NCBI RefSeq assembly: GCF_032854445.1
Contig: NC_088300.1
Span: forward strand, 12,991,191-13,055,190
Direction: 5' to 3'
Length of the DNA: 64,000 nucleotides
From: Liolophura sinensis
Lineage: Eukaryota; Mollusca; Polyplacophora; Chitonida; Chitonidae
The notes under the pieces are model-generated. The model was given only the letters and a program-made list of their open reading frames with translations, did not search any database and was not told the DNA's origin. Below, one piece after another: positions 1-64,000 of this stretch. Both the position numbers and the translations under genes were made by a program. The first letter of the stretch is position 1; every line of letters begins with the position of its first letter.

Positions 1-650
1 ACATCAGTACAACTGTGTACACAAACGGTGGCCGGCATAAAATCTAACCTCCCAAATGAAACTGGCATCACCAGCTCATATTATTCAACTATTTTTAAAC
101 ACAGAATTAACAGCCAATGAACAGCCAGTGAAATAAACAAAGCCTTGAACAGGTGCTTTCCACCAGGTCCGCGCTGTACATATATAAACAGGGCCTGTTA
201 TGCTTAATAACATATAACACAAAGGTCGCAGGACTAACAGTACATGATCAACGTTAAATAGTCATACATAACAGAGTGTAAAGTCTCTTTTTTGCCGCCA
301 GCCTGCCGTTTTTTGTGTACAGGTGCATGTTTGGTATTCAAAATGAGGAAATTGTCTAAGCTCTGGGCAGGTATGAGTTTTAATGATGAAAGTTCGAAAT
401 TCTGGGCGAGAGGACACAAGGAGACAGGTGGTGATGAGGCTGCGAGTGACGTGCCCTTGGCGTTGCTAGGCACCCCTCCCAGCTGCCGGCATAAAAAGGT
501 CCAGATTTGAAGGTCAACCTATGTCGAGATTTTTATGGCTTCTTTCTAACAGGCTGGGCCAGGTATGCACCAAAGCTTATTGGCCACGGAATGTTTGAGA
601 CTGAGATTATAGCACTAAACGTTAACATTGTCGCTTATGGAAAATTAATG
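1..650. other. No gene recognised
   Basis: AT-rich DNA with two short overlapping open frames near 234-510 that show no family features. Confidence 0.5.
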
Positions 651-857
651 GGGGTCTGTGGCCTAATGGCTCGGGCGGTACGGCTTACTTGCCTTCGGTA
701 AGTCGTCTCAGTGAAGCAGAACTAGATAAAAGAGCGGTGGAAATCCGTCCTGCAACAAGGGGGCACATTACATGCTCATTCTAAGGATTCCTTCGTCGTC
801 ATATGACTGAAAAATTATTAATTACGACGTTAACCCTCAAGCACTCACTCACTCAGT
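651..857 (+). mobile_element. Second SINE family, near full length
   Basis: tRNA-like head GGTCTGTGGCCTAATGGCTC, then a body with GGAAATCCGTCCTGCAAC and a tail ACGACGTTAACC followed by CACTCACTCACTC. The tail resembles that of the V-SINE family elsewhere in the window. Such CACTCA-tailed SINEs are, to my knowledge, seen in molluscan genomes. Confidence 0.75.
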
Positions 858-871
858 GCATTCGATGTAAA

Positions 872-1000
872 AGACGACAGCATGGCGAGTTAAAAAAGAG
901 CATTGACCACAATTTGATAGTAGATAAATGGTCACACATAACCGGTGAAATCCGATCTTTTCTCAACTTACCTCAGTTGGTTTTTATTTGTAATGATTAA
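872..1000 (+). repeat. Dispersed repeat R, fragment
   Basis: AAAAGACGACAGCATGGCGA, AAATGGTCACACATAACCGG and AACTTACCTCAGTTGG match the R consensus. It directly follows the second-family SINE. Confidence 0.6.
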
Positions 1001-1830
1001 AGCGAACTAGTGATGAAGACGAAGTATGTGTTTATTTCACACAGAAACAGTGTGTGTTCGATAGTTTGAAAACAGCTTATTTAGTTTATCAGTTGCAGTA
1101 GAGGCCAGAATATTTAGCAGAGTAAACGAGGAGAAATTCAGCTCTGGGAATGTTGTGCTAACTTCACGGAGCTGAGAAACTCAAACGAAAACATAAGACC
1201 TCACTTAGGTGACATAAACCCACTGACCATCGAGAAGGGATTGAAAGACCCAACGATGGACTTGCGATTGAGAGCTAATGTCGAAAGACAGAGTCCTATC
1301 ACAGGGTGGTTTGCGGCTTTGAGTGATGGTGTCTGGTGCCGAAGTTACAAATCTGTCCAGTTACCTACCGGTAACAAAGACCGCTATTAACTTGGACCAA
1401 GTAAAATGCATCTGAGTATAGAGCCTAAGTAGCAATAAAAAAAGAAAAATCGAAAACGCAACCTCGTTGACGAACCTTGAGACATGCGTTGTTATAAGCG
1501 ATATCGCGTTACCCCCTCAAAACATCTTAAAGTAAGCGGTTGTCATGATTTCTTGACTAGTATTGTATCCAGATTGCATTCGTATTTAATCAAACCTCAA
1601 AGCATTGGTGAGTTTTCAGTTGTATTGATATATTTTGTTATATAAACCATTTCCTGCTCTAAACACTATATTACTGAAGTTATACCACAGTATCTACGCT
1701 TCTCAACGACCATGGATACTGACCAAAATCAGAAAACGCACAAATTACAAATAATTAATCTGTTACATTATGTATATCCGGTCTAAATATTGTGATCTTC
1801 CCTTTGGGGTAGTGAATCATATATCAAACT
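1001..1830. other. No gene recognised (downstream of copy B)
   Basis: Between an R fragment and the stop of the PH remnant. Nothing supportable seen on either strand. Confidence 0.5.
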
Positions 1831-2034
1831 TTAATAAAGCATAAAGTTGTCGGATGATTGTGATGGTTCAGAAGACGAAGAATCCAAAGTATTTCGTATT
1901 CCCTTCATCCAATTCTGTGCCAATGTTTTGTCATTTGTTCTGAAGTAAATTCGCCTGGATCCGGTCTTCATAACCAAAATATACGCGCCTGTTAAACAGA
2001 TGTGAAAGGATGTTAAATAATTGTTCATTTTCAA
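1831..2034 (-). pseudogene. Copy B PH-domain C-terminal exon remnant
   Basis: A good acceptor (TCTGTTTAACAG) precedes GAYILVMKTGSRRIYFRT, then AQNWMKGI and the shared ending SDNFMLY. It matches exon 9 of copy A and confirms that the PH module was part of the ancestral gene before duplication. Confidence 0.75.
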
Positions 2035-2188
2035 CTATGAAAGACTGAAATAAAACAACAGAAAAAATTGTGAATGGCACAAATGTTTATAAAATTGCAG
2101 AGTGAGGCCGTGGGGCCTAAAACTTGAGAAATGATATCTGGAAGCCATGGCAGTATTTCTTTAAAATATGTAGCGAAAAAAGAAGTAT

Positions 2189-2737
2189 TACATTTATTTG
2201 TTTTCTTGATTTTGGTATAACGCCGAACTCAAGAAAATTTCACTTATACGATGGCGGACAGCATTATGGTGTGAAGAAATCGGCAATAGACCTGAGGAAC
2301 CCAAGACCATCCACAGATTGCATGGCAGACGCTCCCAAATACGAATGGGGAAGGATGCCAACATGAGCTGATTTAAAAGAAAAGTGGTCTAATCCCACTG
2401 TCAGGCCGAAATGTGACTTTTCTGGGGAAAAATACGCGTTGGCTGGGCGTGTAAATTGCAGAATGCGTTAGATAGCATCAGTAGAGGAGATGCGCATCAA
2501 ATACGGCGGTAGAGTGCTTTATTTCGAGTTCATTCAGAACAGATGAGGTTGGGGTTAGGCAGTACGGCGTTTCGAACATTTCCTTTGTATGGGACCTATG
2601 GTATGTGTGTGGCATGTGCTATAGGCACACACGGACGATTTGATACAAGGGCATGTGGTTTGAACAGCGATCACATTGGTAAGAGATTCTTGGGTCATCA
2701 CACTGCGCTAGTACGCTAACCACTAGGTCACAGAGAA
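2189..2737 (-). mobile_element. V-SINE copy interrupted by about 290 bp
   Basis: The 3' part (2189-2366: ACGCCGAACTCAAG, CACTTATACGATGGCGG) and the tRNA-like head (2655-2737: GCGATCACATTGG, GGGTCATCACACTGCGCTAG) lie in the right order but are separated by unrelated sequence. Confidence 0.7.
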
Positions 2738-3149
2738 CAATAACGTAACAAAGATGTTTAAAAGTACCCTCATATACAGGCCTCTTTGAACACAGTACAC
2801 GTTTACATCACAACTAAAATATTTAGTTGTCGTCTTTTATACGGCATTTGCCGTGATGTCAGGCCTCCCGGGGAATAATGTATTGGTAAAACTGATCTTT
2901 GTTGGCAGTTTTCAGTTGACACATTGTGAGGCACATCTCACAGGCCAGTGTTCCATGCCTAACTCGTACAGAACGTTTATGTCGAGTCTAGTTTCATAAA
3001 ACAGAAAGCAAACGATCTAGTTATAGAACAGACATTCTAATAAAAGTCATCAACAAGATTGCACGTCTCGGGTCAAAAATTGCAATATATGCTGGTTGTT
3101 CGGAGTTGCTAAGAGTAAAGTAAAACATGGCGTGTCTTCCCCTGTATTG

Positions 3150-3640
3150 AAGTAAAAGAAAGCTAAAATATAAAGTACGGTTCCTCATACACACAACTGA
3201 AAACTATGTGTAAAATGCCGTTATTTATTTTAAGAGTTTTTTAAGAGCGTTGAGACGCATTCAAATATTTGAAAACTATGGTGGGCTTTATGAACCATAC
3301 AGACGGTATCTAGGAACTCGGACGTCACATAACCTTTTTTTCCTGATGTTCACCAGAAGAAAGAAACTTTTGGTAACATTATTTCAGTAGTCTTTCACTC
3401 ATGGAAAAAAAAGAGTCATTCAAACATTTAGTGTCGTGATAGAGTTGAAAAAACTCCCTAACCTCTGATAGTATCGTCCACAAAGCTCACCATAGAATTC
3501 AAATGTTTGAACGCATTTAACTCTTTGCATAAAAAGCTACAAATATAAACGAAAGTATATTTATGTGTAGCTTTAAGTGGTCTATTTAGTGATGCCTTCT
3601 TTGATTTTTAGAGGTCTTTTCCATTAAAGTTTTGCACTCT
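3150..3640. repeat. Foldback (long inverted-repeat) element, copy 1
   Basis: Left arm CATTCAAATATTTGAAAACT then ATGGTGGGCTTTATGAACC; right arm is its imperfect inverse (AAGCTCACCATAGAATTCAA, ATGTTTGAACGCATTT). The arms of about 150 bp enclose a short centre. A related copy lies in reverse at 20455-20945. Confidence 0.7.
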
Positions 3641-4188
3641 TCGCATTTAGTTTGCTGTAAATTGATAAATGTGCATTTCGACACGATGCAAGAGCGGATT
3701 TACCTATCATAAATATAGATTAGATTGATAACTCTCACAGATCGTAATTTGAGATGTTTATGCTGAGGCTGTCCAGGTGGACCCCAACGAAGAGAACAGC
3801 TCTGTCCTCTTCCGTCCACTTTCTAGTACACCTGCTGTGTGACTTTTGTAAACAGAGAATCTGGAAACATAAAACAAATTTGAGTAATGTAAGCCGAGTG
3901 CAAAATCATTTCCTTACGTCTCTGAAGTTTTCTGTTGTACATTTCTAGGTTGTGCAATGACGAATTGGATAAGACGACATTATTTCCCGTCCTAACACAC
4001 ACTGTAAAAAAAAATGAAAAGTATTTTAACCATATATATAGAATTCACCCCAGAATCTGGAATACTTGGGTTGTCTGTAAATCACACTAAAATTAGTTAC
4101 TACGAGATTGAGAAAGAAAAGTGTGATTTAGACTAGGATTTCGACCAAAGCAATCCCAAAGCCAGTTTTATGTGATATCCTGGAGCCA

Positions 4189-4323
4189 GTTGTTCAAAAG
4201 TGTAATAAAGTTAATCCATGCTTAAATGTTAGTGCCAGTATCATCCCAGTACAAAGTATATGACACTTTGGTCTGGACTAAAGTTAATTTTCGGGCTTAA
4301 GTCTTAATACACTTTTGAACAAC
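4189..4323. mobile_element. Small MITE-like element, 135 bp
   Basis: Perfect 15-bp terminal inverted repeats GTTGTTCAAAAGTGT (4189-4203) and ACACTTTTGAACAAC (4309-4323). No coding capacity. It lies between the linker and PH remnants of copy B. Confidence 0.72.
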
Positions 4324-4831
4324 AGTGCCCAGGACAAGCCATTTGGATGACACACGGTACAGTGTAATTACTTATTATAACGCCATGGGAATAGTTTGCC
4401 CCTGTTTTAGGTTAGGCAAATGCAGTATTTTTATATCTAGGATAATCATAACACAGCCAGCTTGCACTTTAACTAAGTAAAACTGGAAAATAAAAATATT
4501 AATCTGTAGATGTATGCCTGGCTGATAGTAAACCACTAACCTTGCCGAATTACAAGATCAACCTCGTCTGAATCTCCCAAACTCCTTTCACTGTGCCCTG
4601 AATGGAGGTACTTTGGTCTCTCAATGGTTAAATGATTGCTGATCTATGTAACATTGTTCTTAGCTTTGTCCGTTGTTTCATTCTTTAGCTCAGTGCCATC
4701 ACCATACGCATTTCTATCATCTTTGCCCGTGTGTTTTATTGTAGGTTCTTTGACCTCTACATTTCAGTCCTGCCTTTGCTCCTCTGTCGCTTCTACACTG
4801 TAGCTCCTTTCTCCTTTGAAGTGGTCATTAA

Positions 4832-6170
4832 TTAGTAACAAGTTTTTCGGAATTTCTTGAATTTGTTATCGACTGTAAAATTTAGAAGTGCAATTAAGGA
4901 ATCGAGAATGGCGTTTCGCATTTTAAAAGATAGTATGGATAACATAAACTCAAGTTGTAATATAACGCACTCTTCTGTACCCTTGGACCAAATAAGCAGT
5001 CTAGTTTCGTGATTACTTTTCACTGTGCCATTCGTACAATAACTGAGTTCAAATGGACTCTTGACCCTTGCTCGTTAATGCTAAACTAGACATGTCTTCT
5101 AACACAATGGAGTGTCTTGAGGTATTAGCATGTGCGTCGTGATTTACATCCTGAATTATCCACTTGTACGGATACAGGCCTCTGGCCACACACTGAATGA
5201 TCTCCTTTAAATTGGTGGTTACAAACGACTGGATGGTGTCATTTGGCCGAACAGTCGCTATTAAAGGTAAGCCGTTTTAACCTCTGGTGATGGCGTTACG
5301 TAAAGCTGGGACGTACATACGAGTGTCCATAGACGTTCTTAGTGCCACAATGTTTTCACCACACACCAAGTAAAGGAGTAGTTGATGTATAGTAGTCAAA
5401 AACTGAAACAGTGTTGCATTCCATTTCACCATCAGTGAAATCTATTTTATTTCTAAGATTTCCGGTGATCTCTGCGGTGACGCGTTCATAAAGGCCCTTG
5501 AGGAACTGTGCTTCTGTTTTTTGCCTGTAGAATGTTATCAAATTAACTTCCTGAGTTTCTGAGCTGACCTTTAGATGCCAGAAATTTTTAAACTCCTCCA
5601 GTTGTGGTCGTACAACTGCATTTATTTCTGCAGCCACATTCACATTCTCCAGATCGTCGAGACTGTATCCAGAAACCTTTGCTGTGAACACTTCTTGGAA
5701 CTCCTGGAAAAAGACACGATCGACGCCAGATCGAAGCAAATGGAATGAAATATAAAACCAACGTTACATCTGCCTTCTTTATGTGCACATACTACACGAA
5801 TGGGTAGGTCAGAACTTAAGTCAAATTGCACAAGAGAAACGTTAAAAATTCACTTTGCTATGTCCTTTTTTCATCCATAGAGTCTAGATCAAAAATATGA
5901 AAATCTTGGATATCGCTGATGAATTTGGTTGTAACTATTCCTTTGTCCTAAATAGACTGTGTGCAATGCGCTTAGTCGGCTTAATAAGGTCATAACAATA
6001 TCCCTTATCAAACGGAGCCGTATTGTAAGGTATACCTCAGCACAGTAAATCACAACTCTTTCGCCTTTCCAAGATTTGTTGTCATCATAAATTATCTCTT
6101 GTAGCACAGTGAGTTCCGTGGCCTCAGCGGTAACAACTTGGATCTCTACATCTTCAACGGAGCCATCCAA
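4832..6170 (-). pseudogene. Copy B condensation-like domain remnant
   Basis: Starts MDGSVEDVEIQVV, continues through LSALHTVYL (where copy A has RHQSLRTVY), then FIFHSICFDLAS (His codon 5745-5747), NVNVAAEINAVVRPQLE and ETRLLIW, and ends NAILDSLIALLNF. Each block has a counterpart in copy A. Several frameshifts separate the blocks. Confidence 0.78.
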
Positions 6171-6609
6171 AATAGACGAATCAATGATTGCAATAACCTT
6201 TTCTACTTAAGTTTCTTCTTGTAGTGTCACCAAATCCTTGCGAACCTGGTTGATCAGGATCATTGCTAACATAGAATCCAGACCAAATGTTGTGATCACT
6301 GTACTTTTGTTCATTTCATCTTCGTCTAATATTTGGCTAATAACTCGTCTGAGGTATTCAAACAGCGCGGACCTACGGTCAATAGAATTTAGCTGAATTT
6401 AGCAACTGCACGTCCAATTCACTGGATTTTTCCAGAGACAATTTATTATTTGCTCCTCGTTCAAGGAAAAAAGCCAGATTTTTTCAGCTGTTTAGCTATC
6501 TTGTCATTGGTTAGAGCCATTCCCAGTTGGAGAGGGCCCCATTAATGGACTGCCCACATAATCCTTTTGAGCGGCGGTAAAGAGCAAAGGTGTCCATGAA
6601 GGTGTTTCC

Positions 6610-6643
6610 AGCTCCATAGTTACTCTAGCTCCATAGTTACTCT
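6610..6643. repeat. 17-bp tandem duplication in copy B KR active site
   Basis: AGCTCCATAGTTACTCT twice in direct tandem. Reverse-complemented it covers the codons for the SNYGA active-site segment. Confidence 0.9.
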
Positions 6644-7047
6644 AGCCCGCATTACCGGAAATTGATAATGCATGACGAAATAGTTCAGGTCTAAGGATTC
6701 TGTAAGTTTGTGCAGGTTATAGGTTCCAATAATCTTCGGTTTGCACACTTTTGCGAAGCTTTCTGGTGACATTCGCATGAGAAAAGCATCCCTTAAGCCC
6801 TAGCACCGTTAAAAATTCCCTTCAAACTGAACGTGGGGAAATCATTGATTAAATCCGTTAGTGATAGACACTTTATCGCTTATATCAACTTGTATACAAA
6901 CAATATGAGCTCCAGACAGTTGTTTTAGGTCATCTAGTTTATTTTGCATGTCACCTGACTGTGGTTTTCGTGACACAAAAACAAGACCGCCCCTCTGCAT
7001 TGCAATTCAGCACACGGTTAACCACCCTAGTCCCTCAAGACCACCAA

Positions 7048-7330
7048 TAACGAGATATGATTTATTTATTTATTTGATTGGTGTTTTACGCCGTACTCAA
7101 GAATATTTCACTTATACCAGCATTATGGTGGGAGGAAACCGGGCACAGCCCGGGGGAAACCCACGACCATCCGCAGGTTGTTGAAGACCTTTCCACTTAC
7201 GACCGGAGAGGAAGCCAGCATTAGCTGGACTAGAACTCACAGCGACCGCATTGGTCAGAGACTCCTGGGTCATTACGCTGTGCTAGCGCGATAACCAACT
7301 GAGCCGCGGAGGCTCCTAACGAGATATGAT
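7048..7330 (-). mobile_element. V-SINE copy inside copy B KR, with 14-bp target-site duplication
   Basis: Minus-oriented: the A-rich AAATA tail is at the left and the tRNA-like head at the right. Body 7062-7316. The target-site duplication TAACGAGATATGAT is perfect (7048-7061 and 7317-7330). It interrupts the codons of the KR NADPH-binding motif. Confidence 0.92.
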
Positions 7331-8230
7331 GAATTTCGTTCAAAAAGCTTTCCTGATGCTGTCATCACACGTAAGTTCGGGGTGTTACTTTCAATAGAGC
7401 CATGGGAAAAGCTTCTAAAATGTTTATCGCTTAGAGAATTTAAAGTATCAAATAATCTGGGCTTTTCTCCTTTCAAATGGTTGATTACGTTCAGTAATGT
7501 TTGACTTAATTGAGATGTAGAGAGCAATTACTTTAGAGTAATTGTATGGATTTTAACACTTGTTTGGATTATTTCATATTTATCCAAAGTTGACATTCCG
7601 TGAAATCCATCCATTGCAATGATATCTCGTATTTGATCATATTCAAGCAATGTCTCTAACATTGGTTGATCGATATCAGTAAGAAGTACCACGCTACAAC
7701 AGATTTCTAAATTTTCAAGATTCGTCTTAAGGAAAACATCAACTTCCACTGCCCCGTGTGACATATACATTACCTGTACCTATACCTGCTGCAGGAGTTG
7801 TACACCATCGCGAACCTTTCGGGATAGATACGTTTCGTAGAAATTTTGCTCCTTTTGGATTTGATTTTTTGGTACATCTGTCAAAACGCCATCTGTATAC
7901 GGCACAGCTTCTTCTCAACAGAATTCGAAGTCACAGGAGTACAGCTGACAAAGAGATTTTAGCATACACCAAATGTCCCTATTTTTTTCCATTGATGGCA
8001 AAACCACCACGTTCCCATGGGAGAAAATATTATAAAGATGCGCAGCAAGCACGGACTTAAGTCCGATTTCAAGGCAAACATTACGCTTGTTTTTGTCGTG
8101 GCTCATCGGAAAGCCTGGTAAAAAAGGACGGTTTGCCTCAAGTTTCGACTCCAGTAAAGCGAGGTAACAAAATCTGCATCCTTGGCAATTGCTCCAGAAA
8201 CTGAGGAGTATATTTTAGTTTCTTAGGCAC

Positions 8231-8935
8231 CTAAGATAATATTATATAATTATCCAGGGGATGCATTTGTCGACTGTGAAATGCAGTTTCCACTCGCAGA
8301 GGAATTATAATTATCTTTTTATCAGAGAATTCTGGAGTTTCAAGAAAAGCTTGAAATGCTGCAATGCACTCTTGTTCACCAGATACTGCACAAGACAATG
8401 GGCTGTAGTACACGGCTATTTCGAGTCGGCCATCAAAATGTCGACACACTCTCTCTACCTCAGCAACTTCACAGTTCATAATAATCAGCATTCGACCACC
8501 TTTAACCTCAGAAAAAAGACACGTGCGCCAGAAAATGATCTTTACAGCGTCCTGTAAGTTAATGCGTCAGGAGGCGAAAGCAGCGGCAACTTATCCCATA
8601 GACTGTCCAACAATAATATATGCTTTCCACACACCAAACAATCCAACTTAACAGGCAAACAAAAGGAAAGGGCCAATCACTGGATCATTAATGCTCTCCT
8701 GCAGTTCAAATTCTTTTTCTAGGCAGATATCTGACAGTGTTTGAACAATTGCATCTATGTCACGAGCACCCTTTAGAAATTGTTCTTGTTTCAAAAGCTG
8801 CAGACACATGCCATTCCACATTGTTCCCATCCCACAAAAAACAAAAGTAATGTATAGATCTCTCCTAGATACACCCTCTGAAGACAGACTGACTGAGTTT
8901 TCTGTAAAGTGCACATTTATGTATGTCATCTAATT
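8231..8935 (-). pseudogene. Copy B acyltransferase remnant
   Basis: Open pieces match copy A AT along their length: GMGT, DPVIGPFLLFA, IVGQSMG, INLQDAVKII, FDGRLEIAVYYSP and TAFHSRQM. In-frame stops follow GQSMG and FAS. The Ser-flanking residue is Gln, as in copy A. The homology ends at about 8935 and nothing KS-like precedes it. Confidence 0.8.
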
Positions 8936-9403
8936 AAGAATTAATGACGCCTTATCGTGTCATTGTTCTTGATTTTCGAAAGGTAAATGTGGAAGAGTTG
9001 AAACTTTAGACCGAGGTGCCGCAGGCTTCCGACGTCTAAAATTTCAACTCTGAATTACAAACGGATGATGACAATGTAAATTAGTTTTAAATAATGATAC
9101 TTACACTAGTCTTTCCTCAATCTCTACAACAGGCTTACAGTTAGGCAGGAACTAAACTGGTGGAATCAAATCTGTTTAGACGTATTTATTATAAGTCTCA
9201 TCAAACGCTATTGGTCGGTAAAATTAGCCATGATTGGTATTGTCCTGGATATGAACAGATTACGTGTTCTGAGAAAAGTACACACAAATATGATGCTTTT
9301 ATCGACGTACGCGTTATCTGCATGTTTATATGCACACATCTTAGTTGTCGTTTATTAGACTGTTGACAGACTCAAAACGTTTTCACTGATACAATGCGAT
9401 ATA

Positions 9404-9730
9404 ATTAAAGACGTACAGCATAGAGAGTAAAACCAGAACAGCGACGGCAGTATGATAGCTGGCAAATGGCCACGTATAACCGAACATATAAATACGGTCT
9501 CTTGTCGGTTTGCCTCAGTCAGGATTTTATTATAACTTTTCATGTAAATGAATAAATAGTAGCAATTTACATGCCCCCTAGCACCATGACTTAAGTAGAA
9601 TAAGGTAAAAAAATTGCAGTGATGTTAATTTGAATTTATTACACGTCACTGGTCTAGAATTACTAAAAATGTTATGTTGTTATCACATTTAACATGCAAT
9701 CACATTAAAACAATGCAAAAGAGACCTGAA
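9404..9730 (+). repeat. Dispersed repeat R, long copy
   Basis: Start AAGACGTACAGCATAGAGAG, middle CCCCCTAGCACCATGACTTA, later GTCACTGGTCTAGAATTACT, end AAAACAATGCAAAAGAGACC. Used here as a reference copy of this unclassified repeat of about 400 bp. Confidence 0.75.
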
Positions 9731-9854
9731 AAAATTATCACATAAAAAACGTCTGCACGAAGATCTCCCAAACTGATCTCCATCTTTCAAAAGCATTATA
9801 AGCCTGTTTGACATCTACTGAGTTGCCGAAGATGGCACAAGACATATGTATAAA

Positions 9855-10155
9855 ACACTGCAGCATAGAGAGTTAAACAAAAACATCAACGACGTTGATT
9901 GGTCACACCAATCAGTTGGCAAATGGTCACACGTAACTGATGAAATACGGCCTCTTTTCAATTCACCTCCGTGAGAGTTATATTCTAATCGTTAATGTAA
10001 ATGTTAAAAGGCAACAATTAAGACGCCCGCTAGGATCATGGAATTATGTAAACAGCAACAATTAAGACGCCCGCTAGGATCATGGAATTAAGTAAACAGC
10101 AACGCACAGTAATAGTGTCCTTAGATAGCACTGATCTAGAAATACTCAAAATGCC
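9855..10155 (+). repeat. Dispersed repeat R, copy with an internal tandem duplication
   Basis: CAGCATAGAGAGTTAAAC to CACTGATCTAGAAATACTC. Inside, a segment of about 45 bp (CAACAATTAAGACGCCCGCT...) is duplicated in tandem near 10012-10100. Confidence 0.7.
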
Positions 10156-10619
10156 GCGCTCTCTTCATATTTAATAAACAATCGCATGAATCTATGCGTC
10201 GACACATACATTCGTATACCAGCCGTCAACCAATAAGGATGTTATATGTCAATAATCGCAGGCCACTTCCCAAAACGACATATAACACAAAGCACCAAAG
10301 AACTAGGAAAGTAAAAAGTACGAAATTAGGACGAAATCATGTAAAGGGAAGCAGTCAACAGTTTTCAGTAATGTTGGAAAGACGCAAGGTATGCTCTAGG
10401 CGACTGAGTGAAATCAGTATTCAAATCTTGTACCACGTTAGAATATCACTTTTCGATTTGTGTAACAAAATATGTATCTCAGTTGCGCTTTGCAACTGTT
10501 CATATATCCAACATGGCGATATACTTCAACACCATGAATATACAACCCCGCCCCCCCTAGCCCCGGGTTAAGCGGAATTAGACACAGTCATGAAGTTGAG
10601 CCCCAGAGATTCTGCACGC

Positions 10620-11580
10620 TCTGTCCACATTTACTTGCAAGAGAATTATACTCATTGTAAAACTTCAGAAACCCGGAGTGATGGTGTTTCATGGAATAAC
10701 CTTAACATACTAGTTTTTGCAGTAATAACTTGTGACGTTGATTGAAATCTAACAAATGCTACAAGGCGAGATATATTTACACCATATACAGGACTTTTCG
10801 GTATATTGCTGTACAAGCAAGGAGAATTCGAAATTGAATCTATCCCTCTTGTTTTTCTGATAAGATGTACCATCTGGAGAGTCTGTGGTTTCCTTTAAAT
10901 CCAGCGAAGGTGGATAAATATCTTTCACAGCCTTTTCTATATACGGATTACTTACAGTCAGCAGATTATAAATATACCGTTTAGTGAATGAGAAAGATGG
11001 GTCAGGTGAGCATTACTCCTTAATAGTTTCTGCATGTTGTCGTATTCATATGAGAACAAAAAAGTATAGATCGGCCAAAAAGGGAGGGGGGAACAATTTG
11101 TAACCATCGGAATACCTATAGACCGTTGATATATGGTTTCCCCAAATTTCACATAGATGTTATTAAGGAGAAATTCAAGCAACTCAATGAGCATGGAAAC
11201 ATCCCATGAATGGTAACCCTTGTATGTGGTGGAACTGAAGAAGGCTTTGTTGCCTCTGACGTTAATATAGTAGTGACCGGTTTTATTAAACACCGAAACA
11301 AATACTGATGAGATTTTATCTGTTAAATCCATGTGAGGAATCGTAGTATAAAGAGTGAAGAAATCCAAAGTAGATATGTCGGTATGTGTGCTAGAGCGTC
11401 TAGTTCTTCAGTAAGACATTTAGAGTTTTTAGTTATCAGCATACATTTGACGCCTAATTTTTTGCAATTGCACAACAGTACTTGTTCCAAAACTGAAGAC
11501 ATGACGCATCAACATATTGTACATTCTCTGATTTACAGAAACTAGTCTCTAAATCTTTCTTGAAACAGATGATCTTCTTA
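10620..11580 (-). pseudogene. Reverse transcriptase relic of a retroelement (possibly Penelope-like)
   Basis: The longest open piece (11368-10958) reads DFFTLYTTIPHMDL, then IYQRSIGIPMVTNCSPL and FLFSYEYDNMQKLL, which fit the TLYTxIP and GIPMGTNCxPL blocks of a widespread animal reverse transcriptase family. Downstream on the same strand the pieces continue with DIYPPSLDLKETT, NIPKSPVYGVNISRLVAFVR and related blocks in shifted frames. The Y-x-D-D motif is lost. Assignment to the Penelope-like group is from memory of the motif order only. Confidence 0.65.
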
Positions 11581-13284
11581 CACGTGATTTTCGTAAGCTT
11601 GTCCGACCAAAACCATGGTACACATCCGTCTCCCTTTGATCTGAATACCTATCGATGTATCAAGCTATTCAATTTCCGGTCGAAAATTTGAATTAAAAAG
11701 ATAATGACCTCCCTGAATCAGTGTGGGAGAGCGTGGTATCACGGTTCTTCAAGTCCCTTCTGAATACGACATTCATTCCTGAAAAAGCAATCATCACATA
11801 CACATAGTCACTATGAAAATGATTTAAAATGATAAAAAAACAACCAAAATTAGTATTCTTAGGTGATGTTTTTTTGTGTTCAGTATATTATATGTGACCC
11901 TGTTTGTAATACATCGTGTTTGTTTCGATGTGAGCGAAGTCGGCCACCCAACCGGGTTTGTGCCAGATCTGCTGCTGGTTACAAGAGAAAGCATTGTTAC
12001 GACCCAAACTGTCTGTATTATAAAGAGTTGGCTTGTTCGAAATACACGACAGTTTAGCCGCACAAAAATGTAACCAAAACCAGCAGATTTTATTTTAAAA
12101 TAATTTATTAGGTTTAACAAGAACAGATAACAAGACTTTTACAAATACTAAAGTACTTAAGTTTAACAAGAAAGGGTAGCAGTATCTATACAAATACTAA
12201 AGTACTTACATGTACAACGGTGTCAAGTCCAAACGGACGCATATATTCCACAATGCTGAAAACCATAAGGGCATAAATGCACAAATAAGAGGGAAAATCC
12301 ACAGTATAACTGAGTGTATGACGAAATATACACAAAATTCCACAGACAGGGTCCGTGTGCCAATAAGCACTGTGTACACAAGAGCACAAATTAAATATAC
12401 AAGTTCAGACTGAACAAGTGCTCGGTGGAGATATGATATAACAAAGCCAGAGGCTATAAAGACACTAAAGATACTAAAGTAACACACAGCGAAAGCATCC
12501 AAAACTCTCAGTAATTCTCCTTTCTTCTCCTTGACCTGCTTTCATAGGTCTTATATAGACTGGTGGAATTGTCTAGAATAAGAAAATTCTTGAACACTTG
12601 TTGTAAACAAACAGGCCCCAAACCGAGGGTACTCTGGAACATTGTAAGGCAGAGGCAGACAGCACGCCCTGAACTCAGCATATGTAAACAGTGTCAAGCT
12701 AAATTTAGAAGCTGACGGCAGTCGTTCACATAACAGCATTGTCTTTAGATGGAGTACATTTGGCCCGAGTCAGCTTTCCGGAAAATTACTGTAAATGTGT
12801 GGGTTTTCTCTGCGTAGGCCTTTCGAGAATCTTGTATGTGAGCGAATATAAAACCTAGCTGGAATGAGTTAGTTGATCTTTAAACGAACCAGTCTGTCAT
12901 CAGTTCGCTCGTCGGGAAAGTCCATTTTGAAAGAAATGTGATCTAAATATTAGCACCTGCTGAGCATTCATATTTGTTGACGCTCTTATTTTGAATGCTC
13001 TTGTACGATCGCTCAACGACAGCGTTTCGTGGCCCACTATTTTTGTGTTCGAGGCTTCTGTTCTGAGCTTATATTGCTCATCGTCTCTGTGCTGTGATGT
13101 AATTTTATGAAATTTCCACTGGAATTTGCTCTGGAGGCCAACTTGTGTGAAGACCCGAATTTCGGATTCTTAGCGTTCTACAAGGACTTGAGACTTTACT
13201 GCTAATTAGTTACCAATGAAAGAGTATGATTCGTTGAGAGGCTGGATACAAACATTTGTTGGCGTGCTTTGGATACAATATAAT
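11581..13284. other. Intergenic, nothing firm
   Basis: Contains a direct repeat of about 20 bp (AATACTAAAGTACTTA near 12150 and 12195) and the unrecognised hydrophobic frame listed separately. Confidence 0.45.
12206..12541 (-). other. Hydrophobic open frame of about 110 residues, unrecognised
   Basis: Open from after a stop near 12541 to TAA at 12206; no ATG near its start (a TTG at 12502). Three hydrophobic stretches (for example YFSIFSVFIASGFVISYL) could span a membrane. No known family seen and no splice evidence, so it may be chance. Confidence 0.15.
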
Positions 13285-13480
13285 TTAATACATAGAGCAT
13301 AAAGAGTAAAACCAGATCAGCGATGACCGTGTGATAGCGCGAAAATGGTGACACATAACCGGAGAAATACAGCCTGCTGTCAATTTACCTATGTTAGGGT
13401 TTTATCATAACTGTTCATTTAAATTTACTATTAAATAGTAGCAAATTACAAACTGTTGTGTTTTCATCACAAACAGGTAT
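13285..13480 (+). repeat. Dispersed repeat R, partial
   Basis: GAGCATAAAGAGTAAAACCA through TTAGGGTTTTATCATAACTG. Confidence 0.7.
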
Positions 13481-15334
13481 TGATAAAGTCAATATTAAGA
13501 GATTTAAATTTATTCAAGTGCTGTTTAAGACAAATTTAACAAGCTTATTCTAAGAACAAGAAAAATAAACAGATTAAACTTTACAGAATATTTCCTTGAA
13601 ATAACAAAACAATATATATTCCATAGAGAAATCACAATTTGGCCAAGAAATAAACCCTGCATTGCCACAAAGGTGAAGAAAAAATAAACCGAAAAAGGCA
13701 AAGACAACTATTAAGATTTCGGAATGGACTAACTTTAAACGCAAAACCTGTAGAAATGCTGCTATCTATGTCCTTAACAACAAATGTCAATTTTCAGTCT
13801 ACCGCGGCTCAAAATCGAAAGTATCAGTTGAGAATGTCATTCAACATGAACATAATTAATGGGTCAAGATCATTCATGTTTAGACATACAATGTGGCCAC
13901 TTTATTCAACGCGATGCATATATAAAAGCATTAGCCGTTGGGTTAGTTCAATTAAGCGGAAGTGGAGATTCTGTGTACTCATTCAAATCTACTCACGAAG
14001 GTTTGATATCTTTGTAAATCTGGGAAACTTTGAATGATTTATTTATTTATTGGATGTTTTACGCCATTCTCAAGAATTCTGGAAACTTATATAGAAGGCT
14101 GAAATGCACTCGTGACAGTAGATTTTGTTGTAATAAGTTGTACCATAGATCAAATACATCACACAACGCAAATGATCCGACAAATAAACATCTGTGAAGA
14201 TCAGCAGTATATAGAGTACAGCAGTTAACTGGACACGTTATTATACTCTGTGTGTACTAGATCGTCTTATTCTTCATTGAGACAGTTTGGCTAAAGAACC
14301 CACATCCAGATGACGCCTGTTTTTTTTTCTGTAATCACAAAGCTGTTCTCTTTCCCAAAGCCGTCTAGACATGGAGAGTTTATAGACGACAGTAATACAC
14401 ATTTCATTCTCAGTATACTTTTAACCTTACTGTTGAGTCATGGGACAGTAGGACATATTGCACATAATTTTTCACATGTCGTATTGTTAACTTATCGCCC
14501 GAAGGCAATTCTGAGAATCCGCATGAATAGAAGCTGTAATTCACCGGTCACGCGTGGCCATTTGACAACAATCACACTGTCGTCGCTGTCCTGCTTTATT
14601 CTCTATATTGTAATCTTTTATTAAACGCATGTAATAACTGATATGTGAAATTCACCGCACGTTATGAAAGGCACCTATTTGTATTACACAAGATATCATG
14701 CCATAAGAGATGTCTAATTAACATTTGTTACGCTATTTTTGTGACTGTTCATATAAACAAATGGATGATATTAAAACTGAGTCATGTTTATCAGGCTCCT
14801 ACAATCCAGATTTAGGGGAAATTAGATTCACACATGTAAAGCATAGATTCAAAGATTTTCTTGTGACTCTGAATTGTAATTAATAGCTGGTATGTTTGGC
14901 AGAATATAGGAAACCTTGAAGGCACTTTTTAGTAAATCTTAACTTCTAAGATTCAGCAACAGTGGTTTTTGACATAGGTATAAGTCGTCGATTTTGGTAC
15001 ATGCGCAAGCTTAAGTAACTTAGCGTGAAATGTATATACACCATCTGCAGGACTTTCAGCATATTGTCATCCATACATGAATCAGCATTTAAGCCATCTC
15101 TCTTGCCAAAGAATTTATAGGTAGCCCTGATCGCTTTTATAGATTTTCCTAGGCAAAGTGTTAAATAAGTAGCCCCTTACGTGAATATTAAGTGAATACT
15201 GGGTGAATATAAAAGGCCGGGCGTTACTGAGTTGTTTATTATTCAAAAAATTCCGCATGTAGCCGTAATAAGAAATTCGCAGAATTAAAACCTGTATGGT
15301 AACCAGAATAGAAAATTAGAGCTAACAATTAATG
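13481..15334. other. Intergenic, AT-rich, no gene recognised
   Basis: Only a SINE tail at 14036 stands out. Open frames here lack recognisable motifs. Confidence 0.45.
14036..14085 (-). mobile_element. V-SINE 3' end fragment
   Basis: ATTTATTTATTTATTGG then GTTTTACGCCATTCTCAAGAA, the reverse complement of the SINE 3' end; the rest is absent. Confidence 0.6.
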
Positions 15335-16555
15335 TAATAAAAACGTACAATTCAGAGAGAAAAACCAGAACAGCGACAACAATGTGATGGCTGGAAAATG
15401 GTTACACTGTTACGAACTCTGTCTTTAAACATTGTATTATATCTTTTTATCTCTTCCTTAGTCCTTGTCTGACATATATTTCCCCATTACTTTACGTTAT
15501 AGCCTACAATGTAATTCAGTCGAGCGTTCTCGAGGCCTCGGTTTTTATGAGTTTAGTGTCATTGTACATAGGGAACGCATTCTGAAAATGTGTGGCTGTG
15601 TTGTAAACATGTTTTACGATCAAATCATCCACAGTCATTCACAGTCATTTAATCCAGTCCACTGGAAAGCAATCATTCATTCAAGTCCATTTGTGGACAG
15701 TTATTTACTCAAGTCCATGTGAGAGGAGTCACATTTACTATCATTCACTGTGACGGATTTTGCTGGGTTTGGAGATATCGGCTTTCACGCCATTTGAAAT
15801 TCGTTAATTATACTTACTTTTCTGTACAGAGCACTTTGTGAGCTTGTGTTTCCCCACTTGCTGTTTTTTGGAGACGTTATTTTTCAGCTTGTATCGCCTA
15901 TTGTGTCTTTGTGCGATTACATACATTTAATCCCAACTGAGAGTGACGTTGTGTATATTTCCGAGAAAACATACATCGACCGCCAGGCCTCACGGTCGTT
16001 ACTGCCAACCCGTCCGCCCTGAGAAGTTACACATTCACAGGCAGTGGAGGAATAAACCACTTATCGGACTGTTGTCAGTAGTTTGAGGAATTCATCTTAA
16101 CCGTGGATTCCATATATTAGCGTGGACTGACTCGCCTTTGGAAGCCGGAAACTTCCATCCGGATTTAGACGCTGTAACGTACTATATATATATGTTTGTA
16201 ATTATTTGTATTGTTTTGTATATAATTGTCAGTTGAATTATTTGTCTAGTTTGACTAAATATATGTATTAAACTTATTCAGGCGTCTTCGCGTTTCTTTG
16301 TTTGATCTTGTGTCAGGCCTATCGCTTATCTAAGAGTTAAACAAGCCAGTTATAGTGGTACCGTTACAACACCTAACAGGTGAAATACGGTCTCCTATCA
16401 ACTCACCTCAGTTAGTTTTATTTTAACTGTTCATGTAAATGCTCAAAACAGTAGCAAATTACACGATCCCTAGCACTTGGCCTAAGCAGAATTAGGTAAA
16501 ACAAAAGTGAGAATATATTAGATATAATTGATCTAGAATTACTAAAATTGCTTCT
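15335..16555 (+). repeat. Dispersed repeat R, split by the solo LTR
   Basis: Left part 15335-15407 (AAAACCAGAACAGCGACAAC), right part 16369-16555 (TGAAATACGGTCTCC, ATCTAGAATTACTAAAATTG). The halves join cleanly once the LTR and one ACAC are removed. Confidence 0.72.
15404..16372. mobile_element. Solo LTR, 961 bp, with 4-bp target-site duplication
   Basis: Starts TGTTACGAAC at 15408 and ends CCGTTACA at 16368 (TG...CA), flanked by ACAC on both sides. It splits a copy of the dispersed R repeat, so the empty site can be inferred from other R copies. A polyadenylation-like ATTAAA lies near its right side. No internal retroelement genes remain; superfamily unassigned. Confidence 0.72.
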
Positions 16556-17085
16556 ATAATTACATCCAGGTCCATCTTTGAAACAGCAAAAACAGATTAC
16601 TAATGCGCTGGGTTAAATCTTGATGGGGTTATAGGGTAAAGAGTCAAGAAGGCCCTGTGGCTATATGTTTGTTTTACACTAAACCATTCCACTCTTATAC
16701 TTTGCTCAATGTCTTTGAATTGTTTAGTCTCCACATGCAGTGTATGTGGCGAGTTTTTCCTTAACTCAACAATACCCTTCTCACAATGTTTTACTTCCTA
16801 CACAGCTTTTAATAATAAGCTCGACAGGAACTTGCTCGGACATCTTCTTGCTTATTTCTGCAGACAAAATATTATATCATGTGGTACTGTTCAACCGGGA
16901 CGAGAATATCTTTCCGATGAAATTTACATACATTAATTCGGCAAAATTCCGGCATAAAATCTGAAGTTTTCGTAAAACACGATTTAGTACATATAAGTAA
17001 ATTTTACAAGAAAAATAAGAAAAATACACATGGCCATGCAAACAATTCTAAGTTTAAGTTATGACACGTGTGGAGTAAAGTGCAA

Positions 17086-17146
<61 letters not shown>

Positions 17147-18444
17147 ATAGGATTATATGACGTCGTTGGTAGTAAGAAACTATACATCATGTTCATATTT
17201 CATTCATTATTATTCTAAGGCTAAGTAATACTGAGACATAACACGTTTGCGATGTAAATGAAGTCATCAAACTACATGATGGATGTGTCTGCAGATCCTG
17301 ACGTAAAGAATAAACTATATGTGCAACGGGAATTGAAATATCTTCTGCAACAATTTTGAGGTTAGGTTCAATAGGTATAGTGCTTTTAGCAAGACAGAAA
17401 AGAACTGAAAATTTTTTGCAATAGGTTCAGCTAATTGCATAAAAAATTCTTTGAACTTAGGGATTTGTTAGCATCAAGCAAGGATATCTGTGCGTTGGAT
17501 CAGACATTCGTACGCGATCCGTCAACCAAGATCAATTACAAGAAAATGATGAAGTTGTTCAACTTGTACTTCCTATATTCCATAAGAAACGGAATATCAG
17601 CAGATTTCATAAACTGGCGATAGAAATTGTTTTTTGCCAAAACAGACCGTGTAAAATACCTCGCGAGATCTTATGGTTTGCTAATGTTTTGATGGGGTGC
17701 CTAAGGCCACGATAGGGATGGGTGTCATACGCTAGTGACAGTTAAACCGGATAATATGGTCATGAACATTATGTGATAATAGAATGTCCTGCCAGTCTAT
17801 ATTCTGGACATTTCGTAAAGAGTAGGTCGATGTGTCATTAGAGAACGTTGTGGTGGGAAAAACATCGAATATCTGAAAGTGTGTGGATATATCTAAAAAA
17901 TACCAGGAAGGTTGCTTTGATATAAAAAGTTGTAAAAACGTTTTTGTTAAAAACAGGTAATAACCTTTACATCAGTAAAAAGTCATTTAAGCAAGTGATA
18001 TTCAGATTAAAAATAATTCTATACTTAATTCACCGAAGATGATGTTTTTTGTATTGTCGGGTATACTTGTGAGAGCTATGCCTGGATTATAAATACGTTC
18101 AACAATAAATCCAGCTGATGGAGAAACAACCTGCACAAATGCACTCGTATCTACAGTTTTCATCAGAAAAGAAAGATCACTGTGGATTTCGCAGTGCTCA
18201 AGTGAGGTATATTTACATAGAAACAAACCTGCTTTCCTCTTATCTTAGCAGACAGAGTATAATGTGTAAGCGGACATCGTATATAAACCTTCACTTTCAT
18301 GCTGCACTGGGTCAACTTTCCAAAAACCCAAGGAAAGAAAAAATAAGGTTAAAGGCATCAAGAAAGCCTGTAACTTCATCAATCTTTTTAGCTTAATTAC
18401 TGACATTTCAAATAAAATGTTGAAACTGATTTTGTGTCAGTTTA
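16556..18444. other. Intergenic, no gene recognised
   Basis: Holds the AT microsatellite. A minus-strand frame (18226-18002) and a plus-strand frame (17435-17623) have protein-like composition but no family signature. Confidence 0.4.
17091..17144. repeat. AT dinucleotide microsatellite, 27 units
   Basis: Uninterrupted AT run of 54 bp. Confidence 0.97.
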
Positions 18445-18580
18445 TGCTGGTGGACTAAGCATCCCCGAGGGCTGGTCCGTTAGAACTCATTTAATGTGGT
18501 TGTGTGTTAAAGGCGATGACAATACAGCATGTTAAGTATAATTCTAGACCAGTGACGACTGATAAATCTCAACTTGTATA
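18445..18580 (-). repeat. Dispersed repeat R, 3' end in reverse
   Basis: GGTGGACTAAGCATCCCCGA and AATTCTAGACCAGTGACG are the reverse complement of the R 3' half. Confidence 0.65.
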
Positions 18581-18650
18581 TAGGTAATGTAGCTGACGAA
18601 GCATTTCACCAATACAATAGCAAAATATTGCTTGAAATAGTAGTGCGGGG

Positions 18651-18900
18651 ACTTCGTGGCTCAGTTGGTTAGCGCGCTAGCATAGCGTAATGACCCATGA
18701 GTCTCTCACCAATGCGGTCGCTGTGAGTTCAAGTCCAGCTAATGCCGGTCGTAAGTGGGAAGTTCTGCAGCAACCTGCGGATGCTCGTGGGTTTCCCCCC
18801 GGCTGTGCCCGGTTTCCTCCCACCACAATGCTGGCCGCCGTCGTATAAGTGAAATATTCTTGAGTACGGCGTAAAACACCAATCAAATAAATAAATAAAT
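18651..18900 (+). mobile_element. V-SINE, full length
   Basis: tRNA-like head CTCAGTTGGTTAGCGCGC, box-B-like GTGAGTTCAAGTCCAGC, tail ACGGCGTAAAACACC and AAATA repeats. Short flanking duplication AAATAGTA. Open frames through it are shadows. Confidence 0.88.
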
Positions 18901-20454
18901 CAAATAGTATTGAAAGTGAATAGCGGACTTGTATAAGAGAAACAATTTTGGAGTTTAGACAAATAACTAGATTTAACTCCCGGTATATACTTATGCAAGA
19001 TTTTCTATATTCGTACATGTAACACAAAGAGTTAAGTAATTAAGGTTAGATGTCAGTCATTATGGACAGACGGTGTGATTTAATGATACTCTATAATTAT
19101 AGTATTATTATAGTACGTTTATGCAGTTTTTCAATAACAACTTATAAAAGAGGCACAAAGTAACTCGTATACCAACGACTTGTAGTTTTGAAGCGGTGCT
19201 GTGTACTGTATATAGGGAACACTATCGACAGCTACCACATACCACCAGATAATACAAACAGCTTTGCGTGAAGGACATTTTACTTACGACGAAATAGTTC
19301 TGCAGGTATAGAGAAACAAGCATAGATAAAATGTAGCGTTTGCCACAAGAGTATAAATAATATACATATGTGAATAGTCCTATATATCTTCATCTGTTGT
19401 ATGGGGTGATTTCTGGGGTCAAAAGAGGGATTTTCTCAATACGTTTAATCATCAGTGAGTAAGTCTTATTTCTCTGGAATGGACACTTCCTTACTGTTAC
19501 CAGTTTCACACGTACAAAACGAGCCTCTTCCCCCCTCCCCCACTTGTTCATAAAGTCCTTAACGTTGTTGTTATACGTCTGTCTTTGGGGCCAGGTCTTC
19601 GGTAACAAATAAAGAGGAATCTGCAGAAGTTCCTTTGCTTTAATTATAAAATGTCTATGGAGGTACAAGAAATTTGCTAAAATATATCGATTTTGACCCT
19701 ATTTGTTTATCCACATCACGGCGTGCATTTTCAATATAAAATTTCCTTTAGTTTCAGTGTATGTTCTACAACAGACTTTACTATATATACCTGGATCGCA
19801 TTTTCATCAGACTTCATCTATTCCTCCAAAATGAAATTTTTCTCTGACTATACAATTAAGACGTACAGCATAGAGAGAAAAACCAGAGCAGCGACGACAC
19901 TATCAATTTACCTCAGTTACAGACAAATGTGGTTTTTTTTAAATATTTTATTCTCGATTTTATCTTTCAAGACAAAAAACTTGATCAAATTCCGCTTAAC
20001 ACGGCTCTATGAATCGTATATTTGTCGTGTTGAATTAGATTGCCCCATTGGATAAATGGACAGTTGCAATTAAAGCGCAGCTGAGATATATATTTTATTA
20101 CCGATAACTTATATACTAGCATGTTACACTATTTGAGACGTCCATAAACCCATTAAAAAAAGAAAAAAAAGACCATACTTACACCTAACTTTTCAGATTC
20201 TTTCATTTGAACTTTCGTATGAAATTTGTATGTTTTTTTTTTGTTCTTTAAAGTTGAGAAAGGCTCACGCCGTCGAGTGAAGTGTATCACTCAACTATTC
20301 GATCATACAATCACTGAACGTTGTGTGATCATGCAGGTTGTTAAGGGGCCTCGCATTTCCAACCGTCCTTGGAGCTCAACAGTTCTGTTTATGCTGCTCA
20401 GCAGTACCGGAGCGCCACAAAAACACGTTTTTACCCAAGCATAGTGCATGCACT
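18901..20454. other. Intergenic, no gene recognised
   Basis: Contains an R fragment. A minus-strand frame of 92 residues (19668-19390) is basic and unrecognised. Confidence 0.4.
19853..19925 (+). repeat. Dispersed repeat R, 5' fragment
   Basis: TTAAGACGTACAGCATAGAG then GAGCAGCGACGACACT. Confidence 0.65.
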
Positions 20455-20945
20455 TATTTTATAATTTCCACCATTCAACATGTATAATTTTAAAGGACAA
20501 AATCTCTAAAAATCGAAGTAGGCATCACTAAATAGACTACTGAAAACTATGCATAAACATACTTTCATTTATATTTTTAGATTTTGTAAAAAGAATTGAA
20601 AGCACTCAAACATTTGAATTCTAAGGTGGGCTGAATGAACCGTACTGTCAGAAGTTAGGAGCTCTGACGTCACAAGAAGTTTATCCAAGGCTAATCACGA
20701 CACTGAATGCTGAAATAACTCTCTTTGCTGAGTAAAAATATTACTGAAATGATGTTCACAAAAATTCCTGCTTTCTGGTGAACATCAGGAAAAAGGTGGT
20801 GACGTCTCAGTTCACAGATACCGGCAGTATGGCTCATAAAGCCCACCATACTATCAAAATATTTGAATGCCTTTTAACACCTTTAAAAAATCTGAAAATA
20901 TAACTAGTCTATATGATGAACCTTACTTCATATTTTAGCTTTTCA
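20455..20945. repeat. Foldback element, copy 2 (reverse orientation)
   Basis: AAACATTTGAATTCTAAGGT then GGGCTGAATGAACC, with the matching inverse arm ATAAAGCCCACCATACTATC and AAAATATTTGAATGCC. Flanks (AGGCATCACTAAATAGACTA; ACTTCATATTTTAGCTTTTC) match the reverse complement of copy 1, so both belong to one family of about 490 bp. Confidence 0.7.
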
Positions 20946-21242
20946 TATTTTAGAGTTACAAATGTTGACATCTTAACTTGTACATTTAAAGAGAGAATAT
21001 CAGGCTGATGTTGACATCAGCAGCCAGATATCGCAATGTGTAGGCGGCATACGTAAAAATCATTGATTTACTCCAAGAACCCATTGTTAAAGGCTGAGTC
21101 TAAAAAAGAACTATATGCCCTGAGATAGAAGCTAGTTTCGCTGTATTTACAACACTGGTTCTTAGAAAGGCAAGTTAAAAGCAATCACAGTTTATAATTC
21201 ACGTCAGTATGTTTTGATACAAAACTTTCTATTTTATTTGTT

Positions 21243-21362
21243 AGCTTCCTCTGCGGCCGTAAGTGGGAAAATCTGCCAGCAACCTGTGGATGGTCGTGGG
21301 TTTCCCTCGGGCTCTGTCCGGTTTCCTCCCATCATAATGATGGCCGCCGTCGTATAAGTGAG
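21243..21362 (+). mobile_element. V-SINE fragment (5' and 3' truncated)
   Basis: Internal SINE sequence: GGCCGTAAGTGGGAAAATCT through CCGTCGTATAAGTGA. Head and tail are missing. Confidence 0.75.
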
Positions 21363-21436
21363 TAATTATACAGTAAGGTACGGGTCCATCGCCAGAGTGT
21401 CAATCACGTATCGATCACGAAATCTCGAGTACTTTC

Positions 21437-21620
21437 CGGGTAAAAGACAACACAGAAAGTAAAACCAGAACAGCGATGACATCGTGATACTGGCAAGTGG
21501 TCACATGTAATCTATGAAATCCGACATTTGGTCAGTTTAACTCACTTAGGGTTTTGTTTTCACTGTTTACAAAAGTGTTTACATAGTAACTTACTAAACC
21601 CCTAGTGCCAGGGAAGGCGA
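21437..21620 (+). repeat. Dispersed repeat R, partial
   Basis: GAAAGTAAAACCAGAACAGC through CCCCTAGTGCCAGGG. Continues into the 84-bp tandem repeat region. Confidence 0.65.
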
Positions 21621-21711
21621 GATCTTCAGATATCATATGAGCAGATCTTGTAAACTGTCTGTGCAAAGCAGGATATCCACAATTTCGTAGTCTGCTCACA
21701 GCCCTGAGAAA

Positions 21712-21963
21712 TTCGGACCATGTCGATTGATGTGGCCAGTCGTGACCTAGAAGATGAAGAATGAAATTCATATGCTCTTTTAGAAGGTTATACATTTCGG
21801 ACCATGTCGATTGATGTGGCCAGTCGTGACCTAGAAGATGAAGAATGAAATTCATATGCTCTTTTAGAAGGTTATACATTTCGGACCATGTCGATTGATG
21901 TGGCCAGTCGTGACCTAGAAGATGAAGAATAAAATTCATATGCTCTTTTAGAAGGTTATACAA
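21712..21963. repeat. 84-bp tandem repeat, 3 units
   Basis: Units start TTCGGACCATGTCGATTGAT at 21712, 21796 and 21880 and are almost identical. On the minus strand they stay open as a 28-residue repeat (NLLKEHMNFILHLLGHDW...) inside a 159-residue frame (22011-21532). No family recognised; the frame runs out into an R repeat. Confidence 0.85.
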
Positions 21964-22771
21964 TAAAATGGCATTGTCTAGGCAATGGAAATGATTATGT
22001 AGGAATCGCACCTTTTTTGTTTTGTTTATTTTTTTTCTTTTTCAATTTAACATAAACTTCTTTGTTTTGTCTTTTTAGCAAACATATCAACATATCAAGG
22101 TCACTTCAGCAAAATCACGTTTGAGAGATGCTATGTCCTGCGTGAGAAAAAGATGTATTTATGGTCTTTAACCTGACCGCACTGACTGGATGTCACTAAA
22201 AATTCTCCAATACTGAAAAGGAAACACAAATCTGCAACATTCATAATTCCACAACGGTAAAGGTCAATGCGGCTTAATTTTATAAGACACCCACCCGTAG
22301 CGTCCTGAACAGTTTTATGTAGCTGCATTTTCCTATTAAACCTGACAGAGGCAGAGGTGATCGTATGGTAATTTTCTCTAGGAGGTAGTCCCATCTCTCA
22401 ATAGGAGAGGTGTCTCCAAGGGTGAAAATCTCCGCTTTTATCACCCAAAGCCAGTTTTAAGCGGATTTCGTCGGGAAGGCGTTGCACTGATTCTGTTCGG
22501 GACATAAACCGGGCTGGGCTTCGCAAATCTACAACCATCGGCAGGTTACTGGTAGACAAGTTCACCTACTGTGCTTTTGTAAGTATATGGCACAGCCTAG
22601 AGAATTTGAACCAAAGATTTGACCGCTACACCTGTAGTGGATACTTATTATTTATTTGACTGAAAGATTGCATACGCCGTACTACAGACTATTTCACATA
22701 AACGCAGGCGGTCAGGGGTGAAAAGTATATAAAATCCGCACTCAACCCAGGGAAACTCACCACATCAAGTG

Positions 22772-23061
22772 TGACAGAAGCACGCATCACATGATAGGAA
22801 AACGCTTTAGAAGATAGGACCATGCACCAGAAGACAGAAACACACATCAGAAGACAGAAACACGCGTAAGAAGACAGAAACTCGCTTCAGAGGACAGAAA
22901 CACACATCAGAAGATACAAACACGCATAAAAAGATAAAAATATGCATCAGAAGACAGAGACACATCAGACGACAGAAACACACATCAGAAGACAGAAACA
23001 CGCATCAGAAGACAAAAGAACGCATCAGAAGACAGAAACACGCATCAGAAGACAGAAACTC
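22772..23061. repeat. 20-bp minisatellite
   Basis: Unit AGAAGACAGAAACACGCATC, about 14 imperfect units. Confidence 0.85.
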
Positions 23062-24557
23062 GGCTAATGTGTTAAAAAATAAGTATTAGCATAGAACTTG
23101 AATAGTTTTCAGTGGTCATATTTGAAGTTAAGATTAAATCTGAGAGAAATCTTTGAGAACTTCATTATCCTCGGTGCTTGTGTAAACCCACGGACCCACA
23201 TGCCATCCCAAGGGTGCGACACTTTTTTTGTTCTTAGGCAGCCAGCGACCATTCATTATAATCGCCACGACATAGCTAAAATATTGCCGACGTGGCTTTA
23301 ACACATAGTTATTCATTCATTTATTATAACGGCACAATTAATAGTGTTGGCAATAGACCTACTGTTCAATTTTATTTTTCAGTATGTCAGTGTGTTTCAG
23401 TTTTATATATATTTATTTCGGTGTGAACTTGATAAATTGTACAACATGCATAATATGATGGTTACATAAGGCCTGGTTCTCACATAGCTGTGTGTGTTTC
23501 TGTCCGAATCCATCATGATCAACATCTGCAAAGAAAACACCTTCTCAAATGATCTTAGCTACTGAAGAACAATATATAGTTGACTATATGTGCTTTTCAC
23601 ATGTATTTTTAATCGTAAGTTAATAAAAGTGGATAATTAAATCTCTTTCATAAGTACCACTGCGACATGATAACATGCTACGATTTTTTGGACAGTGTCT
23701 CACATGCTGCATGCCATAACCCATTGAATAAGTTATACAAGACATTATCTTATGTAAATGTTTTGTAACATAGGTCATCTGCACCACGTGCGTGACATTC
23801 AGTTTCATTTAGAGAGCAACCTTTGTATTGAGGAGAAACTTGATTAACCACTCGTTCATGTTCGTGTCTTTTCTGTTTTAAACAACTGCATGACAGGAAT
23901 GCGTGTGGTGACAGGACAGCTGGATGAGAATTGCATGCATCTTACAACAAAGGTAAAAATTCCTCTGAGGGAATTATACGCGTTACGTATGCAATTTGCC
24001 TACTGTGTATCATTGTGCACGGTGGTATAAATAGTGCTCAGTTTATTTCTCTGTGTTTTGCCAGCACTATCATGACGTTAATATCAAATGGATATTAATG
24101 GGTTTCTATTACGTGCATCATTATGCGTCAGACAAGCTTGCCTTTGTCTGCCTGATAAAATATTGATGAAAAGTTTAATGAGCCTCATACATAAAGTAGT
24201 CTTATGGTGTTCAGGCGTAACTTGAAAAGTTGTTTGTTTGGGATAAACCACTCCACCCAAAAAGATGTTTTGCCTAAAATCAGCATATTGGTTTTGGAGA
24301 GAGACTTTTTTTGTAAGTTTTAATTTTAAAGCGAGCTTTCTGAAGTTGGGATTTTGTGAGATATAAGTTTGTAATATTGGAAATGAAGACTAAATGAAGT
24401 TTTTAGAGATGAATTTTTAATAACAATAATAATACGCGCATATGTTGCCCATGGAATCGTCTCAGATTCCAGGCTGTTATAATCTTACGGGAAAGAGCTT
24501 ATTGTAAAAAACTTATCCATGTATACCAATGTATATGTATGTATTTCAATGGAAATC
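23062..24557. other. Intergenic, no gene recognised
   Basis: AT-rich DNA without repeats or motifs I can name. Confidence 0.45.
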
Positions 24558-24847
24558 TCCATAAATGAGGGGCCTCGGTGGCTCAGTCGGTTAGCGCGCT
24601 AGCGCAGCGTAATGACCCAGAAGCCTCTCACCAATGCGGTCGCTGTGAGTTCAAGACCAGCTCATGCTGCCTTCCTCTCCGGCCGTACGTGGGAAGGTCT
24701 GCCAGCAGCCTGCGGATGGTCGTGGGTTTCCCCGGGCTCTGCCCGGTTTCCACCCACCATAATGCTGGCCGCCATCGTATAAGTGAAATATTCTTGAGTA
24801 CGGCGTAAAACAACAATCAAAAAAAAAAAAAAAAAATCCATAAATGA
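24558..24847 (+). mobile_element. V-SINE, young full-length copy with 11-bp target-site duplication
   Basis: Body 24569-24836, starting GGGGCCTCGGTGGCTCAGTC. The tail is a pure A run of about 18 instead of AAATA repeats. Target-site duplication TCCATAAATGA at 24558-24568 and 24837-24847 is perfect, suggesting a recent insertion. Confidence 0.92.
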
Positions 24848-26639
24848 TTGTTGGTGAATCCGAACAAGGAATTAATTGGACAAACCCAATTCCAGATGCC
24901 ACATTTGACAGTACAGTCCCCATAGTTCAAGAAACTTGACCCAAAGGTCGCATGACCGAATAAAACGTTCCCTGTTCTAGCTGCAGCTGTAAATCACGTA
25001 GTTTTATTGTCAGGCTCCTTACGAAGGTACCCCAAGGGTATCCTGTTTGAGACAGACATCCAGATCAGCAAAGTTTTGAAAATTGTTTCTTCACGAGGCC
25101 TTGATTGCATGTTGATGTTGACAGCGTAATGTTGACGTTTAATCCGTGAAACTACCCCCCAAAACAAAAACAAAAAAACACCACCTGGTTGCCGAACGCT
25201 TGAAGACTGACGTTGATGCCCGTTGATGTCCTGGGCCGTCTGTTATCCTTACACTGGGTGGTATGTCATTATTTGCTGTGTTGGGCATGGTTCGAGAAAG
25301 CCGTAAATTCATTTCCTTGTAATTTTATTTAGTTTGGAAAGTAGGATGTCCATTGGTTAAAAGAGATGAATTTATGACTCTTTGGGACAATGTTGTCGAT
25401 TACAAAACTAACTATACACCAATCTTATAATAGTTATCTGACATACCAGAGCGAGGTCAAAGGTTAGCACATGTACGAACATGGACTGGTTGACAGTGGC
25501 GCTTAGTGGCATTTCGGGAGGATTAAATGTTGAGCTGTAAACTTTCGCTAAAAAAAACGGGTTCTTCAGTTTTTCCAATTAAGGTAAAGCTTGAGATACA
25601 GAGGGGATCGCGCTGCTATGTCGAGCTTCCTTCGTAATTCACACTCGTGGTCAGGCAAAGTATAATTACAGACAGCACAAACCAGGAAACTAAAATCTAT
25701 GTGCTTCGAGTATTGTCGTCAACAAAACCACGAAACCATTTCACCTCATTAGTATTTTCTGTATAAGTCATTACAAAAATGCAGATGAGTTCGTTCTGCC
25801 ACTGATTTACTCATAAAACAAATGTTCCATCCATCATAACAGAACAAGTCACAGTCTGCATTTTGACCATTTATATATTAGAAAAATCATTTTATCTCAA
25901 CAACATACAAACCAGTACAAGAGTATTTAATTAACTGTTGAACATGGTTTTTACAGTATCACTGCTAGTTTATACATGCTTTTTGATTTGTCATGCTGAA
26001 AACAATACCATGTTGCAATTTCAAAGATGTGAACCTCACATGACTGTTAACACACATTAGGCAGTTTCAGAGGTTTTTGCAGGATAGGGGAGACGGCGTT
26101 GCAAAATTAATGAACTATTGCTACCAAATAACACTCGAATCAAACCACATCTAAACATATAATATAAACCACGTTACATATTTTCCGAGTAAACATCGAT
26201 AACTTCTGGTGTAAACAATATAGGTCCTTCGTCAGGTAAAAACCAGTACTATTTTCATAGTTTACTTGGCACCAAAGAAAATATAACGTGAAAAATGTTG
26301 ATAATTAGAAGAAAATCCCTTTTGACCTGTCCAAAACCCTATATATTCACTTTACACTGATACTGATTCACACAATTTACTGACCATTCCATGACCCCAG
26401 AAAGCCTGTTGTATAGACTTATACCCATGCTTAATAAAATATTATTTTCTGGTTTTGGCACTGTGCACGTATTAGTTGCCAGTATTCCTCTTCTCGATTA
26501 AGTGAGAGCCTTAATGCTCTGTTAGTATTGAGAACAGGGCGGCGACAAACGCCCCAATGATGCAGAACGGATACTATACATATCCACAGGCGAATCGCGG
26601 ATGAAACCCTAAATAGCTCTGTTTAACCGGATTAGCCTA
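24848..26639. other. Region downstream of PKS copy A (3' UTR and intergenic)
   Basis: The first few hundred bases below 26640 should be 3' UTR. I did not find a clear AATAAA on the PKS strand close to the stop. Confidence 0.4.
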
Positions 26640-27309
26640 TCAATAGAGCATAAAGTTGTCCGACATAAAGAATTCTGATGGCAAATCACTGGTGTCTGAA
26701 TCCATAGTTTCCTTCAGGCCGTTCATCCAATTTCTCGCCTGGTTTTTCTCGCTGGTCTTGAAGTAAAACCGTCTGGACCGAGTCTTTACGATCAGGACAA
26801 AGGCCCCTGTGGAAACACCAAGAACACCTTGAGAATGTTTTCCGTTTACCTCCATAGAATTTTAAAGAAATCTTTCCATTGGAATAGTAAACGCTACAAG
26901 AACACAAAAGAACAAGTAAGGTAAAGCCTTAAAAATTTTCCGGATGGCAAGCTCTGTGCGTGTCGTTGTGCCGTGTTCTGAGGCCGGTACTTGTTGGCTA
27001 TCACCGGTAAACATTAATCAAAACTAAAATGCGTTGTCGAAGATGGCATTGTGGGGGAAGCTTTCAAAATATAAATGCTAACTGTGAACCTTTCTTAGTC
27101 GTTGGACAGAAAGTTTAAATTACTATCCTATGTAACTTACCATTCAAAGAGTTTAAGCTGATCTGCATAACTGCCTTTAACGGTAGTGCCTTTTCGAGGC
27201 AATCTTTGGATGTTCCCCCATCTTAGCAACGACTTCTGGTCAGATTTGTCTACTTTGAGATAGACCTGGTGTTCCCATCCCTGTTGAGTTGCTTTTGTAA
27301 ACAAAGAAC
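26640..27309 (-). CDS. PKS copy A, 3' exons 7-9 encoding a C-terminal PH domain
   Basis: Three exons: 27309-27141, 26893-26850 and 26806-26640 (stop TGA). Joined in phase they give about 125 residues starting GSLFTKATQQGWEHQVYL and containing GGAFVLIVKTRSRRFYF, then NQARNWMNGL. This follows the PH pattern: first strand G-x-L-x-x-K, central strands, and a final helix with the near-invariant Trp. The protein ends SDNFMLY. PH domains bind phosphoinositides or proteins, so membrane recruitment of the synthase is a reasonable inference. The last intron is only 43 nt but has GT-AG ends and restores the frame. The same end (SDNFMLY) occurs in copy B. Confidence 0.78.
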
Positions 27310-30300
27310 CTGCAACACCATATTTAATCCAAACAATTCAGATGCAAGCAAGATTAGTATACTTTATAAACACAACATATGACATATTAACATGACGTAA
27401 TTTGCGTTAAATAGGGGAACGATATGGCTGACAAATTGCAGATCATTCATTCTTACGTTAAATAGGGGAACGATATGGCTGACAAATGGCCGGTTATTCA
27501 TTCTTACGTTAAATAGGGGAACGATATGGCTGACATATGGCCGGTTATTCATTCTTACGTTAAATAGGGGAACGATATGGCTGACATATGGCCGGTTATT
27601 CATTCTTACGTTAAATAGGGGAACGATATGGCTGACATATGGCCGGTTATTCATTCTTACGTTAAATAGGGGAACGATATGGCTGACATATGGCCGGTTA
27701 TTCATTCTTACGTTAAATAGGGTAACCATATGGCTGACATATGGCCGGTTATTCATTCTTACGTTAAATAGGGGAACGATATGGCTGACATATGGCCGGT
27801 TATTCATTCTTACGTTAAATAGGGGAACGATATGGCTGACATATGGCCGGTTATTCATTCTTACGTTAAATAGGGTAACCATATGGCTGACATATGGCCG
27901 GTTATTCATTCTTACGTTAAATAGGAATAAGTTACATGTATTTAGTGGTTTACAGGTTTTTCACATCAACATTTACACCCCTTATATTTTCTTGAAGATA
28001 TTAAGTTAAAGTGATCGTATAACGTTCAAAATTTATATTTAGTGACAAAAAAACACGAGTTTAATCCTAACATGTATGATTACAGCGCATGCTGGTTATA
28101 AAATTATGTGAAAATATAGAACAGATGGTAATGACTTACCGTCAAATATCATGGATCCGGTTTTATTAATCTTGTCATCGTCAAACTTAAAACGCCACGC
28201 TGGAGTCTTCATTTGTGATCCTGAAGATGTTTTGCTGTCTTCGTTGGTGTTGTTTATTGTCTTGCTGTTTTTCACTCCGTTTTCTTTGTGTGCGTTATTA
28301 ATTCCATTTTTAACGTTATCTGTCACTTGATTGTTTTTATTGATATTTTTGGCAATTTCATCCTCGTTCGACACGTCCTCCAACTTGCTAGATGTTTGCG
28401 TATCATGCACTGGTTTTGTTTTTTCTGCAGCATAATGTAAGGATTGTGCGGTCACTGATAGTAAATTGTCCGGTATCTCCTCAATAAGAGAGCTCGACTC
28501 CGTGACCATGAAATCCAGCAGAGCAAACAAAGATTCCAAAATGGCATTACCATCATAAGAACTCACAAGATTAGGTAAATAATCAAGCCGTAAAGTATGT
28601 CTTGCCTCATCTTTGCTTGAAAACAAAAGTAGTCTTGTTTCATAGGCAATCTTCAGAGGTCCGTGACTTTTGAATTTAAACTCAAACTCTTCCAGCCCTT
28701 TACCAGACGTCTCAAGCCCGCTTAGGTCTGCATACACCACAGCATGGCGACTGAGATTTGCTGTAACCTCCTCACTGCACTTTTCCGTGATAAATTTGAA
28801 GGGAAACATGCCATTTTCGACACATTCTGAGATTGTTTTTGAATTGGAGACGACGAAAGACTGAATTGTGTCCTTCGGAGCAAAACTTGCAAGCAAAGGA
28901 ATTCCGTTTACACACCTACTTATGACATTTTTCAGTGCTGGACTGTGTACTCGTGTGTCATGGGATGTCCTCACGGCCAAAGTATTTTCACCACTGGCTA
29001 AATGAAGCAGAAGCTGATAGGCGCTGATCACGAACTGAAATAGAGTTACCTTCCACAAATGCATTTGTTTCTCAATGGCATTTTGTAAGTTATCCGGAAT
29101 GTCCCTTGTCACAGTTTCGTGATAGCCACACAAGATTTCCGGTTGAACGGTTTGTTTGGAAAATGAAATAAGTGGAATATCCGCTTTGCCCCTGAACTGT
29201 AACTCCCAAAATACCTGCAATGGTGTAAGTTTGGGCATCAACGTTGCTCTCATTTCGGCAGCCACATTGATATGCCTGGGAGCAGGTAAATCAAGGCCAT
29301 TCGACTTGGCCAGAGCGACTTCTTTGAAATCAATAAAAAAAAGGTCGATAGCTCTGAGGTCAAAACAAATGGGATGAAAAAGAAAACCCAGTTTGTAATT
29401 TTCCTTTTTATGTGTGCAAATTATGCGAACTGGTAATTCGGCAGACAAGTCAAAACGATCTCTTGATAGATCAAAAATTTCTTTTTCAAGGTTGTCTGGG
29501 TTACTGGGTTCAAGTTCGATAATATTAAGATCTGACAGATCTGATAATATCACAGGTTCGACGCCATTTTCAGTTTTGGTATATACTGTCCGCAAGGACT
29601 GGTGCCTTCCTATGAGCAAAATCAGCAAATCCTTCATCCATTCGATAGGGGCTGTAATTGTGAAGTGTATTTCCGCCCCAAACACAAGGTCTTTGCTGCC
29701 TCCCCATGCGCTGTGCAAATCATAAGCCATGGTTTCAAACACTGACATCTTGGAACCATTTCCGTCCTCCATGAAAGCTTCGAAGTCGTCTTTACCATCG
29801 GCCTCTGACATGATTTCAGAGTCAAGATACATAACGAGAGTTTCCACTGAGGAGTCCTCCAGCAACTTGACCAGAGACATTCGCACTGCGAGGTCTTTCT
29901 TCATTTGATTTACCATTGTCATTGCCAACATAGAATCCAAGCCGAGGGATACCACAGATGTTTTCAGCGTTACTTCATCGACGTCCACGTTTAATACCTG
30001 AGCAATTACTTCCTTTATATAGTCAAAGAGGTCTTTAAACCTTTCTTCTGGGGATTTAAGCTTTAGAAGCTCCAAGTCTATGTGACGCATCGCGGTTTCT
30101 TCCTCGTCCAGTTCTCTACCTCCAGTTAAAATAATTGGTCGTATGTCTGGTGACAAGTACAAAAATCGATACTTATCAACCCAGTCGAAATCCATAAAAC
30201 ATATCTGTGGAGTATTCGTTAATAAAGTGTGGATTAGACAATTTCTGATTTGCTCCTCGTTTAGTGACACAAACCCAAATTTTGCCAGCTGTTGAGCAAT

Positions 30301-33300
30301 CTGCTCATTATTGAGGGCCATTCCCAACTCTAACGGACCCCAATTAATGGACTGTCCTGATAAGCCTTGGGAACGGCGATAGTGAGCAAAGGTGTCCATG
30401 AAAGAATTTCCAGCGCCATAGTTACTCTGACCAGGATTTCCAGCAATCGAGACGATAGAAGAATGCATGACAAAGTAATCAAGATGGAGGGATTTAGTGA
30501 GTTCGTGCAGGTTGTACGTTCCCAAAATCTTGGGCATGCAAACTCTGTCGAAGTTTTCCTTCTGCATCCGCATTAGGAAGGCGTCATCTAAGATACCCGC
30601 TCCTTGGAATATCCCTCTCAGGGGAAACTTCTTGAAATTCTTATGAAGCACATTAAGGGCCTTCGCGAGAGATACCTGATCCGATATATCAGCCTGTAGG
30701 CAAACGATTTTAACCCCAGTGTTTTTCTTTAGATCTTTGATTTTGGACTGCATTTCCCCTGAAGGTGGCTTCCTGGAAACAGTTGCCACGAGTCCACCAC
30801 CCATCTCAGCGATCAAGCAAACGGTCAGCCACCCAAGGCCTCCTAGACCACCAACAACAAGGTACGAGGCATTTGGTCTGAACAGATTTTCTGGCTTCAC
30901 CAATAATTTCACAGCGTGGTTGTTTTGAAGGTTTAGTAAGCCTTTAGAAAAATTACGGAAATGATTTTTTCCAAGCCCTTCAAATATGCGTCTGATCTTT
31001 TTTTTCTTCTTACTAAGAAAATGTACAATTTTGGGTAGAATTTTTCTCATGTTCGAAAACTTGTATACTTGCTTAGGACTAACACGAACGGTTTCCAATG
31101 CACCATCATTGCCAAAACAACCCTGGGAAGTCGTGTCCCCTTTACAACCTTTAACTGATATGATACCTTTCAGATGGGGATTACTTAGCATTTTCCCGAT
31201 TACAGCATCGTCTAAATCAGCTAACAGTAGGAGGTTACTAGGTCCAGTTATATTTATGTGGTGAGCATGGGTTTTGGGACATAGAGACAACCGCTTAAGG
31301 CCCCAAAGAGACAGAATGTCTTGAACAAGTTTTCCTTCATTATGATAGGATGACTCTTCCGTTATTATAATCGTATGTCGCCGACGACTTAGGTTTTCGT
31401 GTACTTTCCACAGTAAGGCTAAAAATGTCAATATTCCTGTATGGTAGCCGGGAACAGCAGATATAGGTATGACGCACTGTCGAGGCACAAACACCTCGTT
31501 GCTAACTTCCAACGGAAGGCAAACTACGACAGGCTCCTTACTGTCAGCAGAATGACCAACCGCCTCCAATGTGATCATTTTGGAACTTTCTTCATTTGTG
31601 TCCGACCACACCTCCATTTCACTAGCCTTTGTAACGGGAAAAAATGTCTCTTCGTGAAGAAGAATTGTTTCCAGGGATACTTTTACATTTTCGGGATCAA
31701 GCTCGTCTTTGATATCCGAATATTGAAGATAAACTTCGCTTTGTGGGCTGCCGTGCGTATCGGCGTTTACTAAACTCACGCTATCGCAGCCATTCCAGTT
31801 CTGAAGAACACTGGGTACGGATGAGGTAACTTCTCTGGAAAACGCAACGGTCGATTCATGAACGACGCCCTTTGATATCATTATTTCCTTTCCAACAGAC
31901 GATAGTTGGTTTGAAACTAAATCAGCGAGTATCGACATGGTCCCACTGGAATCATCGGAAATATCGATTAACTGCACAAATGGATATAAGTCTTCCTTAA
32001 CCATACAGCGCACCATTCCCCACAGCTGAGAGCCAAATATGTTGATGTTAAGTTCTTCGGGACATTCAAATGTGGACGTTTGTGTTGATCGTGTTACGAT
32101 GGCAACAGGTAGCGTGTAGTCTTCTTCCGAGAGGAATACCAGTAATTGACGCAGATTGTCACAACTTTTGCAAATGTAATTAAATATGTCTTTAGCTGAA
32201 AGACCACCAACAGTAGATCCTTGGGCAAAAACAACTGCACTTATTCCGCTGCTTTCGTCTTTTGACTTTAATGCCTGGATGCTCTTTTTCACTTCTTCAA
32301 TGTCAAATTTATCGACTGCCATATGATATGGAACACAACTAACATTACTCTCAGTGTTGATTATCGCATTTGCCAGACTCTGGTCTTCACTGATCACAAC
32401 AATATTTCGCCTTATGTCAGACTCGATAGGTTCAGCGACTGGAGTCGGTCTCCACATGAGAGAATATCCAATTCTGTCTACCTCATCGCTGTTTCTCCCA
32501 ACCACTTTCACACACATGTCTTTAACCTCTGCGATTAGAGTCCCATTTGTAGTCATTAATACCATGTTATAGTAGAACCTCGAACGCGACATAGAGACTA
32601 CTTTTGCGTAGGACAGCATCTTTTTCTCCAGGGACTGAAACATGGATACAGATCCCAAACCAGCTGGTAAGACTTGTTCCATCTTTATCTCCTCCATTGT
32701 TTTAGAGTCACCCACAATAGTGCAGAGAGCCTGAGTCATTGCATCAAGAACACTCGGGTGAAAGTGAGTACGGTACATCTGAGAGTTTATCATTTCCGAT
32801 GTTTCTATAGTAGACAGGCATTCCCTTTGGTTTGCGTAAGAATCTGACACTATTGTCAATCCATCTCCATATCGAAATCTCTAAAATCCAACATGTCGTA
32901 GATTTCAGAGCTTTGTTTCTTAATGTGACATCTATGTTTTATTTTACTTAACAGTGGTGCTAACTGCGACCCCTTGTGCTCTCTTTTCTCAATATGTCCA
33001 TGAGCAAAGATGGTTTTCTGTCTATAAACGACGTACGTTAATCTAGTACTCGTTACGTGTTTCACTTGACAGGCCAAAAAGTAATCCTTACCTTTCTGGA
33101 CACTCATGGGTTGAATGTAATGGGCACTGATTGTCAGAGTTTGAGGGGGTATTCGCAAAACCTCGTACCCTACAGCTAGTGCCACTTCCGTGTAAAACGC
33201 TCCCGGAATAATAATGGTTCCATTAACAACGTGTTGAAAAATGAATGGTGTTTCTCGCTCATTGATGCCAATTTTGAAGGTAGGAATGTCTCCCGCCATT

Positions 33301-36300
33301 CTAACGATGAAGGGGTGATCATAAACAGCTCTAGTTGTGCCTTCACGATGTCGTTTGGAGTTGTCAGGGCTCGTACAATAATTTTGCTCTTCTGAACTGA
33401 TACCTTGGTTCATCGGTCAGCTTTCCCCTAACTTTAGGAACAACGTTTTCCCAGTTCGGATTCATGCCAAGGGAGTACAATCGACAGAGCGAATTAAGCA
33501 GACACTTCATATCAGACCCTTTTTCAACTGAGGGTTATAACTTTGACATCCCCTTCATCAAAAATATCATCTAGGGTGAGCTCGTAGGACAGGCTTGGGG
33601 GCCGATTTCAATAAATACTGTGCGATCGTTCTCATCTTGGCTTTCCTTAACGGCCTGGTAGAACAATACTGATTGTCGTAGGTTCTTGGCCCAGTATTCT
33701 GGCGTCACAAAATCTCCTTCCTCGGCAAGTTTACCGGACACGGTTGAGAAGATCTGGATTTCTTCTTCACATGGTCTTATTTCAGCAAGTCTTTCAATTA
33801 AGGGATTTATCAAGGTCTCCATTCGCTGACTATGAAATGCAGTTGTGACGTTTAAAGGGAATCACAGATATTTTCTCGTCTGATTCTTTATGGTTTTCTT
33901 CCAGGGTTTTTCTTATATTATCTACACAATTTTCATCACCAGATACTGAACAAGCGTTTGGGCTGTAATAAACAGCAATGTTAACACGGCCGTCAAATTG
34001 TGCACACAACTCCTCTACTCCAACACTGAACAGTTTAAAATGACCAACATATGACCACCGGTGACTTGACACAAAAGCTCTGTTCTGTGAAAAATGACCT
34101 TGACAGCGTCTTCCAGGTTAATACGCCCGGAGGCAAACGCAGCGGCCACTTCGCCTACCGACTGACCTAAAACAGCATTCGGTTTGACGCCCCAGTATTT
34201 CCACACAGAAAACAAACCAACCTGACTGGCGAATAAAAGCAAGGGTCCAACCATTGGGTCGAACAGTTTATCTTGACATTGGAGCTCTTCCTCTACAGAA
34301 ATATTCGAAAATGTTCCTAATATTTTATCAATGCTACGAATAGCATTCAGAAAACTTTCTTCCTCTTTCATGAGCTGTTGAAACATCCCCTCCCAAGATG
34401 TCCCCATTCCACCAAACACGAATACAATATTTATACGTTTTCTTTCAACCTCATCCAGACTTAGTGCCTTTAGCTTCTGTGAAAGATTTTCGTCATCTCT
34501 AACGGACACGGCTGTTCGATGAGGATAATGATCCCGTCTGCAGGTTGACGTGTAGGACAAGATTCGCGGATTTATTTTGGACTCTGACGCTATTTTCATC
34601 ATGTGTTTAACGTTTGGCGTAGTGCCGCTTTTGAATGTCCAGATATTGCAATAATCGGATGTCCGCTGATTTCCCCGTTGCTCTCTGTCGTAACATTTGA
34701 TTCTTGAATAATAACTGCGTGGGCATTGGAACCTCCAAATCCAAAAGAGTTAACACAAGCTATTCTTCTGTTGTCTGGCAATGTGTCCCAAGGATAGCAT
34801 TGGTCTGGAACTTTGAAGTTGTACTTGTCAAAGTCAATCAGAGGATTGGGGCTGGAAAAGTGAAGGGATGGTACAATAGTCGCGTTCTTCATCATGAGCA
34901 GAACTTTTATTAATCCCGCTATTCCTGCTGCGGATTCCAGATGGCCGTCTTTACCGATCCAATAAATCGGCGAGACCCATCTGTGCCGAAGAAAGTTCCT
35001 AGACTGTTAGCTTCGATAGGATCGCCGACAGGCGTACCAGTTCCTGGAAAGAAAAGCATATTTATACAAAATGCTTAGATACGAAAACACGTTGACATCT
35101 TGTTTCTCGTTCTTCCAGATAAATGGTGTGTAACAATTTGTGTCACCTATTCTATAATTAGCTAATATTTAATATGGTCTTGTTAAAAACAAAAATAACG
35201 CCTTTCATACGTGGAATTAAACCAAAAACATGTATATCAGACAGTATGATATCAGTAACGGTAAGATATCCTGGAAATGACCTACAGCTAGCGCATTGGT
35301 GCCATCAATAATCTGTTGGTATCCATGCAAAAGTTTGGGCGTATTAAGATGTGATCATGCTTATGCGTTGGTGAAATTTGAAACAGCTTACAGTAGCAAA
35401 TTTAGCTGTAAACTATATATTTAGTTAATCCCAGGTGATTTAAATATTCCAAATAGCCAATGTCCATGTGCCATGCGAATTCAGTACTGTGCATGTTTTA
35501 TTCCATGGTGGTGGAAAGTTCCTTCCGGGAGAAATCTGGGCATATGGCGAGAATGAAACTTCGGAACATTGCCAGAAACCTAAGAACAGCCTTCTGGTAA
35601 GGACGCGGACGAACTATGTCACTCACCGTGTGCTTCAATGTACTGTACACTACAAGGGTCAATACCATGGCGTCCATAGGTCTCTTTCAGAAGGGCCAGT
35701 TGTTGTTGTCCAGATGGTGCAGTTATCGGAGACGCCATTCGACCGTCCTGGTTAGAGGCCGTCTTTACGATGGCCCAAATTTTGTCCCCATTCGCCCTGG
35801 CCTGAAGGAAAAGATAACTCGTCCTAAGCTCTTCGGTTAAAGCAGTTGTCATGTTGGTGTAAATGTTTTTTAGACGTGTACATCCAAATATTGATAAGAC
35901 CAAACCATATCACAAATTAATGGCCGGCGTCATATTAGTGAAATATTTCTAAGTACGGCGTAAAACACCAGTCAAATAAGTAAATAAATAAATATAATAT
36001 CGACCGATTTACATGTTTGTATTTGTTTGGCAAGAAATTGGACTTTTAAACACGATAATGGGTAAGAGTTTCTGAAGTGTGGAGGAATAAAAAAATTAGA
36101 ATACTTTCAATACGACAATAAAAGAAAACAGAAATGTATGCATCTCACCGGCTGGGTGGTTTCAGGGGAGACAATTCTGATAGTGCTCTCAATTGTTTTT
36201 ATGGAAAATTGACTTGAATTCTTTCCCATCCAAATGAACGTCATGCCATAGAATATTCTGTCAGGCCTTTAATGACGGACTGGCCTTCTATCGCCAGCAA

Positions 36301-39300
36301 ATAGTGCTTTGTATCAGCATTCAAACCACGAATTTATTGCTAATCATTTGGGAGGAGGAAGCAAATGTGCAGGATTAATCCAAATGAGTATGGCGTCAAC
36401 TGACTCAGTGAAACAAATCAAGATACAGTCTCTGTTCTTATTGCTGAATATCAGTCATACATCATTATGGCTGAGATTCATCCCTATATCGGTGAAAATC
36501 TATATCCAAATACTGCCTCCAGGTTTTTTCACTCAATCAACAAAGGCTTGCTTTTTTGGATTATTAAAGGTGGAGAAAACATGAAAATACTGTGAACTTC
36601 AGATGTCATTGTAAGAATGTGAAAAGTTATTTGTAAATGAAGTCTTCGATGTATTTTCCGATTTTTCTTTACAGAAAAAAGGACATATGAAAATACTTTT
36701 TGTAATGTGAGTATTTTGGACCACCTCTTATCGTCTTGGTTAGAGCGCTAGCGCAGCGTCATGACCCTATAGAGTCTCTCACCAATGTGGTCGCTGTGAG
36801 TTCAAGTCCAGCTCATGCTTTCTTCCTCTCCGGCCGTAAGTGGGAAGGTCTGCCAGCAACCTGCGGATGCTTATGGGTTTCCCCCGGGCTCTGCCCGGTT
36901 TCCACCTACCATAATGCTGCCCAACGTCGTATAAGTGAAATATTCTTGAGTACGGCGTAAAACACCAATCAAATAAATAAATAAATCTTATCGTCTTATA
37001 CGATACGAAATATCGTCTTTACCCTAAATGTCCTAAATTGAAGATCTCGAACAGTGTCTCTTCCTCAACGCTGATTCTGGTCTCTCGTTAAATGAACTTA
37101 CTATATACTTATTACTGTTTGCAAATGATGTTATTTTGCCCTCTCAATCGTTACAGGGCCTTCAACATTGTCGGAATGCTTTAAAAGATTACTATATGTA
37201 TAATAAATGGGGACTAAATATGAAGTCAGTGGTAAGTAAGTAAATACGAAAAAAATATTTAAGGATCATATTTAGTAATACCTTTACTCAACTTCGTCTG
37301 AAATTTGCATCACTTTTATGCTTTCTTCCCCTTTAACAGTATCTTGCCATTCGTAAATGAATGCACCTTAAGAGCCCAATAGGATTAGCGAAAGTAAACT
37401 TTCACAGTTTGAGAAGTCTGTGATGACCCACCCCAACCTGTCTACTCACCCACACGCCCCGCTGCTGTGCGGAAAAGCGTAAATATCGTCTCACATAATG
37501 TTATATTAACTAATCACAAGTCAAGTTTGACTTGATCTGAAGGCATTAGGGTCTTGTGAAGTGCATAAAGTGTTACATTTGTAGAAGCATGTCAAAAGGA
37601 AAAATAATCTTGTTGAAGAGAATACTAAAGCCTTTAAACACAACCTGTGCTTTTTTATGTCAAGCGAATTTATAATTTCTGTAATGATATATAGCATTGT
37701 TATTACTACTTACGTCAGCCAATTTTTTTAGGATAACTATCCCGCTACCCTCTCCTCGGGCATATCCGTCAGCTTCGGCTGAGAATGCCTTGGACGAGCC
37801 AGTAGGGGAGACCATCCTGGCTTTACTCAGTGGGATCATAATCGACGGCATCAGAACGCAGTTAACGCCGCCACAAATTGCCATATCACAGTCACCTGTA
37901 GTGACAAAAACAAATGGACTACTTACTTGCTATAACGTAAGTCGGCATCAATCTGTCCTTGATGCTAGAAACAGTGTTTGATTCAGGAGATTTGGTTTGC
38001 GAACGTCGTTAGTTCTCAGAGATATTTGAAAGCTGTACGGCATTTGTTTATTTCTAAAACTCTTATGTTAAAGAAGTTCTAACGGAGATTTTTGGCAAAC
38101 ACCCATAGTAGCTAACCAAATCACATTATCTGAATTTATCAAGAATAGCTCCAGTTATTGTAAATATCAGATTCGTACCTGTGGTAATTATTCTGTTAAA
38201 ATGATAAAGTTTGAAAGCTATAATGCGACCTTTTATATAAATTTCTAAAACTTTATAACCGATGCTGAAAATTTGTGAAAGTTAATTATTTGGGCTATTC
38301 TGAAATATAGCAAAAACGTCGAATGGAATTTAATAATATCCGATATAGCATTTATAAGCAACCCTCGTTCATTACTCATGTCTCCTGCCAGGCGTAATTA
38401 AGACTTATCAGATAATGGATGATAACCTCTGGCATGATAGAAAGTTTTGCATTGATTCTCGTTGTTTTTGTGCTAATTACTTCTCCTCTTTAGTTTCGTT
38501 GTTATGTAACATGCATGCGTGTCACAATTGATTTGTGCAGTTATTAGCCAAATCTGTTAAATATTACATACACTGGCTTTTCTTACCCGTTTGCAAAGCT
38601 TGTGAGGCGAGATGTATGGCAATCAGAGCAGAGGAACAGGCTGTGTCGACAGCCAGAGCGGGCCCAAGCAGGTTGAAGACGTAAGACACGCGAGCCGCTG
38701 CGATGCTTGCCGAGCCACCCGTCAACGTGTAATTGTCGGCCTGGTCCATATCCGACGCTAGAATGTCCGTGTAGTCACTGTTCATCACGCCTGAAAAGCA
38801 ACACCAGTTCGTGATTCTTTTTTCACATAAGTTCCGTGTGCCTAACAACAGCATAGAGGGTAAAACCAGAGCAGAGGACAGTGTGATAACCTGCAAACGG
38901 CCCTCGCGATTTCTCTCTTGAACTTAAAGCGATTACTGTTATGCTTTTATATGAGACTTCATTCTTTCTTGTTCAATCGCAGCTGCTACACAGATTTTAT
39001 AGAGAAAGTGAATTAGCCTGTGGAAATTTATGACCATGTTAAAAAACCCAGGAAACTTGTGTTTTTTTTATGAGGGGATGCGGTAATCTGTGTGAACTAT
39101 AAATACTGCTGAGTGGATTCATCCGAGAGCACTCTGTAAGAGACTGGTGTTTTAAGGAAAAATACTCCCTTTGCATGAGTTGCGTCCCATGTTTCAGTTC
39201 ATATTGAGACCTCTGGATGCGTAGAAATAACCAAAAAGAGCAATTTTCAAACAGCTTTCAGCAGAAATGACCAAAGAGCTATGACAGTATAAAGAGAAAT

Positions 39301-41943
39301 AAATTCGAACGAATTTATGTGAAGAGAAGCAGTCAGCAGACTGGCTGTTTGCAATAAGCATAGTTCTAAAAAAATACTTGTAAAACACCAACGATGACAT
39401 ACTGACTAAAGCCAGGTGAGTTTAAGTTTTTATCTTATCCCATAGTGCCGACATATCTTTTGCTCTGTACTAAACCTCCTTACCGAGTTAGGAATCAGAT
39501 TTATCAGCAGGAACATTTGTTATATTAGATTCCCAGAATAATTACAAATATGTCAACTTTGTTTTAAGGAAATAAAACCCTAAACAATCGTGGTATTGTC
39601 TCTCAAAAATTTGCAGATAATTGTGGCAAACTCGATTAATTGTTGTATTTATTAGATTGGTGTTTTACACCGTACTCAAGAATATTTCACTTATGGTGGG
39701 AGGAAACCTGGCAGAGCCCAGGGGAAACCCATATGCTGCAGACCTTCCCAGCCAGCATGAGCTGAACTTGAACTGAGCAACCGCATTCGTGTGAGGCTCC
39801 AGGGTCATTGCTCCATGCTGGCGTGCTACCCGCTCGGCCATGGAGGCCCCCGACTGGATTTAGAGAGCGTTTGACAGCTGATTAATTACTCACCAATGTA
39901 AACACCTGTATTGGATCCGGATATAGTATTCCGGGGAATCCCGCCGTTCTCCAGAGCCATGAATGTTGACTCGAGAATAAATCTCTGCTGGGGGTCCATC
40001 TTCGAAGCTTCGATGTCATTTACGTCGAAAAGTCGATTATCAAATTTGTCGTGGCTAAAAAGAATAAGAGGGATTCATTTATTTCATTCTTTAAATAGAA
40101 AATTCTATATTTTATATTTAAATTCCTAAAAAAATTTTCTTTTTAATACTGAGTAAAATGGAGTTTGAGATATAATGGTAGACAAGGGAACTAATACTTC
40201 CGCCGAAATTGAGCCCTTGTCAGGTGAGGTTATGGGATAGAACCCAGCATTCGTTTATCCCACTTCAGCTTTTTGTCAGGAGGGCTGTTATGTATCTGGC
40301 TACAGAAGGTGATTTCCTTCACCCATAAATGAAAAAGTACCACTTGATAAACCACTGCTCAAATAATTACATAAACAAATCTACATGACACTAGTAAACG
40401 TAGAGCCGTACAGAGCTGTGCATTTTTACTCATCACTGTTATTACTCAAGGCAAACTGGAAGTTAGAACCTATTTACTATCATAATTTCTTAATTATCAC
40501 ACTCTTGCTATTACACTAGATTTATGCACCCGCAACTTCAGCTCTGCATTCTGGTCAACATCAAGAGTACGGTAGGCCTAAATAGGCACGCTTTATTGAC
40601 GAGCGCGTGTTTACTTAATCTACAATATATTTCCTGTCACGTGAAAGGATTGCGTCTGTGCATATCTAGCCGCACCTGTGTGGTTCAACTGATCTGACTA
40701 TAAACTAGCATAACAAGAAGTGGGCCCTACAGGGCCACGCTCAAACTTAGCAGAAATCAGACGCAACTTTCGATCATGTGGCCTGGGGATTCCTGTGCAA
40801 TACGTTGTCAGATGTCGGGCTAAAAATACGTAGGTGGCTTGCGCAGCAGATCATAAATATTCAGGTCACCCAACAACAGACACTGTAAATACACTCTCAG
40901 ATCGGAACGCTTTTGTGGATATCTCGAACAGTTTGCATTAACATAAGGAACATGATAACTTGTACATACTACTTGATGAAGCGATTCGGTTAGAACTGTT
41001 AGTGGTACAATTTTACAAGCTCGGTCGTTTGCGAAGATGTTCGTCCTTCGGTGAGTTTCGTGTGCACAATTAGTCTTTTCCTGTGTGGCAAGACCTGCGA
41101 GCACATGTCAAGTGACATTACAGGAGATTGCGCGGCTCTGTCGAATAGAAACAGGGCCCGAGATGGTGGCCCTGGCAGTGAAAACACATGGATGGATTTA
41201 CTGTATACATGGGACTGAACCTACAAAAGAAAGACGCAGAAATCCTCAGATAGGTTTGATCACGTCGTTGAGATATAAATGTAACAGGTCAGTGCTTATT
41301 ATAATGCTTTTCCGAAACTTTCTGGCAGGAGACAAGTTTTTTCTGCGTCCAACACCATCGATTTCATCCGCGGAGTGAGAGAATCCCAGGATTAGGTGAC
41401 GACGGGGGAAAGGTTTTGTATCCGAAGACCACGGGTGTTCTTGACTTTCCCTGAAATGTCACTAATCAGCACACGTGTGGCTCAGCACTGCTTGGCATAA
41501 GTTCATGAGACATGGACTTAGGTACGGCTAGACAAAGCCAAGACCTAACAAATCAAATACCCCCAGTCTCTACAAGTGAACTGAATTTTGGGATTTTATG
41601 GATAATTGTTAACGCTTGCATATTTATACAATTTTTGCATCTCGTATTTTGTCTCTGTCTACTGCTTCATTTTGTGTATGATCTGAGAGAATGCACACGT
41701 ATATCTATTGTCGGAAATAAAGGTTTCCACTTACTCCTTGACAATTCCCACTTTCCTGACGTATGTCTTGCCGGGGGCGTCCGGATCTGGGTCGTAAAAG
41801 GCGTCCACATTCCATCGATCCCTTGGAACCTCGATCACATGGTTTTCCCCATTCTTCAGCACATTCCAGAATTCGTCCAGATTTGGAGCCCCGGGAAAAC
41901 GGCACCCCACCCCTACTATCGCTATGGCGTTTGAATCATCCAT
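26640..41943 (-). CDS. Animal FAS-like polyketide synthase with C-terminal condensation-like and PH domains (copy A, whole gene)
   Basis: Multidomain type I synthase expected to build a polyketide or branched fatty acyl chain from malonyl-type units in the cytosol. Model by eye, coding exons on the minus strand: 41943-41735, 40054-39894, 38790-38587, 37895-37714, 35801-35627, 35043-28140, 27309-27141, 26893-26850, 26806-26640. All junctions are GT-AG and the phases match. Domain order is KS, AT, DH, pseudo-KR/ER-like, KR, ACP, condensation-like (C), low-complexity linker, PH; about 2,700 residues. Key motifs seen: DTACSS and EAHGTGT (KS), GQSVGE (AT), HxxxGxxxxP and DxxxQ (DH), GGLGGLG and YxxxN (KR), GLDSM (ACP). 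There is no thioesterase. About eight small indels break the frame between 34.94 and 32.87 kb, so the gene is either intact with consensus errors or a young pseudogene. The start is the only ATG just ahead of the KS core, in a good context (AGCATGG). A decayed paralogue lies downstream. Confidence 0.88.
27405..27925. repeat. 51-bp minisatellite, about 10 units, in PKS intron 7
   Basis: Unit ACGTTAAATAGGGGAACGAT then ATGGCTGACATATGGCCGGT. Two units carry GGTAACCATATGG instead and are spaced three units apart, hinting at a three-unit higher-order repeat. Lies between the large PKS exon and the first PH exon. Confidence 0.92.
28140..35043 (-). CDS. PKS copy A, 6.9-kb exon 6: KS end, AT, DH, pseudo-KR/ER-like, KR, ACP, C domain
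   Basis: Begins GTGTPVGDPIEANS (KS end). AT follows at about 34.5-33.6 kb, DH at 33.4-32.7, a pseudo-KR/ER-like stretch at 32.5-31.05, KR at 31.05-30.2, ACP at 30.05-29.8, the condensation-like domain at 29.75-28.4, then an N/K/S-rich linker. An unbroken frame of about 1,587 residues covers 32859-28096. Within it: second DH residue in LDAMTQ near residue 39, KR GGLGGLG near 667, KR Tyr near 814 with Asn four on, ACP Ser near 976 (codon 29932-29934), C-domain RHQSLRT near 1084 and HPICFDL near 1162. Upstream, frame shifts occur near 34.94, 34.03, 33.85, 33.60, 33.575, 33.54, 33.38 and 32.88 kb. The frame ends at a GTAAGT donor; the few residues beyond it are intron. Confidence 0.88.
35627..35801 (-). 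CDS. PKS copy A, coding exon 5 (KS, first catalytic His)
   Basis: Acceptor CCTTCAG, donor GTGAGT. The translation includes SNQDGRMASPITAPSGQQQ and ends at IEAHG; the catalytic His of HGTGT is the last complete residue before the splice. Longer open frames read on the opposite strand here are shadows. Confidence 0.9.
35919..35995 (+). mobile_element. V-SINE 3' fragment in PKS intron
   Basis: GGCCGGCGTCATATTAGTG then AGTACGGCGTAAAACACC and the AAATA tail; 5' truncated. Lies about 120 bp ahead of PKS exon 5. Confidence 0.8.
36726..36997 (+). mobile_element. V-SINE in PKS intron with 12-bp target-site duplication
   Basis: Body 36738-36985, slightly short at the head. Target-site duplication TCTTATCGTCTT at 36726-36737 and 36986-36997. 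Antisense to the PKS. Confidence 0.9.
37040..37246 (+). pseudogene. LINE-type reverse transcriptase fragment in PKS intron
   Basis: One frame reads LLLFANDVILPSQSLQGLQH, then YYMYNKWGLNMKS: the F-A-D-D box (here FAND), followed by the GLQ...Y...W.L spacing of non-LTR reverse transcriptases. Only about 65 residues remain. Antisense to the PKS. Confidence 0.65.
37714..37895 (-). CDS. PKS copy A, coding exon 4 (KS)
   Basis: Acceptor CACTACAG, donor GTAAGT, ending in phase 0. The translation has CGGVN and the KS signature FSAEADGYARGEGSGIVIL. Confidence 0.9.
38587..38790 (-). CDS. PKS copy A, coding exon 3 (KS active-site cysteine)
   Basis: Carries the KS nucleophile motif DTACSSAL; the Cys codon is at 38636-38638. 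Acceptor CTTTTCAG and donor GTAAGA are clear. The sequence around the Cys (LGPALAVDTACSSALIAIHL) is typical of animal FAS/PKS ketosynthases and looks catalytically complete. Confidence 0.92.
38841..38920 (+). repeat. Dispersed repeat R, 5' fragment in PKS intron
   Basis: CAGCATAGAGGGTAAAACCA then GACAGTGTGATAACCTGC, about 50 bp beyond PKS exon 3. Confidence 0.6.
39648..39852 (-). mobile_element. V-SINE in PKS intron, close to exon 2
   Basis: GATTGGTGTTTTACACCGTA to CGGCCATGGAGGCCCC; diverged and internally deleted. Same strand as the PKS, about 40 bp from the exon 2 donor. Confidence 0.85.
39894..40054 (-). CDS. PKS copy A, coding exon 2 (KS)
   Basis: Preceded by a TTTTTAG acceptor and followed by a GTGAGT donor. 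The translation holds the KS core signature MDPQQRFILE and the following ALENGGIP. Its phase joins exon 1 and exon 3 without a break. A V-SINE lies about 40 bp beyond its donor. Confidence 0.9.
41735..41943 (-). CDS. PKS copy A, coding exon 1 (KS N-terminus)
   Basis: Encodes the start of the ketosynthase: MDDSNAIAIVGVGCRFPGAP, then the DEFW and DRW signatures typical of KS N-termini. It ends in phase 2 at a GTAAGT donor. An acceptor-like TTCAG lies just ahead of the ATG, which implies an upstream non-coding exon. Reading further upstream in frame would need a TTG start, so ATG at 41943 is preferred. Confidence 0.88.
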
Positions 41944-43930
41944 GCTGAAGCTGAAGTACAAAAAGATATTTGAGGTTTACCCGTGAGAAGAAAAGATTAT
42001 CCTTCCGTCAATATCTGGTCGCTAGTTGATGACTGAATAACTGATTGTTTTATTGATTCATTGGTGTTTAACGTAGTCCCTAAGACGTTTCTAGTTATGT
42101 AACGATCAGGTTATATCGCAGTATAAGCTGCAAAAAATATTAAATCACACCGTATCAGATCTTTGTGGACACTCGTCAACTTTCAAACTGGTTGAAACTG
42201 GTCATTGTGTCATATATTCTATAGTCAAAAAATCAATTTGTTGATATTTACAGAAAGTCGTCTGAGTGATGCTAGAATGTATTCTATTATTGTAACACAA
42301 TATGCTGTCATATGCAACATAATATTCTGTTAGTCTTATTGATTATTTGAGTTGAATTAATAGAATATGTATGTTATATTTAACAGAATAATATGCTGCA
42401 ATAGGCAGATATCTGTCCATAGAAATGGAAATCAAAGAAAACACTAGCACAAAAATACATATATACAGGTGCGTTGGTTAACGTTGAAAAATCAAAACGT
42501 GTTGCGAGAAAGTAAAGTTTTAAATTTGCTTCACAGGTCAGAAGAACATTTCTGAACATGGTAGCCCTTAGTTTAAACATTAAATGTTATGTAAATGCTT
42601 AGTGGCGACATACGGAGCCTAATGATAGCCTATTTGCGTAACTGTCTCATTTTCCAGCCACGTACGTTTACGTCATATCTTGCATTAACTTTCTAATCAC
42701 GCTTTATGAGGTCACACGGTCATATGAGTCAAATAAATTTAAAGTGTGTTACGACTGTTGACAGAGACATCTGTCACGCTTATCGAAACTTTGAATGCAT
42801 ACTCATCTTTTACCGGCGATGGGATTGATAAAAAAGACATTTCATCTTGGCAGGTGTACAAATCCACGTGATCACATCAGAAATGCAGACTAACTTACTA
42901 ACTCAATACTATATCAATACCATGAAATTCTGTTATTTCTGGATCTGGGCTGTCCAAGCAGTACAGAGACGGAAGGTCCAACTGATCTGTGACTATCAAC
43001 TGCAAAACATGGGGTTTTTAAACGATGTAATTGTTTGATTTTTAGGACCTAACTTCATGGTGTGAAGACGAGTGTGGTGTAACGCAGTGGGTGAAATGAA
43101 TTTTCTTCTGACACCAGCGAAAGCAAATCTGTAATACTGAACCTAATTTCGGTAAATCGGTGCAGTGCAGTGGGTTGTGTTCGGCAGTGTTTGTCTCCCG
43201 AAGAAAGAAATTGTCACATTTCCCGAAGAAAAGTTGATTCGGCCCGAATCTAGCAACTCGGTGACGTTACAGGGCTGGAGATTAAGGATTTCAGCTCATT
43301 AGCCTGGTAGGGCTGGTGGTGTTCAAATGTTACTGGCCCTCACCCACTTCGGTTTATACTCCAAAGCCATGTGATATGTATGCAGTTTTTTGTAATGAAC
43401 AATTCTGATCACTCGAGGATATTCAAATATAACGTACACTTGTAATTCAAAGTGTACGTTCAAAATTCAAAGTGCACAAAGGAGAAACCCATATGATTAC
43501 TGCCATATTTGAAATTGTTCACACGTTTTCGTATAATATAACTTTAATAAATGAATTTAATTTTATCCGTTGCAATATATTATTTCACGGCAGTATGGTT
43601 TTAAAGCTGGTTGTTTAGAAATTTTGTTATAAAAACAATCTTGTCTATTCGCCGAGAGTGTAATGTGGGCTGTGTTACAGAGTGGGGGTTGTTCTAACAG
43701 CACGTCGGTGCACTTATTGTAAAACAAATCACTCTCCATGCTCATTCCTCGGCATGCCATTGGTTTTTGAATAATTATGACGTCACCCGAGGCAATGATT
43801 TCTTGGTGTCGAAATTACGCTTATGGAGTTTAACATTATTATTATCATTATTATTATTATCTCTTCAAATGTCTTCTTAAGTGCACACCTGTCCAGCTTG
43901 AAGGCAATAAAATTGGGTCTTCCTTGTTTT

Positions 43931-44265
43931 ATAGACCCTAAAATGACCCACATTTACAACAAAGACTCGAGTCTAATATGTACAATTTAAATGGTTTTGG
44001 TGACAAAACCGCCATTTGTGCCGCTCTAGGGAGACATTGTGTACCAAAAATAATCGCTATATTAACGATCCATCCAGCTTTTTTAGGCCCCATATATACC
44101 CAATAAAAAATGCCTGGAACGTTTATTATTAGATCCGTTTGGTACACAATGTCCTTCTAGGGTGGCCCAAATGGAGCTTTTGTCACCAGAGCCATTTCAT
44201 TACATATTAATGTTAATGGCGATAATGTTTCACTGCATATCCCGGTAGTTTGGGGGTCTATATAG
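43931..44265. repeat. Foldback element in the first PKS intron
   Basis: Outer arms TATAGACCCTA and GGGGTCTATA; inner arms AGACATTGTGTACCAAAA against TTTGGTACACAATGTCC and GGTGACAAAACCGCCATTTG against CAAATGGAGCTTTTGTCACC. Consistent with a non-autonomous DNA transposon. Confidence 0.65.
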
Positions 44266-44562
44266 TCAGAAAACTAATTGACTGATGTAACTGGTGGACA
44301 ATAATGTATATTTAACTTCCCTTCTATAAGAAGATGGCCAGAAAAATCGGCTATCAAATGGAATTGCGCAGACGCCTTATACTGTTAAATGATCGAATAG
44401 TTGACATGATAGTGCATCCTCTGGAGCCTCACCTATTTTAGAATAAGAAAATGGGAATAGTAACTAACTATGAAGCTGGTTTTATGCATTTTTTCTCATT
44501 TTGTTCAGTGTCAAAAACAGCTACCAGAGTGACAACAAGCATATCGAATTTCTACACGACAC

Positions 44563-44881
44563 ATGTTTTGCTGTTCTGCATCCGGCAGTAAAAACAGTTA
44601 AGAACCCAGGAAGTTAGTTTTTCAAGTTTCCACGATTTGGCCCTCAGCAAGGCGTGGATTTACAGCACAAGACGGAAGGCTTTGGACCCAATAAAAACAG
44701 CCATACCTGCTCTCGCCATTTTACAACTGAAATCTGCGAGGCGAATACAGCTGAACTCGAAAGATTTCCACAACGGCAAATACTATTGACCGAACGGATA
44801 GATATGAAATCTCGGTACACTAATATTTATGTCCACATCGTACATGTATTTATATTGTACACGACTATTATGGGCCCCTAG
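44563..44881 (+). pseudogene. THAP-domain relic in the long first PKS intron
   Basis: ATG at 44563 starts MFCCSASGSKN, then one frameshift and a stop, then FFKFPRFG and GFGPNKNSHTCSRHF. This is the C2CH pattern of a THAP zinc finger (two Cys near the start, FP in the middle, C-x2-H-F at the end). The usual central Trp is not seen. THAP domains occur in P-element-type transposases and in host proteins; which one this was cannot be told. Confidence 0.55.
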
Positions 44882-45338
44882 CCCTTGTGCTAGTTGGAAT
44901 ATCGACAATAACACGATTTTGGAGTGCCATATTTTCGGAAGACAACTTTTCGGTCTTCAACGAACGTTAGTGTGTGCATGCGACATGGTGAGCGTCGTTG
45001 GCCCCTTATTGTCAGCAAAGACCCACTAACAGTGTAAAACAGAATCTGTCAAGTCGATGGTGAAGGCCTTGTTTGAACTCGTACTTCGTGTGTCCTAGCG
45101 AAGATCCTTAACCGTGGTCCACACCGTCAAGGACTAAAGGAGGGTGTCAGAAAACATCAGTACTGCTGACGGTCGGTTCTCCGAACGTTTATCGGGCGGA
45201 TTATTTGATCCATTCCTAAAATCTGACAGCAGTGTGCAAAGATATGGAAAGAAATTACGATTGGGATCACAACAGCCATATAGTGAAGAGGCGGATGAGA
45301 GTCAAGACATTCTTTTTGTGTTAGCACACCAGCACGGT

Positions 45339-45500
45339 ACAGGATCCTCGCACCAGTGCGGTCGCTGTGAGTTCAAGTCCAGCTCATGTTGGCTTTCTCT
45401 CCAGCGGTACATGGGAAGGCCTCCCAGCAACCTGCGAATGGTTGTGGGTTTCCCTCCGGCTCTACTTCTCTCGATTTCTTCGGTTTCCTCCCACCAAAAT
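45339..45500 (+). mobile_element. V-SINE fragment, 3' truncated
   Basis: CAGTGCGGTCGCTGTGAGTT through GTTTCCTCCCACCAAAATGA. The tail is replaced by degenerate repeats of about 38 bp (ACTGTCGTGTGGGC, TTAACTGACCGTG) reaching about 45680. Confidence 0.75.
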
Positions 45501-47583
45501 GATCGTGATGTGAACTGTCGTGTGGGTGCTGTTAACTGACTGTAATGTTGTGGACTGTCGTGTGGGCACTTTTAACTGACCGTGTTGTGAACTGGTGCGG
45601 TTAACTGACCGTGTAGTGGACTGCCTGGGGGCTCGATTAACAATATGCTCTAGTGGACTGTAACGTGAGCGTTGTTTTCTGTCTGCTCTCTGTTTTCAAC
45701 AAATGTACAAAACCTGTTGTCCGAACATCGAAGACGTTGTATTCGCCTACATATTTCTAGAAAGAGTACTTACTAAACTACTTTAGTGACTGATCTTAAA
45801 ATACTAAACTAACTGAAGCAAGGGGATCAGAAGAAAAAAATATATGTGGAATACCTTACATACTTTAATTTCTTGAATTAGTTTTTTGAAACAAGGTAAC
45901 TGCAAGCGGGATGATCATCGGCTGTAATGATGCATCATCTATAAATAAACAGTAATACAGTAAACAGTATTAGCGTTGTTTTCAGTGCTGCATGCCCTTG
46001 CAGCGTTCTCCAGTGTTTAGTTTTCAGCTCCATATATTATCCTCACCTACCATTAATGCCCTTGCTGGAGTGTCTAGTTTTTTATACAATTATTTATAAT
46101 TTGTACAAACATGTCATTAGCCTTTTCACAATAGGTAATGTTGAACTTGTATTAATAATTTAAACTGAAACAATCATGTGATTTGCGGAAAGAAAACCAA
46201 AATTCGTCACGTTTCTGTCACAAACTGTCAGGAATATCCTGTTTGTGGGTTGATGTGCTCAAGTCCGTATAATGCCTTTGTTTGCAATCGGTTTGTTTTT
46301 TCCCTGAACTAACAAAGGGTGTTACAGCTATATTAACATGTTACACAATGTCTGGATTGTATTTTTCTGCGTGTGACAGAAATAATGAAAGCCACTTGTT
46401 TTTATCATTCCACCTGATGCACCACGGTTCTTTTACCTGTGACTGTTTTTTTTTGCAACCGACAAGCCAAGCTGTGAATCCGTGTTATCGAAACAAGCGA
46501 TGTTCAACGAAACACCGAGTTGATACGTCATATTTATAACCTCTTAAATGACACGGATGGAATATGCGCACTTAAAACACAATATTGACAGTTAGATAAT
46601 AGCCGATTATGTAATTGTGATCCAAATTTTTTATGGTAGGTTAACCTTGAAAAATCTTTTATTTTTTTTTTTAGCAATGGCTAAATGTCAAAGAGACGTT
46701 AAGAAATTCCAATAAATCAATGTATATCATTCGAAAATTTGTAACAGGAGTAATATTCATCTTTATGCATGGCTAAACAATTACATTTCTATTTAAAATG
46801 TTTATTATATTATTATTTATTAGCCATCTGATTTATGTTACAGTTTTGGTTAATTATGTATATAGATGCGTTGTCACAGTTTCGTTCAACTGTGAAAGCC
46901 GAGTCGTCATTGCATGTTCAGTCCGAAGTCATGATTTTGCATAAATGGGACAGGCCTTGGCAACTGTAACCAATCGATCATATATCGATCACATTGAAAC
47001 TGCAGTCGAACCGTGTATATTGAGCGTCGGTTTTATCGATACAGTTTTTACAATTCTGATTTTTGTGTGTTAATCACTATCACGGGCTTATATAGCCCCG
47101 GAGTGAGATTGCCGAGGGACTGAAAAGATATAAATATGTTATAATTACGATCTTTGCGTGACTGTCAGCAAACTGCACGATTGCCAAGGGAAATATCTAT
47201 TTTACACAATATTAACGGTACGGCGTCTATCAGAAATGAAAATAAAATTTTTTGATATTGCAAGTAAATAAAATGTGAACTTCTTAAATTTGTCAACAAA
47301 CGTATTTCTTTATCAGCAGATGGAAATGAATTTTCATCAATCATGACATTGAAGCAAACATCCATGTACCAGTGGTCAACTAAATTGGACGTCCCCGATT
47401 AACAGCCCCAAAATCAATTTCTAAAACAACTCAAACCAACAAAGAGCTCAGAAACGATAAAAAGTAAGAAATTATGGACAGAATCATGTAAAGAGACATA
47501 ATCTATAGTCAAACAAAAGCATGCCTGTGTGATAAACTAGAGTATATAACAACTGAACAAAATTTAATTTTAAGATGACTTAC

Positions 47584-47645
47584 CTTCAGAACGAACGCCC
47601 AGCCATTGATAATTCCACAGCACTACACCAATGAAATTACACCTG
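47584..47645 (-). promoter_or_regulatory. Candidate 5' non-coding exon of PKS copy A, with a short upstream ORF
   Basis: A strong donor (CTGAAG then GTAAGTC) at 47584/47583 lies on the PKS strand, about 5.6 kb ahead of the acceptor that precedes the start codon. The exon would hold a six-codon upstream ORF (ATG at 47606, TGA ending 47586; MAGRSF). The transcription start is inferred from TATA spacing. No transcript evidence is available, so assignment to this gene is an inference. Confidence 0.4.
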
Positions 47646-47659
47646 CCACTGTGCAGCTA

Positions 47660-47710
47660 TACTTGTTTTATATCTGTAGTATAACAGTCTTCGAGACATT
47701 CTATTGGACG
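47660..47710 (-). promoter_or_regulatory. Candidate TATA/CCAAT promoter for PKS copy A
   Basis: On the minus strand a CCAAT box (47707-47703) is followed about 30 nt later by TATAAAA (47672-47666). About 30 nt further on is the start region of the donor-ending exon described above. Spacing is that of a classical RNA polymerase II core promoter. AT-rich DNA produces such matches by chance, so confidence is modest. Confidence 0.38.
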
Positions 47711-50700
47711 ATAAAATTAGATTTTCAGAGAGACCTGATTCACTGTCACTATCAACCATTATCACAATAGTAACTTTTTGCCTTGGGCCTTTTGCAGTCC
47801 GCTTATTTTATAAGCTCAATGTACATCTTTAGCTATGTAAAATAAAAAAGTTGGGGGTAAAGTAGACATACCATAATAACCTTAAACGGTCCTTATATAA
47901 AAGTGAGTTCGCCCATATTTTATAAGCATTACAGTTCTTTTTTTAACAACGGTGTGTCTTGCACGATTTCACGGTGTTGTAAATCGTTGATGTTACAAAA
48001 CATTTCAGAAACATCAAACACGATGTCGCACAGTGATCACTGATTCGGTACAGCCAAGTTTACCTGACGTTTTAATATTTTTCCTTATTCATTTTGCCAG
48101 TTGCTGAATGGCTATAAATGGTTTCGATATTCCTGTTATATAATACGAGATAGCAGATTATGTGATTAAAGGTGGTCAACATTTCCATTTGGTTTATAGT
48201 GGATCAATACCACAAATGGGTTGTCAAGCATATAATTTGAACTACGATTTGTAAATGCTTGTCTTTTGTTAAAAACCACACATCATTTCTTATTATTTTT
48301 TTTTTTTTTTTGATTTCGGGATCAAAGTCATATCGGGTAGTTTCAGCATAATAATTGGGAATTCCGTGTACATATGTTTACTTCAAATCTTACAATTTAA
48401 AAGTACATTCTAGAAAGAAAAAGCCGTCATTATTTTAAAATTATATCCTGAAGACAAAATCATGTGAATGAGATTTATATTAACAGAGATATGAATACGA
48501 AACTGTATCACATTTATACATCCATGTTAACTGATTCTGAATACATATTATAAAGTGTATTGATAAAGAGAATGTGACAGAAATGTCAAAATACATATTT
48601 CGTCAATGAGGTCACTCAATCGAAATTTCGTAGGGCTCTTGATGAATTGTGAGATTCTAAAACCACAGAAATATAAAAAGAAAAAAAAACGGAAAGAAAG
48701 AGCGAAAGTTGGGAATGCCTACCGGCATGAAGTCCCGTTGTCAGGCTACACTCCTCACACTGGTCAGGGGTTACAGGGTCACAATGCGGCGCTATTTACT
48801 CTCCATCGGCATGAACAGCTTAGAGGTGACGTATTCCTAAAAAGGGCAAAGAATCGAACTACTTGTCAGTTCATCAGCCATGTTTGCTGCACACTATACA
48901 GACAACATATAACAGCCTTGGCAAAGAAATATACTGTTTCTGTCGAATTGTTAAGCGCGCGTGAGTAGATGACAGAAGACGTGGGCAGTCAGCATGGTCG
49001 AGAAGGCAGATGCAATTTAGACAAAGCATAATCACACTGCTTTTGTATGCTAATTGGGTTTAAGATTCGACATCAGTCTGGTAAGTCTTGTGCTTTGTTT
49101 TCACTTATATGTGTAATGCCGCGATGTGCCAGAACGCAAACAGTGCTGAATGTAGTATTGTATATATGAGAATACAGCTGTACATGGAATTACATCTTAA
49201 GACAGCTTATGTAATGCAAGTTGACTTTCAAAACTTTTGCTCAAACGTTTTTTTTCTTCTTCTGTAGTTCTGGTTGTTTAAACCAGCTAACTTATCTTTG
49301 CTATGAAAGAATATGATTAGTTATTAGTTTCCCTGGTTTCGCGATTCTTGAAGTGATGGCTGGCATTTCTTTGTATTTTGTGAAAGGCGATTTGAGCAAG
49401 TTGAAATTTTAACATGTATTAAAAAGAGGGGATTGAATACTTATCAGTAGATCATATTGACAAATTATTCATAGGAAAGATAACATTGAATTGAATGCGT
49501 GACTGGTATGATTTAAAAAAAAGATCACGTTTGAGAATAATAAATCAGTTATCATCTGAGAATAGCCTAATTTTCATGACTCATGGCGGAAATAAAACCT
49601 TGTGCAAGATAATGCATGTGTTATGAAATGCATTGTACCTTCAGGTTAACAGATCTGCGCTACACTATATTTCGTAAGCTTCAGGAAAATAATACTTGAA
49701 ATTATTTTTGCCCACATAATATAATCTACGTGGGAAGTTTTTTTGTGTGTCCGTGTCTGAATGATTCTGTTAACTGGTTTTCTGATGCACTAGCCAGTAG
49801 ATGATTTATTCATGTTTTTTATGATAGCGCCCGTCACCTGGTTTTCATTTTCCAAATATCAGTTGATTTCAGTTGTAAATTAACTGTTAAAATGATGATT
49901 TTTTGTTTAAGATTCGAAATGACCGTCAATTAAATATGATTTTCTTTGACTACTTGGGTAATCCTCTAAGCTTGTTTGTGCTTCATAATTATTTACATTA
50001 TACGGACAAAGAGGGTTGGAGTTGCCCACGGTGATGCCCACCGGACATACTGTGCAAAAAGGCAAATAATATTTTAATTTTCAATTAATATTTGCAAGAT
50101 TGGACAGGGATAGTTAACTTTTTCAAGGGCCTTGCCAAAAATCTCATAGCCACACTTAATCACTAGAGCTCTCCTTTAAGGTCAAATTCATTACTGTGCT
50201 CTTAATAAGGCTGTGGTAAAAGCAGCATGTGCACTCCGTCGATTCACACTACTGACAAGGCCACGCTGACACTATTAAGCATTCATGCACGTAGTAATTT
50301 ACCAGATTTATTGCTTTGTCCATAGAAAGCATTTTTATCTAAAAGAATAACTGCCGTCTTATTTTCGTTATGTAGTCGCATAACTTTTTTTATTGTAATT
50401 CGATGTTTCAACTTTGAACTTCGGTTAGCTCCTGGAACAAGACAAAATTTGTGTAATGCAGGTATGAAGGTGTACAGGTTTATCGTATCATATTACCCAA
50501 CACATATAGTGGTAATGTAAATAGACGTTAATGTCATGCATTTATAATCAGTGGGGAACCAGCCTAAAGTAATTTGCTTCTAAACTGTGTATATACACAC
50601 TTTTATTCATTTCTGCTTTTGCAGCGACGTTTTGTGAACAAACTGGTGACATATTTCCAAGATATATGTAGGTAAAAAGGTAAAATATGTATACTGTATT

Positions 50701-51021
50701 TTGGGTAAAACAATTTGAATACGTTTGATAATGTTCAGAAAACGGCATGATGTTAAAAAATCCAAGGCGTAAAATGCCTTGTTGCATAACTCTTTCTATA
50801 TGGCGTTTATTCTGCACTCTATTTCATTAGATCAGCATTATGTGATTACAAAACGTAATTGTTAATTGAGAAAAAGTACTGGTTAGAATAACGGTATAGT
50901 TATAGTTAGAGCAGAGTTTATATAGCTGATGCTACAGTTTCGGGCGGATAACACGGCTAGTACGATAATGGGTATATCACAATTTATTCACCAGATATTC
51001 CTTCATCAATACACAACGTTG
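47711..51021. other. Upstream intergenic region, no gene recognised
   Basis: AT-rich. A lysine-rich frame of 120 residues at 48606-48968 has no family features. A T run of about 15 lies at 48298. Confidence 0.45.
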
Positions 51022-51090
51022 TCTCAGTAGAATACTCTCAGTAGAATACTCTCAATAGAATACTCTCAAAAATACTCTCTATAGAATACC
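51022..51090. repeat. 14-bp tandem repeat
   Basis: AGAATACTCTCAGT and variants, about 4-5 units. Confidence 0.75.
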
Positions 51091-51658
51091 TAAAGGAAGA
51101 ATCGCCCCAGGTAGATGTTAGGTTCTTGTGGTTTCGTTTCTTCGGGTTCTCTCAGCCCAACAGGTATTTTAAAAAATATATCTATTTCCTTTGTGTTTCT
51201 TTTAGTTTTACAGTTCTGTATATCGTGAACTAATTCATCAGTGTCATTGACAACCCATCAACCTACTTTCTACGAGATCGTTACATTTCAAAAGTTTCGT
51301 TATGGCCATAAGGCAGTAAAGCGTGTAATTACATATGCCTACTCTCAGGGCATGATAAGACCAAACAAATCATTAGACTTGGATATTAGACATAGGTTTA
51401 GCATCAGCCAAAAAGAGAATAGATGAGAACAGAAAAAAAAGAAACGATTCTTGCTGTTCCAAAACAGTCGCAAGGGCAATTCTGTTCATAAAGTAAACCC
51501 ACATCACTATTTCTGTCCAATTGCAGACAGATGTGCTCAGGATCGATACCCATCATTTAAAATGCTGAAAAGGGTATAAAGCAGTATACATTTTGGTGAT
51601 CAAAAATCATGCAGAAAACCTATTTGTGACACAATATAGGTCACAGGAGACGATCCCT

Positions 51659-51748
51659 AAACTTTTACCTAATTTTTTTAGTGAACTTTTACCTAATTTT
51701 TTTAGTGAACTTTTACCTAATTTTTTTAGTGAACTTTTAACTAATTTT
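51659..51748. repeat. 24-bp tandem repeat, nearly 4 units
   Basis: Unit CTTTTACCTAATTTTTTTAG then TGAA. Confidence 0.88.
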
Positions 51749-51827
51749 GAGATGATGCCGCGCCGATGTTTTGCCAGTGGCTACCCATAAAGGATAGTGT
51801 ACAAAGTTACACACACACATGTTGACT

Positions 51828-52036
51828 TGCGGTTAGGGTGCTGGTACACCACATTGACCCAGGAACCTATCACCATGTGATCACTGTGTGTTCAATTTCA
51901 GCTCATGCTCGCTTAATTTCCTGGAAGTAACCTGATGGCCCTTAGTTTCCTTCCTATGACATATAATGCTGTCCGCCGTGGTATAAGTGAAATATCCTTG
52001 AGTACGGCGTAAATCAACCATCAAATAAATAAATAA
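51828..52036 (+). mobile_element. V-SINE, diverged copy
   Basis: Recognised by ACCCAGGAACCTATCACCAT, the internal body, and a well-kept tail GAGTACGGCGTAAATCAACC with AAATA repeats. Confidence 0.75.
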
Positions 52037-52189
52037 GACTAAGCCACAGACTGAAGAATGTGGATCCCTTTCCGGAAGCCCAGTTTGGGTACGGAGGACT
52101 CTTACGAGATATTAGACGTGCTCAGTTGCGGAGATCAACGGGGTACAAAGTCGAAGGGTTACGCATATCCCACATTGAAGCCAAACAAA

Positions 52190-52480
52190 GGTAAAAGACA
52201 GTCCAATAAAAACCGGAGCAGCAACGGCAGTATGATAGTTCGTAAATGGTCATATGTACATTGTAGCTGGCGAAATACAGTCTCTTGTCAGTTTACCTCA
52301 TTTATAGGATTTTATTCTAACTGTTCACCTTAATGTTTAAATAGCAGCAAACAACACTCCCCCAAGCACCATGGCTTAAGCAGAATTGGGCAAGAAAAAG
52401 GGAATGTTGTGATGGCTATTACACCAGTCATTACTTACAAGTTCAAAACAACCGGCTTTTGACAGTAACACTAGCAGTAT
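52190..52480 (+). repeat. Dispersed repeat R, long copy
   Basis: AAAAACCGGAGCAGCAACGG, CTGGCGAAATACAGTCTCTT and AAGCACCATGGCTTAAGCAG match R in order. Confidence 0.7.
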
Positions 52481-52897
52481 CCTAGCTTTGCGGCACCCAC
52501 CTGAGAGCTACATGTCAGCGAGCTCTCACCAGCTTTCACTTCTCGCCCTGGCCTCTGAGCGCGCCCGTGCATGCTGCCGTACCTTGAAGCGTCTGACGGA
52601 AACTGGGACTCTGACATAATTTAACTTCACACTTTAAAAAGTTACCAACCTTTGATCTCATTCAGTAAAACTCAGACTTTATTTATAGTTATTTTTTCAT
52701 GAAGAATTACCTCCATGGCTAGTTTCACAATTGCAGAGTAAACGATTGCCTCGTGATGGCAACTCACAATCCGGCTGGTCCGTTGTGTGACTGTCGGTAT
52801 CACTTGCATACAGCCGGAACTTTTAAGGACTGGGTAGAGATACCGTGCCACGATCTCCATTCATCATTCGATGGATGTTGAGTTTCTGTCTGTCAAA

Positions 52898-53108
52898 TAT
52901 TTATTTGACTTCTGTTTTAAATCGTACTCACAAATATTGTTTTCATTTCTACGATGACGGCCAGCATTATAGAGGGAGAAAATTAGGCCAGTGCAAACCC
53001 ACGACCCTACCTTTTAGGAAGAGCTGGACAGGAACTCACAGCGATCGGACTTGTGAGAGGTTTCTGAGGTATTGTGCAGTTATAGCATGCTAACCACTCG
53101 GCCCCGAC
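52898..53108 (-). mobile_element. V-SINE, diverged copy
   Basis: TATTTATTTGAC tail at the left, GACGGCCAGCATTATAGAGG in the body, AACTCACAGCGATCGGAC and CTAACCACTCGGCCCC at the tRNA-like head. Confidence 0.7.
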
Positions 53109-54639
53109 ATAGCATTATTAACATTGTATAGAAAGGTTTGTTATCAGTTTGCTTTATTTTAGTTCATAAATTATGTACCTCGTTGAAAATATAAACATTT
53201 TCGGCAACTCAGTTTAATGTTTTACTACATGTCACTGTGAAAGTGAAAAAATGAAATAAAAATGCAATTACTGACATTTACTGTTGCATATCTAAATGTG
53301 AGATAAAGTGTGACTGCTTCCGTCACAGGAAGAAAGGCCATAAAACAATAACATCATCACTTTCAAATTACAGTTCCAAAGATCTGAGATTATAAAAGCG
53401 AAACGAGATATATCACAGGAGGCAACAAATCTACAGGAGGGGTCAGAGAGACCCCCCCCCCCCACCCCCCCGCAACAGCGGCGAAGAAAAAAAAATTCTC
53501 CAAGCGTATGATTTTGTTCATTCATCAGATAAGGCTCTTTTACAAAGCCTTAACATAGTGAAAAAATTGCACCAAAGATGTACATCTGCATGTGGCTGCC
53601 ATGTAAAAGCCGGGGCCTTGACTCCTAAACCCGGTGCACAGACTTTCAGTCTTTTAAATTTTTTGTCCGTTTTTGACTCCGAACTCCTTTGTCTCGGGGC
53701 ACCACATTGAATGGCTGAAAACTCGAACATACAACAATCTAGGCTCATGGAGCTTCCGCGGCCTAAGCTGCCCTTGGGGCCTCGCCTTGTGTGTTTGGAT
53801 AACCTGTTAAACTACTACCCATCAACCCCCACCCGATGCCCCACTATTAATCTTTTTATGGTTTTTGTACTCCTGAAATGGATTCAGAATCCACGCTGAT
53901 TGGCTGACAGTTGAGGTAGGGTTCCTTGGGTTAAATCTTGCATCCTTGGATATGGTTGAATAAATGTACCATATCTAAACTTCAGTTTAGGCAAGGCACA
54001 GCCTGGGCAGGGGGCAGATTGTCAGTGACTTGCCTTAGTCCGTGGTCCCTGGTTTTCCTCTGGCATCAGGTGCCCGCAATATGCATATAACCGCCGTCAT
54101 TCAACTGAAACGTTTCGCATCCAGTCCGTTTATTTGATGTTTTCTACACAATGTATATTGGCATTTATATAAAGGCAGACAGGTTTACGACAGATAGAGC
54201 TCGTGGTACGTTACCATGAAACTACGGTAGTTCATGGTCTATATATACAGTCGTTATATTTGAAGTCAATATACTGTGTACAAAACAAATCAAAAGCAAA
54301 GAAAGCTGATCGGCGGTAGAAAAAGATCGTAGGTTCCAACATAAAAATACGTTGGCAGAGATTTTGTTGTCCAAAACGATTTCTCCACAGGGCTCTATAA
54401 CGCCTAATATGTCCCAAGGAAAGCTCTTAGAAGGTAAAAAATATTATCGTTCACAAACCAAATTAATTTCCTCCAAACGGCTGAGAACCTCCCCTACCAT
54501 TCTCCACACGACCCGCTTTTGTTGCGTGATCTGAATTTTGCTGTGTAATTTCAGTAGGTACGGTGACGTTGTATGGGTACTTTCTAAGTAAAAATTACAT
54601 GAATACTTTCGTGAAAACCAGGTATTCTTTACTGTATAT

Positions 54640-54790
54640 AAGACTACAACATATAGGGTAAATCTAGAGCACAAACGGCTGTATGATAGTCCGCTCAAGT
54701 CCAGTCTCCTGTCAGTTTACGTCAGTTAGGGGTTCATCCTAACTGTTTATGTAGATGCTTAAATAGATGTGACTTAACAGAAATCTTACG
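54640..54790 (+). repeat. Dispersed repeat R, partial
   Basis: TACAACATATAGGGTAAATC, CTCCTGTCAGTTTACGTCAG and the following GTTTATGTAGATGCTTAAAT. Confidence 0.6.
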
Positions 54791-55066
54791 CTGTTAGCTT
54801 TACAATAATCTACCCTTCAGACTTGCACACATCAGCAAAAAAAGTGATTCAAAGATAAACATTATGTATTTGAGATATAATCAAGTGTTTCGTGCATCAT
54901 CATATTGTGCAATAAGGGTTTTTCTTTGTTCTTCGACAAACGTTTCCAACATTTTTATTACGTTTAAACTGTAAATTGGCGAAAAGTATTGCCAAAGTAG
55001 ATTTGATAAGCACAAGCAGTCCTAGCCATAACGCTCAGATTTAATACCAACAAAAAGCAATTCGGG

Positions 55067-55253
55067 TACCTCCGTGGCCAAGTGGCAATGACCCAGGCGC
55101 TTCTCACCAATGGGGTCGTTGTGAGTTAAGGTCCAGCTCAGGTTGACTTCTTCTCCAGTTGTAGGTGGGAAGGCCTGCCAGCAACCTGTGGATGGTCATT
55201 GGTTTCCCCACGGCTCCCAACATATTGCTGGCTGCCGTTGTATGAGTGAAACA
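55067..55253 (+). mobile_element. V-SINE, diverged copy
   Basis: CCTCCGTGGCCAAGTGGCA head, CAATGGGGTCGTTGTGAGTT, then GCTGCCGTTGTATGAGTGAA; the tail is lost. Confidence 0.75.
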
Positions 55254-58200
55254 GTTTGTTATCCACACAGTTATGTATGGATAACAAACTGCGGACTGAC
55301 AAGCTGAAATCAGTATCCTTTCCTACGATACCTTAACAGGCTGATATAATTATTATAGAAATTTTAATACGCATACCTTCGCACGACAGTATTCTTTCCT
55401 GTTTCTTTCAACTGGGCGCCTATATTCAGCTATATGTAAAATCACTCATACTCTCTACTAAAATTGCCTTCGTCGATATATGTTGGACGTGAATATATTT
55501 CTAATTCATAATGTTAAACTTCATAAGTTTGTTTTGGAGACGAAGGTTTTACTGTGGCAGCTCCCCATGCGGTTAAAGCTTGAGTTAGGTAAAAAAAATA
55601 ACAAATGTCCATATTTTGCCTTAGGTAACGCTAACAATTCTAGGATAAAAACAATAGTAATTGTCCATACTTGAATTAGGTAACACTATCGATTCTTGGG
55701 TAAAAACAATAGTAATTGTTCACAAAAGAATGAAGGAATGATACCGTATTTATAGCGCCTAGATAAGAAATAGGCCGGTCTGCAGCAAAAAAGAAATTCT
55801 GCTGCATATAACAAAAATGCATTCATGATGGGCCTAATTTTTTGGATTATACAACACGTTAAACAGAAGGAATGAAGCAATAAAACTAAACAATGTATTA
55901 ATATATATCTATGAAAATGGTCCAACAGCAAATTAACAAGGTAAAGTTTACAACAAAGACAAAATGTAAATGTAAACGACAGATTATTTCCCTACTTTAA
56001 CTGAAAGAAAACAAATCCACAGGTGGATGTCCGCAAAAGATCAACAAAAAGCACTCGGCCCAAAACATACTGTTGATCTTTTAAAAAAGATTTTTAAAAA
56101 CAATTGAAAGTGAACTCGATCGAGAAAATCTATAAAACATAAGTAAAGGTAGTTTGGGATAAACTTTTGGGTGTCTTTCCACAGAAATATTTCAAGTATG
56201 TGCATCACATTAGTTATTATAACACATCAAAGCTTAGCTATTCAAATTAATAGAGGAAATTTTACTGCTGCAGGGAAGTGCGTTTGCTGTATAAAGGACT
56301 GCTGAAATAAGAAAAGTCTTAGTGTGAAAATCGTGATGTAATGTTGTTATCATTGTGTTTGAGAAACCGGTGCTTTTTGAAATATTTTGTGGTTTTGTAG
56401 CAAGTCACGATATGGTAGACGGTAACGATGGTTGTGGATATAAATTGCTACTTTAATGATGTGGTTGTATAAATGTATATAAGGGATTTAGTTGGCAATT
56501 TCAAATTACCAACAGATGTTCAAGATACTGCTATTACAGTTATAAACGGCTTATAAATTTATTAAAGTGAAAAAATGCCCCTTAATATTTTTTCCTTGTA
56601 TAAAATGCATTTAAATTCTTGAATTATACCTTACACTTTTAATTTTGGCCATTTTGAAACAGTTGCATTCCAGTCATGTGAAACTGAGTTTTTACACTTT
56701 TGTTTCATCTTTGGATGAGTTAATCATGCCGTTCACTAATGTCATGTCTAATTATCCACAAAAAGAGTTGTTTCACCGGTTGACAGGCGTTTATGACATT
56801 ACTAACACTTTGTGAAAGGTAATTTATTTGGGCTGCTCTCAGATATGAGCAAAATTCGATTGGATTTGCGTTGGCCGATTGTGTTGATTCTTGTGTTTAT
56901 ATAACCAACGTACAGATCCCATAAATTATCCTGGAAGAATGACATATATAAAACACCAAGAGGTATTTATACAACTCTCTTGGCCTAATCCAGTTTTATT
57001 CACCCGTGATAATGGGAGACATGCCATGATAGATGAAGCATGTTAATCACATTCCTCAAAACCCTGCTTTCGTAACATTACCTTGTACATGCGGAGATAT
57101 ACAATCCTGGCGTCAGGGTCATTATAATCATATCCCAGATATATCGTCGCCCACAACTACATTGTAACATTTAACTATTATCTGAAAAAAGGATTTCCCT
57201 ATTTAATTTTAATATATTACTTTGTTTTTGTTTTTTTTTCAGAAAAGCCTGGATTAACCTATATGTTTCTAAATGTCCATATAGTTGTTGTGTAAGTCAA
57301 TCCCCTTTACGAAATTCTCGTACGCCAACATCCCAACATCACCATAATTATCATCAGGCGTTTCCATTGCTTTAGAAGAATTCATAATAAATTTGAAATC
57401 TGTGTTTCATATTACTTTTCAGAAAACGTCTGTTTGACAAGTGTGTAAGGTTAATTATATCAATGGAACTGGTCGAATTTCAGCCATGACGTTGCCTTTT
57501 CTAGATGACTTCTTGGTAATGGTGTTGAAAACTCTGCATGGCCTTTATCTACCCAGGCTATAGGAGCACGAACACATTGTGGACCAAAAGTTAAATAAAC
57601 ATACGTTAATGACGTATTTTAATTATGTATTTGATTGTTGCTAAGGGTTTGGCGGAAGAATTAAGTAAGAAAACAACCCAATTATTTGGGATGGGTTCGT
57701 CTGGATAGATCAGCTTTATAGTCTTACTTAATGCATATATCATATTTAGTTGTGCTCTTGGTTATATTTCAGTGACATTCGTTATTGATAAGCAGTCAAC
57801 GTGAATTTAACTTGGCTATGTGAATTTATCTTCTCCAGCTCATGTGTTGTGTAAGAATGGATTTAAATTGTTCGGAGTGAAAAAATGACCTTTCGTAAGT
57901 AACTGATAACTTTCACACATGTAAACCATAGATGTTTACCAGCAAAGCGTGCCTTGTTGAGTCACCAATAGTCGCATGCATCCCTCCCCAACTCACCCCA
58001 CTCCCCCGCCTGACACATTAATTTCGCTACCGATCAGGTTTGCCCGAGCATGTGGTCAGCAAACAATACCATACGTACTATATTTAGTATATCAGGTTAT
58101 TTGCTGATACTATTCATATACATGAGAAATACCAAAGGACTCAGTATGTTTCAGTATAGTATCTCAATACTTAAGCAAATGTGAATAGATAAAGATATTC

Positions 58201-60144
58201 TTAAGTACTGCTAAATGAGCGTTCCTTTATATACATATCCCTCGTTTGGAAAGTGTACAGTTACACGTCATATGAAAATCCAAGGCGCAGACATGCCTTT
58301 TAGTTTTCTCAGATTTTTGGAACATTTGTTTTACCTTGATTGAAATTAATGATTGGGATGGACTGAGAGACAGTGACGTCAGATCGTCTTTTGGCCATTA
58401 AAAATGCTTTGAAGCTTCTATATTTCAGCATTCAGCGTAATTGTAATACCTGTTCCAGACATGAAATGTGGCCTATTTGAAAAGCAAGTAGATTATCTAT
58501 TCACATTACAAAATTAGAGAATATTATTATGTCAAATTTTGTTATGACATGTTTGCATAGTAAATGTCACATGTTTATTGTATAAAGACAGGTGTTTTTT
58601 ACACCTAACAACACAAAGTCATATTTACTGAACTATTTCTGTTTATCGGAAATATCCACTATATTGCTATGTAAACATCTTACATGTTTAACTGTATAAA
58701 CACATCTCCTTAGTTACTAAACATACTTCTTTATGAATGAACACCATCACGCGTTTCCAAAACTGTAACAGAAATGTGATTAAAAAAGAAACTCGTGTGT
58801 ACAGTTGTACAACAATAACAAGTTTCCGAATAAGCTTTTGCTTCCCTTTTTATTTAGTAAAATTTTTTTACTTTACTATGTACTTTTTTCACACCAAATT
58901 TGCTATATTTCATGTTTATAACGAATAAGGCAACTAGTGGTGTAGGTAAATGGTTTTTATTTTTTCTCCGTTTCCAACACATCTCAAAATGGGAGTGCTG
59001 GAAAATCTATACATTTTATGGTCTTAAGGTCTCATTACAAACATCTAAATCCTGTGGTTTTCATTTCAAATTAAAAGAAAACAGCCGCAAGATTTCATTA
59101 TTATTTAATTTCATATACCGTCATGGAGGTATTTTTAAATCTCCTTACTCATTACTAATTGTTCTATTAAATATGTTGGATATATCAAGCTGACAATCAC
59201 AGCGTAGAAACTCAATGGTCGAGCAAGTTTATTTAAATTATGCCATCAAGTTTATTTAGTAAAATAATGAGGTTAAATATGGCTTCACACTCATTCTGTC
59301 AGTCTGTCAATTTGTCAGTCTGTCAGTTTGTCAGTCCGTCACGACGCAATATTCCACACTTTTTCCACAACGGTTCATCGTGTTGACTTGAAACTTAGAA
59401 CATGGCTTCACCAAGAGTTAAGCTGTGAATTAGGCTGTAACCCAATTGATCATTCTCTAACAAAAACTCCCACGGTTTTTTTTTGTTATTCTCTTTTTTT
59501 GGAGGGTTTTCCTCACATTTTCCATTTTAAAATGTAATTTCAAGTCGTTCGTCGTGTTAAGTAAAAGTTGGTGTGTAGCATCACCACGATACATGTACGT
59601 TATAGATTAAGATTTTCGATATGATACGTGTGTTTCTTTGTGTAAGACGCAGACAAGCCACATCCTAAACAGTTAACCTCAAACTTTTTCCTGACCGTAA
59701 CACTTTGTCTATTTCAATTTTTTCAGTTTAACAATTAATTCACGGTACCGATATTGATTTTATATAATACATGCAAAACTAAACCAAATATAATAGGATG
59801 ACAGTGCTGCGGTGTCAACACAACTCTTATTTTGTACGATAAAACCCGTTGTAATGGACATTTATTACAAAAGCATGTAATCAATGAATACTTGTTTCCT
59901 AAGGTTTTGGCAAATCCGCTGTATAGCAGAAAACAACTTTCCTGACCCGAATAATACCTGTGGATTTCTATATGAAAGACTCTGTAATTTATACAACGTT
60001 TCGGTCATGCTCACCACCATTAATAATATAAGCATTTTAATTTTCAATTTATAAAGCTTTTAAAAAACTGTTTTCATACATACACACGTAAGATAACATA
60101 AACTGGGTCTCTGTGTATGCAAGTTCTCTAAGCGCCAGGAATGA
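55254..60144. other. Long AT-rich intergenic region, no gene recognised
   Basis: Nearly 4.9 kb without a recognisable gene, transposon protein or long repeat, apart from the GTCAGTCT tract at 59293. Confidence 0.5.
59293..59342. repeat. 8-bp tandem repeat (GTCAGTCT type)
   Basis: CTGTCAGTCTGTCAATTTGT and following variants, about 6 units. Confidence 0.75.
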
Positions 60145-60195
60145 CTTCTATAATTGAACTTTACGATGTTAAACCCCAAGCACTCACTCCATTTG
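60145..60195 (+). mobile_element. Second SINE family, 3' fragment
   Basis: TTTACGATGTTAAACCCCAA then GCACTCACTCC, the same tail as the copy at 651-857. Confidence 0.55.
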
Positions 60196-60699
60196 AATTT
60201 CGTCAGCCTTTTATTGACCAATTAGATTCACCGGATCAACTTTCCCACTGTTTGCTGTACACATGATGTTTATGTTTACTTGTTTAGATGCTCCGTATCA
60301 TCGAAACAATACAATAGTGCGGTAAGAGTGAACAGCAAGGTTCGTGCAAAGAGGTGAAACATTTGGTCCTGAGGGATTTTTCTCGATGTCAAACAGTTTA
60401 CACAGTGTATGCCATCTACATGCGCGGAAAATCACTTGTATAATATATGATATACAACGCGTCATCAAAGGATTTTATCTTCTAGATTAGATAAATGCCT
60501 CTTTAAAAGCAATCTCATCCGGAAGGGAAAAAAATTCACCGAACAATCTTTTTTCTCGGGGTTTCATTTGTGTAAATGAAAGACTGTTGTTTGTGACCTT
60601 ATGCCAACATTTACAGTACCGTTAAAGCTCAGGTTTTATTCTCCATCTGGTAGTCTTTCATGTTGAATGTCTACTTAAATTAGGGTTATATATACTGGT

Positions 60700-60960
60700 G
60701 GACAGCAGTATCCCCGAGATCTGGTCCCTTTGCATTTTCTTCAATGTTATTGCGTGCTAAATGTGACGACAGCACAATATTTTGAGTAATTCTAGACCGG
60801 TGACGTCTAATAAATTAGTGTATCTTTACCGACATGAAATTCTGCTTGTGAGCCCTGGCAGGGACGCATAAGATGTTATTACTTAATCATTTACCTGAAC
60901 AGTTGGAATGAAACCCTGATAGAGGTAAACAGACAAAAGTCTGGGTTTTACTAGTCATTT
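60700..60960 (-). repeat. Dispersed repeat R, reverse copy leading into the 48-bp minisatellite
   Basis: ACTGGTGGACAGCAGTATCC, AATTCTAGACCGGTGACG and CCTGAACAGTTGGAATGAAA are reverse-complement R. Its 5' end would fall exactly where the minisatellite starts. Confidence 0.68.
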
Positions 60961-61587
60961 TGCTTTATGTCTCACCGTCTTCGCTGCCCTGGTTTTACTC
61001 TCTTTTCTGTACGTCTATCACACTGTCGTCGCTGCCCTGGTTTTACTCTCTTTTCTGTACGTCTATCACACTGTCGTCCCTGCCGCGGATTTACTCTCTA
61101 TGTTGTACGTCTATCACACTGTCGTCCCTGCCCTGGTTTTACTCTCTATGTTGTACGTCTATCACACTGTCGTCGCTGCCCTGGTTTACTCTCTATCCTG
61201 TACATCTATCACACTGTCGTCGCTGCCCTGGTTTTACTGTCTATCCTGTACTTCCATCACACTCTCGTCCCTGCACCGGTTTTACTCTCTATGCTGTACG
61301 TCTGTCACACTGTCGTCGCTGCCCTGGTTTTACTCTCTTTTCTGTACGTCTATCACACTGTCGTCGCTGCCCTGGTTTTACTCTCTTTTCTGTACGTCTA
61401 TCACACTGTCGTCCCTGCCGCGGATTTACTCTCTATGTTGTACGTCTATCACACTGTCGTCGCTGCCCTGGTTTTACTGTCTATCCTGTACTTCCATCAC
61501 ACTCTCGTCCCTGCCCCGGTTTTACTCTCTATGATGTACGTTTGTCACACTGTCGTCCCTGCCCTGGTTTTACTCTTTAAAGATTGA
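60960..61587. repeat. 48-bp minisatellite, about 13 units
   Basis: Unit GTACGTCTATCACACTGTCG followed by CTGCCCTGGTTTTACTCTC. It is the reverse complement of the R repeat 5' end (GAGAGTAAAACCAGAACAGC and CGACGACAGTGTGATAG). A larger duplication recurs at about 335 bp (seven units, one base short). As 48 is divisible by 3, all frames stay open; these are not genes. Confidence 0.9.
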
Positions 61588-62273
61588 CGATCTTTTCTAA
61601 CTTCTTTGAATATTTACTTTTCAAAGAAACAGAGATGTAAAAATATCAGAATGATGTTCGAAGAACCCGTCTCAAATCCATATCAAATAACGTAACGGCG
61701 GCTGCCAGATACCTGATGGGGACATGCTGACTGAAAGAAATGTCTTCCTTCGTCTCAGATGCTGTTTATAACTGATTTCAACATGAAAGCGTGTGTCAAT
61801 CATGGTTCTAAAAATCATTTTCTGTCATGCTGGCCAATTAACCATAAGGCCTAGCTCAGTTATGCTGGCTCAAATAATGATTACATTTTTTCCGTCTGGA
61901 GTTTCTGAGCGCGACACACCTAAACGTGCCAGTTAAGATATTAATCGATCAGAAAAGTAAATATCCCTTCAAGCAGTTGCCATGGCACTTTTAAAAACGC
62001 CATTTCTGAGAAACTGTTTATTAAAGTACATACAATTTTGAAGTTGGTGATGTTTAGATTTCATGTTCACATAAACATATTAGCTATTATACAGATAGTA
62101 CATGCTGTTGGGTGGAATCGTCAGCTCGAGACAAGTGATATTCAACAAGGGCGAAACCCAAGTTGAATATAGCCCCACAGCATGCACCGTTTGTTTTTTT
62201 ATACCGAAAAACAATACCTTTTCGAGTTGTACTTTAAATCGCCGAATTAGTACGTCGTTAAGGGCGCTATAAC

Positions 62274-62632
62274 CATCTTCCGGTTGTTTACTTTATGAAC
62301 AAGCAGACGCCAGAGAGCTCTCAAATAGAGATAACGGCTGTGGAATAAACGCACGCGATCGTTGGATACGAGCACGAGATCGCTGGATATTGCCTCGTGA
62401 CCGTGAGAGAATACCTTGTGAGCGTGACATTGCATTCCTTGGCACGCGTGATCGTTGTACACCATGTTTTGCGGAATATCCTGTGACCGTCCCTCCAACC
62501 GAGAATTACCCTATGAGGTATAATAATAGAAATTATTTCTCTCGCTATTTTGGTGTTTTACCAGTTTTACTGACTGTTATGCTAACTGTTTCGATAATGA
62601 CTATAACTTTTATGTTTGTGCGCAGTGTGTAA
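62274..62632 (+). other. Open frame with RDRW repeats and one hydrophobic segment, unrecognised
   Basis: Open from after a stop near 62271 to TAA at 62632. It contains ARDRWIRARDRWILPRDRER, then a C-terminal hydrophobic stretch YFGVLPVLLTVMLTVSIMTI. No early ATG. Could be an exon of an unseen gene or a short tandem repeat read in frame. Confidence 0.18.
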
Positions 62633-62814
62633 TTAATAGATGGCCTTTAAGGTGTGTGTATCTATCTTTACGTGGGATAAGTGGAAGAATTCCGTGCTTG
62701 AGGTTTACCTCGTGTTTCCTCAACCGATAAAACTGACTACCATGGCTCCGTGTACTTGCCCTGTATTTATGTATTGAAAATCATGCCTTTGAATCATGAC
62801 TATAAAAAGCTTAC

Positions 62815-63035
62815 ACACAAAAAACACTTTGTGTTGTATCAACACAAACATGTGTTCTTTCCAACAAAGTCTTGTGTCATATATGAACAATTCTATCTTG
62901 TGTTGAATTAACAGGTCTTGTTTGTGTTTTATTATTTTGTAACACAACCATATATACTTCACATTTATTTTGTTTTGGGTTAATACATTTCTGTGTTGAC
63001 ACAAGTTGTGCTAGATTTCAACACAAACCAAAACA
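62815..63035. repeat. Cluster of TTGTGTT / AACACAA motifs
   Basis: About ten near-copies of TTGTGTT or its complement in 220 bp, some facing each other (TTGTGTTGTATCAACACAA). Possibly a decayed foldback element. Confidence 0.4.
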
Positions 63036-63574
63036 TAAATCAGTGACCATTAAAAATAAAGACACCATGTCATGACGACGCACGGGAAAATGCGATGTCC
63101 ACATCTACAGTACAAAAGGTGTTCGGGACATCCAGTTTTAGCCCGCTTTGTGATGTAAGCAAAGTGCGTTGCCATCATTTTTAGGCGTCCCGATAATGTT
63201 GAATTAGGGCAACATGGCGACTGACAGGACAGTGGCGCGATGTGACATGCATTAGCACTTCCATCTGTTCTAACCGAGAGTCTTTGAAGTCAGGTTAAGT
63301 TAGCTCGAAAAGGCTACTAAACGGAAGATCGGTGAAGACAGGAAAATACTTGTATATACATACCATCTTCTCTTGTGTAGGAAAAAAGAATTATGGTAAC
63401 TTCACAATTATGCAGTGACCATGCGCGAAGAAAACTTTACAATAAACGACGGTGTATATGTATACATGAACATCCACAAGCACAGGAGTAGGCCTATAGG
63501 TAAAAAACACAAATCCTTGGGGATGTGTTCCACAACTTACACAGTTTGTGTGCTGTTACCACGCAAGATTATGT

Positions 63575-63935
63575 GGATAATACAAAAGCTATACAGTATA
63601 GGGAGTAAATCGAGAGCGGCGACAACAGTGGCAAATGGTCACAAGTAACCGGTGAAATACGGTCTCTTGTCAATTTACCTCAGTTAGGGTTTTATTCCCT
63701 AACTGTTCATGTGAATGCATAAACAGTAGCAAATAACACGCCCCCTACCACTATGGCTTAAGCAAAATTAAGGGGAAAATGTAGTGATGTTAATGGCAAT
63801 TTATTTGACGTCACTCGTCTAGAATATCTTCAAAATGATGTGTTGTCATCACATTATAATATTCAAAATAACATTAAAACAACGCAAAGGGACCAGGCCT
63901 CGAGGATGCTTAATCCACTGGCAGAATCCAGGTTG
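63575..63935 (+). repeat. Dispersed repeat R, near full length; another begins at about 63960
   Basis: TATACAGTATAGGGAGTAAA through CTAACTGTTCATGTGAATGC, CGTCACTCGTCTAGAATATC and GGACCAGGCCTCGAGGATGC. A new 5' end (AAAGACGTACATAGAGAGTA) starts near the window edge. Confidence 0.72.
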
Positions 63936-64000
63936 ATGCAGGAATACAATAGTATAAAAGACGTACATAGAGAGTAAGTCTATGGAACATGTGCACTTTT

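Follow-up and report, generated by a model that had tools for sequence, protein, structure and literature searches.

A chiton type I polyketide synthase gene with a condensation domain and a PH-like tail

Type I polyketide synthases (PKSs) with C-terminal condensation domains have already been published from molluscs: the text of Lin 2024 (PMC10764717) describes a mollusc PKS clade that has forms with and without a condensation domain and whose few introns are N-terminal, and it samples canonical PKSs from Polyplacophora. The chiton gene analysed here resembles that clade in its PKS-type KS, its condensation domain and its few N-terminal introns, and differs in adding a PH-like tail; the main text of that study makes no mention of a PH domain or of pleckstrin. 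Table 2 of PMC4604110 holds four amphioxus PKSs and one acorn-worm PKS with condensation domains, which likewise stand behind the KR or ACP; in contrast to the chiton gene, all five carry TE and/or AMP-binding, and PH is entered for none of the five. Fungal LovB is described as an iterative PKS with a non-functional ER and a condensation domain at its end, in which it is similar, but its methyltransferase is active, its enoyl reduction is left to a separate enzyme, LovC, and PH is not among its stated domains (PMC7870829). The sacoglossan AFPK EcPKS1 is also a multidomain animal synthase with an inactive ER and without TE; it differs in being FAS-like, where the chiton KS is PKS-like, and neither a condensation domain nor PH is among its stated domains (PMC7280274). 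How animal synthases that lack a thioesterase release their products is an open question, and for the majority of TE-less AFPKs the off-loading mechanism is stated as unknown (Lin 2024, PMC10764717).

No paper describing a PKS with paired condensation and PH domains was found in the literature searched, a scope that took in few subscription papers, and among the matches listed in a search on chitons and polyketide synthase the phrase 'polyketide synthase' occurred in none. The original prediction, that no animal PKS with this pairing had been described, stands in the literature searched for the PH domain and fails for the condensation domain, which appears in the text of PMC10764717 and in Table 2 of PMC4604110. 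The new element is the added PH-like tail; the condensation domain is already known in molluscs.

The window, i.e. the whole stretch of 64,000 nucleotides that was analysed, lies on an 82,489,547-base contig (C6) of the Liolophura sinensis genome (609,464,459 bases in 632 contigs). The species was named L. japonica at first and corrected afterwards to L. sinensis (PMC12441733). The window holds a type I polyketide synthase gene (hereafter the main gene) on the minus strand. Its presumed start lies at 41943 and its stop at 26640; the coding sequence is divided among five KS exons, a single big exon (35043-28140) and three small ones:

41735-41943, minus: exon 1, presumed start (first in-frame ATG) and KS N-terminus (MDDSNAIAIVGVGCRFPGA...); PF00109, reading frame, donor GGA/GTAAGT
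39894-40054, minus: exon 2, KS (...SKMDPQQRFILE...); PF00109, splice sites
38587-38800, minus: exon 3, with the active-site Cys of the KS (DTACSSA) and an approximate 5' edge; PF00109, donor
37714-37895, minus: exon 4, KS; PF00109, splice sites
35627-35801, minus: exon 5, C-terminal half of the KS (...IEAHG); open frame, splice sites
28140-35043, minus: exon 6 (big), with KS end, AT, DH, an unassigned region, KR, ACP and condensation domain; Pfam, open frame, paralogues
27141-27309, minus: PH exon 1 (GSLFTKATQQGWEHQVYLKV...), behind a phase-1 intron; GT/AG splice sites
26850-26893, minus: PH exon 2, 44 nt; splice sites
26640-26806, minus: PH exon 3, last strands, Trp helix and stop codon, behind an intron of 43 nt; splice sites

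The interval first proposed for the gene, 26640-35043, takes in the last four exons only, because the KS exons (41943-35627) lie outside it. Five introns fall within the KS and further ones only before and inside the PH-like region, so that introns are few and mostly N-terminal; aligning the big exon to the large exons of paralogues B and C leaves no space for another. The KS end and the AT were recognised by comparison with the paralogues. Contamination was considered and rejected, since the gene has spliceosomal introns and its three paralogues and a broken copy all lie on one 82-Mb contig. Two other parts of the window drew attention: an open frame at 10958-11407 (minus) resembles a reverse-transcriptase fragment (GIPMVTNCSPL), which we take to be perhaps Penelope-like, and at 60912-61587 (plus) long open frames occupy all three plus-strand frames, apparently arising from a tandem repeat.

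Paralogues A (C6:1376500-1400000) and B (C6:1403500-1427000) are arranged tail to tail, and of the two only A yielded PH exons: two PH-like exons lie downstream of its condensation domain at C6:1399199-1399918, while a search of the 1399800-1427000 stretch at E<=0.1 found none for B. Paralogue C has two open PH-like exons downstream of its condensation domain (C6:1548858-1550382). The large exon of C is one open frame of 2198 codons with no break, in which Pfam recognises AT, DH, KR, ACP and Condensation (73 bits). Paralogue A has a frame break in the AT and a further one of 1 nt in its first PH-like exon, which measures 182 nt against 183 nt in C; two of the three PH-bearing genes (main and A) thus carry frame breaks. 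In all three paralogues the PF00109 match to one KS exon spans a TAA that may belong to an intron. By eye, a 597-codon open frame before paralogue C (C6:1528117-1529907, plus) resembles a Patched/RND membrane protein. The window itself contains the remains of a further copy:

1834-8863, minus: broken tandem copy, AT, KR, ACP and condensation pieces with stops and frame breaks; profile matches

This copy retains a PH last exon (1834-2001) and a remnant of the first PH exon; a KS match in it was not among the matches listed.

The original prediction called the synthase FAS-like. Among the best 60 of 71 matches, however, the main-gene KS scores 404 bits against CurL and 333 against LovB, compared with up to 264 against mammalian FAS, and its top match is a protein with two KS domains (612 bits over two stretches). 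The KS thus lies nearer to PKSs than to animal FAS, judged from scores alone, which leaves the FAS-like label unsupported; an identity as FAS or AFPK was rejected on the same scores. The L. sinensis genome has FAS-like KS exons of its own on another contig (C1, 96,433,062 bases), with a TE exon nearby. As read from its sequence, the main gene fits a canonical animal type I PKS of the PKS clade of Lin 2024, not an AFPK. Its domain order is KS-AT-DH-KR-ACP-condensation, the AT/DH frame being broken in the window copy and one open frame in paralogue C.

As predicted, the reading frame continues unbroken past the ACP into a condensation-like domain: a 1594-codon open frame (28096-32880, minus) covers part of the DH, the KR, the ACP and the condensation domain. 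Pfam matches KR at 1e-54, PP-binding at 7.9e-13 and Condensation at 4.3e-19 and also finds DH, and the KR, ACP and one DH motif are present. The domains are placed as follows:

30889-32487, minus: region between DH and KR, no Pfam match above cut-off; in the position of the structural KR and enoyl reductase of FAS/PKS
30331-30870, minus: KR, with GGLGGLG, Ser and Tyr motifs; PF08659 1e-54
29827-30024, minus: ACP (GLDSM); PF00550 7.9e-13
28660-29640, minus: condensation domain (Pfam core); PF00668 69 bits against a cut-off of 30.6, 4zxh E 2.2e-7
29356-29376, minus: HPICFDL at the HHxxxDG place, second His lost; alignment with paralogues

The region between DH and KR does not contain a GGVG motif, and a PDB profile search matched no ER there, so that 'pseudo-ER' would be a guess from position. 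In paralogue C and in the long frame of the main gene alike, Pfam matched neither a methyltransferase nor a zinc-type ER at E<=1, and an NCBIfam search gave, among the matches listed, only PKS, SDR and NRPS matches below cut-off.

The Condensation profile match spans residues 1081-1407 of the long frame and lies well above its cut-off. In all four genes, ACP and condensation domain share one exon, in that order. Searched alone against the PDB, the main-gene domain finds an NRPS condensation domain (4zxh); a profile built from the four genes finds NRPS condensation domains from E 1.9e-17, MokA at 1.3e-6 and LovB at 6.8e-6, i.e. it scores the NRPS domains better than the LovB CON domain. Folded alone, the main-gene domain gave no usable model (pLDDT 33.8), and when bacterial and archaeal genomes were scanned for its relatives, 23 pattern stretches matched, none of which was confirmed. 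The active site is degenerate, as had been predicted: the HHxxxDG site reads HPICFDL in the main gene, HPITFDQ in B, HPISFDQ in C and HHVSFDQ in A, so that the second His is replaced by Pro in three of the four genes and kept in A. Nei-Gojobori counts for this domain give dN/dS values of 0.24 for A-B (dS 1.61), 0.33 for A-C (dS 0.71) and 0.28 for B-C (dS 1.42), by which it is under purifying selection among the three paralogues. Comparisons with the main gene (A, 0.39; B, 0.49; C, no value) are not relied upon, because dS is at least 1.65.

These observations bear on whether the domain might be catalytically active as an acyltransferase and pass the chain to an amine or alcohol in solution, the second His being dispensable or the activity confined to A. 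Purifying selection among A, B and C would fit such a role, as would the absence of a TE match from the main long frame and from paralogue C, the single TE match listed for the genome lying near the FAS gene on C1. In the text of a review, mutation of the second His is not always fatal and an HQxxxDM domain works (PMC11546977), which makes catalysis by HPxxxD possible, and the HHVSFDQ kept in paralogue A makes a catalytic domain possible there. However, the main gene, B and C have not only Pro at the second His but also Leu or Gln for the Gly, and the site in the broken tandem copy begins HS. We regard release by an active domain as a tentative reading, on the unlikely side.

The three small exons have GT/AG sites and encode a PH-like tail, in agreement with the PH module that had been proposed; the profile match is weaker than that of the condensation domain. 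Joined, the main-gene tail matches Pfam PH over profile positions 5-104 of 105 with E 0.0055 and 17.7 bits, below the PF00169 cut-off of 25.1, and the last exon of A alone reaches 15.1 bits. PH was not among the Pfam matches at E<=1 for the joined tail of paralogue C, which gave only FKBP_C at 0.13. The arrangement itself recurs: PH-like exons follow the condensation domain in three of the four genes (main, A and C), in all three after an intron of phase 1 that sits at an equivalent position, with donor G/GTAAG and acceptor AG/GTT, and in part in the broken tandem copy, so the predicted joint architecture is borne out beyond the window gene. In the main gene, the intron between the condensation and PH exons holds a 51-bp minisatellite (27405-27925; 10.2 copies, 97%), and by eye the downstream stretches of the paralogues look repeat-rich too.

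When the 1606 window ORFs of at least 25 residues were ranked by an HMM made from A and C only, the last PH exons of the main gene and of the broken copy took the top two places, at E 0.00035 and E 0.1, a test that is not fully independent because the A and C exons, found via reading frames and weak matches, were chosen partly by likeness to the main tail. Against the same profile, 12 of 20000 shuffles scored higher than the whole main tail. A second profile was built from PH domains of seven other genes of the L. sinensis genome (12 loci fetched, eight read and the near-duplicate L021 dropped); in these controls, which separate the tails only moderately, shuffles did as well against it in 2 of 7000 cases for the main tail, 5 of 7000 for C and 31 of 7000 for A. 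HHalign of a four-sequence tail profile against this seven-gene profile gave P 8.9e-5 and probability 59.7 over 32 columns, with probabilities of 41.5 for A and C together, 22.5 for the main tail alone and 4.9 for C alone. Against the PDB, the four-sequence profile returned 13 rows, all weak (best E 0.044): three PH, eight ADRM1/Rpn13 Pru and two interleukin receptor; the main tail alone returned one unrelated weak row. The Pru domain of ADRM1/Rpn13 has a PH-like fold.

It could be argued that the tail is not a PH domain at all, or that it belongs to another transcript. Its score lies under the Pfam cut-off, the 43-nt intron is short, some shuffles score equally well, and the link between the condensation and PH exons comes from genomic sequence and not from RNA. 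Against this, the intron phase and place are equal in three genes, the A and C profile picks both window last exons (subject to the dependence noted above), and 11 of the 13 PDB rows, weak as they are, are PH or Pru. We give this alternative little credence. That the tail is a coding unit shared by these genes has good support; PH is the name that suits it best, though not a proven one.

The original prediction also had the synthase recruited to membranes by its PH domain and handing its acyl chain to a partner. In favour of recruitment to phosphoinositide membranes stand the tail, present in three of four genes, and the often lipid-like nature of what such enzymes make. The signature K-Xn-(K/R)-X-R in beta1-beta2 is known from phosphoinositide-binding PH domains. 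By eye, this signature is absent from beta1-beta2 of the tails (WEHQVYL in the main gene, WEDVFLR in A, WEDALLR in C), which leaves membrane recruitment unsupported, apart from what the name of the fold suggests. As to the partner, Condensation was listed above cut-off at four places in the genome, all of them PKS genes, and the fifth listed match was the broken window copy at a sub-cut-off 20.0 bits. The possibility of an NRPS partner encoded in this genome was set aside, since these listed matches are confined to the PKS genes and the broken copy; AMP-binding gave 14 matches in the genome. We consider recruitment to phosphoinositide membranes with hand-over to a partner improbable.

Whether the window copy itself encodes a working enzyme depends on one part of the big exon, which was aligned to paralogue B, where the large exon stays open over 2214 codons:

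32882-34948, minus: stretch with nine frame changes relative to paralogue B; alignment, every change called as 1-2 nt

The nine changes span 2.07 kb in the KS end, AT and DH, and the 4.7 kb that follow are one open frame. The alignment to paralogue B called no nonsense codons in the stretch. By eye, several of the breaks sit at short runs of a single base, which fits sequencing error. The change at 34948, in contrast, has a two-residue gap alongside and by eye is a deletion of 7 nt within the KS, at KTNIGH, which fits a real mutation. Were the breaks spread evenly over 6.8 kb, the chance that all nine would fall in that part is about 2e-5 by simple arithmetic, and such clustering points either to an error in the local consensus or to selection acting on the second half. 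The genome search listed the window and four places at 66-68% identity, namely the broken copy and the paralogues, and no allelic contig with unbroken frames.

One reading of these data is that the window copy is a recent pseudogene that makes no working enzyme, so that only its relatives matter. Nine frame changes in 2.07 kb, one of them apparently a 7-nt deletion, an adjoining tandem copy that is plainly dead and the lack of a second allele contig among the matches listed all speak for this. However, no nonsense codon was called in the broken stretch and the following 1594-codon frame has none, and the clustering of the breaks favours one or other of the explanations just given for it; the corresponding published assembly is described as 14X HiFi (PMC11068029). 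We judge the two sides to be evenly poised. Since all breaks lie on one side of 32882, it might also be proposed that the KS/AT/DH half died while the DH end, KR, ACP, condensation and PH-like domains survive as a protein of their own that works in trans with the paralogues. A promoter, start and transcript for such a protein are not in evidence, and AT and DH catalytic motifs remain in the broken pieces, so that we find this proposal very improbable. The window copy is either recently broken or locally a bad consensus or mis-assembly in the KS end, AT and DH; probably it is damaged, and a related gene outside the window seems more intact.

Taking the family together, we favour, with some confidence, a chiton canonical type I PKS of the form KS-AT-DH-(unassigned)-KR-ACP to which a condensation domain of NRPS type and a PH-like domain have been added. 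It would work iteratively, its condensation domain holding or gating the chain and its PH-like tail docking a partner. Here, KS and AT would extend the chain in successive rounds while KR and DH reduce it partly. Enoyl reduction is not expected, a working ER not having been seen, and the ACP would come to carry an unsaturated or beta-hydroxy chain. Because its second His is mostly lost, the condensation domain would chiefly hold or gate this ACP-bound chain for release instead of forming a peptide bond, and the PH-like tail would serve to dock a scaffold or a partner protein. The domain order can be read from the genes themselves; catalysis, release and docking are what we infer from it.

A bolder form of this proposal is that the two terminal domains make up a jointly inherited release-and-docking module, in which the decayed condensation domain presents the ACP-bound chain to an enzyme bound by the PH-like domain. 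No description of such a way of ending polyketide synthesis was found for animals in the literature searched, and we hold this stronger version to be rather doubtful. As far as gene structure tells, the condensation and PH-like domains are inherited together in most members of this small gene family.

The family thus urges caution against reading a condensation domain of this kind as peptide-forming. With a condensation and PH-like pair that travels together, and a condensation active site that is mostly decayed yet appears to be under selection, it would offer a testable case of product release by a PKS.
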